A DNA stretch of 64,000 bases from an uncultured bacterium (GTDB lineage Bacteria > Bacillota > Clostridia > Lachnospirales > Lachnospiraceae), in NCBI GenBank assembly GCA_947243845.1, contig CAMXIF010000002.1, positions 124,001 to 188,000 on the forward strand. Direction: 5' to 3'. The notes below the pieces were generated by a model that did no database searches, had not been told where the DNA came from, and was given only the letters and a program-made list of their open reading frames with translations. This document shows positions 1 through 64,000 of the stretch, piece after piece; positions within the stretch are counted from its first letter, which is position 1; each line of letters starts with the position of its first letter. A program made the position numbers and the translations under genes.

Positions 1-735
1 GGTCATACATGGCCCGATCAAAATAAACGCTGCCACACCCAAGAGTATGATAATCGGATTCAACACCGCCCGCATGGTCCGCTCCACTGTCAGCAGCGTA
101 TTTTTCTCCGGATATTTACCATAATAACGGCCGGAAAGATACGTTACCAAAACTCCCGCCAGAAGCATGAGCACGTCAATCACAAACGTCCTCGCCTTGC
201 GAAGAGGCATCACATAGTTATAGGATGCGATCATACAATGCTCCATATCCCCAATCTCGCTGTAAAAAAGCGGGCCAATATAGGGATTGTCCAAAGCTGC
301 TGTGTCCGCATAGCCTACACGAAATTCCATCTCCATATTCTGAAGCAGAAAATAGTATTCTTTACCTACTTCCAGATCCAGATTGATCTGCACCGTACAA
401 TAACCGGGAACCTGCTCCATATCTTTGGTACTTATGACCTGCTGCATGATGATATTCATGGCCCCGTCATAGAGCACAAAGTTAAATTCCTTCCCAATCT
501 CAGCGCTGGTCAAAAATACATCGATACTCTGCAGCCTATCGAACTGTGCGATAAACATCTGGTGTATCGCAGAGCCGCCCGAAACAGTCTCGGACTCCAT
601 CACCACCTGCTCATCACTCTTAGACGACACAGTCTCCTTTACCAGCCTAAGCGGCCACAGGGCGAGCACTACACATATGATAATAATCCAGACTGTACCA
701 CAGACAGCCTGTCTTTTGTTGATAACTCGATTCAT
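1..735 (-). CDS. Membrane protein of unknown function, N-terminal part (runs off left edge)
   Basis: The frame stays open from an ATG at 733-735 to the window edge, giving 245 residues without a stop. The protein starts with a positively charged stretch and one hydrophobic segment (about residues 12-30). A roughly 150-residue hydrophilic, probably extracytoplasmic region follows, and then at least two more hydrophobic segments near the cut end. I do not recognise the family. The layout (anchor, outside domain, multi-pass membrane part) resembles several large membrane proteins of the neighbouring glycan genes, so a role in surface polysaccharide assembly is plausible by context only. A hairpin lies between it and the next gene upstream, so it may be transcribed separately. 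Confidence 0.7.
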   Translation of the reverse strand, partial: MNRVINKRQAVCGTVWIIIICVVLALWPLRLVKETVSSKSDEQVVMESETVSGGSAIHQMFIAQFDRLQSIDVFLTSAEIGKEFNFVLYDGAMNIIMQQVISTKDMEQVPGYCTVQINLDLEVGKEYYFLLQNMEMEFRVGYADTAALDNPYIGPLFYSEIGDMEHCMIASYNYVMPLRKARTFVIDVLMLLAGVLVTYLSGRYYGKYPEKNTLLTVERTMRAVLNPIIILLGVAAFILIGPCMT

Positions 736-829
736 AATCTATATTCTCCATAAAGTATCGACTACAATACTTCTATCTATTGGCTCAGGTCGCAACAAAC
801 TGCCCTGACATGAATGATTCTTACGCCAA

Positions 830-868
830 AGCAATCATGGATTAGTATATCACGATTGCTTTTTTTTT
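830..868. terminator. Hairpin with T-run, probable terminator
   Basis: AGCAATC (830-836) pairs with GATTGCT (854-860) around a loop of about 17 bases, followed on the plus strand by eight T. It sits just beyond the stop of the minus-strand gene ending at 873. The T-run favours plus-strand termination although no plus-strand gene is nearby. It may act weakly in both directions. Confidence 0.45.
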
Positions 869-872
869 ACAA

Positions 873-2681
873 CTAAGGGCTGTCAGACAGCGGCTCCAGT
901 ATCATTGCCCCCAGAAGCGGTAGTCCAAACCAGAATATCAGCACATATCTGGGCAGATAAGTAGGCCCCAGAATCACCGTCAGCCACACCGCAAAAATCA
1001 TAAAGAACGGCAGTAGCACTTGATATCTTCTTTTATATAGGAAATAAACAAAGCAAAACGCATACAGCCAGAACATCCCGCCCATGGAAAACAGCATGGA
1101 TAATAGCGGCACTTTTTCTTTCCAGATTTCCAGGGATAATTTGCGGTAAATCTCATCGATCCACAAAATCTTGCTCTCCCTTGCTCCCGGTGCCTCCACC
1201 TCATAGCCAAAGTAGGAACTGTCCTCATAAGTAAATGTAAATACCGAGTTTCCCTGATAGACATTGACCACTGCATCCGGGTACCAATAACCGTAGGACG
1301 TCATCCACCAGGCATTTAGATAAGACAACGGTTTTCTTAAGCCAATCTTAAGCCACAGCCATGCATATTTAGACTTGTCCTTTTCAAAGGCCGTATTCTC
1401 AAAGCGTACCTTAACCGGGTCAGATAGTCTTGCATTATACATTCTGAGCGCTTCTTCCGGCAGAATCTCATGCAGAGTCTTCGTATCCTCCTCATCAAAT
1501 ACCTCCGGCGTATATTTGTAGGTTCGGGCCAGCTGCTGGATCGGCACTGTCAGAATCTCCTGATTCTCACTGTCATCCGCATGCAGCGCTGCCTTCAGTC
1601 CGACATTGACAAGAAGACACCCCGCCACCGCGCAGACCACGCACAGGCACAGCCTGATCCGATGATTCTTCATCCATAAAAGCAGAACAGGGAACATCAG
1701 AATAAAGGCATACAATCCATTGTTGCGAAACAGCATCATCCCTGCCGCACTTATCACCAAAAGCGTCTGCCATGTTTTGGATGCAAAAAACACCTCCTCC
1801 TGCAATCCCATCTGCAGCATGCAAACCAGAAGGAGCAGAAGCGCACTGGTAAACAGAGCATCTTTTGCTGAACACAGGGAAAACATTACGATCACCGGAA
1901 AAAGAGCAAAATAGAGTACACCGGCAAAATAAACTGCCCGCGACACCTTTTTCCTGCGAAGATATGACAACAGAAAAGCAAAACAGCCGGCCACACAGAG
2001 CATCTGTACCACAACATAACACGCAATCCCCATGTTGTAGGAGCCAAGCACCTTGTGTACTGCACAGATGATACCTCCCAGCATAAGCACATGAACCAGC
2101 GGATGGTGGGTAGAAAACATCCTGGTCGCCACCTGCACATATTCGTCCTGCGCATCGTACACAAAAAATCCCGGATACACCGCCAGAAAGACCGGTATCC
2201 AGCACAGCATGATAAAGACAAAAGAAAGGATATCCGTCCTCTTTTCCCGAAGCTGCAGAGGCCACATGATCTTTTCCCCGGAAGGCCTCTGCGCTCTTTG
2301 GGCAAGCCAGTGATCGCAGACATCCCACAGTTTCCGAACCAGCACTGCAAAATACACCGTCAGTACCGGCAGGGATATCCAAAGCTTTATATCCTTGAAA
2401 TCCACATTTTCCATGCAGTCCAGCCGCACACCAAAAAGCATCGCCGCCGTAAACAACAGGGCGAATATCAGGGCAATCCTCCACCCTCTCCGATCCTGAA
2501 TATCCACGTTCCCCAAAGAGCGCTTCAAAGTATAGAAAGAAAGCCCCCACAAAAGTACTGCAAAGATACTGTTCGTAAAAGTCAGACTGTTCTCCTCACA
2601 ATTTAAAATCTGGGGAAAACACAGTGTTGCCGCCGTTGCCAGAATAAGCGCGGCGGCATTTATCCGTTTGCTGTTATTCAT
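873..2681 (-). CDS. Multi-pass membrane protein, DUF6020-like (putative GT-C type transferase)
   Basis: About 600 residues with roughly a dozen hydrophobic segments. The hydrophilic loop after the first membrane segments reads YPGFFVYDAQDEY, followed by STHHPLVHVL. That arrangement is typical of DUF6020-like and other GT-C polytopic proteins, where an acidic first outer loop is the likely catalytic site. Start choice: the frame is open to a GTG at 2702, but the ATG at 2681 has GGGAG five bases upstream and overlaps the stop of the preceding GT2 gene by only a few bases, suggesting translational coupling. The neighbouring polyprenyl-phosphate GT2 could supply its lipid-linked sugar donor. Function is inferred from family resemblance and context. 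Confidence 0.75.
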   Translation of the reverse strand: MNNSKRINAAALILATAATLCFPQILNCEENSLTFTNSIFAVLLWGLSFYTLKRSLGNVDIQDRRGWRIALIFALLFTAAMLFGVRLDCMENVDFKDIKLWISLPVLTVYFAVLVRKLWDVCDHWLAQRAQRPSGEKIMWPLQLREKRTDILSFVFIMLCWIPVFLAVYPGFFVYDAQDEYVQVATRMFSTHHPLVHVLMLGGIICAVHKVLGSYNMGIACYVVVQMLCVAGCFAFLLSYLRRKKVSRAVYFAGVLYFALFPVIVMFSLCSAKDALFTSALLLLLVCMLQMGLQEEVFFASKTWQTLLVISAAGMMLFRNNGLYAFILMFPVLLLWMKNHRIRLCLCVVCAVAGCLLVNVGLKAALHADDSENQEILTVPIQQLARTYKYTPEVFDEEDTKTLHEILPEEALRMYNARLSDPVKVRFENTAFEKDKSKYAWLWLKIGLRKPLSYLNAWWMTSYGYWYPDAVVNVYQGNSVFTFTYEDSSYFGYEVEAPGARESKILWIDEIYRKLSLEIWKEKVPLLSMLFSMGGMFWLYAFCFVYFLYKRRYQVLLPFFMIFAVWLTVILGPTYLPRYVLIFWFGLPLLGAMILEPLSDSP

Positions 2682-3618
2682 GATTCTCCCGTTCATCGAC
2701 ACTCTCTCTGATCACATACTGCGGGGAATTGTTCATGGAAATATAGATCCTTCCCAGATATTCTCCGATGATTCCCAGCATCAACAGAATAATCCCGCAA
2801 AAAAACACCAGCGCTGCCATCAGGGCACTGAACCCCATTGGTATATCCGGCATTATCAGCTTCTTGATAATTGTATAAATCCCATACAGGAATCCGCCGC
2901 AGGCAGAAACGACACCGATCACTGTGGCAATCCGCAGCGGCTTGACACTGAACGCCGTAAAGCCATTAAACCACAATCCCAGCAGCTTCCCCAGCGTATA
3001 TCCGGAAGTCCCGCTCATCCGCTCTCTGTGGGTCACATCCACATTTACAATGTTTTTGGTGGCCCTGAGAACCAGCCCGATCACATAGGGATACGGATTC
3101 TCATAACGCAGAATCTCATCCACCACAAACCGTCTCACAGCGAAATAACTGGATATATAAAGTTCTCTGGGCTTGCCCAGCATCACGCGCGTCATCAATT
3201 CATTGACCTTACTGCCCAGATTACGAAATCCTGAGTGCTGCTTATGGGAATACCTGGCATAAACAACATCCGCCCCCGCTTCAATCCCCGCAAGCAGCTT
3301 ACCAGCTTCATCCGCAGGTGTCTGCCCATCATCGTCCAGACACACCACAATTTCGCCCTTCGCACGGGCAAATCCTGCCATCAGGGCCGCGTGCTGGCCA
3401 AAGTTCCTGGCCAGATTTACCCCACAGATATTTTTCTGCTGTTCACAAAGCTGCCTTATCGCTTCAAAAGTATCATCCGGCGAAGCATCGTTGACCAGAA
3501 TGATCTCATGGCTGTACTGGGACATAGTCTCCATGGTTTTATTAATTTCTTCCACTACCTTGCCGATCGTCTGCTCCGACCGGTAACAGGGTATCACAAA
3601 ACTCACAAGCTTACTCAT
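2674..3618 (-). CDS. Family 2 glycosyltransferase, polyprenyl-phosphate sugar synthase type (GtrB/DPM1-like)
   Basis: Begins SKLVSFVIPCYRSEQTIGKV, the nucleotide-binding start of a GT-A fold, followed by VNDASPDDT and the metal-binding CLDDDGQTPADE. Two strong hydrophobic segments lie in the last 90 residues, the layout of enzymes that load a sugar from a nucleotide donor onto undecaprenyl phosphate at the inner membrane face (GtrB, CsbB, ArnC). The frame continues to a GTG at 3654 that overlaps the upstream stop, but the ATG at 3618 matches the family start and has AGAGGA just ahead of it. A GtrA protein (10436-10906) and several GT-C-like proteins nearby fit a three-component glycosylation system. 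The sugar transferred is unknown. Confidence 0.88.
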   Translation of the reverse strand: MSKLVSFVIPCYRSEQTIGKVVEEINKTMETMSQYSHEIILVNDASPDDTFEAIRQLCEQQKNICGVNLARNFGQHAALMAGFARAKGEIVVCLDDDGQTPADEAGKLLAGIEAGADVVYARYSHKQHSGFRNLGSKVNELMTRVMLGKPRELYISSYFAVRRFVVDEILRYENPYPYVIGLVLRATKNIVNVDVTHRERMSGTSGYTLGKLLGLWFNGFTAFSVKPLRIATVIGVVSACGGFLYGIYTIIKKLIMPDIPMGFSALMAALVFFCGIILLMLGIIGEYLGRIYISMNNSPQYVIRESVDERENHE

Positions 3619-3650
3619 TTTATCCTCTTCTATCCTCCAATACAGCTCTG

Positions 3651-4193
3651 TCACAACATTTCGTTCTCTGCATTTCTGACACGCCAGGTCTCACGGTCAA
3701 TCTCCATAAAGAAAACCTGCCGCTCCCCCTGTTCCAACAAAACCGTATCCTGTTTATTGCTGATCATCTGAAAACCCGCATTTTCATAGCTTTTACGGGC
3801 GCCTACATTTCCTTCCACAAAACGCAGATACACCTTATGCAGCCCTAATGTCTCAAAAGCATATTCCAGGGCAAGCCTTGCTGTCTGGGAACCATAACCG
3901 CAGCCTAAGGCATCTTCCTCTCCGATAAAAATACCATACTCCGCAGTATGTGCCGCCCGGTCAATATCCCGGAAATAGACACTGCCAATCTCTCTGCCGT
4001 CTGCCAGACAGATAATGAACTGCACCACATAGCCAGGCTTCACCTGCTCCTCGATCCACCTAAGGTGCCCCTCCTTGGTAAAAGGCTTCTGATATATGAA
4101 ATTGTGTCTCACAAAATCTTTATTGCGCCAGACAACGATCTTCGATGTATCTTCCGCCGTCATCAGCCGCAGATGTACCTTCTGTCCATTCAT
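3651..4193 (-). CDS. GNAT family N-acetyltransferase (RimJ/RimL type, probable amino-sugar acetylase)
   Basis: 180 residues with a GNAT fold. VHLRLMTAEDTSKIVVWRN is the typical start, IGSVYFRDID the central strand, and GCGYGSQTARLALEYAF the acetyl-CoA pyrophosphate-binding loop (Q/R-x-x-G-x-G/A type), followed by KVYLRFVEGNVGARKSYENA near the end. It abuts the gene at 4194 without a gap and lies one gene from the WecE aminotransferase. The simplest reading is that it N-acetylates the 4-amino sugar made by WecE, in the place of WecD. It is also the only GNAT in the window and so could alternatively serve the PseH step of the pseudaminic acid pathway. Substrate not provable from sequence. Confidence 0.85.
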   Translation of the reverse strand: MNGQKVHLRLMTAEDTSKIVVWRNKDFVRHNFIYQKPFTKEGHLRWIEEQVKPGYVVQFIICLADGREIGSVYFRDIDRAAHTAEYGIFIGEEDALGCGYGSQTARLALEYAFETLGLHKVYLRFVEGNVGARKSYENAGFQMISNKQDTVLLEQGERQVFFMEIDRETWRVRNAENEML

Positions 4194-5990
4194 TTATTTT
4201 ACCCTGTTTATCTGATAAACACCATAGTTTTCATTCACTCTGTCACTTTCCTGCACACTGACATCAATCCCCTTCGATGCATAATGCGATGTAATCCAGT
4301 CCAATCCCTGTTCCAGAACCTCCCGGTCTGAAATGATCAGACAGACATTCTCCTTTTCAAGAAGCGCCATATCCGCTTCTTCCACATCATAACGCGCAAG
4401 TTTCTCCCTGTAAATCGGACTTTTGGACATCCAGCCGCCTAGAATATCATAGTTGGCATAGGTATTATCCTGCGCCGCAAACATTTTCTGGGAAAAGGAC
4501 ACGGTAGAATAAACATCCTCAAAATAAAAATTATCCTCTCGTTCCCTGCAATATTCATCTATGGCATACCAGTCCTGATTAACCTGTGCGCGCACCTTTT
4601 GATCAGCCGACACCCGCCCTATGCTTGAACCGATACTCCCTATCATCATCACAGTGAAGAGAGCCACCATGAACCGGAGTATCCACTTTCTATGCCGGAC
4701 AGCAGGAAGATACTGGAAAAACATTGCTGCAAGCAGCACAAATTCCACCAGATACAGCGAATGCGTAATCCGTTCCGGATCCCGCCCCCGCATCAGGATA
4801 AACATCCAGACAGCACTTCGCATAACTGCCAGCAAAAGAAGCTGCCAGAGAAACGAAAGACCCACATTACCCCTCTTATGGCTTTCCTTACTGCCTGTCC
4901 GTATGGATAAAATTCCTGCCAGAAATACCGCTGCATAGCCCCATATCACCAACAGATTATAAGGCGCATCACCGCCATGAAACGTTCGATAAATGTATGA
5001 TTGGAAACTCTCTTTTAAAAGAGCGCCGAAGTCCCTTGTCCCACCCACAGACACCTCCGCGTACTCTGCAATCCGCTCAAGCATCTGCGTATCAATACCA
5101 TCATCCAGACCAAAATTATAATTGTAAAGCAAAGTCTGCTGCGCCCCGGACACTCCAAGCGCTGCCAGGTCATCCCTGTATGCATCTTCTGTGACCACTT
5201 CCGGATAAAAATCATAGACAGTCGTTCTGGCATCAAAAAAATCCCGGAACTCCTTCCAGCCACTGCTTCCATAAGCTATATAATCCACACTCAGGGACAA
5301 TATCATCCCTGCCAGCATGATTCCCAGTACCGCTCCGTACTTTTTCCAGTTCTCCCGTGTAAAAACATGTTCTTCCGCCGACCAGCGCGCCATACCCGCC
5401 AGACCGATAAAGGGAAAGGTTAAAAGCAGCATTTCCGTGCGCAGCTGATAGGCCAGGACAACCAACGCCATGGATGGGATATTTTGGACGATAAACCGCC
5501 GCACGCTTAGTCCCTGCGGTGTGGTCAGGAACAAAAAAACAGCCGTTGCAGACATAATGGCACAAGTGATCGTATACTGGACATTTACCAGATGCTGCAG
5601 GCATACCGCCCAGAAAAACAGCGACAGCCAAAACAGCATTCCCAGTTTACCCATCTTTGTATCGGCTCGGCTGCAAAGCCGCACCCCAGCCAGATAAAAA
5701 CACCCAAACTGGCACAGACATAAAAACAGACCGTACCAGGGAATCGTCCGGCACAGCCTGTAGCCCAGACTAATCAAGCCCCCTAAAACATAAAGTGTCT
5801 GCATGTTATGTCCGTCCGGCACACCACTGTAAACACCTGCCATAACATCTTTCATCATCATGTCATCGTTTAAATCATAATAGACATCAAAGCAGATTCC
5901 CAGCAGTATCACATTGCATATCACAACGATTCCCGCCAATATGCCGTTCTCATATTTCCTGTATAACCCTTGTAACGTCATGGGACGCAC
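4194..5990 (-). CDS. Large multi-pass membrane protein, glucosyltransferase-like
   Basis: 598 residues with about eleven hydrophobic segments. A conserved-looking outer loop reads DVYYDLNDDMMMKDVMAGVY near residue 35, with clustered acidic residues where GT-C enzymes carry their catalytic Asp/Glu. The last 130 residues are hydrophilic and probably extracytoplasmic. I do not recognise a named family. It lies between the WecE aminotransferase and the acetyltransferase and is followed by the latter with no spacing, so it belongs to the same operon and may transfer the dideoxy-amino sugar outside the membrane. The GTG at 5990 has AGGAG three bases before it, while an ATG at 5981 is twelve bases away; either is possible. 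Confidence 0.7.
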   Translation of the reverse strand: MRPMTLQGLYRKYENGILAGIVVICNVILLGICFDVYYDLNDDMMMKDVMAGVYSGVPDGHNMQTLYVLGGLISLGYRLCRTIPWYGLFLCLCQFGCFYLAGVRLCSRADTKMGKLGMLFWLSLFFWAVCLQHLVNVQYTITCAIMSATAVFLFLTTPQGLSVRRFIVQNIPSMALVVLAYQLRTEMLLLTFPFIGLAGMARWSAEEHVFTRENWKKYGAVLGIMLAGMILSLSVDYIAYGSSGWKEFRDFFDARTTVYDFYPEVVTEDAYRDDLAALGVSGAQQTLLYNYNFGLDDGIDTQMLERIAEYAEVSVGGTRDFGALLKESFQSYIYRTFHGGDAPYNLLVIWGYAAVFLAGILSIRTGSKESHKRGNVGLSFLWQLLLLAVMRSAVWMFILMRGRDPERITHSLYLVEFVLLAAMFFQYLPAVRHRKWILRFMVALFTVMMIGSIGSSIGRVSADQKVRAQVNQDWYAIDEYCREREDNFYFEDVYSTVSFSQKMFAAQDNTYANYDILGGWMSKSPIYREKLARYDVEEADMALLEKENVCLIISDREVLEQGLDWITSHYASKGIDVSVQESDRVNENYGVYQINRVK

Positions 5991-6022
5991 GTGCTCCTGT
6001 TCTTATTCAGATATATTTTCTC

Positions 6023-7150
6023 TTATTTATAGAAAGCCTTTACCTGATCCGTGATATACTGCACCTGATCCGCTGTCAGCTTATAAAACATCGGCAGACG
6101 CAGTATCCGTTCGCTCTCCCTCGTTGTATAACAATCCTCACCATGGAACCTGCCATATTTCATCCCCGCAGGCGCCGAATGTAACGGCACATAATGGAAT
6201 ACAGAAAGAATGTCCTTTTCCTTCAGATAGGCTATCAACCGGCCGCGCTCCTCAACGTCCTTTGTTTTGATATAAAACATGTGAGCATTGTGGGTACAAT
6301 AGGATGGCACATAAGGCAGTTCAATCCTGCCTGCCTCCGCAAGCGGCGTAAGCTGCTCCAAATATTCCTGCCAGCGGTCAAGCCTGGCCTGTGTAATCTC
6401 CTTTGCCAGTTCCAACTGGGCATAGAGATAAGCCGCATTCATATCGCTTGGCAGATAGGACGAGCCGTAATTCTGCCAGCGGTACTTGTCCACCTGCCCC
6501 CGGAAATACTGGCTTCTGTCAGTGCCCTTCTCCCGGAAAATTTCCGCATCAGCAATATCTTGCTCATCCCGGATCAGGAGCGCACCGCCCTCACCCATGC
6601 TGAAATTCTTAGTCTCATGAAAACTAAAACATCCAAACTCACCGAAGGTTCCCAGCGCTTTTCCCTTATAGTCCGCCATGATACCCTGCGCCGCATCCTC
6701 CACCACTTTCAGATGATGGCGCGCCGCAATATCCATAATAGTATCCATCTCGCAGCCTACACCCGCATAGTGAACCGGCGCAATAGCTTTCGTCCGCTCC
6801 GTAATGGCATCCTCAATCAGCGCTTCATCTATATTCATGGTATCCGGCCTGATATCTACAAAGACAGCAGTCGCTCCCCGCAGCACAAAGGCATTAGCTG
6901 TAGACACAAAGGTGTAGGACGGCATGATGACCTCATCCCCAGGCTTAATTTCAAGAAGCAGCGCTGCCAATTCCGTTGCGTGGGTACAGGACGTGGTGAG
7001 CAGACATTTGGTCGTGCCTGTCTGCGCTTCAATCCACTCACTGCACTTTCTGGTAAAAGGCCCGTCACCGCAGATCTTCTCATTTTCCACGGCTTGTTTG
7101 ATGTATTCAAATTCTTTCCCCGTATATGGCGGTACATTAAAATTAATCAT
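6023..7150 (-). CDS. wecE: dTDP-4-amino-4,6-dideoxygalactose transaminase WecE
   Basis: 375 residues with extended similarity to Escherichia coli WecE (RffA) as I remember it: the start INFNVPPYTGKEFEYI, GDEVIMPSYTFVSTANAFVL, PDTMNIDEALIEDAI, VEDAAQG and FREKGT all match. The PLP-binding lysine is K181 in FSFHETKNFSMGEGGA. The enzyme converts dTDP-4-keto-6-deoxyglucose to dTDP-4-amino-4,6-dideoxygalactose (Fuc4N) using glutamate. GGAGAAACC precedes the ATG. The GNAT gene at 3651-4193 may acetylate its product. The dTDP-glucose genes rmlA and rmlB are not in the window and would have to be elsewhere. Confidence 0.93.
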   Translation of the reverse strand: MINFNVPPYTGKEFEYIKQAVENEKICGDGPFTRKCSEWIEAQTGTTKCLLTTSCTHATELAALLLEIKPGDEVIMPSYTFVSTANAFVLRGATAVFVDIRPDTMNIDEALIEDAITERTKAIAPVHYAGVGCEMDTIMDIAARHHLKVVEDAAQGIMADYKGKALGTFGEFGCFSFHETKNFSMGEGGALLIRDEQDIADAEIFREKGTDRSQYFRGQVDKYRWQNYGSSYLPSDMNAAYLYAQLELAKEITQARLDRWQEYLEQLTPLAEAGRIELPYVPSYCTHNAHMFYIKTKDVEERGRLIAYLKEKDILSVFHYVPLHSAPAGMKYGRFHGEDCYTTRESERILRLPMFYKLTADQVQYITDQVKAFYK

Positions 7151-7295
7151 GGTTTCTCCAGCTCCGTGTCTTGTATATCATATTCTCAGTACTACTGAAC
7201 CTGCATCTAGTATCTTTTTTCGCAGTGTTATTCATAAAACCGTTGGTTTGCTTTGTTCACCGGCTGTCTACACACTGCTTATTACCTCCGCGTAT

Positions 7296-7325
7296 ATCTT
7301 ATCACAGTAGCTGCTTATTTCGCAA
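7296..7325 (-). promoter_or_regulatory. Candidate sigma-A promoter for wecE
   Basis: On the minus strand TTGCGA (7320-7325) is followed after 18 bases by TAAGAT (7296-7301), with TG one base ahead of the -10 element (extended -10). It would leave a leader of about 140 bases before wecE. Within that leader GGAGG precedes a GTG and a 15-codon frame, which may be chance. Confidence 0.4.
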
Positions 7326-7374
7326 GGTTACTGCAATTCAGTCTGTGTCTATATCTGATCCTCGGCAGAGTTCC

Positions 7375-9246
7375 TTAATCCCTCACATACACCACATACC
7401 TTGCATTACCAAACTTCTCCGCATACCCAAACTCTCGCATAAATGCACCTATCTGCTTTAATTTCTCATCCGCGTCCAACTTCTCCTGCTCCACACCGAA
7501 CCAGTTCATGGCGTCTGCATCTTCACTCAAATAGGCTGCTACTGAGGAAGCCAATATAATAACCGGCGCTTTCCCTCCTGCTTCCATATGCTGTTCCACC
7601 GCCGTCATATCCCTCTTAAATTCCGCCATACGGTAGGAATCCAGATCCGGCCAGAAAGTGGACAACGCAGAAGGCATGTCAAGCAGATACCCAAGCCCCG
7701 GTATCTCCCCGTACAAGATCACTTCTTTTCCGGAAAGTCCTGTATCCTCCACATAAACCGCCAGTTCCTCAAGCAGTTCTCCATTATCCGGATTCGTATA
7801 GACGCCTGCTGCCTTGGCCGGCGTTGTGATCAGCGTATCTCTCTTTTCCCCCCATATGCCATCCTGAAACACAAACTGCATATGAAATCCTATGCTCTGT
7901 ATCATGACAAATGCCAACAAGATACACAGCGGTGTCTTCCACACAAAACCGCCTGGTTTCCCGAACCGGTCATACACCACCCACAACAGAAACGGCACCA
8001 CAAGAAACAGATTATTGATAATCGGGTGCAGCGCATTATTACTGCCAAGCGGCGTCAAAAACACCTCCAAAATGACCAGGAGTGCAAACACTTTTTGTTC
8101 CAGGCTGATCCCCTTATGGATCAGGCAATATATCGCGGTAAACAAAACCACCAGCAAAAGCAAGACCACCGGATAATACACGCTCCCATAATCATATGCA
8201 TAATATCGAAAATGGAACATGCCCCTGCCCCAATAGAACCGAAGCAGAATCAGGAATACGGCCACATAGCAAGCCTGGCACAGGCCCCGGAAAATCGAAA
8301 TACTATGAATCGATTTTTCCCCGTTTTCCAATCTGTTACGTATTCCACACAACAGCCAGCCGCCCAGCATACAAATCCCTGCAAACAGCATCCAGAGCAG
8401 TCCCCTGCCATAATCGCCAAACATACCTGTCAGCATGGACGAAGGTTTATAATCCGCCGCCTTCTCCGTCATGGCAAACATGGTCTGCACCATAGAAGGA
8501 TAGGCCGACAGGCCATAGCGGATACAGATAATCGCAAGGGGAACTCCAAACCCAATCAGATAACCGTCCAGACACCATACTGTGGATCGTATCATTCGAT
8601 AATGAAGTAACTTGCGCCGTTGCTTTTGGTCTGTCTTTTCAGCCGCCGCATTGTTTCCTGTGATCCACACGCCGTACCACACCGCCAGGATCAGCGCTGC
8701 CTGTACCACATTCGGCATACGCACCGCCACATTTGCCCCCAGACAAATTCCTGCCGCCATAAAATACCATCTGCGGCGGTTCTCCCTCTGTTCCAAAATC
8801 CCCCCATACAATAATAAAATCCCTGCCGTCAGCAGAAGATACGTGAGATAATTATACAGGATGGCAGACGGACACCAACACAGTCCCAGCGCCATAAATT
8901 CACCGGTAAACACAAGCGGAGCCGGTATTTTTTTACGCAGTACAAAATAGACAGTCAACGCTGCCAGTGCCTGAATAAGGGCCGTGTAGAAATTTATTCC
9001 CAGAAGGGTATCGCCAAAAGGAAGATGCATCAACAGACTTCCCACTGCATTTGCCAGAAAAGTAGCCACCATCCAGGTGCCGTTCATCTGCCCGAAATAT
9101 CGGAAGTTAGACAAACTGTATGTTGTATCAGATACATCAATCCCCTGATTGATCTTAAGCATTGGATACAAAAGCAACACCAAGGGGAGTAAAATATTCT
9201 CTATCATTTTTCGATATCTTATATAAAATTCTTTCACCTGCTGCAT
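7375..9246 (-). CDS. Large multi-pass membrane protein, putative GT-C glycosyltransferase
   Basis: 623 residues with about eleven hydrophobic segments. The first outer loop reads INQGIDVSDTTYSLSNFRYF (near residues 32-51) and contains acidic residues in the position used by GT-C enzymes. The C-terminal 150 residues are hydrophilic and contain GEIPGLGYLLDMPSALSTFW, suggesting a soluble outer domain. GAGGA lies upstream of the ATG. It follows the acyltransferase gene in the same direction with an 86-base gap. I recognise the architecture but not a specific family, and the acceptor and sugar are unknown. Confidence 0.7.
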   Translation of the reverse strand: MQQVKEFYIRYRKMIENILLPLVLLLYPMLKINQGIDVSDTTYSLSNFRYFGQMNGTWMVATFLANAVGSLLMHLPFGDTLLGINFYTALIQALAALTVYFVLRKKIPAPLVFTGEFMALGLCWCPSAILYNYLTYLLLTAGILLLYGGILEQRENRRRWYFMAAGICLGANVAVRMPNVVQAALILAVWYGVWITGNNAAAEKTDQKQRRKLLHYRMIRSTVWCLDGYLIGFGVPLAIICIRYGLSAYPSMVQTMFAMTEKAADYKPSSMLTGMFGDYGRGLLWMLFAGICMLGGWLLCGIRNRLENGEKSIHSISIFRGLCQACYVAVFLILLRFYWGRGMFHFRYYAYDYGSVYYPVVLLLLVVLFTAIYCLIHKGISLEQKVFALLVILEVFLTPLGSNNALHPIINNLFLVVPFLLWVVYDRFGKPGGFVWKTPLCILLAFVMIQSIGFHMQFVFQDGIWGEKRDTLITTPAKAAGVYTNPDNGELLEELAVYVEDTGLSGKEVILYGEIPGLGYLLDMPSALSTFWPDLDSYRMAEFKRDMTAVEQHMEAGGKAPVIILASSVAAYLSEDADAMNWFGVEQEKLDADEKLKQIGAFMREFGYAEKFGNARYVVYVRD

Positions 9247-9332
9247 GATACAATTCCTCTGTCTCAGCTATTTTCCCGCACACCAGACGTTTCCCGATTT
9301 TCCTGTCCCTGCTATCTCTACAGTTTCCACCC

Positions 9333-10439
9333 TCACTCATCTTTACCTGCACACCTTCCTCGGGACTTCTCCTGTCTGTTGTCTAATCTTCCAAACCAGG
9401 AAGCCGCTTTGTGAAATAACCAGGCTCTAACCATATCCACCGCACTCCCCGCCGAATATACCATCAACACACAGCCAACCAAATGCAGCACAAAGCGATA
9501 GCTGCCGGCCACCTGTTCAATCCGCAGCCACTTCATCCACTCATAGCGCACCAGAATATGCTCATGCATCAGATATACCCCAAACGTGTAGGGTGCAAGC
9601 GTACAGATCATCTCCGATATCCCTGACTCCCTGATCTTCATATTTTTAAATAAATAGAAAAGCGAAACCGCCCCTGTCAGACATAAAAGATGATTGTAAG
9701 TGTAGGGCATATTTTCATAATAAGAAAAAGCATCAATCCTGCCCGCAAGCACATGCGAACCATAAGACAGGCCCCAAATCAGCAAACAGGATAAGAGATA
9801 GCCAGCCGCTGCATGGGATTGCTTTTCCAGCCATGGAATACCATATCTTCTGATATAACCGGCAAATACAAACAGACATAAGAACCAGCCAAAACTATAT
9901 CCATATTGGTCTGTCACAAGTTTTACCGGAAAGATTGTCTTACCAACGGAAAAGAAGAACAACAGGAGCGCTGTCACAATCTGTAACTGCCGCTTCTCCA
10001 TCTGCCGGATTCCGGACGCCAGAAAAGGCGCAAAAAGATATAGAAGCAGATAGGATGTGGCAAACCAATAATGCTCCGTCTCAATCGGAAGCACACAGCC
10101 TATCCAGTCATAAATGCCCATATCACGCCACGATAACATCCCGGTGCCGAGCATGACACAGGGAATCAAAAGCGCATAAAAAAGAACCTGACAGAGCAGG
10201 GAGACTACCCGTCCCGGCTTCCACTCAGATTCCGCCAAAAAATAGCCGCTGATCAGAATATAACAGTTCACCGCCACAATGCAGAACGCTTCTATCAGCC
10301 AAGCGACATAGTTGACACTGCTGTCATTTTCCGCAAAAGGCACAGCAATCCCGCCCTTCACCAGATAGTGGAGTGCGATGATCATAAACATCGCCACAAT
10401 ACGCAGCAATTCAAAATTGGCCTGTCGCTTTTTGCTCAT
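9333..10439 (-). CDS. Acyltransferase family 3 membrane protein (OafA/WecH type)
   Basis: 368 residues with ten hydrophobic segments. RQANFELLRIVAMFMIIALH near the N terminus is the hallmark start of acyltransferase_3 proteins, with the conserved R and H. YWFATSYLLLYLFAPFL and FGVYLMHEHILVRYEW are two further family signatures. These integral enzymes transfer acetyl or other acyl groups to sugars of surface polysaccharides. Its ATG overlaps the GtrA stop by four bases (ATGA), so the two are translationally coupled. The acyl group and target sugar cannot be read from sequence. Confidence 0.9.
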   Translation of the reverse strand: MSKKRQANFELLRIVAMFMIIALHYLVKGGIAVPFAENDSSVNYVAWLIEAFCIVAVNCYILISGYFLAESEWKPGRVVSLLCQVLFYALLIPCVMLGTGMLSWRDMGIYDWIGCVLPIETEHYWFATSYLLLYLFAPFLASGIRQMEKRQLQIVTALLLFFFSVGKTIFPVKLVTDQYGYSFGWFLCLFVFAGYIRRYGIPWLEKQSHAAAGYLLSCLLIWGLSYGSHVLAGRIDAFSYYENMPYTYNHLLCLTGAVSLFYLFKNMKIRESGISEMICTLAPYTFGVYLMHEHILVRYEWMKWLRIEQVAGSYRFVLHLVGCVLMVYSAGSAVDMVRAWLFHKAASWFGRLDNRQEKSRGRCAGKDE

Positions 10440-10906
10440 ATTTCCTTTTCCTCATCCCCGCCCGCTGTGGGGTTGGAGTCATTTTTGCTTTTAAAAATCC
10501 AAAGTTTACTCAAAACATAATTCGCCAGAATAACGATAGTCTGACAAATCAGTTTGGAGATTTTATCATTAGCGCCTGCACAATCTACCAACAGATACAT
10601 CAGTACCACTTCTAACACCTCTGTGGCCACTCTCGCACTGATAAAGGAGAGAAACTCCTTTCCAATTGACACTTTGTCTTTGGTTTGGCTTTTAAAAACA
10701 AAACTTCTATTCGTCCAGTATGCAAACACCACCGTCAGAACCCACGACAGCACCGTTGCTGTTATATAGTGCATCTGTATGGTATCTGCAAACACGAAAT
10801 ATAAAATATAATTTAGAACAAAGGCCAGAAAACCAAAAATCAGATAATTGATCCCTTCCTCATGCTTTTTATACATTCCCCAGCCAAAATCCCACAATTT
10901 TTTCAT
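10436..10906 (-). CDS. GtrA family membrane protein
   Basis: 156 residues with four hydrophobic segments, the full GtrA-like layout. INYLIFGFLAFVLNYILYFV starts the domain, ATVLSWVLTVVFAYWTNRSF is the conserved middle, and ICQTIVILANYVLSKLWIF the end. GtrA proteins are thought to flip or help flip polyprenyl-phosphate sugars across the membrane. It lies in a run with the ABC exporter upstream and the acyltransferase downstream (ATGA overlap). Its likely partner is the GT2 at 2674-3618. The last 20 residues are charged and probably cytoplasmic. Confidence 0.9.
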   Translation of the reverse strand: MKKLWDFGWGMYKKHEEGINYLIFGFLAFVLNYILYFVFADTIQMHYITATVLSWVLTVVFAYWTNRSFVFKSQTKDKVSIGKEFLSFISARVATEVLEVVLMYLLVDCAGANDKISKLICQTIVILANYVLSKLWIFKSKNDSNPTAGGDEEKEI

Positions 10907-10981
10907 AATTTATATCCATACTCCTTTCATGGCAGGCAGACTTGCACATCCGAATGCATAATCTTTTGCACAACTCCTCCT

Positions 10982-12736
10982 CTACCGTTCCCTGGACACC
11001 TTACCATCTTCCACTCGGTACACCATATCACATTTTTCAATGGTCTGCAATCTGTGCGCTATAATAATAAGCGTCTTTCTGCCATGCAGTCTGTTGATGG
11101 AATCCATAATGGCCGCTTCGGTCTCATTATCCAATGCAGAAGTCGCCTCATCCAGTACCAACACCTCCGGATCCTCAAAAAGCGCCCTGGCAATACTGAT
11201 ACGCTGCCTCTGCCCGCCGGAAATACGGATGCCCCGCTCACCGATACTGGTGTCCAGCCCCTCCGGCAAACCTCTTACAAAGGTATCAAGCTGTGCTTCC
11301 TCCAGTGCCCGCCACACCTTCTCATCGTCAATCTCTTCCTCCGGATAACCAAAAGCCACGTTCTTGCGGATCGAATCATCAATCATGAAAACAGTCTGCG
11401 GAATATAACCAATATTCTTAAGCCAGGAAGCATAATGCTCCCTGACATCTTGTCCATCTGCCAGGATACTGCCCTCCTCAATCTGCAAAAGCCCCAACAA
11501 AATATCCACGATCGTGGACTTGCCCGCTCCGGTAGTTCCCACAATTCCCACAGAACTGCCGATCGGTATGGTCATATCTGCATGATCAAAGATAAGCACA
11601 CTGGTGTTAGGGTACTTATAAGTGATATTCTGAAGCCGAATCTCCCCGGTAACATCCAGCTTTTCCACCTCATTCTTCTGCTGATATACCGAAGCGTCAT
11701 AACTCACCCTGCCGTCATGAATCTCTTCCTGCAGGTTATCGCTGACACCCATAAAGAAAGGCTCAAAATAAGATATAGAAGTTTGATAGTTATTAATTCT
11801 GTTGACACTGGGCAAAAGCCGCATAGCCGCTGCGGCAAGCGCCGTCAGCTGAGGAAGCAGCTCTTTGATCTGTGTTCCCCGTCCCAGCGTGATCACAAAA
11901 TACCCTACCATTCCCGTAATACACACTGTTTCAATCAACAGCCTGGGCGTTGCATTAAACAGATTATACTTCTGTACAGAATTTACATAACCTTCCCCGC
12001 ACTTCGCATAAGCATTGATAAAATAATTCTCTTTATTGGCAATCTTAATCTCCTTGATGCCCATCACAGACTGTTCAATCCATTTATAAAGACCGCTGTA
12101 GTAGTCCTGATTATCCTGCCCGGCTCTGGTCATGATCGGCTTTAATACCTTTTTAATCACAAAAAGAAGCACCACCATCAAAGCCGCCACAAACATGATC
12201 ATTACCGCATCCGAATAGACGAAGAGTGCCGCTACCAGACAGATAAATACAATGGCCTCGCTGAATAACTGCAGACAGCTTAAAATCAGTCCATACATAT
12301 TATTAACATCAGACGTGATATTACGCTGTATCACAGAAGTGTCTGCATTTAAATAGTATTCATAGGGCCGCTGCATAAAATTGATCATCATGCGTCTTGA
12401 AGTGGCAAACTGGTTCGTATACACAAACTTAAGCTGTGCTTTCTGCTGCCAGAACAAGTAGATATTCTTAAGTATTGTCATGCCCACAAAGGCCAGAAGC
12501 AGGAACATGGCAAACTGCACACTGCTCTCCATGCCAAGCATATCATATACTGTTGAGAGAAGTTCGTTCTCCTTCACCGCCACCGGATCCATCACCACCG
12601 TGACGATCGGAACAAGCATGGAAATCCCCAGACTCTCCAGCACACCGCCAAACAACATCATGACGATGAGTCCCATCATGGTCCTCTTCTGTTTCCTGTC
12701 CAAAAGAAGATTCATTTTCTTTAAAATCTTAAGCAT
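10982..12736 (-). CDS. ABC exporter, fused permease/ATPase (MsbA/PglK-like flippase)
   Basis: 584 residues. Six hydrophobic segments lie in the first 300 residues, then an ATPase domain from about residue 365: Walker A GTTGAGKST at 400-408, Q-loop IPQTVF, signature ISGGQRQR at about 506-513, Walker B VLVLDE at 525-530 and an H-loop near AHRLQTIEKC. This half-transporter arrangement dimerises. PglK-like members flip lipid-linked oligosaccharides, and the surrounding glycan genes favour that role. It sits between the SH3-domain protein and GtrA. Substrate is inferred from context only. Confidence 0.92.
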   Translation of the reverse strand: MLKILKKMNLLLDRKQKRTMMGLIVMMLFGGVLESLGISMLVPIVTVVMDPVAVKENELLSTVYDMLGMESSVQFAMFLLLAFVGMTILKNIYLFWQQKAQLKFVYTNQFATSRRMMINFMQRPYEYYLNADTSVIQRNITSDVNNMYGLILSCLQLFSEAIVFICLVAALFVYSDAVMIMFVAALMVVLLFVIKKVLKPIMTRAGQDNQDYYSGLYKWIEQSVMGIKEIKIANKENYFINAYAKCGEGYVNSVQKYNLFNATPRLLIETVCITGMVGYFVITLGRGTQIKELLPQLTALAAAAMRLLPSVNRINNYQTSISYFEPFFMGVSDNLQEEIHDGRVSYDASVYQQKNEVEKLDVTGEIRLQNITYKYPNTSVLIFDHADMTIPIGSSVGIVGTTGAGKSTIVDILLGLLQIEEGSILADGQDVREHYASWLKNIGYIPQTVFMIDDSIRKNVAFGYPEEEIDDEKVWRALEEAQLDTFVRGLPEGLDTSIGERGIRISGGQRQRISIARALFEDPEVLVLDEATSALDNETEAAIMDSINRLHGRKTLIIIAHRLQTIEKCDMVYRVEDGKVSRER

Positions 12737-12792
12737 GATCCATTTCCTCTTCTATCTCTCTATGACAGGAATATCTTACCACAGGAAGACAA

Positions 12793-13305
12793 TTAGCGCA
12801 AATCTCTCTTCTTCGCGCTTGTAATACCGGAGATGATTCCGGTAGCAAAAATTCCGAGAACCAGGACGATGATCACGCCGCCCCATATTTTAGAACGGCG
12901 CGCCTGATCACGATACCTCTCTACCACTTCCACGACAAACTTTGCTTCCTCCTCCGTCTGCGCCATCTCCTCATCCAGAGCGGCCACATCAATTTCCTGC
13001 AGGCTTAGGGAATCCTTTGGAATATATCCAATCTTATCCTGATAAATAGCACGGTACCAGCCGTCAGCCGTCTCTCCTGTGACAAAAACAAAATCTCCTT
13101 TTTGATATGACATGATCACTTCTGCGCCGTCATCCGGGGCTGCCTTCAACTCGACAAACTCCCCAGCCGTCATCAGCTGGCTCAGTTCGGAGATTTCCGT
13201 GTTATCTGCGGCCTGCACAGATTGTATATTTACTGCCGCCCAGGACAAGCCTAAGAAAATTCCCAATACTGCCAACATACCCTTTGCCTTTATTTGTCTT
13301 TGCAT
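12793..13305 (-). CDS. Exported SH3b-domain protein with C-terminal membrane anchor
   Basis: 170 residues. A signal peptide occupies residues 1-32 (MQRQIKAKGMLAVLGIFLGL, cleavage likely after VQA). A bacterial SH3-like domain covers residues 45-100, with GEFVELKAAPDDGAEVI and GWYRAIYQDKIGYIPKDSL as characteristic strands. A short charged helix follows, then a membrane segment (about 140-162) and a basic tail. SH3b domains usually bind peptidoglycan or glycans. AGGAGGAG precedes the ATG, and the gene is the first of the leftward run ending at 7375. Its role next to a lipid-linked glycan exporter is unknown; it could act as a wall-side partner. Confidence 0.8.
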   Translation of the reverse strand: MQRQIKAKGMLAVLGIFLGLSWAAVNIQSVQAADNTEISELSQLMTAGEFVELKAAPDDGAEVIMSYQKGDFVFVTGETADGWYRAIYQDKIGYIPKDSLSLQEIDVAALDEEMAQTEEEAKFVVEVVERYRDQARRSKIWGGVIIVLVLGIFATGIISGITSAKKRDLR

Positions 13306-13384
13306 ACTCTACTCCTCCTAAATTTCATTTATGCTTATGATTAATTTACTCAAAACAATTGCATTATGTATTTAAATACGATAT

Positions 13385-13412
13385 ATAGTACATATATATT
13401 TCCTGAAAACAA
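13385..13412 (-). promoter_or_regulatory. Candidate sigma-A promoter upstream of SH3b/ABC operon
   Basis: Minus-strand TTGTTT (13407-13412), 16-base spacer, TACTAT (13385-13390). It lies in an AT-rich gap of 150 bases and leaves a leader of about 75 bases before the AGGAGG of the SH3b gene. Other AT-rich -10-like hexamers are present nearby, so the exact site is uncertain. Confidence 0.4.
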
Positions 13413-13455
13413 GCCGATATTAAATTGAAATACTGATCAATTAGCAATAATCAAA

Positions 13456-14769
13456 CTACTCCTTTTGCCAAAAACAAGCTGTCAACAGCAGGTAAAAATA
13501 GCAGACTATATTTTGTATCCCCGGATTCCAAAACAAAAGCTGTATCATAAAGACCACGGAAATCAAAATGAGGATATTCACAGCCGGCCTGTCCGGCGCA
13601 TAGTTTCTGCGAAGCCGGCCCATAAACAGCACCATCGACACTAACAATAATACTCCCGGCAACACCCCGATTGCCTGAAAGCATTGCAAAATTCCGCTTT
13701 TACTGTGCCCTACAGTTTCCGCCAAAGGCACTGTTAAAAATCTGACCACATCATATGACATGCCTTCTGAAAGCGCCGCCCATCCGCCGTCTATGACTAT
13801 TGCCACAAATATAACCAGAAACATTGTTGCTGTAAATCGGTATCCCTTCTGCATCTTCTTGAGCACCAGCCGGTTCAGATCCACCCCGTCCGGAATCCTG
13901 TCCCAGTAGTAAAAGAAGGCAGCGCCTCCTGCCGCAATCAATAAGTCCATATAAACACTGTACTCCAGCGAATAAGAAATCTCTGCCCGGATAATCTGTG
14001 TGTATTCCGTAAGAAGACTCATATTACTCAACATAAATAAATAGACAAAGAATAACTGCATCGACCGCTTCACCAGTACAGCAGTCGGCCTAAGTACCGC
14101 AGGAATCATCAGAAAAAAGATTCCCATCAACCATAGACTGATGGCATTCTGGTTGAGAAACAATACAAAAAAACTGATTGCAGACACCATCATATAAAAT
14201 ATAGAACGCATTCGATCGCGGCATGCGCAATATGCATATACAGCAATCATTCCAACCAGTAAAAAATAGGAAGAAATCTGTGCTGTATCTGACAGCAGCA
14301 CTTCCATCACACTGCTTCGTAAACCATCCGTCAAACTGCACAGCAGATATAATCCCGCCATCAACAAACCGCAGTACAACATCAGATCCAGATAAAATGT
14401 TTTGAATGGTACGTCTGCGGAAATCAACAGACAGATGACCGCCAGCGCAATCATTTCCGCGTTCCAGGAAAAATCAATCCAGCCTTCCTCTGAAGCGCTA
14501 AATAGTTTTACAATGACTGAAATGATTGCGTATAAAATGACTGATATGGCAATCGTATCCGTCAGATACCTGATCGCGGGAAATTTCTCTCCGCATCGGC
14601 CTGCATATAGAATCTTCAGAAACAGCCAGACAGATGTTATGGTTAAGAGCAGCAGACTGTATAACGGAAAGCCGGCAATCTTTATTTTAAGCACTGAGAA
14701 CATGGATAGGGTTAATAAAATGCAGATGCATTTATCTTCCAGCCATGGGTAGGTGATCTTGTGGAGCAT
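13456..14769 (-). CDS. Multi-pass membrane protein, possible polysaccharide polymerase/ligase (Wzy-like)
   Basis: 437 residues, very hydrophobic, with about twelve predicted membrane segments and short loops. Topology and length resemble O-antigen polymerases/ligases, but I see no decisive sequence signature. AAAGGA precedes the ATG by nine bases. The AT-rich promoter gap to its left suggests its transcript ends before the SH3b gene. As the only Wzy-like candidate between 1 and 25 kb it could polymerise the unit flipped by the Wzx at 15369-16946. This is inference from topology and context. Confidence 0.6.
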   Translation of the reverse strand: MLHKITYPWLEDKCICILLTLSMFSVLKIKIAGFPLYSLLLLTITSVWLFLKILYAGRCGEKFPAIRYLTDTIAISVILYAIISVIVKLFSASEEGWIDFSWNAEMIALAVICLLISADVPFKTFYLDLMLYCGLLMAGLYLLCSLTDGLRSSVMEVLLSDTAQISSYFLLVGMIAVYAYCACRDRMRSIFYMMVSAISFFVLFLNQNAISLWLMGIFFLMIPAVLRPTAVLVKRSMQLFFVYLFMLSNMSLLTEYTQIIRAEISYSLEYSVYMDLLIAAGGAAFFYYWDRIPDGVDLNRLVLKKMQKGYRFTATMFLVIFVAIVIDGGWAALSEGMSYDVVRFLTVPLAETVGHSKSGILQCFQAIGVLPGVLLLVSMVLFMGRLRRNYAPDRPAVNILILISVVFMIQLLFWNPGIQNIVCYFYLLLTACFWQKE

Positions 14770-14784
14770 GGTGGGTGGTCCTTT

Positions 14785-15105
14785 CTGAATTTAATCCGGC
14801 ATTTGGAATGTGAACGGAATTTAGTAGTTGTAAAAACATCTCCCGGGATATATCATATCAGTAAAGAGATATTTAAAGAACAGATTATCGTCATAGGAGA
14901 ATTATCTTCCGAGGAAAACTTATATCTGCGGTGCCTGAATAATAATTTGAAGGATTCTGCACCCATCAATTGCTTGGCCAATGATTATATAAAACATAAA
15001 GACCCTGATATTTATACAAAATATTTAAACCAACTGACTATTACCAATCTCAAAACGAAAGGAGATTCATCTATGGTATGCGAAGGATTATTATCTGCCT
15101 CAGAT
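14785..15105 (+). pseudogene. Remnant of a Lachnospiraceae-type PD-(D/E)XK/Rpn-like protein, C-terminal part
   Basis: One plus-strand frame reads VVKTSPGIYHISKEIFKEQI, then SSEENLYLRCLNNNLKD, then a helix ending DIYTKYLNQLT. This pattern (GIYyI...F..QIiV..eL..EenlwLr.L..dl) matches the middle and end of a very common Lachnospiraceae protein family related to Rpn-like nucleases. The N-terminal half is missing, and the frame breaks soon after residue 100. No ribosome binding site fits the apparent ATG, which lies inside the neighbouring gene. It is best read as debris of a former insertion at the boundary of the AT-rich cassette. Confidence 0.5.
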
Positions 15106-15237
15106 TGATTATTTAAAAAATTTTCTGGCACAAAATAATATTTCTTTCGATTTGAATACTGCACTGAGCGGAACGAATGTGCCCAATCAATGATGGTTGG
15201 GTATATTTCTCACATCTCCAGTTATCATAACCTTGAC

Positions 15238-15269
15238 ATATGGCCTATCGTAACGATGAAAGGTCATAT
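15238..15269. other. Stable hairpin in intergenic gap
   Basis: ATATGGCCT (15238-15246) pairs with AGGTCATAT (15261-15269) with one G-U pair, and inside it ATCGT (15247-15251) pairs with ACGAT (15253-15257). No T-run follows on either strand, so a simple intrinsic terminator is not obvious. It lies in the otherwise gene-poor gap 15106-15368 after the flippase gene stop; I see nothing else there. Confidence 0.4.
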
Positions 15270-15368
15270 CTAACCTTTAATTCTGGATTGATTGATTCCT
15301 TTTGCCTGAGATGTCACTGGAATGATACTGTTCCCCACTTACAAGTCTGCACTAATGTAAACACCATT

Positions 15369-16946
15369 TTAATCAGACCCTACTCCGGGGATTGGTTTTT
15401 TAATCTTATGAACTATCCATCTGTATGTACTTTGGAATTCCTTTGATCTATAATAAAAAACTGCAAAAAATATGTTGGGCACAATCAAACATATCATTGT
15501 CCTAACAAACAACGTCTTGACTCCTGTACTTTCTGCGGCATATGTAACCAATTGGCAGATGTGATACGTAATCAAACAAGCCCCAAAAGTAGTTATGGCA
15601 TATTTCATCTGCTGTAAATAAAATTCCAACGCTTTTCCATTTTTAAAATAGTATTTAAACACCAATCTCTCTGCATACAAAAAATTGACCAAAAACAGCG
15701 ATATCAGCGTTCCTGCGATAATGCCATTTAACCCCCATAGCCTTCCTAGGATAATATTTAGAAATAAATTTAATACAGCCTCGGCAACCGTACATTTCCT
15801 ATAGTTCCACCACAAGCCGGCCGCATTATAATATACGCTCTGCATATCACCCATTTTTAGTAAGAAAAAATATACGCAAAATAAAACTACCGAAGAAAGC
15901 GGAAGCAAATTATCCTGTCCAACCCATATATAGATAAAAGGCTGATACAGGCACAATAAGAAATTGGTGCAAACACCTGCTATCCATAAATACATAAAAT
16001 TAAAGCGCTTTAAATCCTCATAATTCTGCTCAATCGCTTCCGTTTGAATACTATTACCAACTCCTGCTAAGACAGCCTGGACGATGATTGCTAAAAGCGA
16101 GATAACAGAATTCATGATAAAATAGTAATTTGTATATATTGCCGAGATTGTTAATCCCATAAGAGCTGATATAAAAATACTGTCAAAGCTGTTTCTGGTA
16201 ACAGCACATAACTTTGTGATCATAAGCCCTGACACTTTTTCTTTTAAATCCCTTTTTGTTTCACATGTGACTTTTCCATGACAAGAATATTGTGGGAAAC
16301 TCCTCTTTACCTCATATGCTGTTAGTAAATTAGTCAGGATTGTCGATAATGGCAGCACGATCGCATATAAATAATAATTCTTATATAAAATCAGTATAAA
16401 TATCTGTGTAAAATACATTATTACTTTCACTAAGGTTGAAATAACCTGTATCATATCAATCCTTTGATATGCACTTAAAACAGCGCTTTTATATCCCATA
16501 AAGAAATAGCTGATGCAGCTATTCACCAAGTATATAGTATATAATACATAAATATTAATATCCTCAGGACAAGCCCCCATGATAAAGTATTTCAAAAAGG
16601 GCATTATGATGATCCCTACCGATAACATAAATATACCAATCGCAAAATACATTTTACGGAACAGATTCAACAATGCACATATTTCTTCCTCATTTCCCTG
16701 CGCAATTGGTTTGTACATGCAATAAACAATTGCGGCACTTATCCCTAATTCTGATAAATTTAATACTTCTAAAATAGAAATGAATAGGCCGTTCAGACCA
16801 GCATACTCCATTCCGAGTATTTTTATCATCACTGTTCTGAGGACAAATGGAAAGATTAACGTAGTAACTTTATTGATGAAACCAAATAATATATTGCGAA
16901 GAGCATTCCCTGTTCTGTTTAGTCTGACTAGTTCTTCCTTTTTCAT
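15369..16946 (-). CDS. Wzx-type polysaccharide flippase (MATE/MVF-like)
   Basis: 525 residues with 12-14 hydrophobic segments. The N-terminal LRNILFGFINKVTTLIFPFV and the following LGMEYAGLNGLFISILEVLN are typical of polysaccharide biosynthesis (Polysacc_synt) flippases. The middle GLMITKLCAVTRNSFDSIFI is another recognisable family stretch. These proteins move undecaprenyl-linked repeat units outward. AAGGA stands five bases before the ATG, and the gene starts one base after the stop of the upstream membrane protein. Codon use and base composition are visibly more AT-rich than the genes to its left. It is the only Wzx in the window. Confidence 0.9.
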   Translation of the reverse strand: MKKEELVRLNRTGNALRNILFGFINKVTTLIFPFVLRTVMIKILGMEYAGLNGLFISILEVLNLSELGISAAIVYCMYKPIAQGNEEEICALLNLFRKMYFAIGIFMLSVGIIIMPFLKYFIMGACPEDINIYVLYTIYLVNSCISYFFMGYKSAVLSAYQRIDMIQVISTLVKVIMYFTQIFILILYKNYYLYAIVLPLSTILTNLLTAYEVKRSFPQYSCHGKVTCETKRDLKEKVSGLMITKLCAVTRNSFDSIFISALMGLTISAIYTNYYFIMNSVISLLAIIVQAVLAGVGNSIQTEAIEQNYEDLKRFNFMYLWIAGVCTNFLLCLYQPFIYIWVGQDNLLPLSSVVLFCVYFFLLKMGDMQSVYYNAAGLWWNYRKCTVAEAVLNLFLNIILGRLWGLNGIIAGTLISLFLVNFLYAERLVFKYYFKNGKALEFYLQQMKYAITTFGACLITYHICQLVTYAAESTGVKTLFVRTMICLIVPNIFFAVFYYRSKEFQSTYRWIVHKIKKPIPGVGSD

Positions 16947-16947
16947 A

Positions 16948-18819
16948 TCATTCCTTAACAGGCATACAGCCTATTAATTCCAAATCCGTATACCACACCT
17001 CATTATCATCTAATTGGTAACATTTTAATCCCGGAAAATCTGTTTCTATTTTTTCACTTCTATCATAGGTGATAATAATATCATTATTCTGTACTTTCTC
17101 AGGATACTCATCCTTGATCTGATATTCATAAAAATAAAATTGAAGGCCAGAAAAAATAAGCCAGTTGGCATCAATATCCCGCTCATCAAATGCATAAATC
17201 TGACCAATATCTATATTCGCCTGTTCCAACTGCTGCTTCTGGGTATAAGAAGCTAACACCATACTAGATGCATCTTGTCTTATAGGTTCATTATAATTCA
17301 CATTTGCATTTCGATACCCTATCAACAGAAGTATAACAATCGGCGTAATTACTAAACTTTTATATTTTGTTCCATAATATATTAAACATGAAGAAAACAT
17401 AAATATTGCGCAATACAAAATACACTTATAGTAAAATTCTGCTGTGATATGCTCTCTTTTCTCTGTTAAGTAAGTAAAAAGAAACCCTGCTGACGCCTTA
17501 TTTCCCTTAATAATCGGGACAACTAAATGAATAAATAGGAATGTCATTATAATCCAACTGTAAATAGCGTTCCTGACGCAAGAGCGATATTCTTTTTTTT
17601 CCAATAAATAAATTCCTGCTAGAATTAATGGCATAGAAAACACATTCCAATACCTTACATAACAAAGGGCTTTATAACAATACGCCTTCCCCATCTCATT
17701 CGTATTCCATGTTGAGTACATCTCCGAAAACCAACTAGAAATTAAAAACGCTGCAAAAGTAGCTCCAGCAGCTAATCCAGATATTGTAATAATAATATTT
17801 AAATAAATATTTGCTTTTTTTGTTTCCTTAATAGTATCAAATATATACTTAACGACTGCAACAGCCGCAGCTAAAAAAAGACCTCCTGTCAACAAAGATT
17901 GTACACTGATATGTCCAATCAACATGTCAAACCAAATATTCCATGCTTTTGCATCTATCATATTCCACTCAACCCCCAGACGGACAGATGCATTTATCAA
18001 TTTTCCACCCGATAACCTCCATATACCATTTTGATATAACTCAATGAATTTTCGTGCCAACAAAATAATCGGAACAACAATTATCGACCAAAATAATCTT
18101 TTCTTCCTTTTATAAATCAATATCCCTAAAACAGAAATAAATGATGCTATTATCATTGCAAGCGCTCTTGTATGCAGGAGCGAAGCATAAAAAACAGCGG
18201 CTACATATGCAAAAAAATACAACATATATTTATACAAACATTCTATATGTTCTGCCATTTTACACACCAATATAATAATGATCCAAAGCATAATGTCTAA
18301 AACAACATCATTTATAATATTTGTATCATTATTTGGATGTAAAGGAATTGTACATATTATAGCTACTTGCAACAATGTTGCTTTTGATGAAAAGCCCAAA
18401 TAATATTTGCCAATATAATAGGAAACACTAAATATTACACATTCTCTAAGGCAACGGGTAAAAACCAGAATGATTCGGTAAATCATTATAGGTGACAAAT
18501 GTAACATAAATAACGGAGCAAATATTATATAATAACCAAATCCATAATAACCAGATTTATCTATTACACCGCTCCAATCATATCCCGCCAATGATGCCGC
18601 TCCAACAATTGTCCCCAACTCATCTGTTGTAGTATGTAATGGGTAGGTCGTAAAAAGAGGCCACGATAAAAATAATGAAAAAGCAACCATCAAAAATACT
18701 ATTACGAATATCTCATGATGATTTATGAATTCCTCCATTTTTTTACCAAACATTTTCACTATATAAACTCCGTACAATTTTCTAAAAATTCCAATACTAT
18801 AAAAATCATGATTAATCAT
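16948..18819 (-). CDS. Large multi-pass membrane protein of the AT-rich glycan cassette
   Basis: 623 residues with about twelve hydrophobic segments. An early outer loop reads TTYPLHTTTDELGTIVGAAS, placing a DE pair in the GT-C catalytic position, followed by GYDWSGVIDKSGYYGFGYYI. The same layout (ELG.. / GYDWS.V...GYY.FGY) is visible in the protein at 27660-29519 (EFGYWASAAQALGYDWSSVT, then YSFGYG), so the two are paralogues or family members. The gene overlaps the stop of the upstream GT4 gene by eight bases. Likely a lipid-linked sugar transferase acting outside; specificity unknown. Confidence 0.72.
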   Translation of the reverse strand: MINHDFYSIGIFRKLYGVYIVKMFGKKMEEFINHHEIFVIVFLMVAFSLFLSWPLFTTYPLHTTTDELGTIVGAASLAGYDWSGVIDKSGYYGFGYYIIFAPLFMLHLSPIMIYRIILVFTRCLRECVIFSVSYYIGKYYLGFSSKATLLQVAIICTIPLHPNNDTNIINDVVLDIMLWIIIILVCKMAEHIECLYKYMLYFFAYVAAVFYASLLHTRALAMIIASFISVLGILIYKRKKRLFWSIIVVPIILLARKFIELYQNGIWRLSGGKLINASVRLGVEWNMIDAKAWNIWFDMLIGHISVQSLLTGGLFLAAAVAVVKYIFDTIKETKKANIYLNIIITISGLAAGATFAAFLISSWFSEMYSTWNTNEMGKAYCYKALCYVRYWNVFSMPLILAGIYLLEKKEYRSCVRNAIYSWIIMTFLFIHLVVPIIKGNKASAGFLFTYLTEKREHITAEFYYKCILYCAIFMFSSCLIYYGTKYKSLVITPIVILLLIGYRNANVNYNEPIRQDASSMVLASYTQKQQLEQANIDIGQIYAFDERDIDANWLIFSGLQFYFYEYQIKDEYPEKVQNNDIIITYDRSEKIETDFPGLKCYQLDDNEVWYTDLELIGCMPVKE

Positions 18820-19927
18820 CCAAATATCGGACTATCTCTTTAGCCATATTAATCGGCTGAAAATTCTTGCAAGCAGATTGCTGCCCGTATTTTGCAATTG
18901 TTTTATACTTCTCACGATTTTGAGCAATGTCATAAATACAATCGCAAAATTCTTGTTTATCTCTAAATAACAAGCCATTCTTCTGATTTGAGATAAGTTC
19001 ACTAGTTCCTGCCGCATCTCTTCCCACAACCAATAAACCCGAAATCATTCCTTCTACTGTCACCCTCCCGAATCCCTCTGACCTAGAATTCATTAATAAA
19101 ATATCAGCTTGTTCCAGTTCTGGTAAAATGTTTTCTGTATAAGAAATGATAGTTATATTTCTTTCAAGAGAATTTTTTAATATATATGTATTCAATTCTT
19201 CAAAATAGTCTTTCGAAGAATTACCAACCAATGTTAAATGGCAATCAACAATTCTTCGTACACTCTCAATAAATTCCACTGATTCCTTTGTTCCTTTTGC
19301 CTCACATAATGTTCCTATCTGAATCAGTTTAAGAGTTGATTGTTCTAAAATCCCATGATGTTCTATATAATAATCATCCTTATTTACACCGTTATAAATC
19401 ACTTTATAGGATTTCAATTTATATAATGAAGTGTACTTTTTTGCAATTGCCTGAGATATAAATATTACTTTAGTACTAGTTTCTAATAATTTGTTCATTC
19501 GTATCTTTTTTCTATACTCAAATCCAAAATCCTCTTCCATAAATTCTCTTATATAATACACATGCTTTATATTTAATTCTTTCGCCGCTCTTGCACCAAT
19601 ATCAACGGCCGAAGAGTTTGAAATAATATAGTCATATTTTTTCTCTTTTAATCGTCTCTTTAATTTTTGTACCGCCAAAAAATTTACAGTTTCTTTTATT
19701 ATTTCTTTCCACTTTATTCTCTTCCCAATGGTTCTGAAATCAGGATAATAAAACAAACTTTTATAGGTAATATCTCTGGCTTTCAAGACTTTTTCCATTG
19801 TACTAGAATAAGGTAATAACACTTCAATTTCCCATTTATATACATCTTGCAAGATCTGCACTAACGTGAGCATCGAAATGCTTGAACCATTTTTACCACT
19901 TTCATGTGATACAAATAAAACTTTCAT
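18812..19927 (-). CDS. GT4 family glycosyltransferase
   Basis: About 370 residues of GT-B fold. The N terminus MKVLFVSHESGKNGSSISML is the acceptor-domain start. The donor domain contains LIQIGTLCEAKGTKESVEFI and the signature LLMNSRSEGFGRVTVEGMIS (E-x7-E type), followed by GRDAAGTSELI. The frame extends to 20041 but would overlap the preceding gene by 100 bases. The ATG at 19927 matches the family start and lies 14 bases after that gene's stop, with AAGGG nearby. Retaining GT4 enzymes build repeat units on the cytoplasmic face; the sugar is unknown. Confidence 0.88.
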   Translation of the reverse strand: MKVLFVSHESGKNGSSISMLTLVQILQDVYKWEIEVLLPYSSTMEKVLKARDITYKSLFYYPDFRTIGKRIKWKEIIKETVNFLAVQKLKRRLKEKKYDYIISNSSAVDIGARAAKELNIKHVYYIREFMEEDFGFEYRKKIRMNKLLETSTKVIFISQAIAKKYTSLYKLKSYKVIYNGVNKDDYYIEHHGILEQSTLKLIQIGTLCEAKGTKESVEFIESVRRIVDCHLTLVGNSSKDYFEELNTYILKNSLERNITIISYTENILPELEQADILLMNSRSEGFGRVTVEGMISGLLVVGRDAAGTSELISNQKNGLLFRDKQEFCDCIYDIAQNREKYKTIAKYGQQSACKNFQPINMAKEIVRYLDD

Positions 19928-19941
19928 TTCCCTTACATTTC

Positions 19942-21087
19942 CTAACATTCGTTCGCATATTTTTCCATTACATTCCTTATTGCTTCTAAATATCCAAATT
20001 TGTTTTTTTGATCCGGCTCTAAATAACCACCCTCTCCCCACTCATTCCACGCAAAAATGAAGATATAATCATTCTCATATTCTAACTTTGACTTTTTTAC
20101 TAACTTGTCAAAATATAACTCAAATTTTTCAGGTGATGCATTTTGATATACAGTCCCCCGCTCTCCCTTTCGAGGCGTGTTATCCCAATCAACAAATGCC
20201 CCTGGAATACATTTGTTACTTACTGGTTTATGCTGTAATATAGCATTCCACACCTTATCATAATCTTCTTTAAAATCCATATTGACAAATGCGACACTTG
20301 TCCAATCCCGCCATGGATAAATAACATTTAAAAATCTTTTTATTTCTTTAGACAGTTTATTACATAACAAAGTACCTTTTTTCTTTTTCCATTTACGTGC
20401 AAAAAGAGGTTGATATTCTATATGATATTTAAAACGTGAATCACTGTTTTTAATGTCTTCAATGTTAGAATATTGATTGGCGAATGCAATGCCACTAAAA
20501 CCTCTTTCTATCGCCAATTCATTCCAATAATCTAACATCTCATTTAAGCAATGAATTATATCTGGTCTGTAAATAACAAGTAACGGCTTATTATCTTCTT
20601 TTATATATCTATCATCTTTAAAAAATGGCAAAAAATATTCAAAATGCTTTTTCCATTCACCTTTATCTCCATATTTTTGTTCAAAAATAATTTTTGCTTT
20701 TGAATCTACCCATTGCGTTGTCCAATTTTCATTAGCCCAACATAAACAAAAAGGTATATTTAAATCCTTATTTTCTAAAAGTTGTTCGATAGGTTTCTCT
20801 AACAATAAGTGTCCGCCGAACCAATAATGATATATACAAAATCCATAAATACCATATTCTTTTGCCAATCCAATCTGCCATTTTTTTATACTATCATCTA
20901 ACAGATTATAATAATTATCATTAAGAGGAATACGCGGTTGATTATGTCCAGCATACAATGCCTTTGCTCTTTTTACATTTACCCATTCTGTAAATCCTTT
21001 TCCCCACCACTTATTGTTTTCCTCTATTTCATGATATTGAGGCAAATAGAACGCCATGATTTTTGGCGATTTTCCAATCTCTGACAT
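19942..21087 (-). CDS. WbsX-like glycosyltransferase (GH99-like domain protein)
   Basis: 381 residues with the WbsX family features in order: IMAFYLPQYHEIEENNKWWG, GFTEWVNVKRAKALYAGHNQ, YGIYGFCIYHYWFGGHLLLE, FCLCWANENWTTQW and, near the end, FIFAWNEWGEGGYLEPD. Members occur in O-antigen and capsule clusters and are related to glycoside hydrolase family 99. They are believed to be transferases, though biochemical proof is thin. It sits in the AT-rich cassette between two GT4 genes. Length is normal for the short form. Confidence 0.9.
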   Translation of the reverse strand: MSEIGKSPKIMAFYLPQYHEIEENNKWWGKGFTEWVNVKRAKALYAGHNQPRIPLNDNYYNLLDDSIKKWQIGLAKEYGIYGFCIYHYWFGGHLLLEKPIEQLLENKDLNIPFCLCWANENWTTQWVDSKAKIIFEQKYGDKGEWKKHFEYFLPFFKDDRYIKEDNKPLLVIYRPDIIHCLNEMLDYWNELAIERGFSGIAFANQYSNIEDIKNSDSRFKYHIEYQPLFARKWKKKKGTLLCNKLSKEIKRFLNVIYPWRDWTSVAFVNMDFKEDYDKVWNAILQHKPVSNKCIPGAFVDWDNTPRKGERGTVYQNASPEKFELYFDKLVKKSKLEYENDYIFIFAWNEWGEGGYLEPDQKNKFGYLEAIRNVMEKYANEC

Positions 21088-21114
21088 ATTATATAAACTC
21101 CTTTTTTCGAAAGT

Positions 21115-22296
21115 TTACTCCAATAAGTCTTCTATAAAATTTCTTTTTTCTAATTTCATTCTCTGATTTATTACTACCATAGCTTCTGCAACACGTTTTT
21201 CATATAAACTTAATTTTTCACCATCACATAAATAAGCAATTTCTCTCGCAATTGCAGTATCATCTGTTGGATAGACATAACGCACAGCAGATCCTATTAC
21301 TTCTGGGACAGATGTGGTATTTGAGGCAACACATGTTTTTCCATATGTAGCAGCTTCCAAAACTGGCAAACCAAATCCTTCATTTTTTGACGTATATAAT
21401 ACAAACTTACAATTTATGTATAGGCCTGCCAGTTCTTCGCTAGAGACATACCCCAATAATATTGCATCCCTCTTAATAATTTTTCTATCTAAATTGGGCA
21501 GCTTACATAAATTATTAAATACATTTCTATTTATCCCAGTTATTACAAGTTTCACCAAACTATCAGGATTCTCCTTTTTATATTTCGAAAATCCCAACAG
21601 TGCATAACTTAAATTTTTTAATGGTCTTGCACCACTGACAAATAAAATATAATCATCACAAAAATCCTTTGTAAAAACAGGCGTTTTATTTGCATCAAAT
21701 GATTGATAATACCAAGATATTTTTACACGTTTGTCCTCCGCTAAAATATGTTGCATTGAATAATTAGAAACCGTATACACTTTATCTAAAGATTTTAGGC
21801 ATTTTTTTAAAGCAGGCCTTTTTAGTATTTTTTTTATAAGATTATCCACCATAAAACTTTTCAGTGGAAATAAAATCTTTTCAATTCCATTACTATAATA
21901 TTTTTCTGTATAATCAACTGTATAATGTAAAAAACGTACATCGTGTAGCGTAGCGCAAATTTTTAATGTTGGATTCCGCTTTCGTATTTTTACAATATCT
22001 CTTAAATCCCTTAACCATCCTAGCATGGGATAATATAAAATACTCTTCTCTTCAAAATCTGATATGTTTATTATAGCTTTAACATTTTTCCAAATAAGAT
22101 TATCGTATTTATACAACTCTGGTTCATTTTCATTTGATGGAACAAACCAGTTGGGACATAGAAGAATTATTTTTATTTGATCATTATCTAATTGCAACAA
22201 CTCGCCAATAATATTTCTTGTGTAATTTCCTCCCCCATGATATTCCACACCGTCCTTTTGTGGTAATGCACTAAAAAAATCTATATATATGTTCAT
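21115..22296 (-). CDS. GT4 family glycosyltransferase
   Basis: 393 residues, GT-B fold. NYTRNIIGELL lies in the N-terminal domain. The C-terminal domain has ILFVSGARPLKNLSYALLGF, GYVSSEELAGLYINCKFVLY and the signature SKNEGFGLPVLEAATYGKTC followed by TTSVPEVIGSA, all typical of mannosyl/glucosyl GT4 enzymes. It belongs to the AT-rich cassette, separated by 27 bases from the WbsX-like gene. Sugar and linkage are unknown. Confidence 0.9.
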   Translation of the reverse strand: MNIYIDFFSALPQKDGVEYHGGGNYTRNIIGELLQLDNDQIKIILLCPNWFVPSNENEPELYKYDNLIWKNVKAIINISDFEEKSILYYPMLGWLRDLRDIVKIRKRNPTLKICATLHDVRFLHYTVDYTEKYYSNGIEKILFPLKSFMVDNLIKKILKRPALKKCLKSLDKVYTVSNYSMQHILAEDKRVKISWYYQSFDANKTPVFTKDFCDDYILFVSGARPLKNLSYALLGFSKYKKENPDSLVKLVITGINRNVFNNLCKLPNLDRKIIKRDAILLGYVSSEELAGLYINCKFVLYTSKNEGFGLPVLEAATYGKTCVASNTTSVPEVIGSAVRYVYPTDDTAIAREIAYLCDGEKLSLYEKRVAEAMVVINQRMKLEKRNFIEDLLE

Positions 22297-22351
22297 GATT
22301 TCTGGTAATACCCCTCTCCTGGTCAGACAATTGTTCTATAGATTTTCCGAT

Positions 22352-23131
22352 TTATCCCGCTAACTTTTTTATTAATCGTCTCACCCACCGCAATGGTAAC
22401 AATGCCCTGCCTTGTAAAATATGAATATACTTTTCATACCTTTCCCTCTCCGAATAAAATGTTACATCATAATAGTTTTCCAAATGTTCCATGTCCTGAA
22501 ATCTATTTATAATATCCCTCTTCTCCGTTAATACATAATATCTATTAGCATACTTTCTCCCTACATACAGATAACCATTTTCTGTTACTATATTTTCCCA
22601 CGCAACATATCCAGGATTTTCTGCTGATGGTTCGTCTGACTCGAGGCACAGTATCCAAGGCCGGTATTGTTTAAAATCCATGCCTTTAAGACATTGCTTT
22701 TCCCATCCTTCAACATCTATTTTTAAAAGGTGGATAGTTTGATTAGGCTGAATGTATCTATCACAAACTTCCTTTAAGGTCCATACCGGGATAATAGATG
22801 AGCACATACCCCTAACATGCTTGTTTGTTACATCAAAACTCGCTGATTCTCCTTTTCCATGCAATTTCATTTCTCCGTGTACGTCACTAATTCCAATCAT
22901 AAGGTTAATGTCATTGGGCCTGTCCATCGCATATTTTGGCGCATATAAAGGTTGTGGCTCAATATTTATTCCACCCCCCCCCCTTACAGAAAAAAACTTC
23001 GTCACTGAATCAAATACCGGATCATTAGCTCCTACGTCAATCCAAAAAATATTTGTTTCTGGCTTTAGTACATGATATAAAATGATGTCTTCCATATTTT
23101 TTTCATGAGAAAAGCTTAATAAATATTCCAC
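22352..23131 (-). CDS. FkbM family methyltransferase (contains a G10 tract)
   Basis: 259 residues. The SAM-binding region starts IFWIDVGANDPVFDSVTKFF and continues to INIEPQPLY; HLLKIDVEGWEKQCLKGMDF is the second FkbM hallmark. FkbM enzymes O-methylate sugars or other small acceptors. Between these motifs the coding strand has ten consecutive G (22974-22983) encoding RGGGG where relatives normally have RGW-x-G. With ten G the frame is open, so this copy is ON. Gain or loss of one G would truncate the protein about 60 residues from the start. The gene is thus a probable phase-variable methylation switch for the glycan built by the neighbouring transferases. Confidence 0.88.
   Translation of the reverse strand: MEYLLSFSHEKNMEDIILYHVLKPETNIFWIDVGANDPVFDSVTKFFSVRGGGGINIEPQPLYAPKYAMDRPNDINLMIGISDVHGEMKLHGKGESASFDVTNKHVRGMCSSIIPVWTLKEVCDRYIQPNQTIHLLKIDVEGWEKQCLKGMDFKQYRPWILCLESDEPSAENPGYVAWENIVTENGYLYVGRKYANRYYVLTEKRDIINRFQDMEHLENYYDVTFYSERERYEKYIHILQGRALLPLRWVRRLIKKLAG
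22974..22983 (-). repeat. G10 homopolymer tract inside the FkbM gene
   Basis: Ten uninterrupted C on the plus strand (G on the coding strand) in a strongly AT-rich gene. Homopolymers of this length are prone to slipped-strand mispairing. Read in the annotated frame it codes AGG GGG GGG GGT. Confidence 0.9.
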
Positions 23132-23215
23132 TTAATACCGCCTCCTCTCTAATATACTTCTTTACAAAATTCCTATTGACTGCTCTATACTATTTACAAC
23201 CATTCCCCTCCATAT

Positions 23216-23995
23216 TTATCCCTTCTTAATAAAATGATAGAACTCCCGATAAAACAATTTTAATCCTTCCTCTTTAATCAACATCCATCCATAAGTGATA
23301 AGACCTATATATTTACCATATTTTTTTGTGATTTCTTGTTTTCTTTTCCTTCTTCTTTTCTGATTCTCATCCATCCATTCAGCATTAAAATAATGAATTG
23401 TATATGTATTGTCAGTTATTTCTAACGTATCATTTGATGGATTATAAGGGCAAAAATAGTCATGTGAAAAAATAGTAATTTCATCTAGTTCTTGTTTTTC
23501 ATCTTTTAAAATTAAGCCATGACTTTTGCATATTGCTGTAAATGGATATGGATTGGGTGTTAAATCAATTTTTCCACTTGCATCATAAAACGAACGATCT
23601 GTATAATAATCAAGGAATTCCTTTATAATTACATTTCCCTTTTCACTACCTATAATCCAAGGTGACAATGTCATCGACATTTTTTGAAAACATGTAAATG
23701 CTCTCAAATTTAAAAGATCATCAAAACTCTTTAAGACTTCAATATCACTGTCTAAATAAATTCCCCCAAAATGATATAGCGCATATAAACGGATATAATC
23801 CGATGCAAAAGCATATTTGTTTTCTGCGAAAGCCTCTCTTGTATACCTACAGCAATTAATATCAAAACGCTTTAAATCCCAACATATAATTTCATAGTCT
23901 TGAAGATTATCTTTCCATGATTGAATGCATTTATCTACTAATTCTGGATATTGCTCTCCACTCAGCCAACAAAAATGTATTATTTTAGGTATCAT
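23216..23995 (-). CDS. GT32-type glycosyltransferase (capsular polysaccharide synthesis)
   Basis: 259 residues. IPKIIHFCWLSGEQYPELVD is the standard start of the DXD-containing sugar transferases. YAFASDYIRLYALYHFGGIY is followed by LDSDIEVLKSFDDLL with the DSD metal-binding motif. Members transfer hexoses or N-acetylhexosamines in capsule clusters. It lies between the FkbM and GT2 genes of the AT-rich cassette with small gaps. A basic stretch (KRRRKRKQE) near residue 215 may contact the membrane. Donor unknown. Confidence 0.9.
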   Translation of the reverse strand: MIPKIIHFCWLSGEQYPELVDKCIQSWKDNLQDYEIICWDLKRFDINCCRYTREAFAENKYAFASDYIRLYALYHFGGIYLDSDIEVLKSFDDLLNLRAFTCFQKMSMTLSPWIIGSEKGNVIIKEFLDYYTDRSFYDASGKIDLTPNPYPFTAICKSHGLILKDEKQELDEITIFSHDYFCPYNPSNDTLEITDNTYTIHYFNAEWMDENQKRRRKRKQEITKKYGKYIGLITYGWMLIKEEGLKLFYREFYHFIKKG

Positions 23996-24011
23996 CTCTG
24001 CATTACCCTCT

Positions 24012-25016
24012 TCACAATTTATAAAACACTCTCACAAACCATTTTGCATAGTTCCGATGAATCATTCTCATAAAAACTGTAACTGCCAGTTTTTGTTTAG
24101 TCTCAATATCATTTTTCTTCATCAAAGATAAATAAGGATTGCGCATATATACCGGGCAATAGCTTTCAAGAATCCTCTTTGCGTAATCGCACAATTCGTC
24201 CAGCATCTTAACATCGCTTTTTCTGTCTGATAGCTTATAATATCGATGTTTCCTATTTGCCTCTAATATGAAATATGTAAAAAAACTCATTAACGTATAT
24301 TCAAAGATATCATAATCATTTGGCTTATGAGCAATTACATACTGAACTGATTCCTCCAATTCTTTATAGGGTACATCGCTCCGCAAAATCTTTTTTGTTG
24401 TTATACTATCCAAATGTACCAGTTGGTAATATCCCTCATATTGCAAAAAATCTATATGATCGGTCAGAAAAAAGGCTGCCAGGTTAAATGGATTATCCTC
24501 ATACGTTTTCCCTTCCGGAAATCTCAGATTATGCCTTTTCAAATAATCAAGCCGATACATTTTCCCATGCATATTCAGATGTCTGAGAATACACTGCCCC
24601 TGCTCATCCAGACGATACCGCACATGGGAAATAATCTGACCATCTTCCGTAATTCGATATTGCCCACTGCATACAACATCCGATTGATTTTTTTCGGCCT
24701 TCGTTACTAAATTGAAAAGATACTCTGAATCTAAATAATCATCACTATCTAAAAAAACAACGTATTTGCAATGCTCTAATTTATCCATTCCATAATTTCT
24801 TGCACTGGATAAACCACCATTTGCTTTATTGTAATAACTGATAAAAGAGTATTTACTTCTATATTCTTTAATAATGTCCTCGGTATGATCAAAGCTTCCA
24901 TCATTAACAATGACAACTTCGTAATCATCAAAATTTTGATACACAACAGATTCTAAACATTTACGTATATACTTTTCCGCATTGTATGCAGGAATTATTA
25001 TTGTCACAAGACTCAT
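24012..25016 (-). CDS. Family 2 glycosyltransferase
   Basis: 334 residues, GT-A fold: VTIIIPAYNAEKYIRKCLES, VIVNDGSFDHTEDII, NGGLSSARNYGMD and the metal-binding VVFLDSDDYLDSEYLF, followed by the catalytic-region KTYEDNPFNLAAFF. It is the rightmost and first-transcribed gene of the AT-rich cassette. It probably adds a sugar to the growing repeat unit in the cytoplasm. Confidence 0.9.
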   Translation of the reverse strand: MSLVTIIIPAYNAEKYIRKCLESVVYQNFDDYEVVIVNDGSFDHTEDIIKEYRSKYSFISYYNKANGGLSSARNYGMDKLEHCKYVVFLDSDDYLDSEYLFNLVTKAEKNQSDVVCSGQYRITEDGQIISHVRYRLDEQGQCILRHLNMHGKMYRLDYLKRHNLRFPEGKTYEDNPFNLAAFFLTDHIDFLQYEGYYQLVHLDSITTKKILRSDVPYKELEESVQYVIAHKPNDYDIFEYTLMSFFTYFILEANRKHRYYKLSDRKSDVKMLDELCDYAKRILESYCPVYMRNPYLSLMKKNDIETKQKLAVTVFMRMIHRNYAKWFVRVFYKL

Positions 25017-25091
25017 ATAGAAAATTCCTCTTTATACATTAATCTTTACTTCTGTTGGTTTTTGTCCCAAAACGATCCGTTCCAAACACAA

Positions 25092-25161
25092 AAAATCCTG
25101 ACACAAAGCATGTCCACGCACTGTACTTACAGTCCAATTTCATACTTTATATCAGGATTTT
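25092..25161. repeat. Inverted repeat beside the Rpn cassette
   Basis: AAAATCCTGA (25092-25101) and TCAGGATTTT (25152-25161) are perfect inverted copies 50 bases apart. The similarity continues imperfectly (ACACAAAGCATG against the complement of CATACTTTATA). The right arm is also the left terminal repeat of the Rpn cassette, so this may be a nested or duplicated end. Confidence 0.6.
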
Positions 25162-25217
25162 GTTGTAGTATTCCATATCTCAGAATCTTGAGCCTATTAT
25201 TGTATATTTATTATATC

Positions 25218-26276
25218 CTACCAGTTTTCCCTAAGCCTTTCCTCCGCTTCCGTCTCACTCAATCCAAACTGCCTGGCCAATTGCTGACAGGTGATTTCCC
25301 TGGAAACAGACGCTTCTTTCATCATTCTAATCGCCAAGATTATGCTTTCCCCTATTCCTTCTTTTATTCCTTCTTTTATTCCTTCCTCTTTCCCTTCTTT
25401 CATTCCCTCTTCTCTGGCCACCCGCCGTGTTTCCTGCACATCATATGCTTCAAAATTTGCAAATAATTCTCCCATATGCCGCTCCTTTACTTTTCCTGAA
25501 AATGCCTCTGCCTCCTCACGTGGCACATTAATCTTCACAAGCAGTATTTCCACTATCTGGGCTATGATATCCAGCAGGTATTCCGGTGACTTCGATACAA
25601 TGTCATTTAAGTACTCTACGCTGACTTCTTTGCTGAGTTCTGCAAAATCAGCCGCCTTTTGTAATTTGCTGATCATCATTACGATTGACAGTTCATCTTT
25701 CTTTTTCATGATCTCTGCATTACTATAATCTTTCAGCTTCACAAGAATACATTTATAGTTTGGTATATAATCTTCAAAAACATCACTTAAATAAACTCTA
25801 TTTCCCAATTCGATACCGTCATTCCAGTCAGCCGCCCCATCATAATAAACAATCGGAAGTACAGGAGGATATCTAAAATCCTTTGTTTTGCTGATACCCT
25901 TATGTTCTCTTTCCTGCTCTTTCTCATAGCTTTCCCAGATATATACCATATAACGTAACACCTGCATGATTACATTATAATCCACTTGGGATTTATGTTC
26001 AATAAGAGAAATCAAATAAAACGGTGTTTCGTTTCCTTTTAGGCGAATCTTTTTTACAACATCTGAATTTCTCTCCTCCGTGAACATATGGACATATTGC
26101 TTGGAAACATCCTCAATGTCTTCCGGCTTCACATCTTTAAGCAGTGGTATGTTCACGTACCCCTGCAGAAACTGAGAGCACAGACGAGAATCTCCAAAAA
26201 TAATCTTACTGGAAGTATCTCTGATCTGGGAATTTGGTATCCGGCCGTCAATGCCTGTTTCATTTGTCTGTTTCAT
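25218..26276 (-). CDS. Rpn family recombination-promoting nuclease / putative transposase
   Basis: About 352 residues. The PD-(D/E)XK core is visible as RNSDVVKKI ... FYLISLIEHKSQVDYNVIMQ (D81, E102 and K104 counting from the upstream ATG at 26303), followed by QVLRYMVYIW, and PVLPIVYYDGAADW, another family signature. The C-terminal part has the repeated acidic/Gly helix MKEGKEEGIKEGIKEGIGES and a helix-turn-helix-like end. Rpn proteins are DNA endonucleases that promote RecA-independent recombination. The ATG at 26276 has AAAGGCAGG upstream; an earlier ATG at 26303 is possible. The gene is flanked by inverted repeats and interrupts the glycan genes. Confidence 0.88.
   Translation of the reverse strand: MKQTNETGIDGRIPNSQIRDTSSKIIFGDSRLCSQFLQGYVNIPLLKDVKPEDIEDVSKQYVHMFTEERNSDVVKKIRLKGNETPFYLISLIEHKSQVDYNVIMQVLRYMVYIWESYEKEQEREHKGISKTKDFRYPPVLPIVYYDGAADWNDGIELGNRVYLSDVFEDYIPNYKCILVKLKDYSNAEIMKKKDELSIVMMISKLQKAADFAELSKEVSVEYLNDIVSKSPEYLLDIIAQIVEILLVKINVPREEAEAFSGKVKERHMGELFANFEAYDVQETRRVAREEGMKEGKEEGIKEGIKEGIGESIILAIRMMKEASVSREITCQQLARQFGLSETEAEERLRENW
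25370..25417. repeat. Short tandem repeats in the Rpn gene tail
   Basis: Twelve-base units of the form ATTCCTTCTTTT repeat on the plus strand, with degenerate copies to either side, encoding the KEGI repeats of the C-terminal helix. Copy-number change by slippage keeps the reading frame. Confidence 0.6.
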
Positions 26277-26534
26277 CGTAAACCTGCCTTTCCCGCACGG
26301 CATACGACAAAATAACTGTACCGATAAATCCTATAGAGATTTAGTTCATACCCCATGCGCCTTATAAAGTTGTTGTATTGGGATATTTTTTCTGAAACTC
26401 CAGAATTGATGAATGAATTGCTCTGAAAGAAAATATCCGATTATTGATATGTTGCCTTTTCAATATAGCACATTCTTTTCTTTCTCGCAACCAAACCCTG
26501 ATATAAAATATGAAATTGTCAAGGTACCTTTTTC

Positions 26535-27584
26535 TTACATCTCTGCCTGCAATTCTCCCTGCACCGGCATCTCCTGATGTATCTTCTTACCCACCACCTG
26601 ATAGGTCTTTACTACTTCCTTCTCCATCTGCATCTGCATATAAATCGCATCATACTCTGTCTTTCTCGCATGATACTGCGTATCCTGAAGAAGTTTCCTA
26701 TTGGCCGCAATCACGTCTGCCAGAAGTCCTATCATAAATGTCAAAAAGCCTATGATAATCAGCGTACATGCCAGAATAAGAGACTGCACATGTCCGCCGG
26801 ATTGTCCCATTGCCATATAAAACAAAAATCGAAAACCAATTACCAGACCGATTACCACCGGTGTGATCGCCAGATAGCTAAAAAACTTGAGCGGCTTATA
26901 CATCATATACGCCCGAAGGATTGTGATCATACTTTTTTTCACATATCCCCAGATACTGTGAAAAAGTCTTGATGGCCGAAGTTCAGCGTTTGTCCTCACC
27001 GGCACACTTGTGAGCGCTATCTTCTCCCTGCCCGCCTGTACAATCGTCTCCAGCGTATAAGTATAATCATTGACCACATTGATACGCATGGCCGCTTCTC
27101 TGCTGAATGCCCTGAACCCACTGGGCGCATCAGGTATGCTCGTACTGGAAGCCTTTCGTACCACCCAGCTTCCAAAATGCTGTAATTTCTTTTTGACAAA
27201 GGAAAAGTGTTCGGTCTGGTCGATAGGCCTTTCCCCGATCACCATGTCTGCCTGCCCGTCCAAAATCGGCTGTATTAATTTCTGGATATCCTCTGCGCAA
27301 TACTGGTTATCCGCATCCGTATTAACGATGATATCAGCCCCATTTCTAAGACAGCCATCCAGTCCTGCCATAAACCCTTTGGCAAGTCCTTTATTCTGCT
27401 TAAAATTGACCACATGTTGTACGCCCCATTTCCTTGCGACTTCTACAGTATTATCCTGACTGCCGTCATTGATGATCAAATATTCTATCTCATCTATTCC
27501 TTCCAATTCCTTCGGAAGATCGTTGAGTGCAATCTCCAATGTTTCCGCTTCGTTATAACAGGGAATCTGGATCAGCAGTTTCAT
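26535..27584 (-). CDS. Family 2 glycosyltransferase with two C-terminal membrane segments
   Basis: About 349 residues. MKLLIQIPCYNEAETLEIAL, LIINDGSQDNTVEVA, GADIIVNTDADNQYCAEDI (metal site DAD) and MVIGERPID place it in the dolichol-phosphate-mannose/polyprenyl-phosphate GT2 group; the FSYLAITPVVIGLVIGFRFL and following helices anchor it. The ATG at 27584 has GGAGG seven bases upstream and matches the family start, so the longer frame to 27650 is not used. It is the third gene downstream of the invertible segment at 30213-31519 and likely charges the lipid carrier used by the membrane transferase at 27660-29519. Confidence 0.9.
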   Translation of the reverse strand: MKLLIQIPCYNEAETLEIALNDLPKELEGIDEIEYLIINDGSQDNTVEVARKWGVQHVVNFKQNKGLAKGFMAGLDGCLRNGADIIVNTDADNQYCAEDIQKLIQPILDGQADMVIGERPIDQTEHFSFVKKKLQHFGSWVVRKASSTSIPDAPSGFRAFSREAAMRINVVNDYTYTLETIVQAGREKIALTSVPVRTNAELRPSRLFHSIWGYVKKSMITILRAYMMYKPLKFFSYLAITPVVIGLVIGFRFLFYMAMGQSGGHVQSLILACTLIIIGFLTFMIGLLADVIAANRKLLQDTQYHARKTEYDAIYMQMQMEKEVVKTYQVVGKKIHQEMPVQGELQAEM

Positions 27585-27659
27585 ATGTATACCTCCACTT
27601 CTCGCTTTCGGGGTAAGCCATTTTGTTATGCTGCTTTCATAGCATAACATCTCTGTTTC

Positions 27660-29519
27660 TTATTCCACCATAAACAGTACAAACGATTGACTTTCACTGC
27701 ATTTTTTATACCTATCTTCAAGTACCTCCAGGCAGGTAAAACCTTGATCTACAACCAGAAAACCTTCTGTTGGCAAAACTCTATCCAGTTCTTTCAATGC
27801 TGCTGTTTTATCTTTATCCGTCTTATTGTCCTGTGCAATTCCGTGCTTTAGATACTCCGTATCCTGCAGGCTGACAATCTCCATTTCTCTTTCTCTCACG
27901 GCAAACTGTATCAAATCGATATGTGGAAATCCTCCTCCATACAGATAGGTGACCGGTATCTCATAATCCTCTATATATTGCGCGATCTTCAGATTATAGT
28001 AATTTGTGTCATTAAAAGATTTTGTATATTTTTCTCCCAGGTTAAGCGCCAACACCGTTTCCATCAGCACAAATACACCTAACAAATATAAGTACTTTTT
28101 AAATCGCCTTCCAGCATATATGCAAAACATCACGCCTGCCATGAGCAGCATTCCCAAGATAAAGCCTTTTGGAAACTCTGTCTTGATATCGTAGTTCCAA
28201 TCATCTGACAGATAACTGATTCCAGGTGCAAAATAGCCCTGCATGACAGTCAGTCCGCTTTGCACTGCACTTTTAAAGGTGATTGCAAACATCGTTGCCG
28301 CCAGTACTGCACTTCCTGTAAATACGTACAGTTTATGCTTCATCTCGCCAAAAGAGAGGAGGCCGATTCCTATATAAACCGGCAAAATATGTTCGTTGTA
28401 TCTTCCGTAAGCAAACCCGTCCAGTCTGCCGGGAGACATCATGGCAATCGCCGTGATCATAAATTGTCCTATCATAGAGAGCAGGCAGAAAAAATAAAAA
28501 TAATTCTTGTTATCATCATCTTCCGACATATTTTCCTTTTGTTTCTTTGGAAAATGACCTTGCAGCATTCTCCCTGTCTTTTTGAGGCAAATGTATACAG
28601 CCGGAACAAACATTCCGAAAGATGCCATAATCAGATAGTATAATTTTCCTGCACTGCTTCTCAAAAACTCCTTCATTCCTTGAACTGTCAGCAGCGCTTT
28701 CAACATTCCCATGCGCCCTGTATAGTCGTTCACAGAAAGTAAGCCTGTATCTGCTGCCACATATACGGTATCCATAACTTGTGCTTTTATCCACAAACCG
28801 CACATACCGCCTGCCGCCAATGTTACAATTACTGCTGTCAAGCTCTTACGGGCGGAAGGCAGCTTCCATCCATACATAATAAGTGTTACAATCGCGGCGA
28901 TACATATACCTGCTGTACGCATATGCACAAAATATATATATATAAGTGACAATGCCAGCTGCACTGCACTTATCATATTCGGTTTCTCAATAAACAAAAG
29001 CAGCCGATAGCAGAGGAACACATACAGAAACATAAGCAATGCTTCCGCTAATGTCATCTGCACATAGAACGACCACGGCGGATAGAAGACTGCCAATCCT
29101 ACCGCCAATATAATCTGCATTTTTCTTTCCTGCAGCCCTTCTACCGGATACAGTCTTTTATAAATCCCCCACAGTATTCCAACGGCGCTGCATTGTAATA
29201 GCATATTGACTGTAATTGCTGCGCGGTATGCCATGATGCTGTCCTTAAAGAGCCACAAAATAGGCGTAAGAATGATTCCGTATCCAAAGGAATAGTATGA
29301 ACCAAGCGCTGTCACAGAGGACCAGTCATATCCCAATGCCTGCGCTGCACTCGCCCAGTAACCAAATTCATCCGGATAGATGGAAAAACCGCATACTTTA
29401 TAAATATGAAATTGAAAAATGCAAAAAATAAGCAGCACAAAGAGCAATAAGTACCGGAAGAAGAATCTTTTTCTTCCTCCGGTTATTGCCTGCATATCTT
29501 TAGTACTTAACGATTGCAT
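27660..29519 (-). CDS. Large multi-pass membrane glycosyltransferase-like protein
   Basis: About 619 residues with eleven to twelve hydrophobic segments. The first outer loop has YPDEFGYWASAAQALGYDWS, a DE pair in the GT-C catalytic position, followed by GSYYSFGYGIILTPILWLF. It shares this layout with the protein at 16948-18819. The C-terminal 130 residues are soluble. Starts: ATG 29519 has AGGG five bases before it and overlaps the stop of the exported protein by 20 bases; ATG 29495 is non-overlapping but has a poor site. It is the second gene downstream of the invertible segment and may glycosylate the exported protein or a glycan. Confidence 0.75.
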   Translation of the reverse strand: MQSLSTKDMQAITGGRKRFFFRYLLLFVLLIFCIFQFHIYKVCGFSIYPDEFGYWASAAQALGYDWSSVTALGSYYSFGYGIILTPILWLFKDSIMAYRAAITVNMLLQCSAVGILWGIYKRLYPVEGLQERKMQIILAVGLAVFYPPWSFYVQMTLAEALLMFLYVFLCYRLLLFIEKPNMISAVQLALSLIYIYFVHMRTAGICIAAIVTLIMYGWKLPSARKSLTAVIVTLAAGGMCGLWIKAQVMDTVYVAADTGLLSVNDYTGRMGMLKALLTVQGMKEFLRSSAGKLYYLIMASFGMFVPAVYICLKKTGRMLQGHFPKKQKENMSEDDDNKNYFYFFCLLSMIGQFMITAIAMMSPGRLDGFAYGRYNEHILPVYIGIGLLSFGEMKHKLYVFTGSAVLAATMFAITFKSAVQSGLTVMQGYFAPGISYLSDDWNYDIKTEFPKGFILGMLLMAGVMFCIYAGRRFKKYLYLLGVFVLMETVLALNLGEKYTKSFNDTNYYNLKIAQYIEDYEIPVTYLYGGGFPHIDLIQFAVREREMEIVSLQDTEYLKHGIAQDNKTDKDKTAALKELDRVLPTEGFLVVDQGFTCLEVLEDRYKKCSESQSFVLFMVE

Positions 29520-30186
29520 ATGCACCCTGACCACCTGTTGTATCAAAAGTGATCGTATTAGGATCGGTGTCTGTATCCTGAAGGACACTTACTGCTCCAC
29601 CCGGACGTACGCAGATGACTGCATATGTTTTACCGCCCTGTGCGAAGGATTTCGGAATACCGACTTTCACAGAAATCTTTTCACCTTCCTGTGAAAGCAG
29701 ACTGAACTGACCGCCAGCCTTCTTTCCAATCTCGATGTTGATGCAAGGACCTACCGTAGCGCCTACGGCTGCTGCTGCATTGTCAATCACTGCCTTTGCA
29801 AGACTGCTCTTATTCACATCCATATTGGAAAATCTTGCATAGGGAACTTCTCCTGCTGTGAGACCATAGCTTCCTGCAATCCCTGCAAGGCCACTCGTAA
29901 TCGCTGTTCCGTTTACACTGGTTGCGATGTAAACACCCTGCACTGTCGATTTGACGCCTGCAACTGTATTTGTTACAGGAATCTCTGCAAAGCTGCTCAC
30001 AGAAGACTCACCGCCATCACTAATGCTCTCATTAATGGACTCATTAATGATCTCAATGACTTTGTCTTCTGATTTAGAAGAGGAGCCGCCTGAGCCACCA
30101 CTTGCAAGTACGCTCATGGACGGTGCTGCAACCAGAGCAACTGTCAAAGCGCTTGCAATCATTTTTTGAATGAATTTTGTTTTCAT
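29500..30186 (-). CDS. Exported protein of unknown function, first gene downstream of the invertible promoter segment
   Basis: 228 residues with a clear signal peptide (MKTKFIQKMIASALTVALVA, cleavage likely after SVLA). A Gly/Ser-rich linker and an acidic helix (DKVIEIINESINESISDGG) follow, then a roughly 150-residue domain rich in Ala, Gly, Val and Thr with GGAVSVLQDTDTDPNTITFD near the end. No LPXTG motif, lipobox or known domain is recognised. The ribosome binding site AAGGAGG is excellent, but only 26 bases separate the ATG from the left inverted repeat. Its promoter must therefore lie within or beyond the invertible segment. In the orientation given the consensus-like promoter points away, so expression is predicted to be low. 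Confidence 0.85.
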   Translation of the reverse strand: MKTKFIQKMIASALTVALVAAPSMSVLASGGSGGSSSKSEDKVIEIINESINESISDGGESSVSSFAEIPVTNTVAGVKSTVQGVYIATSVNGTAITSGLAGIAGSYGLTAGEVPYARFSNMDVNKSSLAKAVIDNAAAAVGATVGPCINIEIGKKAGGQFSLLSQEGEKISVKVGIPKSFAQGGKTYAVICVRPGGAVSVLQDTDTDPNTITFDTTGGQGAYAIVKY

Positions 30187-30212
30187 TCTTCTACCTCCTT
30201 ATAATTTTCTAG

Positions 30213-30243
30213 AAATTTCATAAAATAAAATATATTACGAAAT
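30213..30243 (+). repeat. Left 31-bp inverted repeat of the invertible segment
   Basis: Begins AAATTTCATAAAATAAAATA and ends ATTACGAAAT. Its exact reverse complement occurs at 31489-31519 with no mismatch, and identity ends sharply on both sides. It lies 26 bases upstream of the exported-protein start. Confidence 0.92.
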
Positions 30244-30301
30244 AGGACTTCCCGCGCCTGTTAATGCATATCAGCCATACCCCTACCAAATTTTTGACGG
30301 T

Positions 30302-31408
30302 CTAAAGATTCCCATTTAGCCGTTCCATCAAAATACGTTTTTGTCTGATAGATGTGTGTACATACAACTGCAATGTGATCCGTATATCGGAATGTCCCAT
30401 AATCTCGCACAAACTTTTTGCATCGAATCCCAACTCTACACATCTGCTTGCGAAACAATGTCTCAAAGCATGAAAACGAAAACTTTTAAATCCATTTTCT
30501 TTCAAAAAACGTTTAAAGCGGTATTGCAGTGTACGCGGTTCACAATAAGCAACTCTTTTTCCGGGAACAACATATTCTTCCGGCGCACTCTTGTTGCATT
30601 TCAGAAAATGGACCAGATTGCTGGGTAATGGAATATCTCTTACGGCATTTCTTGTTTTGGGCTCCATAATATAGATTTTTGTCTCAGAACTTCGATTAGA
30701 ATATGTTCGTATCCGCTGCATTGTCTTATTGACATGAATCATGCCGCTATCTAAGTCCACATCTTTCCAACGCAGAGCGCACAATTCTCCGATTCTGATT
30801 CCGGAATTAATGGCAATCAATATACCTGCCTGTTCCGGCACTTTTTTTATATATAGTATTTTTTCTACTTCTTTTATAGTTTCTATGGAGGGGAGTTCTT
30901 TGATCTCAGATTTGTTTTCGTATTTTCCTGTAAGCGATAGATTCGGTATCACATAATGAACGTTCTCATGTTGATTCTCATAGTATTTGAGCGCCTGCTG
31001 AAACAGTCCAAGTATATTCTTAATGTATTTAAAAGATAGGCCGTCATCTTTTTTGGTCAAGATGAATTTTTGTACCCTGTCAACGCTCAACATTTCCGGA
31101 TATATGTGCGCCCAATATGGCAGCAGATGGTTTTCAACAATCTTTCGATAATTGGCATAAGTTGACGGTTTCCAGTCTCTTCTTTTCTGTTCCAGCCAGA
31201 AAGATAGGATGATTCCTATGGTGTCTCCTTTTACTCTGATATCACCATATCTTTCTATATATTTCTGCATCTTTCCCTTTACTTCGCTATAGTTTTTGCC
31301 ATATACAGAATGATATTTACGTTTTTTATCCTCATCATACCCCAGGATAACCCTTCCTTCCCATCTCCCGTCTTTGCGTTTATAAATGTTTCTTCCTCTT
31401 CTTGGCAC
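30302..31408 (-). CDS. Tyrosine recombinase (phage-integrase family DNA invertase)
   Basis: 368 residues. An N-terminal arm-type region (residues 1-55, RRGRNIYKRKDGRWEGRVI) is followed by a SAM-like core-binding domain (about 60-165) and the catalytic domain with R205 in GIRIGELCAL, K251, H313-x-x-R316 in FHALRHCFAS, H339 in MGHSDIRIT and the nucleophile Y349. All canonical catalytic residues are present, so it should be active. The start is GTG at 31408 with AGGAGGG seven bases ahead. Enclosed by perfect inverted repeats with no excisionase or phage genes nearby, it is most likely the invertase of that segment rather than a prophage integrase. Its own promoter is weak or unclear. Confidence 0.92.
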   Translation of the reverse strand: MPRRGRNIYKRKDGRWEGRVILGYDEDKKRKYHSVYGKNYSEVKGKMQKYIERYGDIRVKGDTIGIILSFWLEQKRRDWKPSTYANYRKIVENHLLPYWAHIYPEMLSVDRVQKFILTKKDDGLSFKYIKNILGLFQQALKYYENQHENVHYVIPNLSLTGKYENKSEIKELPSIETIKEVEKILYIKKVPEQAGILIAINSGIRIGELCALRWKDVDLDSGMIHVNKTMQRIRTYSNRSSETKIYIMEPKTRNAVRDIPLPSNLVHFLKCNKSAPEEYVVPGKRVAYCEPRTLQYRFKRFLKENGFKSFRFHALRHCFASRCVELGFDAKSLCEIMGHSDIRITLQLYVHTSIRQKRILMERLNGNL

Positions 31409-31448
31409 TGTAATTCCCTCCTATCAACTGTAAATTTTGAAAAAAATA

Positions 31449-31476
31449 TTGACATAACCTGAATTTGCGTTACAAT
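31449..31476 (+). promoter_or_regulatory. Outward-facing promoter at the right end of the invertible segment
   Basis: TTGACA (31449-31454), 16-base spacer, TACAAT (31471-31476), followed by an A/G-rich start region and then the right inverted repeat. The -35 is perfect and the -10 has one mismatch. It reads rightward, away from the exported-protein operon. After inversion the start site would be about 70-75 bases upstream of that gene's ATG with the repeat in the leader. Confidence 0.7.
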
Positions 31477-31488
31477 TAAAAAAGGTAA

Positions 31489-31519
31489 ATTTCGTAATAT
31501 ATTTTATTTTATGAAATTT
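31489..31519 (-). repeat. Right 31-bp inverted repeat of the invertible segment
   Basis: Exact reverse complement of 30213-30243; on the plus strand it starts ATTTCGTAATATATTTTATT and ends ATGAAATTT. The outward promoter lies 12 bases inside it. Confidence 0.92.
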
Positions 31520-31596
31520 ATAATTCGTTTTAAAGAACAGTGGGTTTATTCTGAATGCATATCAGATAAAAATAGTTAGATTATAAGAGTCTGAAA

Positions 31597-31627
31597 AAGG
31601 ATCTTGGGAAAATTTCTCAAGATCCTT
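31597..31627 (-). terminator. Intrinsic terminator downstream of the GT52-like gene
   Basis: AAGGATCTTG (31597-31606) pairs perfectly with CAAGATCCTT (31618-31627), with an extra GAAA/TTTC pairing inside. On the minus strand the stem is followed by TTTTT (including the two stem T), fitting termination of the gene ending at 31682. It would also hinder rightward transcripts leaving the invertible segment. Confidence 0.75.
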
Positions 31628-31681
31628 ACCTAATTTATCAGAAATGTTTTACTTTGAATGAAGCACTATTTAGACGTCATG

Positions 31682-32758
31682 TCAATCAATCATTTCGTTC
31701 TGTCTGTGCAACTCTGGCGCCTCATATTGGTCCATGAAATCCTCTCCCAAAAACACTATCTCCTCAGCAAACTTAATACCGTTTGGAACCGTAAATACAG
31801 AGACCACCCGTTTGAAGCAAAGTCCGGGAATATAGTTCAGAATTTCCATGGGGAATTTACCTTGCAACACAATATGCTGTGGAAATTCCTTCTCATAATC
31901 AAGCACATCCCTGGGGTGAGGCTTGATCAGAATCTGTGCACGCCTGCCGTCAACAACACCATATTCTTCTATGATATCTGTAAAAATCTGCCGGCGCACC
32001 CCCAAATCACACAGCGGCTCCGACAATACCAACACTTTCTGTTCTGCACCCTGTGCAAGCTGCTTCATCAGTCCGTCCAGATCCTCAATAAACAGATGCA
32101 CCAGAATATCTTTATCCTCCGGCGTCAGTCTGTCCACCAGCTTCGCCCGCGGCACTTCTATATACTTCTTACAAGGATACGTAAGTACACTGATATCATT
32201 CACTTCCATATCCAGACAATATTTCCCGTAACCGTTCTGGATAAAAATCAGATTCCGCGCTGCCATCCAGGCTTTCAGCCCAAAATGCCCCCGGTTGTCA
32301 TAGCGCGCCGTATCATAATATTGGATACAGTTGAGTCCATCTTCCACTGCATGATAAGGGATTTTTTTATAACTTAAATAGTACCCGATCGGATCCGAAT
32401 CACAAAATACATAGATGTCCTGATACTGTCTAAAATCCACCGGCACATAGGGTTCCTGCAGTTTGCCCAGAAGTTTTGTATACTTGATCCTGTCCAGCAT
32501 GTTTAAGACCAGATTTCCCCGGTCTGTATGATACTTCATAAGTTCCGGAAAAAAACTATCCTCTTTCTCATCAAACATCAACACATTCTCAAAAAGGGGA
32601 CATCTTTCGGCACGCTCTTTCAGATTTCCAAAAGGGTTGGACATGGTACTCATCACAAGTGTGGCATATCCCTGCTTTTCCTTCGGCAGCGCCAGTTCCT
32701 TCAGACAGGCTACATATACATGATAAAAGGTGTGACATACATAGATTCGATCTTTCAT
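31682..32758 (-). CDS. GT52/polysialyltransferase-like glycosyltransferase, candidate pseudaminyltransferase
   Basis: 358 residues. RIYVCHTFYHVYVACLKEL at the N terminus, FCDSDPIGYYLSYKKIPYH in the middle and AQILIKPHPRDVLDYEKEF near residue 295 form the pattern of family 52 and polysialyltransferase-like GT-B enzymes that use CMP-activated sugars. No signal or membrane segment is seen. It lies next to the pseudaminic acid genes, whose product is CMP-pseudaminic acid, so transfer of a nonulosonic acid is the best guess. It has a separate promoter (32825-32853) and terminator, so it is a single-gene unit. Donor specificity is inference. Confidence 0.72.
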   Translation of the reverse strand: MKDRIYVCHTFYHVYVACLKELALPKEKQGYATLVMSTMSNPFGNLKERAERCPLFENVLMFDEKEDSFFPELMKYHTDRGNLVLNMLDRIKYTKLLGKLQEPYVPVDFRQYQDIYVFCDSDPIGYYLSYKKIPYHAVEDGLNCIQYYDTARYDNRGHFGLKAWMAARNLIFIQNGYGKYCLDMEVNDISVLTYPCKKYIEVPRAKLVDRLTPEDKDILVHLFIEDLDGLMKQLAQGAEQKVLVLSEPLCDLGVRRQIFTDIIEEYGVVDGRRAQILIKPHPRDVLDYEKEFPQHIVLQGKFPMEILNYIPGLCFKRVVSVFTVPNGIKFAEEIVFLGEDFMDQYEAPELHRQNEMID

Positions 32759-32824
32759 AATAAGTAATCCTCATTTCTTAGCATAACAATTTGCATCCTA
32801 ACCCTACACCGCCGCGTTACATGC

Positions 32825-32853
32825 TATATTTATCTGGGTTCTATAGATGTCAA
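32825..32853 (-). promoter_or_regulatory. Sigma-A promoter of the GT52-like gene
   Basis: Minus-strand TTGACA (32848-32853), 17-base spacer, AATATA (32825-32830), about 60 bases before the ATG at 32758. The -35 is perfect. Confidence 0.6.
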
Positions 32854-32991
32854 TAATAATTTATTATAATATACCTTGTCAGAATTGTAAAACTTTGCTC
32901 TACTTACCTTGCCACCCTTTTCAAAATAGGGTAAGATGAGAGCAGTGATTTACACTTGCAATAACTTATTTTATGAGAAAGGGATTCCCCT

Positions 32992-34200
32992 ATGACCGCA
33001 CAGATACAGACACCTTATTTTGTGATAGATGAACCCATCTTACAGCGCTACTACGACATGCTCACGGATTCTCTATCCCAGAACTGGCCCAATTACTTAG
33101 TCGGCTACTCATTCAAGACCAACTCCCTGCCCTGGCTTGTCTCTTTTGTAAAAAGAAACGGCGCCTATGCGGAGGTAGTATCGGAAGACGAATATCTGCT
33201 GGCCCGGCATCTTGGATTTACAGATCGTGAAATCATATACAACGGTCCCTATAAGAGCCAAAAATCTTTCTGTAATGTGCTGCTTGCCGGCGGCTATGTC
33301 AATCTGGATTCAATGCAGGAACTAGGGTGGTTGACTGATTTAGTCAATTCTTTTCCTGATAACACATTTAAAGTCGGTATTCGTGCCAATTTTGATCTGG
33401 AAAAAATGTGTCCCGGTGAAACCACCATGGGTGAGACCAGCGGACGATTCGGCTTCTGTTATGAGACTGGACGTTTTGCCGAAGCGGTACAGATCATCCG
33501 ATCCATGCCTACCGTACAGATTGCCGGTCTGCACCTTCATTCCAGCAGCAAAACGCGCAGCGTGGGTATTTTTTGTGCAATCGCACAGATGGCATGTCGT
33601 CTGCAAGCAGAATTCGACTTTTCTCTGGAATATATAGACCTGGGTGGCGGTTACTGTGGTGGCATGGAGGGTAGGCCGGAATATCCTGATTACTTTCCGG
33701 TGGTAGCGGAAAAACTGCGCCAATGCTTTTCTCCTGAACAGACTCGGCTGATCGTAGAACCCGGCATTTCCCTAATCTCAAAGTGCACCACCTTCGTGAC
33801 CAGCGTGTTTGATACCAGAGATATCAAGGGCATCCGCTACCTGATGACAGACGGCAGCCGGTTTAACATCGATCCCACCATGATCAAAAGTTCCCACTTA
33901 TTTCATATAGAGTACAATGAGAGCTATATGCAGGACAGACCGCTCATGGAAAGCCAGGTTGTCAGCGGCTTTACCTGTATGGAGGTTGATCGGCTTTTTA
34001 CACATAAGAAGCAACCGGAACTGGTGCCCGGTGACCGCATTATTTATGAAAATGTAGGTGGTTATACCATGAGTTTAAACCCACTTTTTATTCAGTATTT
34101 TCCTGCCGTGTACGTGCAAAATGGAAGTGAGATGACGCTGGTGCGCCGGAAGTGGACACCGGAGGATTATGTGCAGGGAAGCATCCTGCCTAATGCATAA
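32992..34200 (+). CDS. PLP-dependent decarboxylase of the DapDC/ornithine decarboxylase fold III family
   Basis: 402 residues. The PLP lysine is K42 in LVGYSFKTNSLPWLV; H181-x-H183 in AGLHLHSSSKTRS, the GGG loop at 218-220 (YIDLGGGYCGGM) and EPG at 256-258 bind phosphate. C329 in SGFTCMEVDRL and Y359 in NVGGYTMSLNP correspond to the dimer-partner catalytic residues of diaminopimelate decarboxylase. It is clearly a family member, but the active-site surroundings are unlike housekeeping LysA. Followed after 56 bases by an ATP-grasp gene on the same strand, it probably makes a small amine or a modified amino acid that the ligase couples. GAAAGGGA precedes the ATG. Substrate unknown. Confidence 0.85.
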   Translation: MTAQIQTPYFVIDEPILQRYYDMLTDSLSQNWPNYLVGYSFKTNSLPWLVSFVKRNGAYAEVVSEDEYLLARHLGFTDREIIYNGPYKSQKSFCNVLLAGGYVNLDSMQELGWLTDLVNSFPDNTFKVGIRANFDLEKMCPGETTMGETSGRFGFCYETGRFAEAVQIIRSMPTVQIAGLHLHSSSKTRSVGIFCAIAQMACRLQAEFDFSLEYIDLGGGYCGGMEGRPEYPDYFPVVAEKLRQCFSPEQTRLIVEPGISLISKCTTFVTSVFDTRDIKGIRYLMTDGSRFNIDPTMIKSSHLFHIEYNESYMQDRPLMESQVVSGFTCMEVDRLFTHKKQPELVPGDRIIYENVGGYTMSLNPLFIQYFPAVYVQNGSEMTLVRRKWTPEDYVQGSILPNA

Positions 34201-34256
34201 ATCTTATCAAGGGAACAGCATAACAGAATCGTTATCTGGAAGGAAACCAAGCCATT

Positions 34257-35225
34257 ATGAACATCCTAATCTTAAGCTGCGGCACCAGGACTCTGCTGGT
34301 GCGATACTTTAAAGAACCGGACAGTGGATTCGACCGGGTTATCGGTACAGACTGCAGTCCTTATGCACCTGCCTTATATGAGACGGACGCCTATTATCTG
34401 GTGCCCCGCATGACGGAACCGGACTATCTGGATACGATACTGGATATCTGCCGTAAGGAATCCGTCAACGCTGTCCTGCCCCTGCAGGAGGATGAACTGG
34501 CGTTGATTGCTTCCAAGCGCAGTCTTTTCACCAGCATCGGAGTGACGCCCGTGATATCGGCTCTTTCCGCCGTAGATTTATGCCGCGATAAATATGCTTT
34601 TTACCAGCATCTGATCCTTCATCAGCTGCCTGTTCTCACAAGCTGCGACAGCTTCCCCTCTTTTCTGCAAGAAAAAGAAGCCGGCCGCATGAATCTCCCG
34701 GTATTTCTCAAGCCCACAAGAGGCTGTGGCAGTATCGGCATTCAGAAGGTGGAACAGATGGAACTCTTAGAAGTCCTCTGCAAATACGCAGACGAAGATT
34801 ATATGATCCAAACACTGGCACAAGGAGAAGAATTTGGCGCAGACATCTATGTGGACATGCTCTCACACCGCCCTGTTTCCCTGTTTGTCAAAAAGAAACT
34901 GCGGATGCGCGCCGGAGAGACCGAAAAATCTGTCTCCTATCAGGATGAATCCCTGTTTCAGTTAATTCTCAATACTGTGGCAACTCTGGATCTGTCCGGC
35001 CCCATCGACATGGATATCTTTCAGGTAGAAGGAACCTACTATATTTCTGAAATCAATCCTCGTTTTGGCGGCGGTTATCCGCATGCCCATAATTGCGGAA
35101 TCTGTTTTCCGAAACTTATCGCAAACAACCTTGTCGGAAAAGAAAATACAGATACCATCGGCTCTTATGAGGACGGTATCTGCATGTTAAAGTATACGGA
35201 TTTATTTATTATGAAAAATAAATAG
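34257..35225 (+). CDS. ATP-grasp family ligase (carbamoyl-phosphate-synthase-like)
   Basis: 322 residues. MNILILSCGTRTLLVRYFKE is the N-terminal Rossmann-like part. FLKPTRGCGSIGIQKV is the ATP-binding loop with the conserved lysine, and YYISEINPRFGGGYPHAHNC carries the metal-binding E-x-N and the ATP-grasp end motif. It resembles PylC- and CarB-like stand-alone ligases of polysaccharide clusters that form an amide bond with an acyl-phosphate intermediate. Its partner is the decarboxylase just upstream, on the only plus-strand pair among minus-strand genes here. AGGAAACC lies about ten bases before the ATG. Substrate not predictable; amino-acid or amine decoration of the pseudaminic-acid glycan is an inference. 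Confidence 0.87.
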   Translation: MNILILSCGTRTLLVRYFKEPDSGFDRVIGTDCSPYAPALYETDAYYLVPRMTEPDYLDTILDICRKESVNAVLPLQEDELALIASKRSLFTSIGVTPVISALSAVDLCRDKYAFYQHLILHQLPVLTSCDSFPSFLQEKEAGRMNLPVFLKPTRGCGSIGIQKVEQMELLEVLCKYADEDYMIQTLAQGEEFGADIYVDMLSHRPVSLFVKKKLRMRAGETEKSVSYQDESLFQLILNTVATLDLSGPIDMDIFQVEGTYYISEINPRFGGGYPHAHNCGICFPKLIANNLVGKENTDTIGSYEDGICMLKYTDLFIMKNK

Positions 35226-35241
35226 GATATAGGCAGACTCT

Positions 35242-36294
35242 TTATTTCTGCAGCATTTCCCAAGCTAACGGCGTGCCTTTCTCAATATCCCGAACTGCCG
35301 TCTGTCCCATAACTTCTTCGTAGTGCATGGTATGAAGTCCCGCGTGAGGCCGGATAGATCGCACATTGTCCGGGGTGATTTTTTCACCGGCCCTGATATC
35401 CTTTACTACAAAAAGAGACCTTGATCCGCTGCGCTCCTGCTCTTGTTTCTCAGTCAGTTTATACTCTGAAATTCCAAGCGCCTTTTCGACAATTCTGATA
35501 TGGTCTACCATCTCCTTAAATTCCTGTGGTTCCATGGAAAAAGCCCCATCCGGACCGCCATCTGCCCGGCGCAGCGTCAGATGCTTCTCCACCATTTTTA
35601 CGCCTAACGGAATAGATGCCACTGGTACCAAACTGCCCATAGAATGATCCGAAAGCCCCACCAGACAATGATAAGTCCTAAACAGCGTAGGGATCATATT
35701 TAAGTTAATTTCTTCATACGGTGTTGGATACGCCGACACACATTTTAAGAGCATAATCTCCTCGTTGCCCTCTTCCTGACAGACCTGCAGAGCTCTCTCA
35801 ATATCCTCTGCATGCGCCACCCCAGTGGCAAAGATCACTGGCTTATGTAAGGCCGCTACTTTCCGAATCAGCGGAATATCATTAATCTCATAGGATGCAA
35901 TCTTATAGGCCGGCATCTTATGCGCTTCCATAAAATCCACCGCCGCATGATCAAACGGTGAAGAAAAACATATAAGCCCCAGTTTTCTGGCCACTTCCTG
36001 CAATTTGGGCTGCCAATCCCAGGGGGTACAAGCTTCCTGATACAGCTGATACTCCGTCATCCCATCCCAAAGGCCGCCATGAATCTGGAAATATTCCTTA
36101 TTACTGTCCACAGACAGACTGTCCGCCGTATAGGTCTGCAGTTTGATTGCATCTGCCCCTGCCTCTTTGGCCGCATGAATAATTTCAACCGCTCTGCCAT
36201 AATCTTTCAGATGGTTTCCCGACATTTCCGCCACACAAAAACAGGGGTGCGATTCCCCAATGATTCTGTTTTCTATTGCAAAAGTTTTTTTCAT
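35242..36294 (-). CDS. pseI: Pseudaminic acid synthase PseI
   Basis: 350 residues. An NeuB TIM-barrel (residues about 10-270) is followed by a C-terminal SAF/antifreeze-like domain (about 290-350). GGLWDGMTEYQLYQEACTPW, the conserved FSSPFD, AYKIASYEI, LSDHSMG and GGPDGAFSMEPQEFKEMVD are PseI hallmarks that separate it from sialic acid synthases (NeuB). It condenses 2,4-diacetamido-2,4,6-trideoxy-L-altrose with phosphoenolpyruvate. It follows pseF in the same transcript with a 71-base gap and converges on the ATP-grasp gene. Confidence 0.93.
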   Translation of the reverse strand: MKKTFAIENRIIGESHPCFCVAEMSGNHLKDYGRAVEIIHAAKEAGADAIKLQTYTADSLSVDSNKEYFQIHGGLWDGMTEYQLYQEACTPWDWQPKLQEVARKLGLICFSSPFDHAAVDFMEAHKMPAYKIASYEINDIPLIRKVAALHKPVIFATGVAHAEDIERALQVCQEEGNEEIMLLKCVSAYPTPYEEINLNMIPTLFRTYHCLVGLSDHSMGSLVPVASIPLGVKMVEKHLTLRRADGGPDGAFSMEPQEFKEMVDHIRIVEKALGISEYKLTEKQEQERSGSRSLFVVKDIRAGEKITPDNVRSIRPHAGLHTMHYEEVMGQTAVRDIEKGTPLAWEMLQK

Positions 36295-36365
36295 ATCTCT
36301 ATCCTATCATTTTATCCGCAAAATACGTTATACTTATTCACTTTGATTCGCTGCCGTCTCTAATA

Positions 36366-37067
36366 TTACCTGTTCTTTGATATCATCTGCTGGTACTTTA
36401 ATTCTGCAATCGCCCAGTCATCCGGGTTATCAATATCCTGGACTTCCAGTTCACTCATGACCATAGGTATCATCCGCGGAAGATCCGTTGTTCCACATTG
36501 CAGAAATGGCTCTGTACGACAGCAATAAAACTGCCCACAGTCATGATAATAAGGTTCCAGATCCTGAGACCGCGTCTTGGCATGTTCCGGCCATTTCATC
36601 CGCAATTCACCCGCTTCATTGATCACCATACAACGCTGCGGCGGAAAAGAAAAAGGTACCACCGGCATCACAGAATCAGCCTTCTCCAAAAGTTCCATCG
36701 CTGCTACCAGTTTCTGTGCCGTCACAAAAGGCGCCGTTGGATAAAGGCAGCAGAAAGAATCAAATTTCCTGCCCTGCTCCTGATACGCCATAAGCACTTC
36801 TAGAAGCACATCGTCTGTGGATGCATAGTCCCCAGCACACTCGCTGCTCCTCATAAAAGGAACCTTCGCTCCATATTGAACGGCTATCCTGGCAATCTCC
36901 TCATCATCCGTGGATACCATGACTTCTTCGAACAATCCTGCCTGCAATGCCGCCCCTATAGAATAGGCAATAACTGGTTTCCCGCAAAATAATTTGATAT
37001 TTTTACGCGGAATTCGTTTGCTGCCGCCTCTGGCTGTGATAATGGCAATGGAAGCACTCATAAACAT
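36366..37067 (-). CDS. pseF: Pseudaminic acid cytidylyltransferase PseF
   Basis: 233 residues. AIITARGGSKRIPRKNIKLF is the CTP-binding start, followed by VMVSTDDEEIA, CCLYPTAPFVT, VPFSFPPQRCMVINEAGEL and TRSQDLEPYYHDCGQFYCCR. The last two motifs characterise PseF against NeuA. It makes CMP-pseudaminic acid. AAAGGA stands six bases ahead of the ATG at 37067, and a consensus promoter lies 80-110 bases upstream. Confidence 0.93.
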   Translation of the reverse strand: MFMSASIAIITARGGSKRIPRKNIKLFCGKPVIAYSIGAALQAGLFEEVMVSTDDEEIARIAVQYGAKVPFMRSSECAGDYASTDDVLLEVLMAYQEQGRKFDSFCCLYPTAPFVTAQKLVAAMELLEKADSVMPVVPFSFPPQRCMVINEAGELRMKWPEHAKTRSQDLEPYYHDCGQFYCCRTEPFLQCGTTDLPRMIPMVMSELEVQDIDNPDDWAIAELKYQQMISKNR

Positions 37068-37146
37068 CTGATTCCTTTCCGTTCTTCTAAAAAGCTTCGT
37101 TTCTTTTCAGGCAATGCCTTTGATCATCCTGATCAACTCCTTTCAT

Positions 37147-37175
37147 ATTATACCCTGTGGCGCTTGTTTTTTCAA
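37147..37175 (-). promoter_or_regulatory. Sigma-A promoter of pseF-pseI
   Basis: Minus-strand TTGAAA (37170-37175), exactly 17 bases, TATAAT (37147-37152). One of the strongest promoter matches in the window; it separates pseF-pseI from the coiled-coil gene upstream. Confidence 0.75.
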
Positions 37176-37266
37176 TTATTCTGCCTGATAAAAACTTCCT
37201 GCCGCGTATACCGAGTCCGCAAACAAATCTTACAAAGTAACTTCTGCAGGATATTACTTTAAGGCC

Positions 37267-37836
37267 CTATGATATTTTCTTAAGCGTCTCAGAATGTGTC
37301 TGCACCGTCCTACTTACATTGGACACCATTGCAAACAATTCCGGAAGCCTGTCAGTATAGGCCTTATAACGCTCAAAGGTGGTCATATAGCATGACTCTA
37401 TATTAGCTACACGAGGTACCAGATTATTCTCCAGATGCACTACCTCAATTCGTTTGATACTCCCCTGCTGCTCCTGCAGACATTTTTCTATATTGTCAAG
37501 TCTGCAATTGGTACGTTCAGAAGATTTCTCCAAATTGGCTGTCCTGCCTGTTAGGTCTATGATATTATCCTTCAGCTGCGTTACTTCCCTGGTGAGAACA
37601 TCAAACTTATACTCCATATTAGTCATCCTCTTGTCCAGACCTGTTATATCATCTCTTAAATCTGCCGTTTCTGCATTGAGATTTGCTACGTTTTTCTTTA
37701 AGGCTGCCACATCTTCCTCCAGCCTTGTCACCCTCACCTTCAGTTCTGCAATATCTTTTTTAATAGGTTCTAAATGTATCTGAAGTTTTCTCTCTAATAA
37801 ATCCTCTATTGATAACAGCAATGCTTCATTATCCAT
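37267..37836 (-). CDS. Coiled-coil protein of unknown function
   Basis: 189 residues, soluble, no signal peptide. From residue 18 to about 135 it is a nearly continuous coiled coil with heptads of Leu/Val/Ile (for example IAELKVRVTRLEEDVAALKK repeating every 7-11 residues, with periodic Asn/Thr). The C-terminal 50 residues are globular or helical. Such proteins are common and annotated as hypothetical in Lachnospiraceae; I cannot assign a role. AGGGAGGATAAA precedes the ATG. It lies alone between two promoters in the pse region and may be unrelated to the sugar pathway. Confidence 0.75.
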   Translation of the reverse strand: MDNEALLLSIEDLLERKLQIHLEPIKKDIAELKVRVTRLEEDVAALKKNVANLNAETADLRDDITGLDKRMTNMEYKFDVLTREVTQLKDNIIDLTGRTANLEKSSERTNCRLDNIEKCLQEQQGSIKRIEVVHLENNLVPRVANIESCYMTTFERYKAYTDRLPELFAMVSNVSRTVQTHSETLKKIS

Positions 37837-37967
37837 ATTTTATCCTCCCTTGTACTATATTTTGTTCCCGCTCACCTCTCTTATATCATTATATTATACG
37901 GAATGCAAATCCTTTTTATTTAAAAACATGTAGAACTTTTACAACTCTGGTACAATGATGTATCTGT

Positions 37968-38070
37968 TATCTTGTGGTTTCCTGTTGATAAATCTTTGTA
38001 GTTTCCATATATATTCATACACAAACTACAAGATATGGTATTGTGCACATTGCCATAACGACAAGATATA
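37968..38070. repeat. Cluster of short direct and inverted repeats overlapping the pseG promoter
   Basis: TATCTTGTGGTTTCC (37968-37982) and AATCTTTGTAGTTTCC (37991-38006) are near copies; ACAAACTACAAGATA (38021-38035) is the inverted form; ACAAGATATA (38061-38070) is a partial inverted copy. The second copy fills the spacer of the candidate promoter at 37985-38013, and the second and third can form a stem (TTGTAGTTT/AAACTACAA). This looks like operator sites. Apart from these sites and the promoter, the gap 37837-38223 shows no gene. Confidence 0.45.
37985..38013 (+). promoter_or_regulatory. Candidate sigma-A promoter of pseG
   Basis: TTGATA (37985-37990), 17-base spacer, TATATA (38008-38013). 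It gives a leader of about 200 bases before pseG. The spacer contains one of the repeated TCTTTGTAGTTTCC-type elements, suggesting regulation. Confidence 0.5.
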
Positions 38071-38223
38071 TTTGCCTTTTTATGATAATATCTATATACT
38101 AACAAATAGAAGAGGTAGTTTATTTCCAGCTTAACGAATTAAACCTTCCCGATTGCGAATTCCGCCCCGCGGGCTCGAATCAGCGATAGATTTTCTCGTC
38201 CATTAACAAGGAGACTACAGATT

Positions 38224-39438
38224 ATGACGACAATTTATTTCAGGGTAGACGGTAACAGCGATATCGCTACGGGACATATTATGCGCTGTCTTGCGATTGC
38301 ACGCGCCTGTATGCAGGCTGGCAAAGAACGGGCACATCGTGTTCAGATTTCCTTTCTTGTCTCAGACAATGAAAGCTTTTCTCTTTTAGAAAATCGATTT
38401 GAAAAACCAGATGAATTTCCCATCCATTCTCTTAACAGTGATTATCAACATTTGGAGGAAGAAGTGTCTGACCTGCTTGCCTACATCACAGCTAAGGCAG
38501 ATTCTGATATATCCCCGTCCAGTGATACCATCTATGAAAAACCTTGGCTTTTTGTAGATTCCTATTTTGTATCTACCAATTATTTTCATATACTGTCCGG
38601 TCACTGTAAGATTGCTTATTTGGATGATCTTCGAAATTCTGACTGTCCGGTAGATCTGCTCATTAACTATGATACGAATCTGGATTGTCCACACTACGCC
38701 AAAGCCGCTCATAAGCTGCTAGGCATACAATATACCCCACTGCGGACGCAATTTCAGTCTCCTGACTATCAAGTTCGCCCAGAGGCCGCACATGTTTTTG
38801 TTTCCACCGGCGGCACGGATCCCTACAACATCGCAGAATATTTACTGCGCACCATTTATGACTGCAAACATTGTCTGGATATGCAGTCAACATACCATAC
38901 CTATCCTTTTGAATATCCGGACATGGCCAGACTACAGTCCCTGCATTATCATATTGTCACCAGCAGAGCCAATCTCCATTATGGCAATCTGGTTACTATG
39001 GAAGCGAATAATCCGCATATTCATATCCATGAAAATGTCACCGACATGGCTTCTCTTATGGCATCCTGCGATCTGGCCATATCCGCAGGCGGCACCACGC
39101 TGTCCGAACTCTGCGCTGTGGGAGTACCGGCAATCAGTTATCTGATGGCAGACAATCAACGCACTGCCGTAGAAACCTTTGCCGCCAAAGGCATCATCCC
39201 CTGTGCCGGTGATATCCGTCCGGTGCAGATACATGATTTTGCTAATCAGAACTCAGAAATTTTAAAAATTTCCAGTTCCGGGGAGTTTCCTTCTGCCTGT
39301 GTTATAAATAATATTTTACATTTTATGACAAGTATGTCAGAAAACAAAGAAATGCGTCAAAAAAGCTCTCACGCTATGAGAGCCTTTCTGGATGGCTGCG
39401 GTGCCAGACGGATTGCCGATGCACTGCTTGCCATTTAA
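38224..39438 (+). CDS. pseG: UDP-2,4-diacetamido-2,4,6-trideoxy-L-altropyranose hydrolase PseG
   Basis: 404 residues, GT-B-like fold. YFRVDGNSDIATGHIMRCLA holds the conserved G-H-x-x-R-C region with the catalytic His. LFVDSYFVS, HVFVSTGGTDPYN and DLAISAGGTTLSELCAVGVP (donor-binding site) follow. PseG releases UDP from the pseudaminic acid precursor. At 404 residues it is longer than usual (about 280-360), from insertions near residues 55-105 and 195-250 rather than a fused domain; no acetyltransferase (PseH) is attached. AAGGAG lies ten bases before the ATG. It is on the plus strand, opposite to the rest of the pathway. Confidence 0.9.
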   Translation: MTTIYFRVDGNSDIATGHIMRCLAIARACMQAGKERAHRVQISFLVSDNESFSLLENRFEKPDEFPIHSLNSDYQHLEEEVSDLLAYITAKADSDISPSSDTIYEKPWLFVDSYFVSTNYFHILSGHCKIAYLDDLRNSDCPVDLLINYDTNLDCPHYAKAAHKLLGIQYTPLRTQFQSPDYQVRPEAAHVFVSTGGTDPYNIAEYLLRTIYDCKHCLDMQSTYHTYPFEYPDMARLQSLHYHIVTSRANLHYGNLVTMEANNPHIHIHENVTDMASLMASCDLAISAGGTTLSELCAVGVPAISYLMADNQRTAVETFAAKGIIPCAGDIRPVQIHDFANQNSEILKISSSGEFPSACVINNILHFMTSMSENKEMRQKSSHAMRAFLDGCGARRIADALLAI

Positions 39439-39463
39439 TCATTGCAGCATTTTCATATCAGCC

Positions 39464-41779
39464 TTATGTTACGAGGTCAGGTTCTTCACCTGCCTTGCAG
39501 TTATCCTTTCTTCTGCGAACAGGATACCAGACACAGCCGGCAATCGTCAGTGCAGAAACCAAATTTGCAATCACAAATCCTATAACCGGACCATACCGTA
39601 CATAAATCCTGTGTTCTTTCCCATCGCCCTGGGCCACAAAACGCATTCTCGCACCGTTGCCGCGTCCAATCTGTAACGCGTTACCATTTTCATCCGTGGC
39701 ACGATAGCCGTGATAACTGAGTATGGGCAGTTCTATATAGCAATCTGAGGCTGTGGCCGTATAAGCCACCGCCGCCTTCGTTCCCTTTTTCTGATAATCC
39801 CTGACAGTCACATAGTTCATATCAGAAACCACCACACTAGTGACCAGCTTTTCGTCCGATGCCCCGTCAAGCCGCCATTCATGCGGATAGAACATCCCTA
39901 TGTTGGTGATCAACTTGCTCTCATGTCCTTTGGACGCCACTGCCTGCGCATTATCATACGGCATATGATTATTGTCGGACGGCACAGACACGATCACCAG
40001 CAGATTTAATCCCACCAGCAGAGCAAACACATAATTGCGATAAGGCTTTAAAATCTCTGAGCGTGACAAGCCGATAGCGCCCACAAAAACAAAGCAGGCC
40101 GAAGCAGGCCCAAGAAATCTCCAAGGGAACTGCAGTATCGTTGCAATATTTTCAAACACACCGTTTTCCATCAAGGCGCGATTTGGGAAGTATCCCGTTA
40201 TCATAAAGGTAAGCACAATCCCCAGCACGAGCAGATACATCAAGAAGCCTTCCTGCTCAGTCATACGGTTCCGGCGCTCATACAATAAATAAATAATCCC
40301 AATCCCGATACAGCCAAACAGTGCCAGTCCCAAGGAAAAGTACTGCTTGTTATAAAGACTCAATGTCTGCGTCAGATTGGATGGATTAATGGATTGTTCG
40401 AAATAGCCGCTCCACCGCAGCACATCCTTGGCTATATTTTCTCCAAAATAATAGTACAAAAACGGCGCCAAATACCATGCGTTAAGCAAAAGAGAAAGCC
40501 CGATCGACTTTCCAATTTCCCGATATCGGTGTTCCTTTATGATCCGCCCGCAATACATCAGCGCTGTGATCACACAGACTGCAGCCACAAACGCCGCACT
40601 TAAAATATGGCTCTGCAGCGCGCCGGAAAACCCGATCACCAGATAATACCACTTTTTACGATCACCCATAATCACATGATATAGCCCGGCGACCACGAGC
40701 GGCCAGAAGACCAACGCCAATGTCTCGCCCAGATCTCCTCTCGAAAAAATATTCGTAAATCGATACGGCATCAGTGTATATAAGATCACCGCCAGTATCA
40801 CACTGCGCCGCGATTTTATCATGGATTTCATGGCCACATAGGCACAAACCGCCGACCCTAAATTCGCCAAAAATACAATTACTTTATAGGATAATGCCAA
40901 TGATACCCTGCAGATACGCAAAAAAGCGCCAATATACAAGAACAGATAAGGATACATGGCATTCAGGTAGCCATTCCCCCGCAGCCCGTCCGGTTGGATA
41001 TTGACAGGAATCTGCCCATCCAGAATCCCATCTTTGAGTCCCTCCAGCCTAGCAAGATGATAACACAGATCATCTCCGTTATAGAGATACGTCTGCATCA
41101 TAGGGGAAGTTGCTAACAACGCCACACCCATGATGATACTATAATCCAGTAACTTCTCCTGTGTAATTGCCTTTTTACCTTTCCAAAGATATAAGTATCC
41201 CAGCCCATTTATCAATAAAAAGAGCAGCATGCAGAAATAAGTATCCGTATAGAACAAAGTATGCGGTGCTATTTCCAGACTCTTAACCGTCAGATTTCCC
41301 GTCCCGCCATAATTAATCCGCACCTGCAGCTGCTTGGCATCCTTAGAAAGCGTAAAATCCGCAGAGAACTCCCGGGCCTGCGGATCTACCTGCCAGGCGG
41401 CAATCTTATTGGCCTGTTCCCACAGTTCTACCACCGTATCTTTCTCTTCCGCAATATACTGCATCCGAACCGTATAACTGCCCTTGTTCATGACATATTG
41501 AGGCGTCTTGGCTATAACACCCGCCTTGGCCACTGATTCCTGAATCAAAAGAGATTTCTCCGAATCCACCACACCTACGGTGCGCTGCAGTTCAAATCCT
41601 GTGTAGACAATCGGCTGTCTGCCCTCATCCCCAATCCACATAAGTACGACCATAAGACAGACCATAACAACGTATATAATCTTACTTTTCAACGATATTT
41701 CCCTGATCAACGTTTTTCTTCCCCTCGGCTTTATCTCTTTTTCATTCGTAAGGATTTGCGTAGATTCCGATACGCCCAT
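39464..41779 (-). CDS. Large membrane protein, PTPS-related/YfhO-like (putative GT-C)
   Basis: 771 residues. One N-terminal membrane segment, an extracytoplasmic beta-rich domain (about residues 55-175), then about eleven membrane segments, and a C-terminal soluble domain ending in one more segment. YNGDDLCYHLARLEGLKDGI and GNGYLNAMYPYLFLYIGAFL match the 6-pyruvoyl-tetrahydropterin synthase-related membrane family; DD/H near the first loop is the likely active site. The ATG at 41779 overlaps the GT2 upstream by 49 bases and lacks a ribosome site; a TTG at 41710 with GAGGGG upstream is a plausible alternative start. Last gene of the pseB operon. Confidence 0.78.
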   Translation of the reverse strand: MGVSESTQILTNEKEIKPRGRKTLIREISLKSKIIYVVMVCLMVVLMWIGDEGRQPIVYTGFELQRTVGVVDSEKSLLIQESVAKAGVIAKTPQYVMNKGSYTVRMQYIAEEKDTVVELWEQANKIAAWQVDPQAREFSADFTLSKDAKQLQVRINYGGTGNLTVKSLEIAPHTLFYTDTYFCMLLFLLINGLGYLYLWKGKKAITQEKLLDYSIIMGVALLATSPMMQTYLYNGDDLCYHLARLEGLKDGILDGQIPVNIQPDGLRGNGYLNAMYPYLFLYIGAFLRICRVSLALSYKVIVFLANLGSAVCAYVAMKSMIKSRRSVILAVILYTLMPYRFTNIFSRGDLGETLALVFWPLVVAGLYHVIMGDRKKWYYLVIGFSGALQSHILSAAFVAAVCVITALMYCGRIIKEHRYREIGKSIGLSLLLNAWYLAPFLYYYFGENIAKDVLRWSGYFEQSINPSNLTQTLSLYNKQYFSLGLALFGCIGIGIIYLLYERRNRMTEQEGFLMYLLVLGIVLTFMITGYFPNRALMENGVFENIATILQFPWRFLGPASACFVFVGAIGLSRSEILKPYRNYVFALLVGLNLLVIVSVPSDNNHMPYDNAQAVASKGHESKLITNIGMFYPHEWRLDGASDEKLVTSVVVSDMNYVTVRDYQKKGTKAAVAYTATASDCYIELPILSYHGYRATDENGNALQIGRGNGARMRFVAQGDGKEHRIYVRYGPVIGFVIANLVSALTIAGCVWYPVRRRKDNCKAGEEPDLVT

Positions 41780-42768
41780 AATAGTTTATAATAGCAGATA
41801 AACTGTGCTGTGGACTTTATCTGCATTTTCACCAGTTTCTTTTCCTCCGCACCAATACGTTCCTGATAATACACATTTTTCTGAAAGTCCGGGAATGTCT
41901 CAAGCATTTCCTGTCCCAGCTTTTTGACAAAACTGCTTTTAACAGGACGTACTCCCTGCATATAAGTAAACAGCGTATTCACATAAAAGAGCGTTGCAAA
42001 ACTAAATTCCAGTTCTGAACGATATTTCTCCAGATAACCGTACTCCTTTGCTTCCCGCAGCATGATCCGCCCCGCCTCCATGCGATCCTCGCAACGTTTA
42101 ACACAGATAGTATGCACTGTGGAAGCGCCATGCTGATAATAATAATACAAGGGTTCTTCAATATATTCAAAATGTGTCGCCCGCAGCATCCAGGAATTGG
42201 CAAGTGCATTATCCTCATAAAAGATTCCTGTCGGAAAGCGCCCCGGATGGTCTATTACGATTTCCCTGCGATAAACCTTAACCACCAGGGAACCACTGTC
42301 CAGAATCAGGGATCGATACTTCTCCTCGTCCAAAACCCCCGTCTGCTCCGGTTTATTATTGTGCACCACCTGTCCGATCGCCATACTGTGTTCACTGGTC
42401 AGATGATAATCGCAGCCAACCATATCCGCGCCCGTCTCTTCCCCTCTGCCAATCAGCCGCGCGTAAAAATCTTCCGTAATCCAGTCATCACTGTCAATAA
42501 ATCCAATCCATTCTCCTTGGGCCAGACTCATACCTATGTTCTTGGCGCCTCCCTGCTTCTGATTCACAGAAGAATGAACGGCACGGAATCTATCAGGATA
42601 TTTATCCTGATATGTCTGCAGAATCTGATAAGAATCATCCGTGGAACAATCATCCACCGCAATGATTTCATAATCTTCTATGGTCTGTCTCACAAGAGAA
42701 TCCAGACAATATTCCAATTTCCCATCGGCCGCCATATTGTAGACCGGCACTATGATCGACAGTTTCAT
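41731..42768 (-). CDS. Family 2 glycosyltransferase
   Basis: About 345 residues, GT-A fold: MKLSIIVPVYNMAADGKLEY, IIAVDDCSTDDSYQIL, KQGGAKNIGMSLAQGEWIGF and IDSDDWITEDFYARL with the DSD metal site. FPTGIFYEDNALANSWMLRA is the acceptor-side motif. ATG 42768 has AGGA five bases upstream; a longer start at 42780 is possible. It lies between pseC and the large membrane protein, so it may build the glycan to which pseudaminic acid is attached. Confidence 0.9.
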   Translation of the reverse strand: MKLSIIVPVYNMAADGKLEYCLDSLVRQTIEDYEIIAVDDCSTDDSYQILQTYQDKYPDRFRAVHSSVNQKQGGAKNIGMSLAQGEWIGFIDSDDWITEDFYARLIGRGEETGADMVGCDYHLTSEHSMAIGQVVHNNKPEQTGVLDEEKYRSLILDSGSLVVKVYRREIVIDHPGRFPTGIFYEDNALANSWMLRATHFEYIEEPLYYYYQHGASTVHTICVKRCEDRMEAGRIMLREAKEYGYLEKYRSELEFSFATLFYVNTLFTYMQGVRPVKSSFVKKLGQEMLETFPDFQKNVYYQERIGAEEKKLVKMQIKSTAQFICYYKLLWAYRNLRKSLRMKKR

Positions 42769-42791
42769 TCTAGTCCTCATTTCTGTACAAT

Positions 42792-43985
42792 TTATCTGCG
42801 ATAGAATTCTACAATCTTCTTCACTGCCTCGATTACACTCTCCACGTCCGCATCACTCATCGCATAATAAAGCGGCAGTGTTATGATTTCCTCATACAAT
42901 TTCTCTGCATTGGGACACAGGCCTTTCCGATATCCCAGCTTTTCATAATACGGGAAATAATAGACCGGTATATAATGCACATTGCAGCATACATTCTCCG
43001 CCCCTAATGCTTCAAAGAATTTCTTCCTGTCAATCGTCAGTTTCTCCGGCACAATACGCAGGATATACAGATGTCTTGTGGTATCGGACTCCGGAATCTC
43101 CCGCTGTACAAATACTTCCGGCATATTGGAAAAAGCCTCATTATACCTGGCCACAATCTCCTTCCTGCGCCTGACAAACATGGGCAGCTTGTCCAGCTGA
43201 CTGATGATCAGTGCCGCCTGCATATCCGTCATACGGTAGTTATACCCCAGTTCCACCTGCTCATAATACCACGATCCCTCCGGTTCATGCTGCATCTGTT
43301 CCACATCCCGTGTGATTCCGTGAGACCTGAATAGCAATAACTTTTTATACAAAGCTTCCTCATTTGTGAGAATAACACCGCCCTCACCGCCGGTCACTGT
43401 CTTAACCGGGTGAAAACTGAACATGGTCATATCCGCGATCGAACCATTCATCTGCCCCTGATATTTTGTACCAATCACATGGGCGCCGTCCTCGATCAAT
43501 AACAGATTATGCTCTCTGCAGATTTTCAGAAGCGGTGCCAGATCAGCCGACTGTCCTGTATAATCAACAGCTACCACAGCCTTTGTCCTTGGTGTAATCG
43601 CCTCCTCTACCTTCTTCGGATCAATATTATATGTCTCAGGATCAATATCCGCAAAAACCGGTCTTGCTCCACAGTATAATGCGCAGTTAGCCGATGCGGC
43701 AAAGGTAATCGGTGTGGTGATTACTTCATCGCCCTCTCCCACACCTGCCGCCAGCGCCGCAATATGCAAAGCCGCCGTACCATTACTACACGCCACTGCA
43801 TATTTAGCTCCGGTCAGTTCACACAATTTGCGCTCCAATTCGGCAATCTTGGGACCACAGGTCAGATAATCACTCTTAAGTACATCCACCACTGCCTGAA
43901 TATCATCCTCATCTATATACTGGTGTCCATAAAATATCTTTGACTCCCTGACGGGCTTTCCGCCTGCTATCGCTGGTCTCTCCAT
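42792..43985 (-). CDS. pseC: UDP-4-amino-4,6-dideoxy-N-acetyl-L-altrosamine transaminase PseC
   Basis: About 397 residues, DegT/DnrJ/EryC1 fold. YIDEDDIQAVVDVLKSDYLT, SNGTAALHIAALA, EVITTPITFAASANCALYCG, LLLIEDGAHVIG and MTMFSFHPVKTVTGGEGGVI with the PLP lysine (K195 counted from this start), then YNYRMTDMQAALI. The order is that of PseC, which aminates the keto sugar made by PseB. The ATG at 43985 has GGAGAAG six bases upstream and gives the usual PseC start; the open frame extends to 44057 without a good site. Adjacent to pseB. Confidence 0.92.
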   Translation of the reverse strand: MERPAIAGGKPVRESKIFYGHQYIDEDDIQAVVDVLKSDYLTCGPKIAELERKLCELTGAKYAVACSNGTAALHIAALAAGVGEGDEVITTPITFAASANCALYCGARPVFADIDPETYNIDPKKVEEAITPRTKAVVAVDYTGQSADLAPLLKICREHNLLLIEDGAHVIGTKYQGQMNGSIADMTMFSFHPVKTVTGGEGGVILTNEEALYKKLLLFRSHGITRDVEQMQHEPEGSWYYEQVELGYNYRMTDMQAALIISQLDKLPMFVRRRKEIVARYNEAFSNMPEVFVQREIPESDTTRHLYILRIVPEKLTIDRKKFFEALGAENVCCNVHYIPVYYFPYYEKLGYRKGLCPNAEKLYEEIITLPLYYAMSDADVESVIEAVKKIVEFYRR

Positions 43986-44080
43986 AATCTTCTCCATTCT
44001 GAAACAACAATTCCTCGTTTCCCGCAAAATCCTGCGAAAACAAAGGACACGTATCACTGCCTACATGTCCTTTCCCTGTC

Positions 44081-45076
44081 TTATTTCTCTAACTCCACAT
44101 CCTTTAACAACTCTCTGATGTCTTCTACACTGAGCCAGTCCGTGTTATTGGCAGAACTGTAAGAGAATCCTTCCATTACCTTCTGCCCGGAAAGATCCGG
44201 CTGCTGTCTGTTATTCCAGGTCATCTGCGGATAAACAATAAAATGTTTATCGTACTCATATGTGGTCAAAGAATCTTCTGTGGTCACCATAATCTCATGT
44301 AGCTTTTCTCCCGGTCTGATACCTGTTTCCCTGATCTTACAGCCCGGCAGCATTGCCTCCGCCAGATCCGTGATTTTGAAGGAAGGAATCTTACTGATAA
44401 AAGTCTCGCCGCCGGTGGCCTCCGCCAATGCCTTGATCACCAGCTCAACACCCTGTGTCAGGCTGATCCAGAATCTTGTCATACGCAAGTCCGTGATGGG
44501 CAGTTCCTGCGCTCCCTCCTTGATCAGTTTATGAAACAGGGGAATCACCGATCCTCGGCTTCCCGCCACATTACCATAACGCACAATGGAGAAATTGATA
44601 TCTTTCGCTCCCGCATATGCATTGGCCGCCACAAAGAGCTTGTCCGATACTAACTTAGTACCCCCATACAAATTCACCGGATTAACTGCCTTATCCGTTG
44701 ACAAAGCCACCACTCTGCGGACACCGCTGTCCAATGCGGCATCAATCACATTCATCGCGCCATGAATATTAGTCTTGATCGCCTCATTCGGATTGTACTC
44801 GCAGGCGGGCACCTGCTTGAGCGCTGCCGCATGAACGATATAATCCACACCCTCGCATGCCCTTCTCAGACGCTCCACGTCCCTCACATCACCGATAAAG
44901 AAACGAAGTTTTTCCTCATATTCCTTAAACTCGTTCGCCATCATCCATTGCTTGAACTCATCTCGGGAATAAATGATGATCTTTCGCGGTTCATAATGCG
45001 TCAGCACATATTTTGTAAAACATTTTCCAAAGGAGCCCGTGCCCCCGGTGATTAATATTGTTTTATTCGTCAACAT
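44081..45076 (-). CDS. pseB: UDP-N-acetylglucosamine 4,6-dehydratase (inverting) PseB
   Basis: About 331 residues, extended SDR. TILITGGTGSFGKCFTKYVL is the NAD(P) site, IIIYSRDEFKQWMMANEF, FIGDVRDVERL and AAALKQVPACEYNPNEAIKT follow, and NLYGGTKLVSDKL holds the catalytic Tyr-x3-Lys. RYGNVAGSRGSVIPLF is a further PseB hallmark. First enzyme of pseudaminic acid synthesis. The ATG at 45076 has GGAGG seven bases upstream. A longer frame to 45151 is excluded because a strong promoter overlaps it. Confidence 0.94.
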   Translation of the reverse strand: MLTNKTILITGGTGSFGKCFTKYVLTHYEPRKIIIYSRDEFKQWMMANEFKEYEEKLRFFIGDVRDVERLRRACEGVDYIVHAAALKQVPACEYNPNEAIKTNIHGAMNVIDAALDSGVRRVVALSTDKAVNPVNLYGGTKLVSDKLFVAANAYAGAKDINFSIVRYGNVAGSRGSVIPLFHKLIKEGAQELPITDLRMTRFWISLTQGVELVIKALAEATGGETFISKIPSFKITDLAEAMLPGCKIRETGIRPGEKLHEIMVTTEDSLTTYEYDKHFIVYPQMTWNNRQQPDLSGQKVMEGFSYSSANNTDWLSVEDIRELLKDVELEK

Positions 45077-45122
45077 AGATTTTCCTCCAACATTACTGTT
45101 TTCAAGGCCTACACCGCCTCTA

Positions 45123-45151
45123 AGTATAGCACAGGTGCCTATGGTTTGCAA
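45123..45151 (-). promoter_or_regulatory. Sigma-A promoter of the pseB operon
   Basis: Minus-strand TTGCAA (45146-45151), 17 bases, TATACT (45123-45128), with TG one base before the -10 (extended -10). It leaves about 40 bases to the pseB ATG and supports that start. Confidence 0.75.
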
Positions 45152-45204
45152 TCAATCTTACTTCCTAAAGAAGACAGAAATTCATACGGCCGCCACTCTT
45201 TTCA

Positions 45205-46860
45205 TTATCGCTTCCTACCGTAAAAATAATACACATCACAATACTTTTCTTCATATTGCAGCGCATAATCCGTCAAATACTTATTTTCTGCCAAGATCCT
45301 GTCCATCTGCGCCTGTATATCCGCACCGTCCGCCACATAAACCACCAGCGAATACGCGTTTGTAATAATAGAATCCTCTATCGGATTCTCACTTTCGGCC
45401 GCCGCAAAATATACCCCGTCATATTCCAAAAGTTCATTGGTCACATCCCAAATGCACCACGCAGCGCCCTCGTTATAAAAATATACCACCGGCGTCCCCG
45501 CCTGCGCCTGCTGACGGGCAAAGGCAATCTGTTCCTGATCCTCCGGATACAGAAACACCACCCGTCCGGACATAAGCCCAGCAATATCTATCACAAGACA
45601 TAGTATGACTGCCATTGCTGCCATACAGCCCATCCAGTTCTGCCACGGCACACAGCGTACCCACATCATATAAATGATCCCAAAGAGCAGCATAACGACC
45701 ATGCCGTATACGGGCAGCTGATAGCGATTGGAAGTATCCCCCAGCAGAAGTGCCGTTTTGGAAACCGTCAGAAAATATCCCGTTACCGCAAAGCAGATAA
45801 TCCCCAAAGACCACCAAGGCACTGCCATATCCTGTGTCAGCAGCTGCCCCCTGCTCCGCCTGAAATACAGAAACAGAAATAATCCAATCACCATCAACAA
45901 AAAGCCAGCCAGCAGTTTCCCAAACACATACTCATCCAACAGATTCAAGAAAAACCGAAACCGCATCATGGTATTGGACATATCAAAAAAGTTCTCCGCA
46001 GCCTGGGCTCCCCGCTGCCCGCGAAACATCTGTCCCAGACAGGACGGATACGTCAGATAAGCCAGGCCAAACGCTGCTATCTGACTGATTCCATAACGCA
46101 GACAATTCCACAGATTCTTATCCCGCCATAGAAGAAAGACACAAAAGGCAGTCGCTATATAAAACAAAAAGATGAAATAATAGTATTGTGTCAAAAAGCC
46201 AAGGTAAGTAGTCACCATCAATGGTAACAAAAACCGGATAAAGGAAAGCTTTTCAACCCTTCCCCGGCTCTGGCCATCCATCTGCAGGCCATAGACTGCC
46301 TGCATGTGTAAAACGGCACAGAGTAAGACAAACATTGTCAGCAGTTCATACATTCTGATAAAAACCACACCGCTGATAGCCGCCGGCGTCAAGCCGTAAA
46401 ATAATGTCACCATAAGCGCCAGTTTTTCGTTCCTGCCGCCCGCTAAATATGACAAGAATGTCAGTAATATTATATTGATCCCATGAAAAAAGAGATTGAT
46501 TCCCAACCCGATCCATTTGGAAAAAACACCCGGCACAAAGGAAGCCACTGTGTGAAATATCCAATAGTAGACCGGCGGATGCACATCCCAGGACTGTACC
46601 TGTCTGACCAGGCCATATTGAAACTGCTGCCCCGGAAGCACTACAAATTCATTCCGATACGTTTCTGCATCCATCCATTTTCCATCTTCCACATAGAAGC
46701 CTGCCGTGCGGGCTGTGGAGTAGTAGGTATAATACTCATCTTCATGGAAGCCTGTCTTCTGGGTACAAAAATAGAAGGCTGCTGCCATCTGCAGCGTCCA
46801 GATTATGATAAAGTATATAAGGTATTTTCTCTTTTTAATATTTTCTTTTAAATTGTTCAT
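45205..46860 (-). CDS. GT39/ArnT-like membrane glycosyltransferase
   Basis: 551 residues with about eleven hydrophobic segments. The first outer loop has TGFHEDEYYTYYSTARTAGF, the acidic pair of PMT/ArnT enzymes, followed by QSWDVHPPVYYWIFHTVASF, the second family hallmark. The soluble C-terminal region (about 470-551) carries PVVYFYNEGAAWCIWDVTNE. It would transfer a sugar from a polyprenyl-phosphate carrier to a lipid, glycan or protein outside. Its ATG overlaps by four bases the stop of a small winged-helix remnant (46857-46979). Confidence 0.85.
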   Translation of the reverse strand: MNNLKENIKKRKYLIYFIIIWTLQMAAAFYFCTQKTGFHEDEYYTYYSTARTAGFYVEDGKWMDAETYRNEFVVLPGQQFQYGLVRQVQSWDVHPPVYYWIFHTVASFVPGVFSKWIGLGINLFFHGINIILLTFLSYLAGGRNEKLALMVTLFYGLTPAAISGVVFIRMYELLTMFVLLCAVLHMQAVYGLQMDGQSRGRVEKLSFIRFLLPLMVTTYLGFLTQYYYFIFLFYIATAFCVFLLWRDKNLWNCLRYGISQIAAFGLAYLTYPSCLGQMFRGQRGAQAAENFFDMSNTMMRFRFFLNLLDEYVFGKLLAGFLLMVIGLFLFLYFRRSRGQLLTQDMAVPWWSLGIICFAVTGYFLTVSKTALLLGDTSNRYQLPVYGMVVMLLFGIIYMMWVRCVPWQNWMGCMAAMAVILCLVIDIAGLMSGRVVFLYPEDQEQIAFARQQAQAGTPVVYFYNEGAAWCIWDVTNELLEYDGVYFAAAESENPIEDSIITNAYSLVVYVADGADIQAQMDRILAENKYLTDYALQYEEKYCDVYYFYGRKR

Positions 46861-46979
46861 TTTTCTTTTACTACCCAGCGTCCATTTCTGTTGGTGCCTT
46901 CCCCTGCGAAACTCCCCTCTTTCTGCATTTGTATCATATCTTTCTGAATTTGTTTTCTGGTCAAATCTATTTCTTCCAT
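46857..46979 (-). pseudogene. Winged-helix C-terminal remnant of an AlbA_2/RecG-like regulator
   Basis: A 40-codon minus-strand frame reads MEEIDLTRKQIQKDMIQMQK then an EG-rich turn and NRNGRWVVKEK. This is the usual C-terminal winged helix of AlbA_2 (Schlafen-type) ATP-binding regulators, where R/K-x-G-x-W-x-V closes the wing. A TAA lies four codons upstream in frame, and the rest of the gene is absent. It overlaps the end of the CPBP gene and the start of the GT39 gene (ATGA), so it may still be translated. Confidence 0.5.
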
Positions 46980-48013
46980 AAGCTGAATTTAGGTGATTGT
47001 TTTTTTGCCAAATTCACTTCAGATACCGAAGTTTCTCGAAAAGATTTAGAAAAAATAACAGGCATAAAACATATGCTATTAACCACCAAAGTAAACCAGA
47101 TAAATTCCCATGAACCATTGACTGTTAGATTTGACAAACCGCCCAATATAGTAGAATAGATATTATTCATGGCATGTAGAAAAGCGACAATCCAAATATT
47201 CTCCGTGTTTATAAATACATACCCAAAAAAGACTGCCAAACTCACGCATGTGATAAGTTGTCCTGAAAAATTCAAAAGTATGTCTTGCGGAGTCGTATAA
47301 AAGAAACACAGCGGAAGATGCCAAAAACCCCAAATACACCCAAGAATAATACACCCTTTTCTTTTACCGATTTTTTCTGAAATCAGTGGTTGAAGAAAAT
47401 ACCGCCACCCATATTCCTCCCCGAAAAAACCTGTAAACGAGAGGAAAAACGCAAGAAAATATACGAATATATCGATTGTAAATTGAGGCTTTTTAAAAAT
47501 TTCTAGCAGTTCAGGCAGCCGCCCCTGCCAAATTGCACCAAGCACACTCCTAATTATAAGTAAGGCTGCAAACATAAATATATATTTTGTCGGATGTTTG
47601 CATTTGCCAACCGTATAATTTAATCCAAAACTCTTGCGTACATCATTTCTTTCAAACGCAAGCATAGCCCATAACAAAAGGCTGCCGCCTACCGTAAGGA
47701 CAGATACAACCGCTCCATCAGCTACCATTGGAAAAGGGACACTTAACAGACTGAGTATAAGCCACAAAAATGAAAGTGTCAAAAAACACATAAAATATTT
47801 TCGCGGCACCGCACTTCCCTTTCTGCTAACCATCATGGCAAGAATGGCTCCTGCTGCCGGATAGTGCATTTGTGCAAGAGAAAAGATACTTATATCATTC
47901 CCATGTAAATGACCTATCCACATAAAGATGCCTGCACCAAACGGAAGCAGGAATGCAATACTGCTAAAAATCATTATTTCTTTTTCTTGTGGGCTGCATA
48001 TATGTTTACTCAT
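46967..48013 (-). CDS. CPBP family intramembrane metalloprotease (CAAX-like)
   Basis: 348 residues with eight or more hydrophobic segments. The catalytic motifs are complete: E199-E200-x3-R204 in GEEYGWRYFLQPL, F/W-x3-H in IWGFWHLPL (H232) and H280-x2-N in FLHAMNNIYS. In Gram-positive bacteria these proteases often give immunity to bacteriocins or process small proteins. The ATG overlaps the stop of a 41-codon frame (48010-48135) by four bases. It lies in the AT-rich accessory island, with no bacteriocin gene recognised nearby. Confidence 0.9.
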   Translation of the reverse strand: MSKHICSPQEKEIMIFSSIAFLLPFGAGIFMWIGHLHGNDISIFSLAQMHYPAAGAILAMMVSRKGSAVPRKYFMCFLTLSFLWLILSLLSVPFPMVADGAVVSVLTVGGSLLLWAMLAFERNDVRKSFGLNYTVGKCKHPTKYIFMFAALLIIRSVLGAIWQGRLPELLEIFKKPQFTIDIFVYFLAFFLSFTGFFGEEYGWRYFLQPLISEKIGKRKGCIILGCIWGFWHLPLCFFYTTPQDILLNFSGQLITCVSLAVFFGYVFINTENIWIVAFLHAMNNIYSTILGGLSNLTVNGSWEFIWFTLVVNSICFMPVIFSKSFRETSVSEVNLAKKQSPKFSLWKK

Positions 48014-48135
48014 GCTCCCTCTATGATCTCATATCCCATAATACGATACACCTTACTTCGTTTTTCATACATCTTCATCGCTAAATCAATTTTCGTATCA
48101 AGATAATCATAAATACAGACTTCCTTTTTTCTCAT
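48010..48135 (-). CDS. Small protein of 41 residues coupled to the CPBP gene
   Basis: Reads MRKKEVCIYDYLDTKIDLAM then a basic helix and ends YRIMGYEIIEGA. Its TGA overlaps the CPBP ATG (ATGA). No strong ribosome binding site is visible, and the composition is amphipathic and charged rather than membrane-like. It could be a genuine small gene, a leader, or the C-terminal fragment of a lost gene. I do not recognise it. Confidence 0.4.
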   Translation of the reverse strand: MRKKEVCIYDYLDTKIDLAMKMYEKRSKVYRIMGYEIIEGA

Positions 48136-48327
48136 GGTATTCTCTGTGCAGACGTCCGTCATACTATTTTACCTGCTCACTCCATGAAATCGGCAAGATT
48201 AAAACTAAAGTATCCAGAATCGGATAATCCCCCTCTCCCATATATTTGCTTGTTGCAATAATCCCTTTCTTCGAATCTTTAAAAAAATTCTGAGGTTCAT
48301 CCATAACTTCTTCTCTCTCCTTCTTCT

Positions 48328-48660
48328 TTAGCTCACCATACAGTTTGTAAAACCTGACAAATGGGAAAAGTTCCTTTTCAAGCAGTCCCTTATGCTCTTT
48401 TGGGCAAGACTTGTTTTCAGAATCTGTTCAAATCCTACTGCTGATACGTGATGACATCCATTACATATAATCTGCCCATACCCTTTGACCAGTTCGGAAA
48501 CTATATTATCCCTGTATAAATTCTGACTTACCGCCACATCAAAATTATCTGAGTTACTACTTGGCACATCCAGTCTCAAAGTTTTCTCGGAATAAACTCA
48601 CTTAATCCGTATCAATTCATCATGAATTAATGCTTTTGCTTCCTCAATCGTTATATTTTC
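48328..48660 (-). pseudogene. Decayed gene fragments of unknown family
   Basis: Minus-strand pieces with protein-like character: an in-frame tail NITIEEAKALIHDELIRIK ending in a stop near 48600, then an 83-codon open frame (48328-48579) containing NLYRDNIVSELVKGYGQIIC and a GCHHVS stretch. No ribosome site or complete domain. The interval 48136-48327 beside it shows nothing I can name. Confidence 0.35.
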
Positions 48661-48829
48661 CTCAAACTACCTGACATATTCGATGAAATACTCTTTTCAG
48701 TTAGGCCTCTAAACATCCTCTATCAGGTGTTTCTATGTATCTATCGCTTATGTCCTCAAAAGTTATCCATAAAGTATTTGTTCGATTAAGTCCGACACAT
48801 CTGATATATCACTTGATTTTCTCATTTTG

Positions 48830-49521
48830 GGTCTCCCCATAATAATGCTGATATTATTATTGCTCTTGTCCGCTCTACATTTAGCCACTCAGCTACATCC
48901 TCTACTTTATACTCTATATCCTGCTGCATTCGGTTAAATTAGTTTCATTTGTTTCTCTGTTTTTTCTGTCACTTTTTACACTCGCATTATCAAACGATAG
49001 TTTTAAAATTGTTCCGCCCGATGCATATTCTTCTATTATCACTGGTGCAATCCAGCCCTGATTCTCCCAAACAGAATAAATATCCGGCACACCACTTCTT
49101 GCGCGTTCCCCAATACCAATAATCATATTTCACATCTTCATAAGAGCCTTTTGGGAGGATTAGATATGCCATCCTTTAACATCTGCTTTTCCCCGTACGT
49201 ATGCTTCCAGGTTTCCCATAATAATGCTGTCAGCCTCCTTCTTAACGACAACATCGCGTGGCAGATAAAAATCTGTATTCGCAGAACAATTTGCAAGTGC
49301 TTCCCTGATTGCCTTATGCACTGGCATATCGTCAATCCCCACTGCTCCCAAACATGTTCACTCCGATACGCTATATGACGATTCCAATACACATGTATCG
49401 TTTCCCTATTAAATATATCCATCATGTCTTCCGTCCAACCACGAAGCGTGGCCTTCACTTGACGTATTTTAATAATCCTCTTCCAATTTCTTAGGAAAGG
49501 TTCTCTCAAATAGGGCATCAC
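48830..49521 (-). pseudogene. Frameshifted AlbA_2/RecG-like ATP-binding regulator, C-terminal half
   Basis: Matching pieces occur in successive frames: GWTEDMMDIFNRETIHVYWN (near 49440), then MPVHKAIREALANCSANTDF with VVVKKEADSIIMGN (49160-49351), then GIGERARSGVPDIYSVWENQ (from 49126), then DIEYKVEDVAEWLNVERTRA (near 48900). In the intact family these follow one another as the ATPase-like domain (REAL.N...H.DY, GERAGSGVP.I) and the winged helix. At least two frameshifts and several stops make it a pseudogene. It shows the island has a history of insertion and decay. Confidence 0.7.
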
Positions 49522-50216
49522 TGATTATTCAGGTTTCGGCTCACGTTTTCTTTTATCACAAAACAATTCCTGTTCTTTATGTAAAATCCTTTGATATTAG
49601 CATCAAACATAACCAACCCTACCCCAATCCCAAAAGTCATACTTTTCAATGGTTCAAACAAAAAATTAATTAACTTTGCTTCTTTACTCCCCACTGTTAC
49701 TTCACTGAAAAAAGGTAAGCAAGATAGTCTTGCTATATTCTGTGCTTGTTTATCTGTAAGTTTTTTCTCCCATGTTTCCAGCCCAACCTGTTTTGCAAGT
49801 TCAAGTACCTGTGGCATCCTCAAAATTTGAATAATAATATATGTTACCCAAAATATTTTTTCCTCTTGTGTCAAGAAAGAATTCGTTGCATAATTTTCAG
49901 TTATAAATACTTTTGTCTCCAACTTGTATCTATATTCACTAAACATTTTCTCCAATACAGAAAAACACTTTTCCAAATAATTGGGCAAAACAATTTTTCC
50001 GTCATCTCCTGTTACCTCATATAGATAATTTTTATAACATACGGATTTAATCGGAATGGGTTTGTCTGATTGTATAGTTTTAGTTAAATCATGGCAATAT
50101 ATCGTATATCTTGTATGAGGTGTCTCATGACTCTTATCATTATACTCCAGCGAAAAACCTCTCAAATATACCTGCGGAATATAATGTTGTTTCTTTGCTA
50201 TATTCTGTATCCTCAT
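49518..50216 (-). CDS. DUF4238 domain protein
   Basis: About 232 residues. KKQHYIPQVYLRGFSLEYND is the start signature of DUF4238, followed by KSVCYKNYLYEVTGDDG and a helical region with FLTQEEKIFWVTYIIIQILR. The C terminus stops after KGFYIKNRNCFVIKEN, before the TSDNP-like motif usual in the family, so it may be shortened. The ATG overlaps the stop of the hsdS fragment (TGATG). The family has no firm function but is frequent in restriction and defence islands. Confidence 0.8.
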   Translation of the reverse strand: MRIQNIAKKQHYIPQVYLRGFSLEYNDKSHETPHTRYTIYCHDLTKTIQSDKPIPIKSVCYKNYLYEVTGDDGKIVLPNYLEKCFSVLEKMFSEYRYKLETKVFITENYATNSFLTQEEKIFWVTYIIIQILRMPQVLELAKQVGLETWEKKLTDKQAQNIARLSCLPFFSEVTVGSKEAKLINFLFEPLKSMTFGIGVGLVMFDANIKGFYIKNRNCFVIKENVSRNLNNQ

Positions 50217-50460
50217 CACAATAACTCCACTTCCTCAAAAGATAATAATTTATCTCTATAAAATTCATATTGATTTTGTCTTGCTTCAATTTCTGCCAGA
50301 AGTCTTCTGAAAAGGTCATTATATAAAGCGTCTAACTGATCAAGGATTTCGACAATTCGTTTTTGTTCTGTAAGTTGTGGAATTGGTAACATAATTTTTG
50401 CAAGTGCTTCTCCGCTAAGATGGGGAACCCCTGCACCACGCTTCATGGTATTCAGAGTTC
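50216..50460 (-). pseudogene. hsdS: Type I restriction specificity subunit HsdS, 3' fragment
   Basis: The last 80 codons of an hsdS gene: [40 protein letters not shown] and a coiled-coil end. The first target-recognition domain and most of the second are missing, because the sequence joins directly to the 5' part of hsdM near 50460. A frame is open back to 50527 but its first 22 codons are antisense of meaning (they are hsdM bases in another frame). Confidence 0.85.
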
Positions 50461-51581
50461 TGTTCCGCACCGCCACGATACATGACACCTGGAAAACATA
50501 CGATTGCCGCTGTTCCATTTGTCGCAAGCCATGACAGAGAATGCATAATAAACGCTAAGTCTGCCTTAGATTTTGGCGCAAGTACTCCAGCTGAAGAAAA
50601 ACGCTCATCACTAATAAGAATAGGATTACTATCGCCTTCCCATTTGATAGAATACGGTGGATTAGATACAATTGCTTCAAAGGGCTCATCATCCCAATGC
50701 AAAGGCTCCGTCAAAGTATCTCCATGACCTATACTAAATTTTTCATATCCTATATCGTGCAGAAACATATTGATACGGCAGAGATTATATGTAGTGATAT
50801 TGATTTCCTGCCCAAAAAATCCCTGACGCACATTTTCTTTTCCCAATACCTTTGCAAATTTCAACAAAAGTGATCCGCTTCCGCAAGCCGGATCATAAAC
50901 TTTGTTAACCTCTTTCTTGCCCAATACAGTAATTCTTGTCAAAAGTTCTGAAACTTCCTGCGGTGTATAATACTCTCCACCACTCTTTCCTGCGTTAGAC
51001 GCATACATTCCCATTAAAAATTCATAAGCATCGCCAAATGCATCAATGGTATTATACTGATAGTCCCCTAACTTCATATCTGCAACCCCATTCAGGAGCT
51101 TAACTAATTTTTCATTTCTTTTAGCCACAGTACTGCCCAATTTATTACTATTTACATCTATATCATCAAACAATCCTTTAAAATCGTCCTCACTGTCATG
51201 CCCCTGTGCGGAACTTTCTATATTTCTAAATACACTTTCCAATGTTTCGTTTAAATTTTCATTGTTTGGTGCTTTCTCTTTTACATTACAAAATAGCTGG
51301 CTTGGCAAAATGAAGTATCCCTTTGACTGTACCAAGTCCTCCCTTGCTTCCTCTGCAACTTCATCAGCTAACTTTGCATAATCAAAATTGTCGTTACCTG
51401 CCTCTACCTCTCCTGCATTTACAAATTTAGCAAAATTTTCTGAAATATATCTATAAAACAGCATACCCAATACATATTGTTTGAAATCCCACCCGTCTAC
51501 GCTGCCTCTAAGGTCATTCGCCATATTCCATATGGTACGGTGAAGTTCATCTCTCTCTTGTTCCTTTTTGTTGTCAATCAT
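50415..51581 (-). pseudogene. hsdM: Type I DNA methyltransferase HsdM, truncated by internal deletion
   Basis: 388 codons instead of about 500-530. The N-terminal domain ([20 protein letters not shown]) and SAM site [13 protein letters not shown] (230-242) and catalytic NPPY (307-310) are intact. After [11 protein letters not shown] (about 374), where relatives continue KIRKYL, the frame runs into hsdS sequence read out of frame ([13 protein letters not shown]) and stops. The 3' end of hsdM and 5' end of hsdS are therefore deleted. No hsdR is in the window. The methylase is probably inactive or unable to recognise a target. Confidence 0.9.
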
Positions 51582-51628
51582 CGGACAATCTCCTTATAAA
51601 ATTTTCAATATTACATATTTCACTGTGC

Positions 51629-52267
51629 TTAAGTCTTTTTTTTCCTTGTTGTCTTTTCAGTCATAAAACTATGTACAAAAAATCCTTGTCGCCGGAATAA
51701 TACATTGCCAATCTTATTATGTGCACATTCAAGTTTTCGTCTTTTTTCCGAATTTTCTTCTAACTGCATGCGCTTTTCAATTTCATCATACACCTGTTTT
51801 AGTTCGTCTAGAAACCAAGCCATCTGCTTTGTCGGGCGATATAACTGTAACCGTTTAATCATATCCTTTCCTAATTCATCTTCCGATTGGATTCGTCCCT
51901 TTTCATCCCTGGTAAAAATCGTGTTATAGTCAATATCCACCGGATTGTAAAAATATGGATTACTAATTTTATCTTTAGGTATCTCTCCATCGAAAGCATC
52001 ACTTTTTAACCGATTACATACCGGACAGGAATACATCAAATTGCGATAATCATTGTCCAAATCATTCCTTTTAGCATCTTCAAATTTTACCCTTGGTATA
52101 AAATGATCTATCTGAAACGGTAACGGCATAATCCAAGTATCATGCATATTACAGTATGCACAACGATTTCTAAAATCAATTTTCAAATATTCCTTATAGG
52201 AATGATAGTCTTTAAATTTCTTATCACAGCTTCTTTTTATCGTATGTTTTCTAAATTTATTTGTCAT
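51629..52267 (-). CDS. HNH endonuclease
   Basis: 212 residues. A zinc-type HNH core: C36-x2-C39 in NRCAYCNMHD, D54-H55 in FQIDHFIPRVKFED, N76 in DYRNLMYSC, and C81-x2-C84-N85-x2-K88 in CPVCNRLKSD. The C-terminal half is helical and basic, ending TEKTTRKKKT. It starts nine bases after the receiver-domain gene and is in the same transcript as the histidine-kinase-like ATPase and the methylase. It is the likely nucleic-acid-cutting effector of that set. Confidence 0.9.
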   Translation of the reverse strand: MTNKFRKHTIKRSCDKKFKDYHSYKEYLKIDFRNRCAYCNMHDTWIMPLPFQIDHFIPRVKFEDAKRNDLDNDYRNLMYSCPVCNRLKSDAFDGEIPKDKISNPYFYNPVDIDYNTIFTRDEKGRIQSEDELGKDMIKRLQLYRPTKQMAWFLDELKQVYDEIEKRMQLEENSEKRRKLECAHNKIGNVLFRRQGFFVHSFMTEKTTRKKKT

Positions 52268-52276
52268 CCTATTTTA

Positions 52277-52933
52277 TTACTCCAATAAATCTTTATATTC
52301 TTTTAGCATTTTTAGCGCATCTTCCATGTCTGACATATCATATGTTTCATCAATGCTTGTCATATCTATTGGTACATACTTGCTTAATTCGCGTTCTATA
52401 TCTAATAATTCTCCATACAATTCACCATCATATCCAGATTCAGCAACCAGCTTATCCAATCTTTGATCCCTTCTGATTTCCAATTCAGATCTTTTTTTTG
52501 TATATCTCTCCAAATTACGAATAATATGGTAAACCATCTCTTTTGTCTCAGCTGCATCCGGTTTCATAAAAATTTCTTTCTCGTATACTTTATCGGGATC
52601 TGCTTTATCGTTTTCTTTACTTCTATCTGGCACGTTTGTAAGAATAATCACAGGAAATTCCGGCACCCATTCATGCATGAAGTTAACCACCTCAATACCC
52701 TCTAAAACTTCATCCATCGTATCAAGCTTATAATCAACAATTAAGCATTGAATTTTATTTTCCCGTACATCTTTCATCAATTGTTCAAAAAGTTCTTCTC
52801 TGAAATTTTCTTTTTTTTCTAATTCATATAGCTTAAATGATTCTTCTTTCAACTGTTTAGCATTATCAGCAAGAGACAACATCACCGCACTGGCCTCAGC
52901 CTTATCGTCTTCAATTATACCAACATAAAACAT
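52277..52933 (-). CDS. Response-regulator receiver-domain protein without DNA-binding domain
   Basis: 218 residues. Receiver residues are in place: E8-D9-D10 in VGIIEDDKAE, phospho-acceptor D67 in CLIVDYKLD, T99 in VIILTNV and K124 in EIFMKPDAAE. The domain is longer than usual between the first and second strands. The remaining 80 residues are helical and acidic (MSDMEDALKMLKEYKDLLE at the end) with no helix-turn-helix, so it probably signals by protein contact. It lies 12 bases after the ATPase with the H-box and nine bases before the HNH gene, so a phosphorelay controlling the nuclease is likely. Confidence 0.88.
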   Translation of the reverse strand: MFYVGIIEDDKAEASAVMLSLADNAKQLKEESFKLYELEKKENFREELFEQLMKDVRENKIQCLIVDYKLDTMDEVLEGIEVVNFMHEWVPEFPVIILTNVPDRSKENDKADPDKVYEKEIFMKPDAAETKEMVYHIIRNLERYTKKRSELEIRRDQRLDKLVAESGYDGELYGELLDIERELSKYVPIDMTSIDETYDMSDMEDALKMLKEYKDLLE

Positions 52934-52945
52934 CTGACACCTCCA

Positions 52946-55477
52946 TTATTTTTTCAAATAAATATCTAATCCGAATCCCTGCGCCAAGTCAGAAACCGCA
53001 ATCGTTCCATCATACCGCTCTACAGTCTCTCTCATAATCCAAAGGCCAATACCGGTCCCCTCCGCCGGATTCTTACTGGTTTCACCAAGTTCAAAAATAC
53101 GATTCTCTACATCCTTATATTTTTCGTCAAGTTCAGGTCCATTATTCCACAAATTCAAATGAAAATACTCCTCCTCTTCTTGTAGAATTATTTTTACCAT
53201 ACGTTCCGGATTTTTTGCTTTCTCTAAAAAGTATACCGAATTCAATAAAAAATTATTAAGAATTATATACAAATCAGCTTCAGCAATCATAAATTTCTTT
53301 TCAGGATCCGTCTTGTCACCCAATTCTACAAGGATGTCTTTTGAAACAAGTAGTTCTTCCCACGCTCTAATTATTTTTGCAATCTCACTCCCCAAACAAA
53401 CCTGTTTCCATTGAAGTTTTTCTTTCTGAGTCCCTTCCATTGCTACTTTCAGCCACAGTGCCAACATCTCATCTGTAGATTGCATTTTTTCAATAATAAT
53501 GAATGGATCATAAACAAATCCCGGTTGTAAATTTTCATTTTCAATCATATAATTTACGCGGTGTCTCAGCTGTGCGGCTCTTGATCCATAATGTGCCTGT
53601 ATTCCTTTAAATTCATGAAAAAAAGTATTTAAGATTAATCCTGAAGAACTGAGTAATTGAAGAATCTGTTTAGCATCCAAAGCTTCTTTTACTTCCTGCA
53701 TTAAATTATATACGGTTTTCTGATATTCTTCGTCAGTATATTTTCCTTCCTGCCTATTACTCTCTTTATAACTATCTTCTGCATTTTCCTCTTTTGTATT
53801 TTTATACTCTGAACTAAAGAAGTTTCTTTCTCCATATATTTCTATATTCGCAACAGCATCCGCCCGAATATTTGCATCCGCACCAAAAGTTTTTTCTATC
53901 TCCTTATGCCATCTCGTATATTCGCGATAAAATCCCTGTCTGTCTGTTTCAAAAATATGAATTGCTTCCTGTAGAATATCTACAAATATCTGATATTCAT
54001 CATTCTGAGTCAACCCTTCCCGATTAGCCATATCATAAAGAGCCGGATTGGGTTCACGCCCAATCTGAACCTGGCCAATCAGCTGATACGCCAATACTCT
54101 CCATTCGCCACTCTCACTTCCGACACCACCTGGACTATCAGCCTGACGTTTTCCCAATTCCAACCAGTCAAAATAAGTTCCCTCATCACCATAGGGCCGT
54201 ACCTTAAACTTATCCCTATAAATTTTTACTCCGGAAAATTTAGCAAGCAGTTGCTTCCTGCTCTTGGCCATAACTCTTCTGATAATTTCAGCATCACTTC
54301 CTTGATTTTTAACAAAATATAGTTCAGCTTCAAAAGGCCCTACATTTCGAATTTTTGCCGGATCATCTTTCAACACTTTTGTCATGTCTCTGTCAAAAAT
54401 AATTTCCTGTTCATATTGCTCACGATGACATTTATCCTTTTGAAAATATGGTCTTGACCAAAATGTGTCCAAACTTACGGTCTTATTAAATTTTTTAAAT
54501 TGAACACTTTTTTTATGTACATCAACCTCATTCCTTCCCAATTTTACAGAAAGCATCTTTTCACCATCAAATGAAATTTTTATTTTATAGTCATAGTCTT
54601 TTTCACTTATAGATATATCTCCCGTTTTGTAATCATATTCCGGATAATAAGTATTACAAACATAAACCTTAAAGGGATCTACTGTTCCAAGCGGATTAAT
54701 ACTCTTCAAATTAGTATTTACTTTTTCAAAAAGGCGCATGGTCCACTCTTCCCGAATTGGTGACAGGATAATTGTTGTTCCTTTCGTCCAGTCATGCTCA
54801 TCAGTAAAAGCCTCTCGGAACCTATTTCCCAAAATATTTCTCACGGTTTGTATATAGGTATCTTCTGTTTGATTAAGTTCTGCCGTTATCTGATTAAGAA
54901 GCTTAGAATTTTCAAATTGCTCCCAATTAATACTCCAATCTATCAGCCTGTCTTTTTTGCACTTTGTATACATACGAGAAACTACAGATAATTTATCAAG
55001 TGCAAACCTTCCGATACCTTTTGCCCCGGTTTTTATTCTTCCTTTTTCGCTTATATAATTTACTTCCTTATCACTTGTTCCAATATACATCCATTTCGTT
55101 TTGACATCAGATAAAGACATTCCTACTCCATTGTCTGCCACAACGAGACGATTATATTTGGCAAAAATCTGACGTATTTTGTTAGTTTCCTCCTCGGTCA
55201 ACTCAGATCTTTTATAGAATTCACCTTCTTTCGATTCAGAATAATACGTCAAAATCTCTTTACAATCTTCCTCTGATAAAAACTGCTGCAACTTTTGTGC
55301 CGATATCTCAGTTGGAACATATGGAAAAGGCATGTCAAACCAGACACATACACAAGATGCATCTGCATCATACGCATTCTTAACCAATTCAATCAGAGCA
55401 CCGTCTCCATCTGCTATATTCTCCCTGCCTATCAATCTGGCAGCCTTTGCTCCGACTTCAAAATTAATATTTTCCAT
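52946..55477 (-). CDS. Double-GHKL ATPase: Hsp90/MORC-like N-terminus with histidine-kinase C-terminus
   Basis: About 843 residues (numbering from the upstream ATG at 55492). The N-terminal GHKL domain has E35-x3-N39 in LIELVKNAYDADA, DNGVGMS at 120-126 and GAKGIGRFALDKL at 156-168. The C-terminal half has a phospho-His box with H626 in LNTFFHEFKG, an N-box (N746/N751 in LYIILNNFLLNSVYFLE), NNGP at 783-786 and GTGIGLWIMRE at 812-822. It therefore combines a MutL/Hsp90/MORC-type clamp ATPase with a sensor kinase in one chain. No membrane segment. GGGAG overlapping the methylase stop precedes ATG 55477. Part of a methylase-ATPase-receiver-HNH operon; candidate sensor of a defence system. Confidence 0.9.
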   Translation of the reverse strand: MENINFEVGAKAARLIGRENIADGDGALIELVKNAYDADASCVCVWFDMPFPYVPTEISAQKLQQFLSEEDCKEILTYYSESKEGEFYKRSELTEEETNKIRQIFAKYNRLVVADNGVGMSLSDVKTKWMYIGTSDKEVNYISEKGRIKTGAKGIGRFALDKLSVVSRMYTKCKKDRLIDWSINWEQFENSKLLNQITAELNQTEDTYIQTVRNILGNRFREAFTDEHDWTKGTTIILSPIREEWTMRLFEKVNTNLKSINPLGTVDPFKVYVCNTYYPEYDYKTGDISISEKDYDYKIKISFDGEKMLSVKLGRNEVDVHKKSVQFKKFNKTVSLDTFWSRPYFQKDKCHREQYEQEIIFDRDMTKVLKDDPAKIRNVGPFEAELYFVKNQGSDAEIIRRVMAKSRKQLLAKFSGVKIYRDKFKVRPYGDEGTYFDWLELGKRQADSPGGVGSESGEWRVLAYQLIGQVQIGREPNPALYDMANREGLTQNDEYQIFVDILQEAIHIFETDRQGFYREYTRWHKEIEKTFGADANIRADAVANIEIYGERNFFSSEYKNTKEENAEDSYKESNRQEGKYTDEEYQKTVYNLMQEVKEALDAKQILQLLSSSGLILNTFFHEFKGIQAHYGSRAAQLRHRVNYMIENENLQPGFVYDPFIIIEKMQSTDEMLALWLKVAMEGTQKEKLQWKQVCLGSEIAKIIRAWEELLVSKDILVELGDKTDPEKKFMIAEADLYIILNNFLLNSVYFLEKAKNPERMVKIILQEEEEYFHLNLWNNGPELDEKYKDVENRIFELGETSKNPAEGTGIGLWIMRETVERYDGTIAVSDLAQGFGLDIYLKK

Positions 55478-55482
55478 ATAAA

Positions 55483-56898
55483 TCACTCCCACTCTTCAAA
55501 CGTAAACTCTGCAATATCCTTTACTGTAAGACGTCTTGATTTACCTGTTGTAAATATTCCAATCTGTTTCAAATAATCATAAAAGCATCGACTTTCCAAC
55601 ACTTTTTTTGCCTGCAGTAATGTATATTCACTATTTCTCGTCACAAAAAATCCTGCACAGGGAATTACATTTTCATTTTCCAGAGTTATATTTACTTTTG
55701 AAGATATAATGGATGGCATGACCAATTTCTCGTTGAGTATTTTTGTAATTGCCTGGCTTCTCCCATATTCAAACCATAATGCATTTTTATCAGCAGCCCT
55801 TTTTTCCAAAGCATCTTTATGACGCATCAAATGAATTGTTGTTTCCGGAAATTTTTCTCTAAACTCATACTCTTGATAATGACACAATTTACCCTCTTTG
55901 TGATAATAGGGAAAAATAATAGCTACCTCATGAGATTTTTCCCCTCGTTTCTTACTCACCGCTGGCTTTACAATTTCACTCTCAATCTTATCCCCATCCG
56001 GTAACAGAAAATACTTATCATTTCTATCGTATTCCTCAAGTATAAAAGCCTTATTACATAAAGTTGCAATCGTATTATTTACCTGAAAGTAATCCCCAAA
56101 CCGGTATTTTCCTCTAGTAGTTTTTGTCTCCACAAATTTCCACTTCTCATCTAATAAATCCTTGTCAATTTCTGTTTCTTTGCCCGCTGCTACATCTATA
56201 TAAAAAAAATGCATACTACTCCTTTTCTCCAATAATAAAATTGTTGAAGAAGTAACAGTTCCCGGAAATTTATTTTGATAAGTATAATCATATATCTTTG
56301 TTACATATGGTTTAATACATTTTCGTAAATCACTTGCAAATACATTCTTGTAAATACTATATGGAATTATGTATGCCATTTTACCATTTATTTTTAAATC
56401 CATAATACTTTTTTCTACAAATGGATAATAATAATCAAATTTGCCCTGCCTACAAACTGAAAACTTATTTTTCAAATATGTCCTGTCTTTCTCTTCAATG
56501 TCTCGATATACAATATATGGAGGATTACCAATCACAAAATAAAATCGTCTCTTAACTTTTAATCGTAAATAGTCTCCCTCTATAATATTCCAATTTACAT
56601 TTTCAATTCCAAATTCCTGAGCCACTAAATCAAGATTTCTCTTACACTGGACAGCATTGATATGCTCCAATTCTATACCACAAATATCTTTCTCCAATCC
56701 CTTTTTAATCTCTTCATCTGACAATCTTATTTTGTGACAAAATATAATATATCTTCTCACTATTTCTACCAAGATTTTACCATCACCACAAGAATTTTCT
56801 AATATACTTTTGCCATATAATTTATCATTATACCCAATTATATCCAACAATTCATTTACATATTTAGTTGGAGTAAATATCCTACAATTATTCGCCAT
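55483..56898 (-). CDS. N6-adenine DNA methyltransferase (Eco57I/TaqI-like)
   Basis: 471 residues. RIFTPTKYVNELLDIIG, SAM motif ILENSCGDGKILVEIV (32-47), IIEGDYLRL and the catalytic NPPY (125-128 in VIGNPPYIVYRDI), then FDYYYPFVEKSIMDLKINGK and a C-terminal target-recognition-like half ending FTTGKSRRLTVKDIAEFTFE. Length and motif order are those of gamma-class methylases (type IIG/BREX-like group) without a fused nuclease. It is the first gene of the operon and has a consensus promoter upstream, so it would mark self DNA for the ATPase/receiver/HNH module. AGGGG is eight bases before the ATG. Confidence 0.92.
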   Translation of the reverse strand: MANNCRIFTPTKYVNELLDIIGYNDKLYGKSILENSCGDGKILVEIVRRYIIFCHKIRLSDEEIKKGLEKDICGIELEHINAVQCKRNLDLVAQEFGIENVNWNIIEGDYLRLKVKRRFYFVIGNPPYIVYRDIEEKDRTYLKNKFSVCRQGKFDYYYPFVEKSIMDLKINGKMAYIIPYSIYKNVFASDLRKCIKPYVTKIYDYTYQNKFPGTVTSSTILLLEKRSSMHFFYIDVAAGKETEIDKDLLDEKWKFVETKTTRGKYRFGDYFQVNNTIATLCNKAFILEEYDRNDKYFLLPDGDKIESEIVKPAVSKKRGEKSHEVAIIFPYYHKEGKLCHYQEYEFREKFPETTIHLMRHKDALEKRAADKNALWFEYGRSQAITKILNEKLVMPSIISSKVNITLENENVIPCAGFFVTRNSEYTLLQAKKVLESRCFYDYLKQIGIFTTGKSRRLTVKDIAEFTFEEWE

Positions 56899-57001
56899 TT
56901 TGTTACCCCTGAAAATATATTATCAGCTTTAATCTCATAATTTTGCTTATTACAGTTTATACTACTCTGCAACATTCCCCAAAACTATGTTAACTATTTC
57001 T

Positions 57002-57030
57002 ATTATATCTTTTTAATCGATTTTTTTCAA
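57002..57030 (-). promoter_or_regulatory. Strong sigma-A promoter of the methylase-ATPase-receiver-HNH operon
   Basis: Minus-strand TTGAAA (57025-57030), exactly 17 bases, TATAAT (57002-57007), about 100 bases before the methylase ATG. Direct copies of TCGATT flank the A-run that makes up the -35 element and could be a regulator site. Confidence 0.75.
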
Positions 57031-57041
57031 TCGAATGTACA

Positions 57042-58040
57042 CTAACGACTCCCCACCACCACCATCTTCCACCCATGCACCACCCTGACCATCTTCGGCG
57101 CAATGGTAAGCAGAAGCAAATACCCCTTATTCTTCTTCGTCAAATAAGGATTCGTCACCGTATCCCGCAGATGCCCCCGCAGATACTTCTTTACCTTCTG
57201 ATAAAAGCCATTATCCCCTCTCATCTGCGATACCGGCACATGCAGCATATAATCCAGCCTCTGAAACAGACCAAACCGAACCGCATAAACATGCAAAGCA
57301 GGATACTTCCTGTCCACCAGTTCCTGTATCCTGTCCGCATTGTCCACAATATCTATAAAAACCCTCGAAAAACTGTCCTTCGTCCTCTTGCGGGTGGTAC
57401 TCTCTTTTCTGCACACCACATGATATCCCTGTTCGGGAAGAATCACGATTCCCTCAATCTCCTGCAAAAGTTCCACCAGAAGTCTGAAATCCTCATTCAG
57501 TTCTCCCTCCGGAAACTGGTGTCCGTTCATAAGTTCTTTCTTTAACAGCTTCGTACAGAAGGAACAATCGCCCCGGTGCATCAGGAGTTCTCTCACAAAC
57601 GTCTGCGCCTCACAAAACTGTACCTGCTCCGGCGGCATACACACGTCCGGCAGGCGTCTGCCCTCTTCATCCACTTCATCCCTGGAAATCTGCGCCACCG
57701 GACAATCCCTCTCAGTAAGCGCCTTCATCAATTTCTCATAAACATAAGGTTCAATATAGTCATCACTGTCCACAAAACCCAGATACGCACCGGAAGCCAG
57801 CTTGATGCCGACATTGCGGGCTGAGGAAGCGCCGCCGTTTTTTTTATGGTACGTACGGATACGGCAATCCTGTTTGGCCAGCTGTTCACACAATCTGTCC
57901 GTCCCATCCGTGGAGCCGTCATCGATCAGAAGGATTTCCAGATTGGAATAGGTCTGCGTACAGATAGACTTTACGCACTTTTCCAGACAATCTATGGAAT
58001 TGTATACCGGTACGATGACGCTGATTTTATGAGTATCCAT
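57042..58040 (-). CDS. Family 2 glycosyltransferase
   Basis: About 332 residues. HKISVIVPVYNSIDCLEKCV, ILLIDDGSTDGTDRLCEQL, GGASSARNVGIKLASGAYLG and FVDSDDYIEPYVYEKL give the GT-A fold and DSD metal site. The last 60 residues are basic and partly hydrophobic, suggesting membrane association. Eight consecutive A on the coding strand (57838-57845) encode the KK before NGGASS. Last gene of the leftward exopolysaccharide operon; ATG 58040 is the usual family start. Sugar unknown. Confidence 0.9.
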   Translation of the reverse strand: MDTHKISVIVPVYNSIDCLEKCVKSICTQTYSNLEILLIDDGSTDGTDRLCEQLAKQDCRIRTYHKKNGGASSARNVGIKLASGAYLGFVDSDDYIEPYVYEKLMKALTERDCPVAQISRDEVDEEGRRLPDVCMPPEQVQFCEAQTFVRELLMHRGDCSFCTKLLKKELMNGHQFPEGELNEDFRLLVELLQEIEGIVILPEQGYHVVCRKESTTRKRTKDSFSRVFIDIVDNADRIQELVDRKYPALHVYAVRFGLFQRLDYMLHVPVSQMRGDNGFYQKVKKYLRGHLRDTVTNPYLTKKNKGYLLLLTIAPKMVRVVHGWKMVVVGSR

Positions 58041-58087
58041 GACCCTGCTTCCTCTATTTTGCATCTATATTCTTTCTCATTGCCAAC

Positions 58088-59275
58088 CTATCCAACATCC
58101 CCCTGCAGCATTGCCCGGTACATCTTTCCCGGCGCCGTCACTGGTGCTATGCTTAAGGGGCCTTCCAACTCTGGGTCTATCATCCCCCGCTGTAACCCCT
58201 CCACAAACCGCAGAAGCGCTTCCGCCGCATGTTCCGCATTCCACATATCGCGGATGGTCTCATAAGCCGCCCGGCCCATCTGCTTTCGCTTCTCCCAGTT
58301 GGCAAATAGATCCAGCACTAATTCTTCCATCTTATCATAATTATCCTGAGGATAAACCAGACCGTTTACCCCATGCCGAATCAGATAGGGCGCTGCCCCC
58401 ACCTGGGCATTGACCACTTCCACACAGCCGCTGTTCATGCCCTCATTGACCACGGCTCCCCAGCCTTCCAGATAATTGCTGGTAAAAAGATGAATGTGAC
58501 ACTTCTCCATCACATCCCGCACCTTCTCAGGCTGTGTATAGCCATAAAATACAAAAGATTCCATGAGGCCGGCGCTTTCCACATCCCGCCGAACCACCGG
58601 CTCCAATTCTCCGTCTCCCAACATATGAATCTTATAGGCATACCCTTTTTCCCGCAGAACCCCGGCCAGCCGCACCACGTATTCCGGGTGTTTTAAGGGA
58701 ATAAACCGCCCGGCCCAGACAATATGAAGCACTCCGTCCTGCGGTTTTAAGGCCGCAAATTCTTCCTCCGTATAAGTACGGAGCCTTGTGAAATAGCCCC
58801 ATTTAAACAGTTTGTCCGGATAGGCGCCAATCAGGTGAAAATCCGAAGCCGCATAGGCACCGGCACAGAGCATACATACATTCTGTCTGCGGTATCTGAT
58901 ATGCTCCCTATATTTCGCTGCAAGTCCTCGGGGCGATACCATTTTCCACTGTCCTTCCCGATAAAGCCGTTCGCTCACCCGAAGGGTAGTCTTGCCTGAA
59001 AGCAATCTGGGTTCCACGATATCCTCCCGACCGGTCCAGCCAAAGAGCACCACATCGCTCTCCATGATCTTCTTCAGACATTCATATTCTTTCTCATAGA
59101 GGCACTCCACATAGGGAATCTCCTCCACGTTCACACTCCATCCCATTTCCACGCGCTCTTTTTCCATAGGCATGGTCTGGATAAAGGTAAATTCTTCCCG
59201 AAGCTGCGCATACAAGGCCTCGCACAACGGAATCTGATGGTGATTGATATAGTTAGATACAAAGGTAAAAGTCAT
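58088..59275 (-). CDS. GT4 family glycosyltransferase
   Basis: 395 residues, GT-B fold. MTFTFVSNYINHHQIPLCEA is the N-terminal strand and loop (as in WfgS/WfeV-type enzymes). HIVWAGRFIPLKHPEYVVRL, HMLGDGELEPVVRRD, VFYGYTQPEKVRDVMEKCHI and TSNYLEGWGAVVNEGMNSGC (E-x7-E) form the donor domain. The ATG overlaps the stop of the upstream GT4 gene by four bases. Probably a retaining transferase of the exopolysaccharide repeat unit. Confidence 0.9.
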   Translation of the reverse strand: MTFTFVSNYINHHQIPLCEALYAQLREEFTFIQTMPMEKERVEMGWSVNVEEIPYVECLYEKEYECLKKIMESDVVLFGWTGREDIVEPRLLSGKTTLRVSERLYREGQWKMVSPRGLAAKYREHIRYRRQNVCMLCAGAYAASDFHLIGAYPDKLFKWGYFTRLRTYTEEEFAALKPQDGVLHIVWAGRFIPLKHPEYVVRLAGVLREKGYAYKIHMLGDGELEPVVRRDVESAGLMESFVFYGYTQPEKVRDVMEKCHIHLFTSNYLEGWGAVVNEGMNSGCVEVVNAQVGAAPYLIRHGVNGLVYPQDNYDKMEELVLDLFANWEKRKQMGRAAYETIRDMWNAEHAAEALLRFVEGLQRGMIDPELEGPLSIAPVTAPGKMYRAMLQGDVG

Positions 59276-60558
59276 TCTGACATCTCCCTGTAAATGCGCA
59301 TCAGACGGTAATAGTTCTGGTCTGCATCATGATTGACACGTGCATGTTTTCTGGCATTATCGGAGAGACGTTCCACAATTGCCTCCTTGGTGAAAATCTC
59401 AATGATACTGTCAGCCAGCGCGTCCACATCCCCCGGCGGATAGAGGAAGCCATCTCCGCCATCCGTCAGAAGGTTATGTATGCCGCCCACGTTCGCCGCC
59501 ACACAAGGCACCCCCAAAAGCATGGCCTCGCCCACGGAATTGGGCGAGTTCTCCAGTGCAGACGGGCAGACGAACACATGGCAGCTTAAGTACTGCTCTT
59601 TCATTTCCTCCGCACCGATGCGCCCCAGCATATGAACTTTCTCTTCCAAATGATTCTCTTTAATCAATTTCTTTAAATATTTACCATAAGCCGGAAGTTT
59701 CAGCACATCCTCCCATGTTTCCGCACGCAGGATATTGCTTCCCGCCACATAAACCTCGGCATCCGGAAACTGTTCCAAAATTTTCGGCATCGCCTTTAAC
59801 AGATAATGGAAGCCTTTTAACGGATAATCTCCCTGGCTTAAGAAAATACGATAGGACTGGCAGGTGCTGCTCTTCCATCTGTCACGATAGAATACACTGC
59901 GGAGCGTCTCATTCAGGAAATGATAGACAGCGTCCGGATTAATCTTTGCCGTTTCCGCCTGGTCAAAATCTGTCCGTCCTGCAATATGCTTCACCCGCTT
60001 TATAGCCTCAATCTCATACTCACCGCGTTTCTCAAATTTCTTTTGCTGCTGACGCAGACTGTCCTTTCTGATCATATCGCGGAATGTGGTCTGTCTTTGT
60101 ACCTTCATCGGCAGATCCGCCATATAAACTTTCGCACAGGCGGACACCAGCCCCTGGATTCCGATCAGCGTCCGCTCCGGCTGGTCAAAGACTTTGACCG
60201 CTGCAAGCGCATGGGGAAACTCCGTGCCAAACACATGCAGAAGGTCCGGTTTATAATCATCTATGATCAGCTTGAAAAAGGCTTCTAATTCCACATCATA
60301 ATTTTCCGGTGTATTCAGATTTTCCACAAACGCATAGCAGTGGCATGAAATATTCTCTCCCAGCTGCATGACCTGGTCAAAGGCGCCTAAGGATTCATCC
60401 ACCGGAAAAGCAATCCCCAGCTCAATACGATTTCTGTCCTGTTCCATGATCACTCTGTCCAACAGACCGCTAAGCCACCCTTCCCGGTTACTATAAGGCA
60501 GGTTTAAACGTTTGGCAATTACCGGCAGCATAATATTACACACCCATAAGATTTTCAT
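59272..60558 (-). CDS. GT4 family glycosyltransferase
   Basis: About 428 residues. MKILWVCNIMLPVIAKRLNL starts the GT-B fold; LLHVFGTEFPHALAAVKVF and FLSQGDYPLKGFHYLLKAMP lie in the middle; CHVFVCPSALENSPNSVGEA and MLLGVPCVAANVGGIHNLLT form the donor-binding signature. GGAGG stands five bases before the ATG at 60558. Coupled to the next GT4 gene by an ATGA overlap. Donor sugar unknown. Confidence 0.92.
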   Translation of the reverse strand: MKILWVCNIMLPVIAKRLNLPYSNREGWLSGLLDRVIMEQDRNRIELGIAFPVDESLGAFDQVMQLGENISCHCYAFVENLNTPENYDVELEAFFKLIIDDYKPDLLHVFGTEFPHALAAVKVFDQPERTLIGIQGLVSACAKVYMADLPMKVQRQTTFRDMIRKDSLRQQQKKFEKRGEYEIEAIKRVKHIAGRTDFDQAETAKINPDAVYHFLNETLRSVFYRDRWKSSTCQSYRIFLSQGDYPLKGFHYLLKAMPKILEQFPDAEVYVAGSNILRAETWEDVLKLPAYGKYLKKLIKENHLEEKVHMLGRIGAEEMKEQYLSCHVFVCPSALENSPNSVGEAMLLGVPCVAANVGGIHNLLTDGGDGFLYPPGDVDALADSIIEIFTKEAIVERLSDNARKHARVNHDADQNYYRLMRIYREMSE

Positions 60559-60590
60559 ATGTTCCTCCATTCTGAAGCAGCAGATTTTCT

Positions 60591-61586
60591 TTATCGCTTC
60601 TTTCCAGATATTCTTCTGTAGACCTCATATACCCTTCTCTTACATGTCTGATACATCCCAGCCGTCACCGGATTCCGCGCCAAATGCGTTCTCACCGGGG
60701 CGAGGGTTATCATCATAAACAAACGATATTTCATTACTTTTGAAACCGGCATGTATTTGCTTACGATTTGCCTGTGTTCCTTCGCGGATGTTCGGATATT
60801 CTCCCCTGTCTCCGAAAAACCGCCGCCCTCGTAAGAGGCCACTGTCACCGGCAAATACACAGTATGCGCCCCCGCTTTATAAAAACACCACAGAAAATGT
60901 TCATAATCGGCGCGAACCCGGTACCCGGTATCAAACCCCCGGGATGCAAAAAGCTTTCTGTCATAGAAACAGGCCTGGTGGCAGGGTACATTTCGGTAAC
61001 AGCCAAAATCATCCATCTTAGGATTTGACTGCACCAGGGCACCGGTCATCCGTTCCCGGATATTACCATAAAAGAGCAGCGGTCTGCTTTCGTCACGTCC
61101 GTTCGCTTTCTGCCAGCCACGTGGACTTGTCCCTGCTTTATTTTCATATTCTTCCATCAGCCGCTTTACTTTGGAAAGCACATCATCCTGATAAAAGTAA
61201 TCCCCACAATTTAAGAATAAAATGTACTCTCCGGACGCATGTTTTACCGCCTGGTTCATGGCATCATATATCCCGCTGTCCGGCTCCCGGTAAATCCTGC
61301 ATCGTCCATTTTTCAGGGGCTGCTTTCCTGTTACGGATTCATCATCGGCAGTCATAGTTGTTTTTTCAGCGTTCTCATCTACAAAACTGTCGATTTTAAT
61401 AAATCCTTCCATAGTGCTGTCCGTGAAACCGCCTGCCTTTACAAGTCCTTCCACCGAATCATCCGTTGAACCACCATCCTTAACAATGATCTCATAATCA
61501 TCTTCCGTCTGGTTCAGGATACTCTTTACCGTCTTATGTAGTTTTTCCCCTTCATTGAGACAGACTACAATAATACTGAATGTCAT
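60591..61586 (-). CDS. Family 2 glycosyltransferase (WcaA-like)
   Basis: 331 residues. TFSIIVVCLNEGEKLHKTVK and IIVKDGGSTDDSVEGLVKAG begin the GT-A fold; DSGIYDAMNQAVKHASGEYI and LFLNCGDYFYQDDVLSKV are the donor motifs, with NCGD in the place of DxD as in colanic-acid type WcaA/WcaE enzymes. An insertion of about 45 residues (near 55-100, with GGFTDSTMEGFIKIDSFVDE) separates the first two motifs. It contains a short internal repeat (VEGLVKAGGFTDSTMEGFIK) and is unusual for the family. Confidence 0.88.
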   Translation of the reverse strand: MTFSIIVVCLNEGEKLHKTVKSILNQTEDDYEIIVKDGGSTDDSVEGLVKAGGFTDSTMEGFIKIDSFVDENAEKTTMTADDESVTGKQPLKNGRCRIYREPDSGIYDAMNQAVKHASGEYILFLNCGDYFYQDDVLSKVKRLMEEYENKAGTSPRGWQKANGRDESRPLLFYGNIRERMTGALVQSNPKMDDFGCYRNVPCHQACFYDRKLFASRGFDTGYRVRADYEHFLWCFYKAGAHTVYLPVTVASYEGGGFSETGENIRTSAKEHRQIVSKYMPVSKVMKYRLFMMITLAPVRTHLARNPVTAGMYQTCKRRVYEVYRRISGKKR

Positions 61587-61673
61587 GACAATTCTTTCCC
61601 CGCTTGATTATAAGTTTTCCTAAAGCAGCCCAATTCCCGGAATATATCCATTCCCTCTCTTATGACATAACGG

Positions 61674-62792
61674 TTAGTTCATATCCGACAAAATGTTGAC
61701 CATATCGTGGAAGAAAAAACTCTTATACGGCAGGATAAGCACCCCATCGTTGGATGCTCTGCTCAGATACATAACAAAGTATAACACCGCCGCCAGAATC
61801 ACTCCCAGACGAAATATCTTTCTCCACCGTCTGTCCGCAATCTGTCCAAGTAACATCGGAAGAAACAATATCTGGCTCACCGTCAGATAATAGCCGATAC
61901 GGGAAATAATCGGCAAAAAGGAGCAGAATACATACAGCACCAATGCCCCCAGATTCAGATAAAAATAGAACCAGAACCGCCGGCTTTGAGACCCGCCCTG
62001 CCTTTTATTCACCAACATAACAATCCCTGCAAATGCAAGAACCGCCGCGCAGCGCAGGATATTAATATAACTCGTGCCGCCTTCCAGATATTCTGTATCT
62101 TCATAGGTAGGATAGAGAAACACCACCACCTTGAGATAAAAGTCCTGCAGAAACAAAAAGGTGGTACAAAAAAGCGCCGCCAGTGCAAGCTGCCACTTCT
62201 TCCAGGGCAGGGATGCCAAGATATAGAGCGGGATCACCACCAGAAGAGACTTATGGAAAGTGGAGCCAAGAAGCACCAGCACGATAAATCTTCCCCACTG
62301 TCTGCGAAGTACAAACTTCATGGCATAAAGCGCAATAGCCAATGCCAGATAATAGCGCACCGTACTGAACGTCTGGAAATAATAGCCCAGCGCCATGAAC
62401 AGAAAGAAGGTGAGCGGGAAATCATCACTCCCTTCATACATTGCCAGCAAAAACAAAAACACCGTCACAAAGGCATAAAAGGCAAACACCAACAGGAAAT
62501 TTTCAAACCCTGAAAGGCCATAGAGAATCTTCACCATCAGGTTAAATCCTATCTCCGTAGGCACATAGGAATCACAGTTGACCAGGTGCATGAATTCCAC
62601 ATACTTGGCATAGTCATTACCCACATTAATCCTGGCTGCAGACAAGGCAAAGAGGATAGCAAAGATAGCCGTAAGGCAGACGCGGTTGCACATCTGCTGC
62701 CTGGTCACGTTATACGGTTGTGTGGCCGGGTGATTGTTCACAAACCCCGCAAGCAGCACCGTGACGGCTGCCACCGTGATGTATAAGATCAT
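61674..62792 (-). CDS. EpsG-like polysaccharide polymerase membrane protein
   Basis: About 372 residues with ten to twelve hydrophobic segments. ALSAARINVGNDYAKYVEFM and PTEIGFNLMVKILYGLSGFE near the N terminus, and FSTVRYYLALAIALYAMKFV with GSTFHKSLLVVIPLYIL in the middle, are EpsG (Wzy-like) family signatures. The ATG at 62792 overlaps the stop of the upstream transferase (ATGA) and has AAAAGGA ahead. A longer frame to 62882 lies inside the upstream gene and is rejected. It would polymerise the repeat unit made by the neighbouring transferases. Confidence 0.88.
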   Translation of the reverse strand: MILYITVAAVTVLLAGFVNNHPATQPYNVTRQQMCNRVCLTAIFAILFALSAARINVGNDYAKYVEFMHLVNCDSYVPTEIGFNLMVKILYGLSGFENFLLVFAFYAFVTVFLFLLAMYEGSDDFPLTFFLFMALGYYFQTFSTVRYYLALAIALYAMKFVLRRQWGRFIVLVLLGSTFHKSLLVVIPLYILASLPWKKWQLALAALFCTTFLFLQDFYLKVVVFLYPTYEDTEYLEGGTSYINILRCAAVLAFAGIVMLVNKRQGGSQSRRFWFYFYLNLGALVLYVFCSFLPIISRIGYYLTVSQILFLPMLLGQIADRRWRKIFRLGVILAAVLYFVMYLSRASNDGVLILPYKSFFFHDMVNILSDMN

Positions 62793-63571
62793 TGTCCTTT
62801 TCCTTCTCTGATTCCCGCCCGCATCAGGGCAAACGCCTTCTGAAGCGGAATTTCCCTGCACATCTGCTGCCTGTGCACCCACAGGAAACGAAATGACAGA
62901 AGAAACGCCATCTTTCCGTACAGGAAATGATAGAGCACGCCCCTGTCCCTGAAAAATTTTTCATGGTAACCGCTAAACCAGGTAGATTCCCTCTCTATTT
63001 CTTCCCCAATACAGACCGTATGTGCATAAATCTTAAGCCCGGCCTTAAGACAATCCCTCAAGAACAGACTGTCTTCCCCGTTGCTGTATTTCGCACCGCC
63101 GCCAAACAGCACCGAATAATATACATTAGCCCGGCGGAGTGCATCCCGTTTCGCCGTGATACTGTAAGCCGGATATCGGCCATAATTGCGATAGGAAACC
63201 CTGTGGACATCTTCATTCCAATAGGTTCTGCGGGTCGGCGCGACTTTTACATTGACTAAGATCATGTCCGCGTCAGGCAGTTCCTGATAAGCCCGCAGAA
63301 TTTCTTTCTCATAATCATCTGTCAGCACAATATCTTCATCAGAAAAGAGACAGATATCCCCCTTTGCGTGGAGCAGGGCTGTGTTGCGGCTAAGCCCCAC
63401 CCCCCGTTCCGGCATGGAGAAGCACTTTACCGTCCCATCAGACACTGGTATTTGCGTATAGTCGTACCGGTCGCACTGGTTGACGAGCACCGCGTCCGTG
63501 TGTATATTCATTTTTGCCACAAGTTCTGCCGGATTCTGTTCCACCGCAGAAGCGAGCACTTCAATCTTCAT
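62789..63571 (-). CDS. Glycosyltransferase family A protein (GT2-like)
   Basis: 260 residues. A variant GT-A fold: MKIEVLASAVEQNPAELVAK, ERGVGLSRNTALLHAKGDIC with LFSDEDIVLTDDYEKEILRA (DED metal site), and LFGGGAKYSNGEDSLFLRDC in the acceptor half. Such short transferases are frequent in Gram-positive capsule operons. It is coupled to the EpsG-like gene by ATGA and follows the Wzc-like gene with a 57-base gap. Confidence 0.88.
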   Translation of the reverse strand: MKIEVLASAVEQNPAELVAKMNIHTDAVLVNQCDRYDYTQIPVSDGTVKCFSMPERGVGLSRNTALLHAKGDICLFSDEDIVLTDDYEKEILRAYQELPDADMILVNVKVAPTRRTYWNEDVHRVSYRNYGRYPAYSITAKRDALRRANVYYSVLFGGGAKYSNGEDSLFLRDCLKAGLKIYAHTVCIGEEIERESTWFSGYHEKFFRDRGVLYHFLYGKMAFLLSFRFLWVHRQQMCREIPLQKAFALMRAGIREGKGQ

Positions 63572-63628
63572 GCCTATTCCATTTCCATTCTACTGATATC
63601 TTTCGCAGTCACAATCATGTCAACTACA

Positions 63629-64000
63629 TCATAATCTGCCATAATATCTTCGCAAAAACTTCTCATCCACGTCCCGTATGGCTACTCCGCATACCTTACA
63701 CTCCTGTGTCGTAAGCTGCTCCAATATATAAGATAAATAAACACAATGCATCGTCCCATAAGGCACAGTCAACACCACACCATCTGCCCTGCGCAGCTCT
63801 TCCAGCTTCTCACCCTGCAAAGCCGCCTTTGGCACTGCATCATAGACCAGGACATTACCCAGCCGTTCTTTGAGATACGCTAGATTATTTTCATAATCCT
63901 TTGTAAAAGCATCTACCGAAGAAGGATATCCTAAAAACGACAAGTTTGTCACTTTTCTTACATCACTGGCTGTCATGATCCGGTCATCCATCACATAATA
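63629..64000 (-). CDS. Wzc/CpsD-like chain-length/tyrosine-kinase family protein, C-terminal part (cut by right edge)
   Basis: The frame is open through the window edge (residues YYV precede the visible MDDR), so the start lies outside. VMDDRIMTASDVRKVTNLSF, LGYPSSVDAF and ADGVVLTVPYGTMHCVYLSY followed by EQLTTQECKVCGVAIRDVDE match the end of capsular chain-length determinant/kinase proteins. The nucleotide-binding Walker A region and any tyrosine-rich tail are not visible in this part; the visible end lacks a Tyr cluster. First visible gene of the exopolysaccharide operon. Confidence 0.6.
   Translation of the reverse strand, partial: YYVMDDRIMTASDVRKVTNLSFLGYPSSVDAFTKDYENNLAYLKERLGNVLVYDAVPKAALQGEKLEELRRADGVVLTVPYGTMHCVYLSYILEQLTTQECKVCGVAIRDVDEKFLRRYYGRL

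Follow-up and report, generated by a model that had tools for sequence, protein, structure and literature searches.

Positions 30213 to 31519 of the window (the whole 64,000-nucleotide stretch of Lachnospiraceae DNA analyzed here) very probably form a self-contained invertible promoter cassette that carries its own recombinase and switches an adjoining exported-protein/glycan operon. In the mechanism we propose, the recombinase would bind two 25-bp core sites (10-bp arms around a 5-bp spacer) and exchange strands within their identical spacers, thereby inverting everything between them, the recombinase gene included, while one strong promoter would point out of the cassette end nearest the recombinase start.

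The window locus and its predicted switch

The features of the locus, by position in the window, are the following.

15369..26303, minus strand: rest of the co-directional run (Rpn-type, GT2, Caps_synth, FkbM methyltransferase, GT4, WbsX, GT4, membrane protein, and Polysacc_synt genes)
26535..27650, minus strand: GtrB-like glycosyltransferase (GT2), from Pfam and PHROGs scans
27660..29588, minus strand: polytopic membrane protein, 642 aa, with 11 hydropathy peaks; second gene
29500..30186, minus strand: exported 228-aa protein (Exp) with a signal-peptide-like start and SD AAGGAGG; first gene of the putative target operon
30213..30243, no strand: left inverted repeat; core site at 30217-30241, TTCATAAAAT AAAAT ATATTACGAA
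30284..30299, minus strand: CGTC-N8-GGTA beside the recombinase 3' end, in a block conserved within the subfamily (read by eye)
30302..31408, minus strand: tyrosine recombinase, 368 aa, GTG start, inside the segment, from Pfam and catalytic motifs
31449..31476, plus strand: predicted outward promoter P_out, TTGACA-N16-TACAAT, pointing across the right repeat and away from the exported-protein gene
31489..31519, no strand: right inverted repeat; core site at 31491-31515, the exact reverse complement of the left core
31597..31627, minus strand: hairpin followed by a T-run, read from the sequence as a possible terminator of the gene at 31682-32758
31682..32758, minus strand: glycosyltransferase family 52-like gene (Pfam), its 3' end facing the segment

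The two repeats (30213-30243 and 31489-31519) are complementary at 31 of 31 positions, in agreement with the original prediction of perfect 31-bp inverted repeats around a recombinase gene. In a search for the longest perfect inverted repeat with arms 600 to 2,500 bp apart, this locus gave 31, far above the values obtained from 30 Markov shuffles (at most 14) and from the window's 4-kb tiles without this pair (at most 13). The accompanying claim that identity stops exactly at the repeat ends needs slight correction: because the extended arms (30210-30243 and 31489-31522) match at 33 of 34 positions, identity does not end quite at base 31. The segment is thus bounded by repeats within the 10- to 40-nt range of invertons, and each repeat holds an imperfect dyad, the 25-bp core of 10-bp arm, 5-bp spacer, and 10-bp arm. 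A degenerate core-site pattern (at most one mismatch) occurs at five places in the 3.39-Mb genome, compared with one for a reversed control; the five are the window pair, another pair carried by contig C7, and a lone site on C15. This 10-5-10 structure, the outward promoter, and the present OFF-like orientation were not part of the original prediction.

The recombinase frame (30302-31408, minus strand) is intact, being open across 368 aa, and matches Phage_integrase (PF00589) and Phage_int_SAM_3 (PF14659) in Pfam. The residues that we take, from their motifs, to be catalytic (R205, K251, H313, R316, H339, and Y349) are all in place, so that the expectation of a complete tyrosine recombinase with R-K-H-R-H-Y was confirmed. 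Its closest PDB sequences are 6EMY, 6EN0, and 6EMZ (E values of 8e-17 to 3e-16), which are structures of Tn1549 Int, and the catalytic set is joined to the core-binding domain of a Tn916/Tn1549-type integrase (IntTn916 subgroup). The inverted arms around a 5-bp crossover also recall that subgroup, a likeness of geometry only. About 67 residues precede the SAM-like domain, and no Pfam arm-binding match was obtained there at an E value of ≤1; the arm-binding domain of the IntTn916 subgroup is not always predicted by Pfam, according to PMC8138268. Scores against the Fim-type tyrosine DNA invertase models NF007371 and NF007370 were below the NCBIfam curated cutoffs (27.0 versus 222 bits and 19.8 versus 221 bits), and Pfam returned only tyrosine recombinase domains and no serine invertase (Hin/Mpi) domain.

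No conjugative or other mobile element was found around the recombinase, the scanned neighbor proteins being glycan related, metabolic, or unassigned, bar one Rpn-type gene. When the recombinase and six neighbors were compared with PHROGs, "integration and excision" matches were returned for the recombinase and for that Rpn-type gene, the fourth gene of the co-directional run, and none of the seven matched an excisionase. Judged from its sequence, the enzyme is a conjugative-transposon (Tn916/Tn1549) type integrase standing without a mobile element.

P_out lies on the recombinase's start side of the segment. A promoter scan returned seven promoter-like sites in this AT-rich stretch compared with 5.9 expected; P_out was the best of them (11/12), with a score reached in 0 of 100 shuffles, and both of its hexamers are unchanged in four of five close species, with two positions changed in the fifth. 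At present it aims, antisense, at the 3' end of the opposite-strand glycosyltransferase gene (31682-32758) and would fire away from the exported-protein/GtrB-like/glycan operon, for which the orientation in the window is presumably OFF, although read-through from the recombinase gene could still supply the operon. In silico inversion places the P_out start point (taken as 7 nt downstream of the −10 hexamer) about 63 nt upstream of the exported-protein ATG, so that, at the level of motifs, the segment has the internal promoter able to face a neighboring operon that is expected of an inverton. If active, P_out would from there drive the genes from 30186 to about 15369 (ON), changing expression and, presumably, phenotype.

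These co-directional genes constitute a putative operon as judged from their arrangement. Its first product, the exported 228-aa protein, had no Pfam match, and the Polysacc_synt match in the run (27.8 bits) is just below the cutoff of 28.2. On the other side of the segment, the hairpin at 31597..31627 was not returned by a terminator scan. PseI and PseF (pseudaminic acid) genes also lie near the switch, at 35242-37067 of the window.

A family of self-enclosed recombinase loci

We examined 54 loci, namely, the window and 53 others fetched around recombinase matches in a genus of 77 genomes; the fetched loci are a selection of the better matches plus four distant ones. Core-site pairs, for which equal spacers were required in the count, enclose the recombinase in 38 of the 54 and are lacking in 16, which bears out the conservation of the repeats with the recombinase gene in relatives. 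When sites were instead picked blind to the spacer (at most two mismatches), 35 of 52 recombinase open reading frames were flanked by a site at each end (the 52 do not include L054 and L068, which the open reading frame filter did not pick up, or the second piece of L081). The spacers were identical within the pair in 35 of 35 cases, as strand exchange within the spacer would explain, and between loci 52 of 1,190 comparisons matched, with 24 different spacers among the family loci. In the five closest species, the two sites of a pair agree at 25, 25, 24, 25, and 25 of 25 positions. The site sequence is common to the window and genome G046; G045 departs from it at a single position of one arm, and G055 and G063 each have their own sequence in both arms.

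In a recombinase tree of 53 of the 54 rows (L081 left out), site types largely follow two clades, the pattern that would arise if every enzyme recognized its own flanking sites. The first (support, 100/99) has 18 rows, 15 with AAAT-type pairs and three with one site; the second (100/100) has 26 rows, 21 with AGAAT/AGATT-type pairs, three with one site, and two with none; one AGAAT-type row, L062, falls outside both. Site-type labels require 10 changes on the tree compared with 26.4 when shuffled, and none of 200 shuffles was as low. Searched for by itself, a strict site motif was found in 10 of 200 genomes drawn from the family Lachnospiraceae (control, 0), and six of the nine other than the window's own have a related recombinase between paired sites. 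In G240, a 2-Mb genome of another genus, nine strict core sites occur on contigs C13, C18, C20, C24, and C30; three pairs have starts 180 to 253 bp apart, and contigs C18 and C20 both start 93 bp ahead of the same site sequence.

The outward promoter also recurs in the family. In 34 of the 38 enclosed segments (L063, L081, L085, and L087 left out), the best outward promoter beats the best inward one in 29, the inward being equal or better in five. An outward promoter equaled by no more than 5 of 100 shuffles is present in 21 of the 34 and an inward one in one, while in 13 the outward promoter is no better than shuffles at this level; a perfect TTGACA-17-TATAAT points outward in 10 segments and inward in none.

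The genes for Exp, the membrane protein, and the GtrB-like glycosyltransferase adjoin the switch at the same position and in the same orientation in seven species, in which recombinase identity falls to 38%, and in an eighth species a diverged Exp gene adjoins it. Elsewhere in the family the neighbors are CTP-transferase/oxidoreductase genes with a GDPD gene, CpsB, a NeuB gene, or an LCP gene followed by a sortase-like gene (24.6 bits, below the cutoff). Homologues of Exp also exist without a switch: among loci that match on the plus strand, TTGAWA-17-TATWAT is present in the 170 bp upstream at 9 of the 13 that lack a recombinase, and three of three with a recombinase have no comparable upstream promoter.

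Orientation and alternative explanations

Comparisons between species, given here in recombinase-forward coordinates, show segments of the family in both orientations, the breakpoints falling at the sites. For the operon flank of L057, the alignment continues across the 5' site and ends at the inner edge of that site (8620); for the homologous flank of L085, it crosses the 3' site and ends at the inner edge there (8938); that is, the two are inverted relative to each other. L057 and L056 show the same pattern, with breakpoints at the inner site edges. L084, which retains one recognizable site, has flanks collinear with those of L085 around an inverted 2.1-kb middle, and its segment is likewise inverted between collinear flanks relative to that of L087. 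In the window's own genome, comparison with one flank in a sister species (about 85 to 92% DNA identity; the other flank is unalignable) shows the recombinase copy on C15 to be inverted.

At 14 two-site loci whose first gene is TnpB-like (see below), that gene is on the promoter side in five (L055, L057, L068, L070, and L081) and on the other side in nine. L081 is a decayed copy, since its recombinase is split into two frames and its TnpB-like match contains stops. Such matches occur at 17 two-site loci in all; L076 to L078 were left out of the 14, their match being 1.6 kb off on the recombinase 3' side and not the first gene, and L084, with one site lost, is an 18th locus. In contrast, all eight Exp-type loci, the window included, have one OFF-like orientation, and none of the eight is flipped, for which reason flipping at the window locus is something that we infer. 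Because assemblies show one orientation per genome, only orientation bias can be read from them, and minority orientations are invisible with one genome per species and three metagenome-assembled relatives. The original prediction of a phase-variable switch, with the unit in either orientation in related genomes, thus gains from the well-placed promoter and from related units oriented oppositely between species with breakpoints at the repeats, but it finds a single orientation at the loci most like the window.

That uniformity would also fit a formerly active switch now locked OFF, its sites or recombinase no longer competent or inversion no longer used in the Exp-type subfamily, and locked-looking relatives with one recognizable site do exist (the C15 copy and L084). 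We consider this unlikely: at the window both sites are intact with identical spacers, the two arms are alike across five species, and the recombinase frame and catalytic residues are intact. Moreover, the target is on the promoter side at only 5 of the 38 enclosed loci (the five named above), which as a rough guide would give 0 of 8 about one time in three.

A single recombinase gene of transposon/phage integrase type enclosed by terminal inverted repeats could also be a small mobile element, a tyrosine-recombinase transposon rather than a resident switch. In seven species, however, it keeps one position and orientation next to the same three genes, and in the eighth it lies next to the diverged Exp gene; this makes a mobile element highly improbable, as does the finding that the window's repeats form one pair in the genome. 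We give even less credence to the repeats being bound for another use, such as autoregulation, with an incidental outward promoter. P_out and the recombinase start do share the short stretch 31409-31490, which separates the gene from the right core site, and so binding at the core site could regulate the recombinase; against such a use stand the between-species inversions with breakpoints at the sites, the spacer identity within pairs, and the pairs without a recombinase that still carry a perfect outward promoter.

Recombinase-less copies, TnpB-like genes, and known systems

Four core-site pairs without a recombinase, which we call mini-switches, were found upstream of TnpB-like genes, on contig C7 of the window's own genome (393 bp; G000:C7:1907-2299) and in G046 (440 bp), G059 (400 bp), and G047 (398 bp); each has a perfect promoter pointing away from the TnpB-like gene. 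A 1,159-bp segment in G059 (G059:C19:70378-71536, in L139) also has no recombinase match; its core-site pair encloses instead an apparent Uma2-type nuclease gene, as read from the sequence, and its perfect promoters, one of which adjoins the site (read by eye), are aimed toward the TnpB-like gene. The window's genome has a second related recombinase on C15 (G000:C15:46078-47276, L065) with an open frame and one recognizable core site.

Autonomous and recombinase-less segments share pairs of GGTC repeats, spaced mostly 8 bp apart. These occur in 22 of 37 autonomous segments (the 38 enclosed ones without L081), with 33 of 34 matches on the recombinase strand and a density of 0.61 per kb compared with 0.024 in the flanks, and in six of six further segments (the four mini-switches, the 1,159-bp segment, and one with a broken recombinase). 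The pairs are placed immediately before the start of the recombinase and close to the 3' site, so that the mini-switches seem to have arisen by deletion; the pairs may represent arm-type binding sites. The exact repeat is absent from the window segment and from 14 others; in the window, only the degenerate CGTC-N8-GGTA at 30284-30299 appears to resemble the GGTC-N8-GGTC of other members.

In part of the family, the first gene of the predicted switch-controlled operons encodes a TnpB/Cas12f-like protein, as at G000:C7:512-1843 (L166), with relatives in L056, L066, L085, L087, L049, L055, L070, and others. It is present in 24 of the 77 genus genomes (E ≤ 1e-20) and has 1,738 homologues at an E value of ≤1e-10; among the best 120 of these, the two named by their source are called "transposase." At the three aligned positions that we take, from their motifs, to be the RuvC acidic residues, it has A/S, P, and R/K. 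It thus fits the pattern of TldR proteins, a TnpB-type fold with the RuvC catalytic residues lost, the structural model here being of low confidence with top-match TM scores of about 0.25. A conserved noncoding stretch of roughly 200 nt lies downstream of the TnpB-like gene (11 loci aligned), for example, in L056 at about 7627-7300 on the minus strand: GGCATTAGAAGCCGG ... GGGAGCGAAGCGG ... CCAATATGCCTT. No Rfam family reached its gathering score in seven loci, and no genomic target was found for the two tails tried as putative guides. We regard this stretch as a candidate guide or other structured RNA.

Several known systems share parts of this design. Tn1549 Int, the source of the closest PDB sequences, acts on AT-rich 11-bp imperfect inverted repeats around a 5-bp crossover region, the same site geometry, but it moves a conjugative transposon, whereas in the window no element is seen and two inverted sites enclose the gene (PMC5871717). 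Inverton group 139 with invertase group 35, as described in the text of PMC11892184, is also close: a tyrosine-type recombinase is tied to inverted repeats, 32 of 33 invertons are in Clostridia, orientation was tracked in metagenomic reads, and coordinates of the Clostridium sp. D5 example imply a 26-bp repeat. There, however, the invertase is called "nearby" and nonregulatable, and the example inverton, at about 257 bp, is too small for a recombinase gene (compare the mini-switches). PsrA of the pneumococcal cod locus is an invertase among the four genes of an hsdS inverton with inverted repeats and reversible phase variation, but it swaps hsdS coding alleles and flips no promoter (PMC12324116). 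The Hin switch of Salmonella has its recombinase inside a promoter-carrying invertible segment (PMC5903667). Hin is, however, a serine recombinase, unrelated in enzyme and site type. Like the window segment, the RecV promoter invertons of Clostridioides difficile (PMC5903667) and the Bacteroides glycan-locus invertons (PMC11892184) place an invertible promoter upstream of surface genes, but as described there their recombinases lie outside the inverted segment.

Already on record are thus invertons as such, invertases inside their own segment (Hin and PsrA), and invertons of Clostridia to which a tyrosine recombinase is linked (PMC5903667, PMC12324116, and PMC11892184). The window locus, put forward originally as a specific and possibly undescribed example, proves not to be isolated but to belong to a large family that extends outside the genus; for the tyrosine, self-enclosed, glycan-linked form, no description was found in the literature searched, most subscription journals lying outside its scope. 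Arm-binding recombinases are described as mobile-element enzymes arisen from nonmobile ones (PMC8138268); the Tn1549-like enzyme of this locus apparently acts as a resident switch for a promoter.

We tentatively propose, as a plausible but not yet probable reading, that in Lachnospiraceae an integrase of the Tn916/Tn1549 type has given rise to a family of self-flipping cassettes resembling transposons that do not move, with autonomous copies and recombinase-less ones (393 to 440 bp) that have the same core-site type and GGTC repeats and would be flipped only in trans. Operons for surface glycans would be under the control of such cassettes; in one large branch, the first gene to be switched, TnpB-like without RuvC catalytic residues and accompanied by a conserved noncoding RNA, would be a phase-variable, possibly RNA-guided regulator. 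If so, this genome holds an autonomous switch (the window), a recombinase-less one on C7 upstream of a TnpB-like gene, and a stranded recombinase on C15 that could serve C7.

The analysis assigns a probable function to what was a bare integrase annotation and yields a rule for finding such switches from assemblies alone, namely, a 10-5-10 core site, equal spacers, and an outward promoter. It offers a testable connection to nuclease-dead TnpB proteins and an example in which an integrase of transposon type, present in autonomous and dependent copies, seems to have been domesticated for regulation. It also suggests a way in which cells of one Lachnospiraceae clone can come to differ in their surface glycans.
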